From Pelagophyceae sp. CCMP2097 (taxonomy: Eukaryota; Sar; Pelagophyceae): a DNA stretch of 21,174 nt. The notes under the pieces were generated by a model. It was not told the origin of the DNA. It worked only from the letters and a program-made list of their open reading frames with translations, and ran no database searches. The first letter of the stretch is position 1, and every line of letters begins with the position of its first letter. Where the stretch lies: positions 384,576 to 405,749 of the forward strand of contig MU657183.1 in the NCBI GenBank assembly GCA_026770575.1, read 5' to 3'. The translations under genes were made by a program, and so were the position numbers. This document shows positions 1 to 21,174 of this stretch, piece by piece.

Positions 1-513
1 CTTGCCAAGGCGCATGTTTGCACGCAAGAACCGCGCTCAATCTTCCGGTCTTATCTTTCAAATCTGAGCCCAAACCTAAACCTACATTTCTTTCTCCGTG
101 TGTGCCTGCCCTTAGATCGGCGGTCTTCCTTTTGCCGTCCGTCTCTTTACTGAAGATTGTGGACAATGGTTGTTTTCTAGTGGCGATCCAAGTTTTAGCG
201 AGCCATTGTTTGGGCTATGTCATTGGTTCGGATTGGGGCCTCTTCTTTGTTGCCGCGAATGGTATTTGTTTATAGGGTCCAGCCTACTCAAATTGGGGTA
301 CGGGGCCCCATATGGGGCCCTATATTGGGTCCCATGGGGCGGTGGGGTTCTAGCCGGTGCGCGTCGCCGTTCGCTTGTCGGCCGGACTGTGGCGCCCAAC
401 CTTGAACCGCCACGCCCCAACTCCCGCTGTAGCGCTAAATTACTTCTCAACTATCACGTTTCCCCACCGTATCAATCAAAAATGATTTCAAGTCAGCACG
501 TTCACGCTTGTGC
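1..513. other. Intergenic, no gene seen
   Basis: Only short open frames without protein-like composition. The one structure noted is an 18-bp perfect palindrome, GGGCCCCATATGGGGCCC (303-320). Confidence 0.4.
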
Positions 514-646
514 GGACTTTATAAAGTCCCCAGCTTAATTTTTTTAAATGCGTTTTTGACTTTTTCGTTTTCTGGATCGTCATTTAAATCCTTCGAAATC
601 CTTAAGTCGAAAAAACGCATTTTAAAAACATAAACTGGGGACTTTA
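514..646. repeat. Foldback (MITE-like) element
   Basis: The arm at 521-560 is nearly the reverse complement of 606-646 (CTGGGGACTTTA and GTCAAAAACGCATT-type strings pair with few mismatches), leaving a loop of about 45 nt. A perfect 16-bp palindrome, GGACTTTATAAAGTCC, lies at 514-529. It abuts the SINE-like unit. No coding capacity. Confidence 0.55.
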
Positions 647-1083
647 CGTTGCGGTATATATACCGGGCCCCACAATCACCTCCAAGGATAATGATCCGGT
701 GAATCCCCTTTTGCCCCCAGCGGGCCATTGCGGGTTAATGGGCCCACGTACACAATCACTTGCGAATGGTCTCGGGTTCGATTCCCGCAGGGGGCACTCG
801 ATTTTGGCGAGTGTTACCCTGGTAAGCCTCCACTCCCCAGCGGCCACGTGTCCAAGACACGCAGTAAGCCCGCCCCGCGGCAACAGGATCAAGACCTGCA
901 GTAAGGCCGCCACCGGAGCCGGACCAAGGCCCGGTGCGTTATCGTATTCTGCCTTTCTCCACGCTAAACCTCCCGTTCCTACGGTATGCGTGTGGGGGAG
1001 CGTTGCGGTATATATACCGGGCCCCACAATCACCTCCAAGGATAATGATCCGGTGAATCCCCTTTTGCCCCCAGCGGGCCATT
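647..1083 (+). repeat. SINE-like element with tRNA-like head, 354-bp unit and partial second copy
   Basis: An 83-bp sequence at 647-729 recurs exactly at 1001-1083, defining a 354-bp unit followed by a truncated one. Each copy starts with the palindrome CGGTATATATACCG (652-665 and 1006-1019). The unit contains a tRNA-like segment (713-796): a 6-bp acceptor-type pairing of GCCCCC with GGGGGC, a D-arm-like GGGCC/GGCCC pairing, and the pol III B box GGTTCGATTCC (775-785). The anticodon arm is poor, so a working tRNA is unlikely. Downstream, two perfect short hairpins follow (795-813 and 847-861). This fits a tRNA-derived retroposon in tandem. Confidence 0.55.
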
Positions 1084-1590
1084 ACGCTTTAGAAAGTCCG
1101 CGTAAGCAGGAACGTAGGACTGTCGGGTGAGGGAGGGTGAGGGTGAGGGTTTGATTTAATATCGGGTAGCTTTCCGTGCATCGAGAAACGTACAGCATGT
1201 CTAATTTTGGCGTCTCGCCATGGACTTAATTGTCTCGGCAAGGACAAAGGAGCGATCCTGAAATCTACACCCCTTGCCGCGGCTCCCAATTTGAGCCTGG
1301 TGTAGAAGAGATGCCTTATCCAGATTGAACGCGAGGCGCTGGTTCAGCACGACGCCAAAGCTTCCTTACGACGGAAAAAAGAGAGATGGGACGGTAGTGA
1401 TCTCCAGTTTTAAATGTGACTGCGACTGCTGCCTTGCCCCAATCCGACGGCGGTTGGCCCGATAGCACTTGTTGAATAACACCACAAGCTTCGTCACAAT
1501 AGGTACGGCGGCAATCTTGAGATTCTCATCCATGATGAAGTCACTTTTCGCAAATAAGAGCGAACCCGGCTCGGGTCTCGGAGAATGCAA
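1084..1590. other. Intergenic with a G-quadruplex-type motif
   Basis: No convincing gene. Five runs of three Gs (1125-1127, 1131-1133, 1135-1137, 1141-1143, 1147-1149) with 1-3 nt loops match a G-quadruplex pattern on the plus strand. The rest shows nothing I can name. Confidence 0.4.
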
Positions 1591-3418
1591 CTAGGGACCA
1601 TATACTCTAGTATGCCTTCCGACGCCGCGAGAAGCATGGGCAGGAGCTAAGGCTCCGGCGGCATCCTCTACGACCTCGATGCTTGGTGGCAGGCGATCTC
1701 TTAAGAACGCCTCTTCGTCGTCGGATTCGCCGTCACAGCGCCACTCGGCAATGGCGCGGCCTCCGCCCCAGCAGCGTCCTCTGCCTCTTGCTTTGCTGGG
1801 TAGAACTCGGAAGCGCCGGCGTAGGGCATGGGGTGGTTCGCGGCGTCTGCCTTGGCGCAGTCTCGATCGCAGTAAAAGGCGGCCTTGCGGACGTTGCACC
1901 TTTGCATGGCCGTCCTGCGCTTCTGGGCGCCGCAGTGCGAGCAGGGCACGTAGGCGATTGCGTAAACGTCGAGCGCGGCGCGCGGGACGACGGCCAAGGC
2001 GCCGGCGCGATGCGCCACCAACAAAACGAGCGCCACGACGAGCAGGTCTTCCTTGACGCCCTGGTAGACAAAGACGTGGGTTTAGCAAAAGGCCCACAAC
2101 GCGCGGTGCAGCAGGCCGTCCGGGACTGCGCATATGCAGGAATGCAAGACGGCGCCGAAAACGACGTTCCTCGCAGCGACTGCACCGTAGCGGACGTGGT
2201 GTCGCGGTGGCGCCAGCCGTTTCCCCGATGGCCCGCCGCCGCCAAAGTGGACCGCGTCGAGATAGACCCAACGTTCCGGCGCCCAGAAGATGACGAGAAC
2301 GCACACGTGGTACGCGTTCGCGACGGCGGTCAGCGCCAGTGCCAGTGCGGCGGCGCCGCGACTGGCCTCGATCCACGGCGGCTCGAGGGCGAAGTAGAGC
2401 GTGAAAAATATGTCTCTTGAAAATGTTCCTGCGCAGGTGATCTCCCTCGTACGATCTGTCGCCAGGCCGCGAGGTTAGCGAGGGCCGCGGCGTCCCCGGC
2501 GGCGGCGTGGACCAGGGCATCGCACAGCGCCGCACCCAGGCGCGGAAGAACCATGCGTAGTCGGCACGCTTGAAGAGGCCCCTGCCCGCGTCGCCGAGCG
2601 TCGCCGGCGCGCGCAAAGATTCCTCAAAGGCAAAGGCCGCCACCCCCGGCAGCAGCATCACCGAAACGAGGAAGAACATGCGCGCACCCTCGTGGATGAA
2701 TCTGCGGCTCACCGCCAGCGCGGCGAAGATGCCGCCGCCTTCTGGCGAGGGGACACCCTTACCGATTTCGACTTGCGCCCACGCCTCGACTTGCGCGGCG
2801 GAGAGGGCGAGCTCCGGCCGCGGCGCGACGCGGATGACGCCGACGCACGCGACGGCGGCGGCCGCGGCGACGGCGGCCCACGCTCGAGTGCCGAGGCCCG
2901 TCGTTGCGTCGGAGCAGTTGAGCCACGCGGTCATGCCGCCAAAGAGGAGCCACGCGCCAAAGTGCGCCGCGCCAGCCTCGTCGCATTTCCGCGCCGCGTC
3001 GACGCCCGCTCTGGCCCCCGTGGCCGCGACGACGATGGAGTGCAGGTCCTTGGAGGGCAGTTCCTTGGAAAAGTAGTAAGAGGTGCGATGAAAAGCGTGC
3101 GCGGCGGCGAGAAACTCGCACAACCGCGGCGCCGGCGCCGTCGCGGCGCGCCCGCATCGCCGCGTCGACGACCGTCACCTCGGCCAGCAGGAGCCACGAG
3201 ACGCGGCCGTGCCACATCCGCGCCGCGGGCGCGTCGACGCCCAGGGCGATCAAAGCGGCGACGGCGACGGACACGGCGCCGAACGCGAGCACACCGCCAA
3301 GGATCGAACGGGCGACGGCGCGATGTAGCCGATTATCGAAAAGGTGACGCACCCAGGCGGCCCTCTGCCGCGGCCCCACGAAGCGGTTTGGGGGGAGCTT
3401 AGAGGACTCCGACTCCAT
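1591..3418 (-). pseudogene. Frameshifted multi-pass membrane protein gene with MYND-like zinc finger
   Basis: From an ATG at 3418 (MESESSKLPPNRF) coding sense runs along the minus strand but changes frame near 3120, 2535 and 2460-2412. Each time the peptide continues without a gap, e.g. DAAMRARRDG then EFLAAAHAFHRTSYYF, and YAWFFRAW then CDALVHAAAGDAAALANLAA. Hydrophobic segments: GGVLAFGAVSVAVAALIALG, FGAWLLFGGMTAWL, AWAAVAAAAAVACVGVI, MFFLVSVMLLPGVAAF, AALALALTAVANAYHVCVLV, LLVVALVLLVAH. Near 1930-1850 a MYND-like finger (CSHC, C, YC, C, H) has arginine in CNVR where the family has a metal-binding cysteine. A TAA at 2082-2084 may be intronic: CTAAAC, a pyrimidine tract and ACCAG end at 2061, with a possible GTCTTG donor at 2150. 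An acidic tail (ESDDEEAF) lies in a different frame at 1740-1591. Function unknown; probably a decayed member of a repeated family, or an assembly with indel errors. Confidence 0.55.
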
Positions 3419-3951
3419 GGGGTTAATGGGATTGCCTTTGCCTTTGCCGCCGAATAGCAGCGCCGCCGGCCCGAGACCCAAAGGGGGACCGACCGGGCGG
3501 CCGAAGCACCGAAGCACCTTGTTACTGGTCACCGGACCGACCCTCCGCCCGTCCCGTCCCGTCCGCCGCGGGCTTGCTGGCAACCGATACCCAGTGGTGA
3601 AATCAAAATTTTCCCAATATACTTGCCGGGTTTTCTGATATCGACCGGAAATTAAAAGCAACATTTTGTTAGGTATTTTTGACCATAATTCGGTATTTTA
3701 TGTTAAATCTGGAGGTAAATGGAGGTAAATGGAGGGTTTTGGGGTATATTCCGGGGTATTTTCGATGAGAGGCGTGCCTGGCGCCAGGATAATTAATTAA
3801 TTAATATTTAATTTTACCTTGGCAAGCTTGCCAACCCTGTTTTGATTTCAGCACTGCCGATACCGCACAAAAGAAGAAATAATTTTAATGACGCTAAGAG
3901 AACAGGGCTTGATAAAACCCTGTTTGGGACCCTTATCGAGCTCACACGTCG
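3419..3951. other. Upstream region of the membrane-protein gene, AT-rich with small repeats
   Basis: No gene identified. It contains GGAGGTAAAT twice in tandem (3711-3730), several GGTATTTT-like strings (3670-3765), an ATTAATTAATTAAT run (3790-3805) and the perfect palindrome TTGGCAAGCTTGCCAA (3819-3834). AACAGGG and AAACCCTGTT pair around 3899-3924. Confidence 0.4.
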
Positions 3952-4244
3952 TTTTGGCGCGGACGCAAATCCTCGAAAGGATTGCACCTGCCTGTTGTGA
4001 GTCGCTGAGCGCCCCTCGACTAACATATCATAACAGGCAGGTGAAAATCTACCGCCTTTCGAGCTGCCGTGTGAGCACTCTGATTCTGTTTCGAGTGTTC
4101 GCAAGTCTTTTGCGGACGCAAACCCCCGATAGGATTCAACCTGCCTGTTATGAGTTGCTGGGCACCCGTCGACGAACATATCATAACGGGCAGGTGCAAA
4201 TCTGCCGGCTTCCAACCGAGGCTGTGCACTCGCTCAGATTTTCT
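3952..4244. repeat. 153-bp tandem duplication carrying matched hairpins
   Basis: Copy A is about 3952-4091 and copy B about 4105-4244, offset by exactly 153 bp. Each encloses an inverted repeat: CACCTGCCTGTT (3985-3996) with AACAGGCAGGTG (4032-4043) in A, and ACCTGCCTGTTATGA (4139-4153) with TCATAACGGGCAGGT (4181-4195) in B. Differences within the stems keep pairing through G-U wobble if the plus strand is transcribed. On the minus strand both copies lie in one open frame (4215-3814) and encode a 51-residue repeat containing ATHNRQV and FRGFASA or YRGFASA. Which of these matters is unknown. Confidence 0.6.
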
Positions 4245-4906
4245 AGCTAAACAACTGCCGTTCACAGCCCCAACGCAGAAGCCCTCCATGTAAAAATATG
4301 AGTGCCGCGCCGAAACGACCATGTTTGCCCCCCCCACTTCTGCATGCACCCCCGGGCCGCACACGCACCCCGCACCAAAAAACACAAAAACCCAGAAAAC
4401 CCAGCCCAAACACCCGCACAAAGCCCATCATTATTTGGAACACGCGCCACGGTTTTAGAAACAAACGGTTTAAACAAACGTCCAACGATCGACACTGTCC
4501 TGGTGGCCCCGAAGATGCAGGCCCAAACGTGTGGAGCCTGCCCAGTCACGATCCAAACGAGACGTGGCTCCTGCTCTGTGCTTGGAAGATCCACCCTAGG
4601 GCCCTGGACGGGGCTGGCCAGATAGGGGCTGGTCCAAAGTCAAATCCAAAGGCCAGAAAGCCTTTTAAGGTCGTTAGCCCACCAAGCGCGCGACCTCTTG
4701 CAAGTACGGGGCGCTCAACACTTTAGCTCTTCGGTCGAGCTCGTCGGGGGCACCCTTTAGGTTGCGATGGCGTAGTCGTGCGCAGACGGCATGTGGATCG
4801 GCCGCGGCGGCGTCGGCCGCGACCGCGCGTACCGGCGAGGATGACGGCGGGCGCGGCCGCGCGGCCGCGCGCGAGGCCCGTTGCCAGGCGCGGAGCGCGC
4901 CGCGCT
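4245..4906. other. Intergenic, no confident gene
   Basis: About 4330-4430 is A/C-rich (AAAACCCAGAAAACCCAG). The minus-strand frame 4952-4674 ends in a protein-like stretch (AKVLSAPYLQEVARLVG) that could be an exon of the coiled-coil gene. Nothing else stands out. Confidence 0.35.
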
Positions 4907-5331
4907 TTAGCCCCCTCCGTCTTCCGTCTCCACTGCGAATACGGCTTCGCACGCCTTGAATGCTCCTCCCGAAATGCCAGTGGCGTGGTCGGCGTTTGCG
5001 GGCGCCGCGGGCTCGTTGGCGAGGTCGACGAGAGAGTGGAGGCCGGCCTCGACCCTGTTCAAGGCGACCAGTTGCATCTTTGCGGCGGCCAGTTGCTTTT
5101 TGGCATCGGCCAGTTGCTCCTCGACAGCGGCCTTTTGCCGCGAAACGTCGGCCAGTTGCTGTTCTATCCTGGTGCGACGCCTAAAACGGCATTCGGCGCG
5201 GTCCGCTCCGCCGCCACCGTCTCCGTCCTCGCCGGTTGCATCGGGGCGCACCTCGCCGCGCGATTCGCCTCGAGTTGCCTGCGCGCGAGTTGCGCGGCCG
5301 TCGCCGGCTGCCCGCCAGCGAAACCTGCCAT
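4907..5331 (-). CDS. Small coiled-coil protein (117 aa), two exons
   Basis: Exon 1 is 5331-5252 and exon 2 is 5180-4907, separated by a 71-nt intron (5181-5251) with donor GTGCGC and acceptor GTTTTAG|G. The joined frame is 354 nt. The protein starts MAGFAGGQPATAAQLARRQLE, then has a heptad-patterned helix (about residues 14-75) rich in Q, A, L and E, with repeats such as EQQLADVSRQKAAVEEQLAD and KKQLAAAKMQL. A non-helical tail ends VETEDGGG. No family is recognised; a structural or adaptor coiled coil is the only inference. The splice is supported because unspliced, the ATG frame stops just past the intron while the coiled-coil frame has no ATG nearby. Downstream in another minus frame, 4674-4952 stays open for 92 codons and its last 40 residues look protein-like, so an alternative 3' exon is possible. 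Confidence 0.68.
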
Positions 5332-5715
5332 GGCCGAGACAGGCCGAGGAACCTAGTCTCCCTATTCCTCCCACATCCCTGGAAGGCCCTGGAAGGGTCC
5401 GCCTGGCCGCCGGAGCTTTGAAGGGGCCCCGGGGCGGGCGTGGCGGCCAAGCCCGTCTGGAGTCCGGAAAACCCACCACTGGCACCGAGGGGGACCTACG
5501 TGTGCGATCGGGGAGAAGCAGCGGAGGCACGACCAGGCCGCCGGGGCGTCGCAGAAGACGCTCGAGACGCCGTTCCGGGGAGCGCCGGCGCGTTCCCGTC
5601 GTTCGTGGAAGCTTCCAGATCGTGGACGAAACCTTTCAAAAACGCAATTTCATAGAGTAATCCGTGAGGGTCCTTTCGGCGACCATTCGAATCTCCCTCG
5701 GCGCTTCGTCTACCG
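5332..5715. promoter_or_regulatory. Shared upstream region of the coiled-coil and thioredoxin-like genes
   Basis: A 384-bp interval between two start codons facing away from each other. No specific promoter element is recognised. GC-rich open frames cross it on both strands but lack credible starts or families. Confidence 0.4.
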
Positions 5716-6379
5716 ATGGCGTTTGGCCGTTTGGCGTCGCTGGTCTCGGCGTTGATAGTCGTCTCGGCACTGGGATCCGCGGAGTCGCCGCAGCTGGACG
5801 TTTCGAACTTTGACGAGCTCGTTAAGGAGTGAGTGGCGCCTTTAAAAGGCGCCTTTTCAATGCCCCCCCCCCCCACGGCCGCTGTAGGGCGCGGCTGCCG
5901 TGGGTCGTCGAGTTTTACTCGGATATGTGCGAAAGTTGCCAAGAGTTTGCGCCGGTTTGGCACGCCTTCGCCGACGAGGTTGAAAAACTCGGAAACATCC
6001 GTCTCGGACGATGCAACGTCGACTCAAAGGCCGGCTCGCAGTAAGTCCGGTTGCAAGAAGCCGCATCAAACGCCGGAGTCCCTCTACAGCCCCCAGGGCC
6101 AGTCCTTCTTCCGGGCCCGATCGGCCCGAGACGGATCCCCGCAAATGACCTCTCCGGCCCCGGTCCCTCTCGGCCGCGCGCGCGCGTTCATTCTTGCGAC
6201 GGTGACGGCTGCGGCGCAGGCTCGCGTCGCAGCTCAAGGTTATGGACGGTGGAATCCCGCAGGTCGTCTTCTTCCCCGCGCCCCACAACAAACCCACATC
6301 CACGCAACTCCGCGGCGAGACGCAACACGAACTGAAATCGTCGCTGAAAAAGCTCTTCCGCGGCGCAAAGGACCTTTAA
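5716..6379 (+). CDS. Secreted thioredoxin-fold protein (PDI-like), three exons
   Basis: Exons 5716-5828, 5888-6040 and 6220-6379 join to 426 nt (141 aa plus stop). Intron 1 (59 nt) is GTGAGT...TGTAG and intron 2 (179 nt) is GTAAGT...GCGCAG; both interrupt codons after the second base and rejoin cleanly. Residues 1-22 form a signal peptide (MAFGRLASLVSALIVVSALG). Then come FDELVKE, PWVVEFYSDMCESCQEFAP with a CxxC redox motif (C52, C55), the NVDSKAGSQ strand region, and GGIPQVVFF with the cis-proline (P102) opposite the active site. It is a single thioredoxin domain with the full strand/helix order. Role inferred: thiol-disulfide exchange in the secretory pathway. The C-terminus is AKDL, not a canonical KDEL retention signal. 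CESC replaces the usual CGHC, so redox behaviour may differ. It starts 384 bp from, and is transcribed away from, the coiled-coil gene. Confidence 0.88.
5829..5887 (+). other. 59-nt intron with perfect hairpin and poly-C tract
   Basis: Intron 1 of the thioredoxin-like gene. Right after the GTGAGT donor lies GGCGCCTTT-A-AAAGGCGCC (5835-5853), a 9-bp stem with a one-base centre. A run of 12 cytosines (5863-5874) serves as the polypyrimidine tract before CTGTAG. Confidence 0.8.
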
Positions 6380-7207
6380 GCGAACGTGTCCCGCAAGCCC
6401 GGCGGGGTATGGATGGTAAAAGTAAGTTTCGTATGAATAATTATCAGTAACTTACTGGGTAAGTTATGATAAATTACTTTTTGAGCCAGAGTAATTTACT
6501 TTAGTCGCCAAAAAACGAAGCCCACAATCTAGATGTAATTATCATCACGACGGGGAGCCCACCACGGGCCATGAACCTCGGAGGCTGTGGAGCTTGAGAA
6601 GAGCGCGCTACTTTCGCAGTCTAATCGGGTCAGTAAAAAATAATTTCTACTTACAATTGTAGAGGAATTGAAGTCCCGAAGAAGCAGAGGCCGACGGGGA
6701 ACGCAAACCGGGCGCGCGCGCCAAGGCCCACGCGGGCCGTGGCGCGGAACATCTCGCAAGGAGCACCGGGGCGGGCGACGAGCTCTCACTATTTGAAATA
6801 TGCCAATAAGAGTGGATTTAAAGACGCCTCTATAAAGTAAGTTACCCTTGCTTAGGGTAAATTATGATAAATTGCGTAATATACAGTAAGTTTCGTAAGA
6901 TAATATTCTTTGCTGAGTATATTATGATAATAATCCTTCCATACGGCGGGGAGCAACGGAATTCCGACGGTGTTCTTGCATCGTGCCAAGTGACCGAGAC
7001 TTGCTTCTTCCGAGCCGACGCCATGTGATGCAGAGGTGCGGTGGCCGCCGAGGAGGAGCGGGCCGAACGTCGAGCAGTGAAGGCTCCGACCTTGATTCAC
7101 TTTCTTGTATTTTAAAATTTAGAAGATTGACGAATGGACTCGGTCCATAATCTTGTATTATAAACTTTAGAAGATTGACGGGCGGCCCTCGGGCATCCTA
7201 AGCCAAT
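6380..7207. repeat. AT-rich repeat zone between the thioredoxin-like and RING/Sel1 genes
   Basis: Related AT-rich units occur at about 6419-6500 and 6836-6940. They share AGTAAGTTTCGTA (6420-6432 and about 6888-6900) and GGGTAA(A/G)TTATGATAAATT. In the first, TAACTTAC-TGG-GTAAGTTA (6448-6466) is a perfect hairpin. The 340 bp between the two blocks has no credible gene. At 7103-7132 and 7151-7180 a 30-bp sequence (TCTTGTATT...AGAAGATTGACG) is duplicated with about three mismatches, with the inverted repeat ATGGAC/GTCCAT between the copies. Confidence 0.5.
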
Positions 7208-7323
7208 TGCACTAGAGTGCAAATCGTTCTCGGTCACAGCAAATACACACCGGCATCAGTAACGGGTGGCCGCGCTGCGCGGCGTTTTCTTCCGACTTCC
7301 AGGACCGCCTCCTCGACGAGCTC

Positions 7324-8154
7324 ATGCCGGAGAAGAAGCCCAAGGAGGCGCCGGCCATCGTCGAGGGCGTTTCGCCGGCGGATGGCGCCAAGGCGCGCTT
7401 ACCGGCAGTGCGGGCGGCCAAGAAGGCCGAGACCAGTGCGCTGAGCGACCTCGGGCCGGACTGGCGCGACACGTGCGCCATCTGCCTCGATCTCCTTCCA
7501 TACGAAGTCGGCGTGACATTTTACTCGTGCTGCTGCAAGAAGATTTGCACGGCATGCTACGAAAAGTGCCAGCACGACGAACGCTGCCCGCTCTGCCGAG
7601 CGCCGGCCCGCACGTCGGACGCCGAGTGGGTGAGCCGGGTGCAGGAGCACGCGGACAAGGGGAACGCCGAGGCGCAGTTCATGCTCGGAGACAAATACTT
7701 TAATGGTGGCATGGGACTCCAGCAGAATTTTAAGCCGGCGTTCGAGTTGTTCGAGCGCTCCGCTACTCTAGGACATGCAATAACTCAGAACACGCTGGGG
7801 AACTGTTACGGTCGAGGGTTCGGCGTCGAGATCGACGACAAGACCGCCGTGCTGTGGTACCGGCGCGCGGCCGAGCAAGGATTTCGCGAGGCCCAATACA
7901 ACCTCGGCGCCATGTTACGGCAAGGGCGTGGCGCAGTCGTACGACGAAGCCGTGAAATGGTTCCGGCTCGCCGCGGCGCAGGGCGTGCCACAAGCGCTCT
8001 TCGACCTCGGCATGTGTTATGGAAAAGGCGACGGCGTGCCGCGGGACCACGAGGCGCTGAGCCTCTACAAGCGCGCGGCGGCCAGGGGCACGCCGACGCG
8101 GCGACGGCGGTCGAGGAGCTCGGGGCGTTCCTCGCGGCGGCGCCCGCCACGTGA
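7324..8154 (+). CDS. RING-type zinc finger plus Sel1-repeat protein, with internal frameshifted segment
   Basis: The continuous frame is 276 aa. A RING-like finger occupies residues 51-91 (C51, C54, then a CCC cluster at 69-71, C75, C78, C88, C91), a Cys-rich variant of the E3 ubiquitin-ligase type. From about residue 100, Sel1/TPR-like helical repeats follow (NAEAQFMLGDKYFNGG, AITQNTLGNCYGRG, EAQYNLGAM), as in scaffold proteins. Between about 7915 and 8088 the Sel1 pattern moves to another frame (AQSYDEAVKWFRLAAAQGV, FDLGMCYGKGDGVP), then returns to the first frame for GHADAATAVEELGAF and the stop. Two small deletions (about -2 near 7915 and -1 near 8088) therefore cancel. Either the protein carries about 57 altered residues, or the gene is decaying, or these are base-calling errors. 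No in-frame ATG lies upstream back to a stop near 7213; an upstream exon is possible. Confidence 0.8.
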   Translation: MPEKKPKEAPAIVEGVSPADGAKARLPAVRAAKKAETSALSDLGPDWRDTCAICLDLLPYEVGVTFYSCCCKKICTACYEKCQHDERCPLCRAPARTSDAEWVSRVQEHADKGNAEAQFMLGDKYFNGGMGLQQNFKPAFELFERSATLGHAITQNTLGNCYGRGFGVEIDDKTAVLWYRRAAEQGFREAQYNLGAMLRQGRGAVVRRSREMVPARRGAGRATSALRPRHVLWKRRRRAAGPRGAEPLQARGGQGHADAATAVEELGAFLAAAPAT

Positions 8155-8482
8155 CGCGGAAGAGCGCCCCAATCCATAATGGGTGATCCCCGATGCGCAT
8201 GGCCGTTGGAGCCGGGAGACTGCACGGGTGCCGCCGAGGCGCAGGGCCCGTCGGCATGCTCTTTTTGGTCGCACCGTAGCACTCTTTTTGGTGGCACCCT
8301 GGCACTCGAAGCCCGGCGACGCGGCAGAGGGGAGCACGAGCCCGGTCGCGCGTCCGCCGTCGGCACGCGCCGGTCGCAAGCTCGGGCCGCCGCCCGCCTC
8401 CGAGGGCGGCCCGTTTCCGGTCCCTACGGTCTCCGAGACACCTCGATCGGCTCACCGGGTCGGCTGAAATCAAAGGATGGCC
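8155..8482. other. Convergent intergenic region
   Basis: It lies between the stop of the RING/Sel1 gene and the stop of the chitin synthase. It contains two tandem copies of a CTCTTTTTGGTCGCACC / CTCTTTTTGGTGGCACC unit (about 8260-8304). Nothing else is recognised. Confidence 0.4.
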
Positions 8483-11400
8483 TTAGGGCGTGCCGAGGAA
8501 AGAGGCGCCGTAGCGCGCGGCGAGCGAGCCTCGCGGGCGGGTTTTCGCTTGGCCGAAGCACTTCTTGGCCTTGGCGTAGACGACGACCACGAGCGCAACG
8601 GCTTTTAAAACGCATTGCGGGGCCAGCGACACGCGCAGAAACCTAATACGGGCTGCAACACGGCCAAAGGGACCCTCCCTGCCTTTTTGTGGGCCGGGTT
8701 GCCCGGCTGTTGATGTTGCACGGGTCGTCTTCCGTGACGGAAGTTGCGTCCATTCGGATAGTCGATTCCACTGGAGACGCGGGCCCGCGCCACTGCGCCG
8801 CACACCTCGCTGACCAAAAGTCGCACGCTTCGCCGCAGCGGTGGCCGCCGACGTCGTCGGCGATGAGGGCCATGGCCATGAGGGGAGCGACGGTGCAGGC
8901 GAGGACCGCGGCGTTGGCGACCTGAGGAAAAGAAGATCTTCTCGCAATCGCACGCGCAACGAGCTTCACGCGCAATTTCACGCAATTTCTCGCAATCTCA
9001 CGCGCAACGAGCCGGGGCTGGTCCAGGGGCCGCGCGAGGGGCCTCGGACGGGCCTTTGGCTGCTCGAAACGCCCCTTTGAGCCCCGACCAAGACGGGGGA
9101 ACACTATTTCCACGAGGGGCCTCGCAAGGACTCGTGCATTGCAGGAGATCGTCCAGGAGGTTCCCACGGCCCGTGCGAGGAGCCTTCCACAAGGTGCCTT
9201 GCAACGGCCAGAGGCCTCTTCGGGGCCCTTGCAAGAGTCTCCCTGGACCGAGGGCAGGGCATCCTGATGCAAGGACCCGTACGAGGGGAGCGCATGAGAG
9301 GCCCGCCCTCCGACCGCACGAGGGGCTGCCAGAGGCCACAGAAAAGGGCCGTACAGAGGGCCCTTGGCCCGTGCGAGGAGCCTTGAAGGGGCCCTGTCAT
9401 GGCCCTTGCAAGGAACCGTGCGAGGCTTGCAAGGACGCTGAAAAGTGGCCTCGCAAGCGACCGCGCAGAGGCCTTGCAATTGGCCGCCAAAGAGCAAGGG
9501 CCCGTCCGTTTGGCAATCCACGGACCTGGGCAAGGAGCCCATATCCCGTACGGGATCCCTCCTCGCCCACATGTGGTCTCTGCATCCCAGAATCCGCCCG
9601 ATTTTGGCGGCTCGGGGACGGCGCGCGTTCCAACGACGCGGTTTGGGACGGCCCACTTTGACGTCTGGTCGTAGAGCCAGCGCGCTTGCGCGAGATCTTC
9701 TTCGTCGTGTTTTGTTTTTTTCGGGCTCTCCTCGGCGCCCTTGTCCGCCTTTTCGAGTGCGTTTTCGTCGACCGCGGCGTCCAAGTCCGTCAGCCCGACG
9801 CCGTACTCGTCGCCGGCGTCCTCGTCGGCTGCGCCGTGGCCTTCTTGCCCGGCGAACTTGAAGAAAAGCCCCTTTCCCGCATCCGACTGAGGCTTCTCAA
9901 TCGCCGACTTTCCAAGCCTCGGCGAGGGCCGCTCCGTATCCGACCGCCTGAGCGTCGGCGAGATCGCGCGGCCGAGGAACCGCGACGATTGCGCGACGCG
10001 GGACGGCGGGCTCTCGGGTGGGGGCTGGAGCGGCGAGGCTTGGCGCTGCTTTTTGGGAGAGGGGAGCAAACCCAACGACCTCAGAACCCGACTCGTCGTA
10101 CTCCGCCGAACGCCGCCCAGCGACGCCGCCCTGAACAACACGTCGATGCCGACCTACGAAATGGGGCGCTCTGGCCTTTGCAGAGGGGACGTATCAAGGA
10201 CCATCTCGACTTTAAGGGGCCGTGCAAGGGTCAGTACAAGGGACCGTACAAGGGACCGTCTTCAGGACTGTCTACAAAAGACCGTATAGAGAGGGTCCGT
10301 CTCGAGGCACCGTCTCGAGGGACCCTAATAGGGACTGTACGAGGGACCGTCAAGACCGTCAAGAGGGGTCGTGAAGTGACCGTAGAGAGGGACCACCGTG
10401 CGAAGGACCGTCTGAGGACCGTCCCGACGTCGTCTCGAGGCCGTCTCGAGGGGGGGCGTATAGAGGGGCCCGTCTCAGGGCCCGTCTCTACCAGGCCCGT
10501 CTCGAGGGCCTATCTCTGAAAACCCGCCTCTCAAAGGCCCGTCTCTCAAAGGCCCGCCGAGACGGGCCCGTCTGCGAAACGGACCCAGGGACCGTCTCGA
10601 GGGGCCCTCGTCGAGGGCCCTCTCGAGGGGATCGTACGAGGGTCCGTCCATAAAAGGGCCGTCGAGACGGGCCCGTCGTCGAGGGCCGTGTATCGAGGAC
10701 CGTACGAGGGATCGTCCATAGAGGGCCCGTCTCGAGGGAAGTTGATACCGGCCTGCCTCGACGGAATTTTCCTCGAGGGACCGTCACTCAAGGGCCCGTC
10801 TTTCCAACAACCATGTCTCAAGGGCCCGCCTCGAGGTCCCTTGCGAAGACACCTCTGGCTCTGTGGAACGCGGCTTCACGCGGCGTGCAGAGGGGCCGCC
10901 TCGAAGGGCCCGCCTCTCAAAGGGTCCCCGTCTCGAGGGGCCCGTCTCGAGGGGCCCGCCTCTCTGTCGGCCCACCTCTCAGTCGGCCCGCCCAGGCCCG
11001 TCTCTAGGCCCCTTGCGGAGAACCCCCCTGGACGCTGGAAATGACGCGGTTGCCCCAGGAGAGGTCGCACACGCGCGCGAGCGAGTAGACCCACAACAGA
11101 TGCGCCGACGGCAGCGCGACGGCAAGGGCGCAGAGGCGCGGGGGCGAGACGAGCTTGCGGAACGTGCTTGGGTCTTCTAATAATGCCGTGATATACCTAG
11201 GAATTCCGAGGTGACCGGGACCACGCACTCTGTAACGCGAACGACGGGCCTTCGTTCCGTCGAAAGGGACCGTTTCAAAGGCCGTCTCGAAGCGCCTTCT
11301 CGAGGCCATTTCGAAGGGCCGACTCGAGGCGCCGTCTCAAAGGGCCGTCTCGAGGGGCCATTTTGAAGGACCGTCTCGAGGGGCCGTTTCGAAGGACCCT

Positions 11401-14400
11401 CTCGAGAAGCTTCCCAAGGGCCTTTTCAAAATGCCTTTTCAAAATGCCTTATCGAGTGGCCTTTTTGAGTGGCCGTCTCGAAAGACCGTCTCGAAGAGCC
11501 GCCTAAAGGCGCCTTCTCGAGGGGCCGACTCGAGAGGCCATTTCTAGGGGGCATCTTGAGGGGCTCTCTCGAGGGGCCGGTTCAAGGTGCCTTCTCGATT
11601 GGCCGTCTCGAGGGGTCTTCTCAAGGGGCCGTAAAGAGGAGCCGTCTAGAGGGGCCCTCTCGAGTGGCCGTCGAAAGGCGTCGTTTCGAGGGGCCGTCTC
11701 GAAAGGCCGACGCAAGGCACCGTTTCGAGGGACATCTCGAGAGGCTTTCTTGAGGGGGCGTTTCAAGGTACCTTCCCGAGTGGCCGTCTCGAGTGGCCTT
11801 CTCGAGGGGCCGTCTCGAGCAGCCGTCTCTAAGCACCGTCTCGAGTGGCAGTCTAAAGGCGCCGTTTCGAGAGGCCGTCTCGAGTGGCCGTCTCGAAGGG
11901 CCGTCTCAAGAGACCGTTTCGAGGGACATCTCGAGAGGCTTTCTCAAGAGGCCTTGTCGAGGCGCCGTCTTGAGAATTTGAGGACCAGTCTCGAGCGTCG
12001 AAGGGTCCATCGAGGGCCATCAAGAGGGTCCGTCTCGGCGTCCCGAAGCGTCGACCACCCGAAGCGTCGACCCCCCTTCAAAAACGTTTCGGGTTTTCAA
12101 AGGCGTGTGTTTCAAAGACGCGCAATTGCCCCAAAAGTCGACGACGCTGCGTTTTACGGCTGGAAAAGTGTCAAAAAGATGGAAGCAAAGAACCACTGCC
12201 CTTCCCCACCCCCGCGGCACCGCGCGCCGCAGCGCCTCCGCGACGTCTGCGAGATTGAGAAAAGCACCGTGACGATGGCGTCGAGAAGAGCGACTAGAGC
12301 AGTTAGAGCGTTAAAGGCGAGAAAAGTACCCCACACGCCGCCGTGGAACGCCACGTCGCGCTTCGAGTCGCCTCGCCTAAGATCGCGGTCCGAAGATCGC
12401 GGTCCGCACCACGTCCCCAAAGCATGGAGCAGGGACGGGTTCGGCTTTGCCCTAAAGACGGGTTTGCCGGGTTTGCCTGTTTTGGTCGACCCGTCTTTGA
12501 GTCGGTCTGGCCGTGGCCCGAACCCGAACCCGACCTCGAGAAGACGGGTCGTTTGACAAACCCGCGACCCGAGAAATCGGCACAAATTGAAGACCCGAAA
12601 ACACCGCCGCCACCAGGTCTTCGACAGTACGGGCCCCTGTGAGGCTTCTTTAGCGGCCACTTGCCTCTGCACGGTCACTTACAAGGCCTCGACGGGCGGC
12701 CTCTTTCAAGGACCCTCGAAGAGCCCTCCGGACGGGCCCCTGCAATGCCTCTTTCTAGGCCACTTGCAAGGCCTCTGCGCGGTCACTTGCAAGGCCTTTT
12801 TCAAGGCCCCTCTCAAGCCCCCGCGCAGGGTTCCTTGCAAGAGACCAGGCCGTTTCGAGTGGCCGTCTCGGTGTCGTCTCGAGGGGCCGTCTCGAGGGGC
12901 CGTCTCGAGGGCCCGTCTCGAGGAGCCGTCTCGAGGAGCCAGAGATCGGGGCAGCGGCGGGTTCGGGTTTGCCCGAAACCCGCGGGTCGGGTTTGCCGGG
13001 TGTTTTGGCCGACTCGTGTACCCGCGGGTTTGGCCCGGACCCGACCCTTTGAAGACGGGTTTGGAATCTCGCCGAACCCGCGACCCTTTGAGTTGTGCAC
13101 ACATTTTCGCAACCCGAAGCTTGATGCACCGTCCCCGCACCACGTCCCCGACTCGAAAAGGCTGTTTGATTCGGGTTAGGTCATCGGGGCGCGGTCCTTG
13201 CTTGACGTGGACGTAGACGAAGGCGGCGGTGAGCATGGAATAGAAAAGGCAAAAGAAAAGTTGCAATCTTTTGGAATAGAGCTCGCAGTCTTCAAACGGC
13301 AGAAAAAGAGCTTCGCCGAGTGAGATGTACGCCCCGCGCGCGATGAGCCCCGTCGTTAAGGCGCGCGCCAATGCGGCAATGAGTTCGACGAGTTGGGCGA
13401 TATTCAAAAAAAAACATGTCGCTATTCTGCTCTTGCTCACCGCCCCGTCCCGCAAGAGCCGCGGGAGCACCGTCCCCAAAATGTAAACCGGCACGGCGGA
13501 GGACGTGTTGATCCATCGGCGGCGCTGCGCGGCGAACTTTTGGAGCTTGGTCTCTGCGTCAAAGTAAAAGTAAGCACATCGTACCAACGCTGTCGTGGCT
13601 TTTTTCGAACCGTCCACGAGGAAAGTGGCATACAAAGTCGCCAATCGATCCTCCCCGAGCTGCAGCTGCATGACGACCATGCTCGACTCCGTCGCCTTGA
13701 CCTAGTTGAGAAAGGGATTTGATTCAATTCGGGTTCTATACGTTGCGTCTTCCTCTCAATCGGGGACCCAAGCTGGTCCAAGCGTGCCTCCGGCGAGGGC
13801 CGTCGACGGGGCCGTCTCGCAAGACCGCCTCTCGCGACCGCCTCGATATCGTCTCGAGGCCGCCTCGGGACCGTCTTCGGGACCGTCTTCGGGACCGCCT
13901 TGACGGCACCGTCTCGAGGCCGTCTTGAGACCGAGGGCTGTCTTCGGGGCCGTCAAAGGGGACGGTCTCGGGACCGCCCCGGGCCGTGCAGACGTCGTCT
14001 GGAAAACTACGGCCGTCCAGAGCCGGTCTTCAGGACGGCGTTGAGGCCATCAAGAGGGCCGTCTCTCGAGAGGACCCGCCTTCTTGGCCGTCTTGGGTCC
14101 GTCTTGAGACCGCATCGATTGCCATCTGAAGGACCCTCTTGAGGAGGGCCATCTCGAGGCCCGTCTCAAGGCCGTCTTTATGAACCCGTCTCGGGCCGTT
14201 GTCAAGCTCGTCGACCATTGTCAAACTCGTCGACCACCCAGGCCTTCTCGAGGGCCGTCCAGAGGCCGTCTCGAGGACCTTCTTGAGGGCCGCCTCGTGG
14301 CTGTCTTCAGGCCGTCTTGTGGCCGTCGAGAAGAACGCCTCGTGGCCGTCTCCGGGACCGTCTCAAGGGCTGTCTTTGGGCCTGAGGACCTTTGGGCCGT

Positions 14401-17400
14401 CTCGAAGCCGTCTCGAGGCCGTCTTGAGACCGACTCGAGGCTGTCTCAATGCCGTCTCGAGGGCCGTCTTGAGGGTCGTATCGAGTGTCGCCTCGCGGCC
14501 GTCGAGAAGTTCGCCTCGTGGCCGTCTCTGGGATCGTCTCAAGGGCCGTCTCAAGGGCTGTCTCAAGGCCGTCTCGAGGGCCGTCTCAAGGACCATCGAA
14601 GACCGCCTCGAGGCCGTCTTTGGGCCGTCTTTGGGCCATCTTTGGGCCGTCTCGAGAACCGTCTCGAGAAGCGTCTCGAGAACCGTCTCGAGAACCGCCT
14701 CGAGACCGTCTCGAGACCATCTCGAGGGCCGTCTGCAAGATGGCCCCTTTTGCAGTCTCGAGGGCCGGTCCGAGGGCGGGTCTCTCTCGGAGAAGCCGTT
14801 TCGCCGCGTCGCGACTCCATTTTTTCAAGGCCCTTTGAGAAAGTTCCCATCGGGCATCTCCAAGCGTCGAAACGACCCCCTTGGACGCCGCTTTCTCGCG
14901 TTCATGTGCTGGAAGAACCCGTCTAAGAAGGCGCGCTGGCCGACTGCGGCGTAGCGCATGCACATGCACGGGCCATGGACCTAGAGAGATGGGTTGCTCC
15001 TCTACGTTTCTCTTGGAGAGATGGGGTGCTCCGAGAGGTTGCTCCTCGAGAGATGGGTCGCTCCTCGAGGGAGCGTCTACACTCCGTGAACGGGGAAGCC
15101 CTCGACAGGGCGGCGTTTGCCTCCGTGATGTCAGTCCACCTCTCCTTATATTTCTAGCACCTCGCTTGTCCCTCTTTGCCGGGTGCCTCCTCTACTCGGA
15201 TCGGGTCTCGAGAGGGCGACCCTTGGACCACGGTGCTTGGCGGCTGACGGGCCGCGGGCCTCGGCTGCCGTGGCAACATCGGCCCTCGCTCCTCGGTCCA
15301 CGTCGCGGGCGTCCCTCTCCGCTCACGTACGCAGGCGCCCCTCGCCGCTCTTAAGGCCATCGAGTGCTGCGACGGTCCGCTTTCTCGGATGGCGCCCTCT
15401 GCCACCACTCGGCTCCGGTCCACGCTTTCTCGGATTCCCCGCGCACCTCTGCCACCACTCGGCTCCGGTCCACGTCCTCGAGGATGCGTTGCGCCTCTCG
15501 CAACTCGACGGCTGCCGCCCGAGCGCCTTTACGGAGGCCCCGTCTCGGCCCAGGGAGAGCGCAGTTGAGCCCAGCCGTACGAGCCCCAGACTGCGCCCGT
15601 CGAGCCCGCCGAGCGGCCGGACCGCCTTTGGGCCACGCCGTCTCCGGCTGGGACCGATCAAGGATCCGTCTCGGGCCGACAAAAGGTCCGTTTGGGGTCC
15701 GTTTGGGGTCCGTTTGGGGTCCGTTTGGGGTCCGTTTGGGGTCCGTCGAGGACCGTAAAAGTCCGTCGAGGACCTTAAAAGTCTTGAGACGACCGTCGAG
15801 GCGTCGCATCGGACCATCGAAGGGTCGTCGAGACCATCGAAGGGGCCGTCTAGGCTGCCGCCAGATAATATCGTAGCACGGGACCGTCGAGGGGCCGCAT
15901 CGGACCGTCAAGGGCCGTAGTCCGTCGAGGACCGTAGTCCGTCGAGGACCGTCGAGGGTCTCTTGAGGGCTGTCCGGAAAGAGGCCGCATGGGACCGTCG
16001 AGGGGCCGCATGGGGCCGTCGAGGGGCCGCATGGGACCGTCGAGGGGCCGCATCGGACCGTCCAGCGCATCGGACCATCGAGGGGCCATCGAGGACCGTA
16101 GGGCCGCCTCTGGCCCGATCCGCTGGGGTGCCGTCGCCCAGATGGGGTCCCGTGGACCTTGTGAGCTCGTCAGGAGCCCGTGAGCCGCGCGGCGGCTCCG
16201 GCTCTGCCACCGACTGGCGGCGACGGGCCTTTCTCCGCGTCTTGACGGCCAGAAGGTGCTGCGTCGTCTCCGAACGTGCATCGGATGTCGCTCACGAGTC
16301 CCCAATCGCGTCGTCTCTAGGCGTCAATCTGCCGCCCGCGACTCTGTGATCCACGACTTTGATTTTGTTCTGGGACCCGGCCGCTCTGGGACCCGGCCGC
16401 TCTGGGGCAACCTCTGGGACCCAGACGGGCCTCTCGGAGCGTCCTCGCTTCGCCGACGGCAAGACGGCGCCGCGTCGTCCACGAGCGTGCATCTCGGATC
16501 ACTCTGCCATCCCTCATCATCGTTTGGGATTCAAACCGAGGGGTTCAAACGGAGCGCAAACGGAGCGATGACAGAGCCGCGAGCGGGCCACGCCGGTGAA
16601 ACCCGGAGCCGCGGCAACGCGCGCGAGGAGGACTCGAGCGTCCCGCCTGCTTTGAGCAGAGGATGCACGCCGGGGGACGACTGTCGTACGCCAAGCAACG
16701 AGGCGCCAAGAGTCGCGAGGTTGGCAGAGTCGCGAGGCTCGATGGACGGCGGGCCACACCCCCGGCGAGCCGCCGCTCACGGCTCGGAGATCAACGTCGC
16801 GACTCTTGGATCACCCTCGCCTTTGCTCTGCGTCCCCCGGCGTCCTTCTCGGATGCCGCTCGCGAGGCAGCTCTCCCCAGCGCCAATATCTGCATCATCG
16901 CGACTGTCCGCGTCGTTTTCAACGGCGGTTTGCCCGCGCGTCGGTTTCTATAAGTTTTTCAAAAAAGAATCTCCAACGCGGCGCTTTTTTACGACGACGA
17001 GCTGGCCGACTGCGTCGCTCACTGCGAGCCAACCTCCATTTTCGTCCTCAAACAAATAATCCTGCACCGCCCGCAGCGCAAACGCGCTCCACGAGTCCGG
17101 CGTGCCCTGCTGCTCCGCCTAGCGGGAGAAAGGGTGAGCGTGGGAGGCGCGTCTCAAGGCCAGGGAAATCGCATATATCGAGAGCAATTCCTTAATAGAA
17201 ACCCGAATGCAAGGCACTCCGGAACACCATGAATCTCAAAATGTCCCGCGCGGCGGCTCAGACGAGGATCACAACGCGGCGGGAAAGGTGGCAACGTCCC
17301 TGTGACAAAGCCCCTGTGACAAAGACCCTGTGACAAAGACCATATGGCAAAGTCCCGTGACACGGACTGCGTGACACGGCCCCTGCGACCGGTCCAAGTG

Positions 17401-20400
17401 ACACGGACTCTGTGCGGCACGGACTCTGTGCGACACGGTCCAAGTGACAAGCCCCGTGACAAAAGTCCCCGTGACCGTGACAAAAGTTCCCGTGACGAGC
17501 CCCTGTGACAAGGTCCCTGTGGAGACGACGTGACGAGGTTCAGTTGATACGGTCCCTACGGCAAGGTCTTTATGACACGTTTCCGTGACACGGCCCCGTG
17601 ACAAGGACCATTGACAAGGCCCTGCGGCAAGACCCTGTGACGAGGTCCAAGTGGCAACGTCCCGCGACGAGGCCTCGCAGCGAGGCCCCGCGACAAGGCC
17701 CCGCGACAAGGTCCCGCGATAAAGCCCCGTGACAAGGTCCCTGAGACAAGGTCTTTGTGATAAGGTCCCTGTTACGAGCCCCCCGTGACAAGCCCCCCGT
17801 GACCCGGCCCAGAGGCAAGGCCCGTGACAGGGTCCCGTGAGACCAACCCTGTGAGACGGACCCACTCGAGACGGCCCCTGTAACACGGTCCCCGTGACAA
17901 GGACCCCGTGTGGCGCGGTCCAAAGTCCCCGTGACAAAGTCCCCGTGACAAAAGTCGCCGTGACACGCCCCTGTGACAAAGTCCCGTGACAACAACCCCG
18001 TGACACGGTCCCCGTGACACGGACCCTGTGACACCAACCCTGTGACAAGGACCCTGTGCGACACGGTCAAGGGACAAAGTCCCGCGACAAAAATCGCCGT
18101 GACACGTCCCTGTGACAAGGTTCCTGTAAAAGAGTCCCTATGACAATGTCCCTGTGACAAGGTCCCTGCGGTGACCAGGCCCGCGTGACAAGTCCCGCGG
18201 CAAGGTCCCAAGACAAGGTCCCCGTTACATGTTCCCAGGACGAGGTTCTTCTACCAAGTCCCGTGACAAGGACCCGTGACAAGGACCCGTGACAAGGACC
18301 CGTGACAAGGACCCTGTGCAGAGGTCCCGTGACAAGGTTCCTACGGCAAGGTCCCTCGGTTCTTCTTGCAAAGGTCCCTGTGACAAGAACCCCGTGACAA
18401 GGTCCCTTAGACAAGGACCGTGGCACGGCCCCGTAACAAGAACGCTGTGGCAAGGTCCCTGTGACGACGTCGCCGTGCCCTTGTAACAAAAGTCCCGTGA
18501 CGACGTCCCGTGACATGGTCCCTGACGACATCCCTGAGGTCCCTGTGAGACAAGGTCCCTGAGACAAGGCATCCCATACGGCATTGGCCCCATGTGACAT
18601 GGGTTGCATCCCATCATGCAATGTCGGTGGCTCAGCTCCATCGGCAAGGTCCGACGCGGCCGCCGAGCGGCACGTCCAGAGGGAAAGGGGCCGTGGAGAG
18701 GGCCCTCGAGAGAGACCGCTTCGAGGCACGCGTCAAAAGCCCCCCCTCTGCCGTCGCTCCGTCCGCGTCGGCCATCGTTTAGAGGGACCGTCTCGAGGGG
18801 CCTTGGAGAGGGACCGTGGATTGTCCAGGGGGGGCGCCTCGAGGAACCGTCTCCAGGGACCGCCTCGAGCTAGAGGGACCGCCCGGCGAGGCCGTTTCGA
18901 GGGGCCGTTTCGAGAGAGTCGTCTCGAGGGACCTCCCAGAGGAACCGTCCCAAAGGGCTTGGTAGAGAAGCCTTGGAGAGGGACCGTCGACGAAACCGGC
19001 TCGAGGGACTGCCGACTACTCGCGACGGTCCGGGTTTTCCAGACGTGGGAAACCCTCTGGCGCCGCCTAGGACAGTCATGCCGCGTTTCCTTCCCGGAGG
19101 ACGGTCCCGGCGACGGTCCGCCGAACGGTCCCGGAGCCACGGTCTCCAGGACCGGAGACGGTCCGTCGCCGGTCCCGGAGATGGTCCCGGAGACGGTCAA
19201 TAGGCGGTCCCGGAGACGGTCTCGGAGACGGGCCCGTAGGCAGTCTTCTGCGGCAGTCGACTGTCCCAACAACGGTCCGTTGGCGGCCCCGGAAACGGTC
19301 CCGGAGACGGTCCGTCGGCGGTCCCGGAAACGGTCCCGGAGACGGTCCGTCGGCGGTCCCGAAGATGGTCCCGGAGACGGTCCCAGAGACAGCCCTGAAG
19401 ACGGTCCGTCGGTGGTCTGTCGACTGTCCAGGCAGACGAGTCCCGGAGACGGTCAATAGGCGGTCCCGGAGACGGGCCAGGAGACGGTCCTCTGCAGCCA
19501 TCGACGGTTCAGAGGCGTTCCCTCTGCAGTAGTCTCGCACGAGGCTTCCTTGTCCATAGTGCTCTTGAGCTCCAAGAGTTGCTCGACCAAGGGTGTGAGC
19601 CCGAAGTGGGATGGGCACGTGACGGTCCGGGTTTTCCGGACGTGCGAATGGCGCCGCCCAAGACTGTCATGCCGCGCTTCCTCCCAGTCGCCGCGTTGCA
19701 GTCCGGGTGCAGCCGCCTGCGCGTCGGAGAGCGGGGTACCGCGCGGCCGAAGTAAGGATCATCAGCAAATGAGATGCGACGCACATGTGGTTCACGAGCT
19801 CGTCGATGCAGTCTTCATGAAATAAAGTGCCGCAGTCCGTCATCAGCGCAAATTCGCACTCGACGTCGGCGCAGAATGCGGCGAGGAACCACTCGATGGA
19901 ATTTGGTTTCCTATGCAGTTCCTATACGTTTCCTAGAGGTCCTAGAGTACGCCTCACCGTCGATTAGTTCTTTTTAGCACAAGCGAGACGGCGCCGCCGC
20001 CGGCCGTCATGACCGCAGTCTGGCCCGAGCCTAGAGCGGGGAAGGTGGGCGTGGGTGCGTGATGGCGCGGGTCCTTGCTGCCAGAGCTGTTTGGCGCCTT
20101 GAACAGACGCCTTTTACAGACGCCGAAAAGGCACGCCCAAAGGCGGCGTCGTCCACGGCCGCTTCCGCCCCAAACGTCGCGCGGATCCAGGTCCGTACCG
20201 AGGCGTGCATCACCGCGGCGCCGTCGATTACGACCACTAGAGCCATTGCGCCAGAGTCTAAATGCGGTTGCAGAGAAGAGATAGTTTTCTGAACACATGC
20301 TGCATCCTCGTCGTACACCGTCACGAGCGCCGCCACCGTCGCCTTGCGCGCGAATCGGAAGTACCTTCGGCCCACGGCGCAACGGGACTCCGTCCAGATC

Positions 20401-20531
20401 TCGACAGACGAACGCAGTGGTGCAGGGGGTGGCGCCACGCCCATAGACGACGCAGTCGACGCCACATCCGCGTAGGACCGCGAGTCGATTCGCTGCGCCA
20501 TTTGCGCGCCGCCGGCCCCCGGCGGCGCCAT
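8483..20531 (-). CDS. CHS: Chitin synthase (family 2 glycosyltransferase), 12 exons
   Basis: Predicted chitin synthase: it polymerises UDP-N-acetylglucosamine into chitin at a membrane and extrudes the chain. Model, in transcript order: 20531-20135, 20030-19958, 19910-19785, 19716-19665, 17118-17023, 14980-14900, 13701-13202, 12376-12158, 11196-11046, 10153-9650, 8921-8806, 8642-8483. These sum to 2475 nt, giving 824 aa plus stop, and phase is kept at all 11 joins. Motifs in family order: TVYDED (71-76), VVVIDG (99-104), DCGT (182-185), HGPC (250-253), LGEDR (290-294), QRRRW (334-338), DLSWGNR (559-565). About eight hydrophobic segments lie between 343 and 795. The usual glycosyltransferase residues are present and no stop interrupts any exon. 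The ATG at 20531 is chosen because protein-like composition starts there; the frame stays open to an ATG at 20681, so the start is less certain than the rest. All of this was read by eye. Family assignment is strong. Individual donor sites of introns 1, 4, 6, 9 and 10 are the weak points. Confidence 0.86.
8643..8805 (-). other. CHS intron 11 (163 nt), ordinary
   Basis: Donor AG|GTGTGC and acceptor CGTATTAG|GTTTCT join exon 11 (ending CDFWSA) to exon 12 (starting FLRVSLAPQ) in phase. No tandem array is visible. It serves as an uninflated comparison for the larger introns of the same gene. Confidence 0.65.
8922..9649 (-). repeat. CHS intron 10 (728 nt), GAGGGGCCTTGCAAGG array
   Basis: About 9020-9490 holds degenerate units around GAGGGGCCTTGCAAGG. 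Nearer the acceptor, 8937-9013 is built from CGCAATTTCACGCAATTTC-like strings, with CACGCGCAACGAGC present twice. The acceptor is strong (CTTTTCCTCAG|GTCGCC). The donor GCC|GTCCCA is weak, and again GTC stands at both junctions. Confidence 0.7.
10154..11045 (-). repeat. CHS intron 9 (892 nt), GGGCCCGTCTCGAGGG array
   Basis: About 10195-10995 is an array of units around GGGCCCGTCTCGAGGG, with an earlier variant GGACCGTACAAGG (about 10215-10270). It is related to but distinct from the intron 8 consensus. Exon 9 ends CGC|GTCATT and exon 10 starts after TTCGTAG|GTCGGC, so GTC occurs at both junctions and the exact boundary is ambiguous by up to three bases. Confidence 0.7.
11197..12157 (-). repeat. 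CHS intron 8 (961 nt), GGCCGTCTCGAGGGG array
   Basis: About 11265-12040 is a near-continuous array of 14-17 nt units around GGCCGTCTCGAGGGG, with variants GGCCTTCTCGAG and GGCCGTTTCGAAG. The array stops before both splice sites. Donor GTAAAA and acceptor TTCCTAG|GTA share the trinucleotide GTA. Confidence 0.74.
12377..13201 (-). repeat. CHS intron 7 (825 nt), two diverged blocks flanking an array
   Basis: Two blocks of about 185 bp in the same orientation (about 12430-12620 and 12950-13165) share CGGGTTTGCCGGGT, ACCCGACC and CGAACCCGCGACCC-type strings. Between them lies a short array of CACTTGCAAGGCCTC and GGCCGTCTCGAGG units. Next to the acceptor a 14-bp unit, AAGATCGCGGTCCG, is present twice. 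Donor is GC type (CAA|GCAAGG), acceptor GATCTTAG|GC. Confidence 0.7.
13702..14899 (-). repeat. CHS intron 6 (1198 nt), GGCCGTCTCGAGG-type array
   Basis: About 13790-14770 is an array of degenerate units around GGCCGTCTCGAGG. It shows higher-order structure: a block containing GTCGAGAAGAACGCCTCGTG near 14335 recurs with few changes near 14501, an offset of about 166 bp. A 17-bp sequence, GTCAAGCTCGTCGACCA, is duplicated at about 14201-14240. The donor is a GC type (AAC|GCGAGA); the acceptor is TCAACTAG|GT. Confidence 0.72.
14981..17022 (-). repeat. CHS intron 5 (2042 nt) with several short tandem families
   Basis: Near the acceptor, 14984-15080 repeats units like GAGAGATGGGTTGCTCCTC. A 28-bp sequence at 15397-15424 recurs exactly at 15447-15474. 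A perfect 12-bp unit (GGTCCGTTTGGG) is repeated about five times at 15685-15745. Units like GAGGGGCCGCATGGGACCGTC repeat about four times around 15984-16065. About 16100-16950 is less ordered GC-rich sequence in which I see no exon. Donor GTGAGC is canonical; acceptor is CTCTCTAG|GT. Confidence 0.72.
17119..19664 (-). repeat. CHS intron 4 (2546 nt) filled with three tandem arrays
   Basis: Three different arrays fill this intron. About 17295-18600 (plus strand) repeats a roughly 15-nt unit like GTCCCTGTGACAAGG. About 18665-19010 repeats units like GGGACCGTCTCGAGG. About 19100-19500 repeats units like GGTCCCGGAGACGGTC. A partial copy of the exon 4/donor region sits at about 19024-19098. Long open frames cross the arrays because unit lengths are near multiples of three, but the peptides are pure low-complexity repeats and are not taken as genes. 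Donor is ACA|GTCTTG and acceptor CGCTAG|G. Confidence 0.75.
19024..19098 (-). repeat. Partial copy of the exon 4 end and donor inside intron 4
   Basis: On the minus strand this region reads GGAAGGAAACGCGGCATGAC and continues into GTCC, AGGCGGCGCC and GGAAAACCCGGACCGTC, matching the true exon 4 end at about 19622-19690 with roughly a dozen changes and a small indel. It retains the coding string GRKRGMT followed by a GTC donor-like site. Confidence 0.7.
19665..20531 (-). other. CHS: CHS exons 1-4: N-terminal half of the catalytic domain
   Basis: Exon 1 (20531-20135) carries a low-complexity head, then RYFRF, TVYDED and VVVIDG, the nucleotide-sugar binding start of the domain. Exon 2 (20030-19958) ends in LVLKRTNR. 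Exon 3 (19910-19785) continues with KPNSIEWF and the DCGT metal/sugar-binding motif. Exon 4 (19716-19665) is only 52 nt and encodes RLHPDC...ATGRKRGMT, the counterpart of the family's TGRQRVMT stretch. Introns: 20031-20134 (donor GTGCCT, tentative), 19911-19957 (47 nt, GTGAGG...ATAG), 19717-19784 (68 nt, GTGCGT...GCAG). Codons split across joins resolve to sensible residues (R133, R157, M199). Confidence 0.82.
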
Positions 20532-20613
20532 GCACCCGTTGACGTCGCTCGATTTGACTATCCCTCCGGTAGGTGTGGGAATGTTTCCCACTCTTCTGGA
20601 ATTCATGGAATAG
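20532..20613. promoter_or_regulatory. Divergent interval with a 17-bp inverted repeat
   Basis: Between the chitin synthase ATG (20531, minus) and the possible plus-strand gene. It holds a perfect inverted repeat, GTGGGAATGTTTCCCAC (20575-20591, 7-bp arms, 3-bp centre), and TGACGTCG at 20540-20547, close to a bZIP-type core. If the chitin synthase start is really at 20681, this would be coding. Regulatory role is inferred from position and symmetry only. Confidence 0.35.
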
Positions 20614-21147
20614 GGACTTGTGGATTTGTTTTGGGAATGGGAGAACGATACGTCTCTGCGTCCTTCAACTGTCAGGCGCATAGCACGAAGGGGAAGTCAG
20701 GGTGTGCGCTGGAGCAACTTTACCGACGACGTGAATCGGATTCTGGACCGTGCAATTGCAGGATTCCTATCCTTTTTGGGAACACAGGATGTACGGGTTC
20801 CCGCGTCCTATTGGTCTATTGGGTGAGTATCGGATATCGGGCTCCTCGATTCGAAGTATGTGCGTGGCATGATTGGCTTCCTGCGTCTGCTTCTTCGTCT
20901 TCTCGGCAGCCTTCGAGTGTTTCCCCGGCGCCATGGATCCGACGAAAGGCGTCGGAGGAGCGCGAGGGTAGCACAGGAACTGGGGAACTGTGTGGCTCAG
21001 CCCGATATCGCCGAAGACAGAGATGGCGTTAGAAGTCCGCTCGACGGCAACATAAGACCTATGGAGCCCCCTTGCAGATCGCTACCGGGGGGTGCCCCCC
21101 CGGACCCCCCGCTATCGCCGCTGCGCCTCATTGGAAAAGAACACTAA
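20614..21147 (+). CDS. Possible spliced hypothetical gene, 5' end unresolved
   Basis: An open stretch from 20614 to 20822 (NFTDDVNRILDRAIAGFLSF and DVRVPASYWSIG) ends at a good donor (GG|GTGAGT). An 87-nt intron (20823-20909) closes with a long pyrimidine run and CTCGGCAG. The next exon (20910-21147) keeps phase and reads LRVFPRRHGSDERRRRSAR to a stop, with a proline-rich end (GGAPPDPPLSPLRLIGKEH). The first exon has no ATG: it follows a TAG at 20611-20613 that could be an acceptor, or translation could start elsewhere. No family is recognised. It would be transcribed away from the chitin synthase gene, about 80 bp from its start. Confidence 0.4.
21085..21103. repeat. GC hairpin CCGGGGGG/CCCCCCGG
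   Basis: A perfect 8-bp inverted repeat with a 3-base centre, within the proline-rich 3' exon of the possible plus-strand gene. It is followed by another GGACCCCCCG string. It could form a strong stem in RNA. Confidence 0.45.
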
Positions 21148-21174
21148 ACCTCGGGCTTCTCCTGGGCTACCGAT

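Follow-up and report, generated by a model that had tools for sequence, protein, structure and literature searches.

A gene of chitin-synthase ancestry, split into twelve exons and overlooked by annotation, in the pelagophyte CCMP2097

The sea-ice/Arctic pelagophyte CCMP2097 (Pelagophyceae sp.) appears to carry a chitin-synthase-like gene on the minus strand of the window (the whole stretch of 21,174 nucleotides analysed here), running from 20531 to 8483. The best explanation, to which we assign a probability of about 0.58, is a nuclear, spliced and at least partly transcribed gene, whose product would be a membrane GT2 protein homologous to chitin synthases with an altered gate. The evidence below supports a single gene, split and of chitin-synthase ancestry, that annotation overlooked.

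Exon structure and introns

Twelve exons join in phase into 2520 nt, that is 839 codons plus the stop codon; all acceptors are AG, and each donor is GT or GC (table 1). The ends of the gene, an ATG at 20531 and a stop codon at 8485-8483, coincide exactly with those of the initial annotation, whose twelve in-phase exons also stand; its 824 codons do not. It had further noted very short exons, and three are indeed below 100 nt (52, 73 and 81 nt). Additional in-frame ATGs occur 5' of the modelled start, at 20681 and 20606, and so the start codon is uncertain. The 3' exons were placed by the transcript protein P0001, and exons 4 and 5 by the relatives P0003 and P0004. For exon 4, the 52-nt exon was the best of 403 candidates with GT or GC donors; it scores 47, whereas 100 dinucleotide-shuffled versions of the region never exceeded 41. 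An earlier model of 697 aa, without exons 4, 11 and 12 and with other ends for exons 5, 7, 8 and 10, was superseded.

Table 1. Exons of the chitin-synthase-like gene and its long introns, in positions of the window.
Feature	Position	Strand	Length (nt)	Content	Basis and remarks
Exon 1	20135..20531	-	397	YDED, D103 of IDG; donor GT	Profile 34-107; start uncertain
Exon 2	19958..20030	-	73	KRTNR; phase 1 in, 2 out	Without RNA
Exon 3	19785..19910	-	126	KPNSIEWF, TDCGT (D182)	Profile 150-194, 48.6 bits
Exon 4	19665..19716	-	52	RLHPDCNAATGRKRGMT	Profile 195-210, E 1.3 alone; without RNA
Exon 5	16993..17118	-	126	AEQQG, QDYLF (QHFEY equivalent)	Profile 211-254, E 0.97 alone; without RNA
Exon 6	14900..14980	-	81	Gate-lock loop VVHGP, His260 codon 14977-14975; donor GC	
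Exon 7	13202..13701	-	500	LGEDR (D303) and QRRRW; start of the putative membrane segments; donor GC	Profile 282-401, 53.2 bits; 3' end present in P0001
Exon 8	12158..12376	-	219	Hydrophobic segments	Identical to P0001
Exon 9	11046..11196	-	151	DLSWGNR	P0001 and P0002
Exon 10	9650..10153	-	504	Hydrophilic tail, Pro/Ser/charged-rich	P0001
Exon 11	8791..8921	-	131	Hydrophobic segment; donor GC	P0001
Exon 12	8483..8642	-	160	Includes stop codon	P0001
Intron 4	17119..19664	-	2546	45% tandem arrays of at least 100 bp	
Intron 5	14981..16992	-	2012	A number of short arrays; those of at least 100 bp make up 5%	
Intron 6	13702..14899	-	1198	50% tandem arrays; 11-12-nt unit AGGCCGTCTCG	
Intron 7	12377..13201	-	825	Donor GC; a single 93-bp array (13-nt unit), no array reaching 100 bp	
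Intron 8	11197..12157	-	961	73% tandem arrays; 13-nt unit TCGAGGGGCCGTC	
Intron 9	10154..11045	-	892	35% tandem arrays	

Tandem arrays were called by TRF, with a minimum of 100 bp and periods of 9-80. They account for 24% of the gene span (2871 of 12049 bp) and do not touch any exon, and thus the description of the span as 12 kb of tandem repeats was overstated. Since a 24-base repeat pattern has 195 exact sites across the genome, the idea of a repeat specific to this gene was dropped. The long introns, several of them with arrays of this genome-wide minisatellite family, would be removed by splicing. Of seven long frames at two other repeat-array loci (L018 and L021), examined for arrays lying within genes, one matched Pfam, at L021:2929-4305 (Kelch, BTB).

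Transcript, deposited-protein and homology support

Junctions 6-7 to 11-12 are established by RNA or a deposited model, and the others by homology, phase and splice sites. The MMETSP transcript protein P0001 corresponds to residues 441-839 and is identical at 399 of 399. A check by RNA had been proposed for all eleven junctions; P0001 supports five of them (7-8 to 11-12), while for junctions 1-2 to 5-6 no transcript protein was among the three matches to the first 452 residues. Junction 1-2, without RNA, lies within a weakly conserved region. Junction 6-7 is supported by the deposited model P0005 (M885DRAFT_110908), which, like P0002 (M885DRAFT_110899), is a piece of the chitin-synthase-like gene. 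P0005 runs into intron 7 and P0002 into introns 8 and 10, bearing out the expectation that gene finders would report fragments. Long repeat-bearing introns and GC donors can hide a conserved gene in the CCMP2097 genome, at least in this one case. Since both deposited models retrieved cover only pieces of the gene, counts of carbohydrate-active enzymes, given as 260 in the accessible text of PMC9133084, may miss such genes. The same paper describes 28 transcriptomes.

Despite its label as complete, P0001 begins at Met441, within exon 7. This could mean that the locus holds two transcription units, residues 441-839 being encoded by a 3' gene distinct from the 5' one; the deposited models P0002 and P0005 are likewise separate, and a search with the 5' half returned no transcript protein. 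Such an arrangement seems very unlikely to us. The profile of relatives described below crosses Met441 as one domain, the start of P0001 falls inside a hydrophobic segment (431-451), and a break in transcript assembly would look alike.

The profile was built from five relatives (P0003, P0004, P0006, P0007 and P0008), the CCMP2097 sequence being left out. It matches the joined protein at 239 bits in a single domain, which spans residues 54-581 and positions 34-540 of the 709 in the profile, against 5.7 bits for the best of 2000 shuffles, so the match is not due to chance. Among six-frame fragments of the window (at least 15 aa, n=555) there were seven matches at E <=10, of which six are on the minus strand, in profile order and within exons 1, 3, 4, 5, 7 and 9; exon 2 gave no separate match. 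The seventh (minus strand, 6317-6285, E 8.2) was taken as noise. Exons 3, 4 and 5 cover the profile gaplessly one after another. Of the profile check proposed at the outset, exon order and residues fit the relatives, but Pfam PF03142 itself reaches 17.3 bits on the joined protein, below its 27-bit cut-off; PF01644 scores 29.6 against a cut-off of 25 bits, but over residues 149-199 only.

On its own, the joined protein retrieves from the PDB the chitin synthase 7wjm, which we take to be PsChs1 of Phytophthora sojae, at E 1.1e-6, where the incomplete draft gave 8.7e-4. A profile of five sequences including that of CCMP2097 retrieves six sequences from the PDB, every one a chitin synthase (E 9.2e-49 to 2.5e-42). 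NCBIfam, whose families are bacterial and archaeal, gave no match, nor did Rfam. All 11 of the protein's matches in the CCMP2097 genome fall in this locus, and no second copy was seen. Whole-genome Pfam searches with PF03142 and PF01644 found nothing (0 and 1 first-pass candidates), the likely reason being that exons of this length escape the first pass; PF01644 was silent in control genomes too, so neither search demonstrates absence.

Catalytic motifs and the channel gate

Judged from its sequence, the protein is homologous to chitin synthases and retains their catalytic residues. The motifs named in the initial annotation follow one another in the order it gave: TVYDED, TDCGT (181-185), LGEDR (300-304), QRRRW (344-348) and DLSWGNR (569-575). 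The D,D,D,Q(Q/R)XRW signature with EDR is present as D103, D182, E302-D303-R304 and Q344RRRW348, and the SWG motif as S571, W572 and G573. In PsChs1, mutating the residues that match D103, D182, D303, QRRRW and W572 abolishes or strongly reduces activity, according to the accessible text of PMC9556331. In a hydropathy scan for membrane-spanning segments, ten windows of 19 residues exceed a Kyte-Doolittle value of 1.6; some of them overlap, and one (94-112) falls within the catalytic domain.

The gate departs from this pattern. The gate-lock loop VLPGA reads VVHGP, with His260 at a position that holds proline in 8/8 compared sequences and in 7wjm, and the channel-entrance QHFEY (Glu432, Tyr433) reads QDYLF (residues 235-239). 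In a direct alignment with 7wjm, His260 falls on Pro454, and the E-Y of QHFEY is matched by L238-F239. The five relatives have no Glu at the Glu position of QHFEY either, but D followed by Y or F. The residue numbers of 7wjm agree with those in the accessible text of PMC9556331.

An error of assembly or modelling, with a proline in the real gene, appears a highly improbable source of the gate change. The His and Pro codons (CAT and CCT) are one base apart, and neither exon 5 nor the loop codon of exon 6 is covered by a transcript; however, the alignment across the exon 5-6 junction is ungapped to P0006, P0003 and P0004, with one gap in P0007, and many further family positions are also changed. 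Among 66 positions invariant in the five relatives, 20 are changed in the CCMP2097 protein (two of these being gaps), the same count for each relative giving 3-10 of 49-56.

According to the accessible text of PMC9556331, every chitin synthase bears the gate-lock proline as its signature, and the change P454A abolishes PsChs1 activity; His260 could therefore mean a dead enzyme. The gene would then be a decaying or non-catalytic homologue, transcribed with its synthase activity lost. Besides the lost equivalents of Pro454, Glu432 and Tyr433, the 20 of 66 altered positions and the second longest end branch of nine in our tree would suit this scenario, which we nevertheless hold to be unlikely: the frame is open across 12 exons with catalytic residues kept, 28 of the 34 columns that do not vary among the eight other sequences are retained, and the transcript protein equals the genome over its whole length.

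Conversely, His260 might substitute for the proline in an ordinary chitin synthase, the product being chitin for the cell covering. The intact catalytic motifs, the exclusive match to chitin synthases among solved structures at E <0.001 and GH18 domains at two places in the genome agree with this. We consider it improbable, given the proline signature and the effect of its change to Ala; moreover, chitin in pelagophytes was not found in the titles and abstract openings of the papers listed, one of the listings giving 15 of 143, and pelagophyte walls are cited with alginate and cellulose in the accessible text of PMC9133084. What stands of the initial claim of a chitin synthase gene is a split gene of that ancestry, whose product may or may not be a working chitin synthase. 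On its predicted sequence the protein is a chitin-synthase-related GT2 rather than a proven chitin synthase. Because the gate-lock proline is His and 20 of 66 invariant positions are changed, chitin or a related glycan made by CCMP2097, which had been presented as implied, is something we infer.

Under our preferred explanation, a GT2 protein with an altered gate, the enzyme would bind a UDP-sugar, most likely UDP-GlcNAc, use D303 as base to extend a beta-linked chain by that sugar, and pass the chain through its membrane helices to the cell covering. The changed channel mouth, with His replacing the gate-lock Pro and L-F the E-Y of QHFEY, would probably make chain handling, and perhaps chain length or sugar, unlike that of ordinary chitin synthases. 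Rather unlikely is the further proposal that chitin-synthase catalysis with a rebuilt gate yields a different, short or non-translocated polymer, perhaps a building block of the perforated theca by which, in the accessible text of PMC12168098, pelagophytes are defined as an algal class; a word search of that text found nothing on theca chemistry. For the pelagophyte cell covering, the gene provides a candidate enzyme. If active, the CCMP2097 enzyme would break the rule that chitin synthases carry a gate-lock proline, and would be a natural test of the control of chain export by the gate-lock loop.

Relatives and known systems

A tree of nine proteins, with the CCMP2097 protein cut to residues 1-600, gave it the second longest end branch and does not place it firmly among the five relatives, including the viral P0006. 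CCMP2097 itself is put closest to an Ankylochrysis clade by PMC9756366. The tree program warned that long branches may join falsely and of odd composition. With these warnings and the unsettled placement, transfer to or from giant viruses has no support either way. Scans of viral contigs gave 31, 0 and 109 pattern-matching stretches, none confirmed as a relative, and AlphaFold on the relatives (P0006 with A3) gave a mean pLDDT of 44, too low for use.

P0006, from Hyperionvirus sp. and listed in UniRef as chitin synthase, shows 28% identity over 78% of the N-terminal query and has TDCGT, GRQRIMTAEQQG, QRRRW and DLSWGNR in common with the CCMP2097 protein, but this virus gene (739 aa) keeps IPGPC, with proline, and INGT. 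The uncharacterised P0003, P0004, P0007 and P0008 likewise have TDCGT, QRRRW and WGNR, whereas the proline is kept in 4/4. Fungal P0009-P0011, which have chitin-synthase Pfam domains (P0009 being named chitin synthase), share EDR, QRRRW and SWG; in contrast, they have DADT for DCGT and WGE or WGQ for WGN, and a long branch with 100/100 support separates them. With PsChs1 (7wjm) the CCMP2097 protein shares the GT2 core, namely D,D,D,Q(Q/R)XRW, EDR and SWG, but PsChs1 has VLPGA and QHFEY where the CCMP2097 protein has VVHGP and QDYLF, and it carries N-terminal MIT, SP and LG subdomains; the profile match of the CCMP2097 protein starts near residue 54. In having a non-proline in the gate loop, the CCMP2097 protein resembles, by description in the accessible text of PMC9556331, the bacterial cellulose synthase BcsA, where the residue is Cys.

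A twelve-exon gene on the minus strand

With exon borders set by reading all three minus frames, the candidate gene resolves into 12 exons (2520 nt) encoding 839 amino acids plus a stop codon. Its outer ends coincide exactly with those of the initial annotation, whose twelve exons joined in phase are borne out; the 824 codons claimed there become 840 with the stop, presumably because different exon ends were used. AG is found at 11 of 11 acceptors, while donors are GT in eight cases and GC in three (after exons 6, 7 and 11). Introns 1, 2, 3 and 11 are short (104, 47, 68 and 148 nt), and introns 4-10 range from 728 to 2546 nt. Given two additional in-frame ATGs (table), a longer N-terminus is possible.

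Coordinates of features (window positions unless a contig is named)
Feature	Position	Strand	Remarks
Candidate gene	20531-8483	minus	
Additional in-frame ATGs	20606; 20681	minus	
13-base minisatellite family	10400-16100		CCGTCTCGAGGNG...; also genome-wide
Neighbouring frame	7216-8151	plus	Sel1 repeats, 64.5 bits; weak RING finger, 21.4 bits (cut-off 27)
Seventh six-frame match	6317-6285	minus	E 8.2
Thioredoxin/PDI-like reading	5717-6380	plus	WVVEFYSDMCESCQEF; apparent exons, judged by eye
Frame in the same region	5833-6447		no Pfam match at E 0.01
Direct repeat, 104 bases	647-750; 1001-1104		91% identical, spacing 354
GH18 domains	C484:15238-16065; C113:147631-148608		three matches; C484 is a 28-kb contig

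The joined protein was compared with a profile made, without the CCMP2097 protein, from five relatives, namely the Hyperionvirus protein P0006 and the uncharacterised P0003, P0004, P0007 and P0008. It matches as a single domain (residues 54-581, 237 bits; whole sequence, 239 bits), the best of 2000 shuffled controls reaching 5.7 bits. When 555 stop-to-stop fragments from six frames were run against this profile at E up to 10, seven matched and none lay on the plus strand. Six fall on the minus strand and follow the order of the profile, coming from exons 1, 3, 4, 5, 7 and 9; those from exons 3, 4 and 5 abut exactly, at profile positions 150-194, 195-210 and 211-254, with neither gap nor overlap; the seventh is taken as noise. 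Exons 4 and 5 are individually weak (E about 1), and their weight lies in correct place and phase, not in their own scores. In a scoring that drew on two relatives and on the opening letters of exon 5, the 52-nt exon 4 obtained 47 among 403 candidates, followed by longer versions sharing its acceptor (46) and the next unrelated candidate (30), and none of 100 dinucleotide shuffles reached this value (best 41). The direct match to the chitin synthase PDB 7wjm moved from E 8.7e-4 with an incomplete draft of the gene to 1.1e-6 with the completed model.

The initial annotation had proposed spliced RNA across the eleven junctions as a check, which is obtained in part. The MMETSP transcript protein P0001 (399 aa) is identical to model residues 441-839 and so supports the five junctions from 7-8 to 11-12, two of which use a GC donor. 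This identity over its full 399 residues suggests that it comes from the same alga; MMETSP transcriptomes exist for CCMP2097 (PMC9133084). P0001 is labelled complete, though it begins at Met441, inside exon 7, so either the transcript is cut there or it represents a separate unit. A protein search with the first 452 residues, with candidates limited to 0.55-1.75 query lengths and shorter fragments therefore invisible, gave three matches (P0005, P0006 and P0007) and no transcript protein. For junctions 1-2 to 5-6 the evidence thus comes from reading phase, splice sites and homology, and junction 1-2, sitting in a poorly conserved stretch, is the weakest. Two deposited models named Pelagophyceae sp. 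CCMP2097 show the fragmentation that had been predicted: P0005 (M885DRAFT_110908) contains the exon 6-7 junction and then runs into intron 7, and P0002 (M885DRAFT_110899) starts within intron 8, contains junction 9-10 and runs into intron 10. The gene is real, and has been missed and misannotated.

Intronic arrays

TRF arrays (at least 100 bp, period 9-80) cover 2871 bp of the gene span (12,049 bp) without touching an exon, and are absent from the remainder of the window. Twenty comparison stretches of ten kb, taken at round positions from contigs C1 to C20 (four of them wholly N), contain 4159 bp of such arrays in 155,494 known bases (2.7%). The gene is array-rich but not built of arrays, and the 12 kb of tandem repeats originally described is an overstatement. 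By a looser measure, 9-mers recurring within 300 bases make up 11.5% of the gene span versus 1.5% of window 1-8482, and 1.2 to 7.0% of the 16 readable comparison stretches. GAGACGG occurs 3, 19, 5 and 16 times in sense in introns 5, 6, 7 and 8 versus 0 in antisense, and 12 versus 2 times in intron 9; in intron 4 the bias is reversed (2 versus 12). A 24-base pattern of the 13-base minisatellite unit has 195 exact sites in the genome, 85 on the forward and 110 on the reverse strand, with none for the reversed control.

Family placement and genomic context

Among Pfam families, PF01644 scores 29.6 bits (cut-off 25; residues 149-199), and PF13632 (21.7 bits) falls below its cut-off of 27. The profile match foreseen by the initial annotation holds for the five-relative profile and, over one short stretch, for PF01644, but not for PF03142 (17.3 bits, cut-off 27). 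Besides CCMP2097's own proteins, protein searches matched the five relatives and three fungal proteins (P0009-P0011), each search scoring about 8000 candidates, so that absence of further relatives carries little meaning. Against PDB, a profile including the CCMP2097 protein found, at a threshold of E 0.001, six distinct sequences, every one a chitin synthase; with the joined protein alone and a limit of E 1 there were seven matches, the five strongest to chitin synthases and the other two to SAS-6 entries (E 0.09 and 0.44), taken as noise. A nine-protein tree, flagged by its program for long branches and odd composition, separates the fungal proteins from the rest with full support, and leaves the CCMP2097 protein unplaced among the five relatives on the second longest end branch (2.49). 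P0003, itself chitin-synthase-like, has a C-terminal part matching the LHFPL-like PF10242 (29.8 bits, cut-off 25.2).

No second copy was seen in exon-by-exon genome searches, which score top candidates only and which a distant intron-rich paralogue could escape: all 11 matches of the protein itself, and those of P0004, P0006 and P0008, lie in the gene's locus. These searches covered 66.2 Mb in 638 contigs, another or partial assembly relative to the published 85.8 Mbp (62% GC, 27% repeats, 19,402 gene models; PMC9756366); window GC is 0.62.

A perforated theca is a defining trait of pelagophytes (PMC12168098), in a main text where the words chitin, cellulose and polysaccharide are absent, and alginate and cellulose are cited for their walls in PMC9133084. 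The word chitin is absent from the main texts of PMC9133084 and PMC9756366, and no report of chitin in pelagophytes, CCMP2097 and Aureococcus included, was found in titles and abstract beginnings of the open-licence papers listed, 15 of 143 in the largest search. Given its GH18 (chitinase-type) domains, the genome may encode chitin-active enzymes.

A conserved core with an altered gate

The working parts of the Phytophthora sojae chitin synthase PsChs1 are defined in PMC9556331. Relative to these, the CCMP2097 protein retains D103, D182 (TDCGT), E302-D303-R304, Q344RRRW348 and W572, in agreement with the diagnostic motifs initially listed. The conserved core would bind a UDP-sugar and use D303 as the base for its transfer, and hydrophobic segments from residue 378 on would build an export channel.

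The gate loop VLPGA reads VVHGP and QHFEY reads QDYLF, and in the 7wjm alignment His260 falls directly on Pro454 and QDYLF on QHFEY. Where QHFEY has E-Y, the five relatives carry D-Y or D-F, and the gate-lock proline is present in all eight sequences compared with the CCMP2097 protein. General rapid divergence is also possible, since the changes extend beyond the gate: of the 66 columns that the five relatives share without exception, the protein breaks 20, two as gaps, against 3 to 10 of 49 to 56 for each relative tested in the same way, and it keeps 28 of 34 invariant in all eight other sequences. The altered gate would be expected to change how the chain is held or exported.

The gene is a divergent relative of chitin synthases. 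The proposed chitin synthase thus stands as to family kinship and catalytic motifs, but we do not class it as such, because the proline held to define these enzymes is replaced by His260. In PsChs1, replacing Glu432 or Tyr433 with alanine causes a strong loss of activity, and Pro454, called the signature of all chitin synthases, abolishes it when changed to alanine (PMC9556331).
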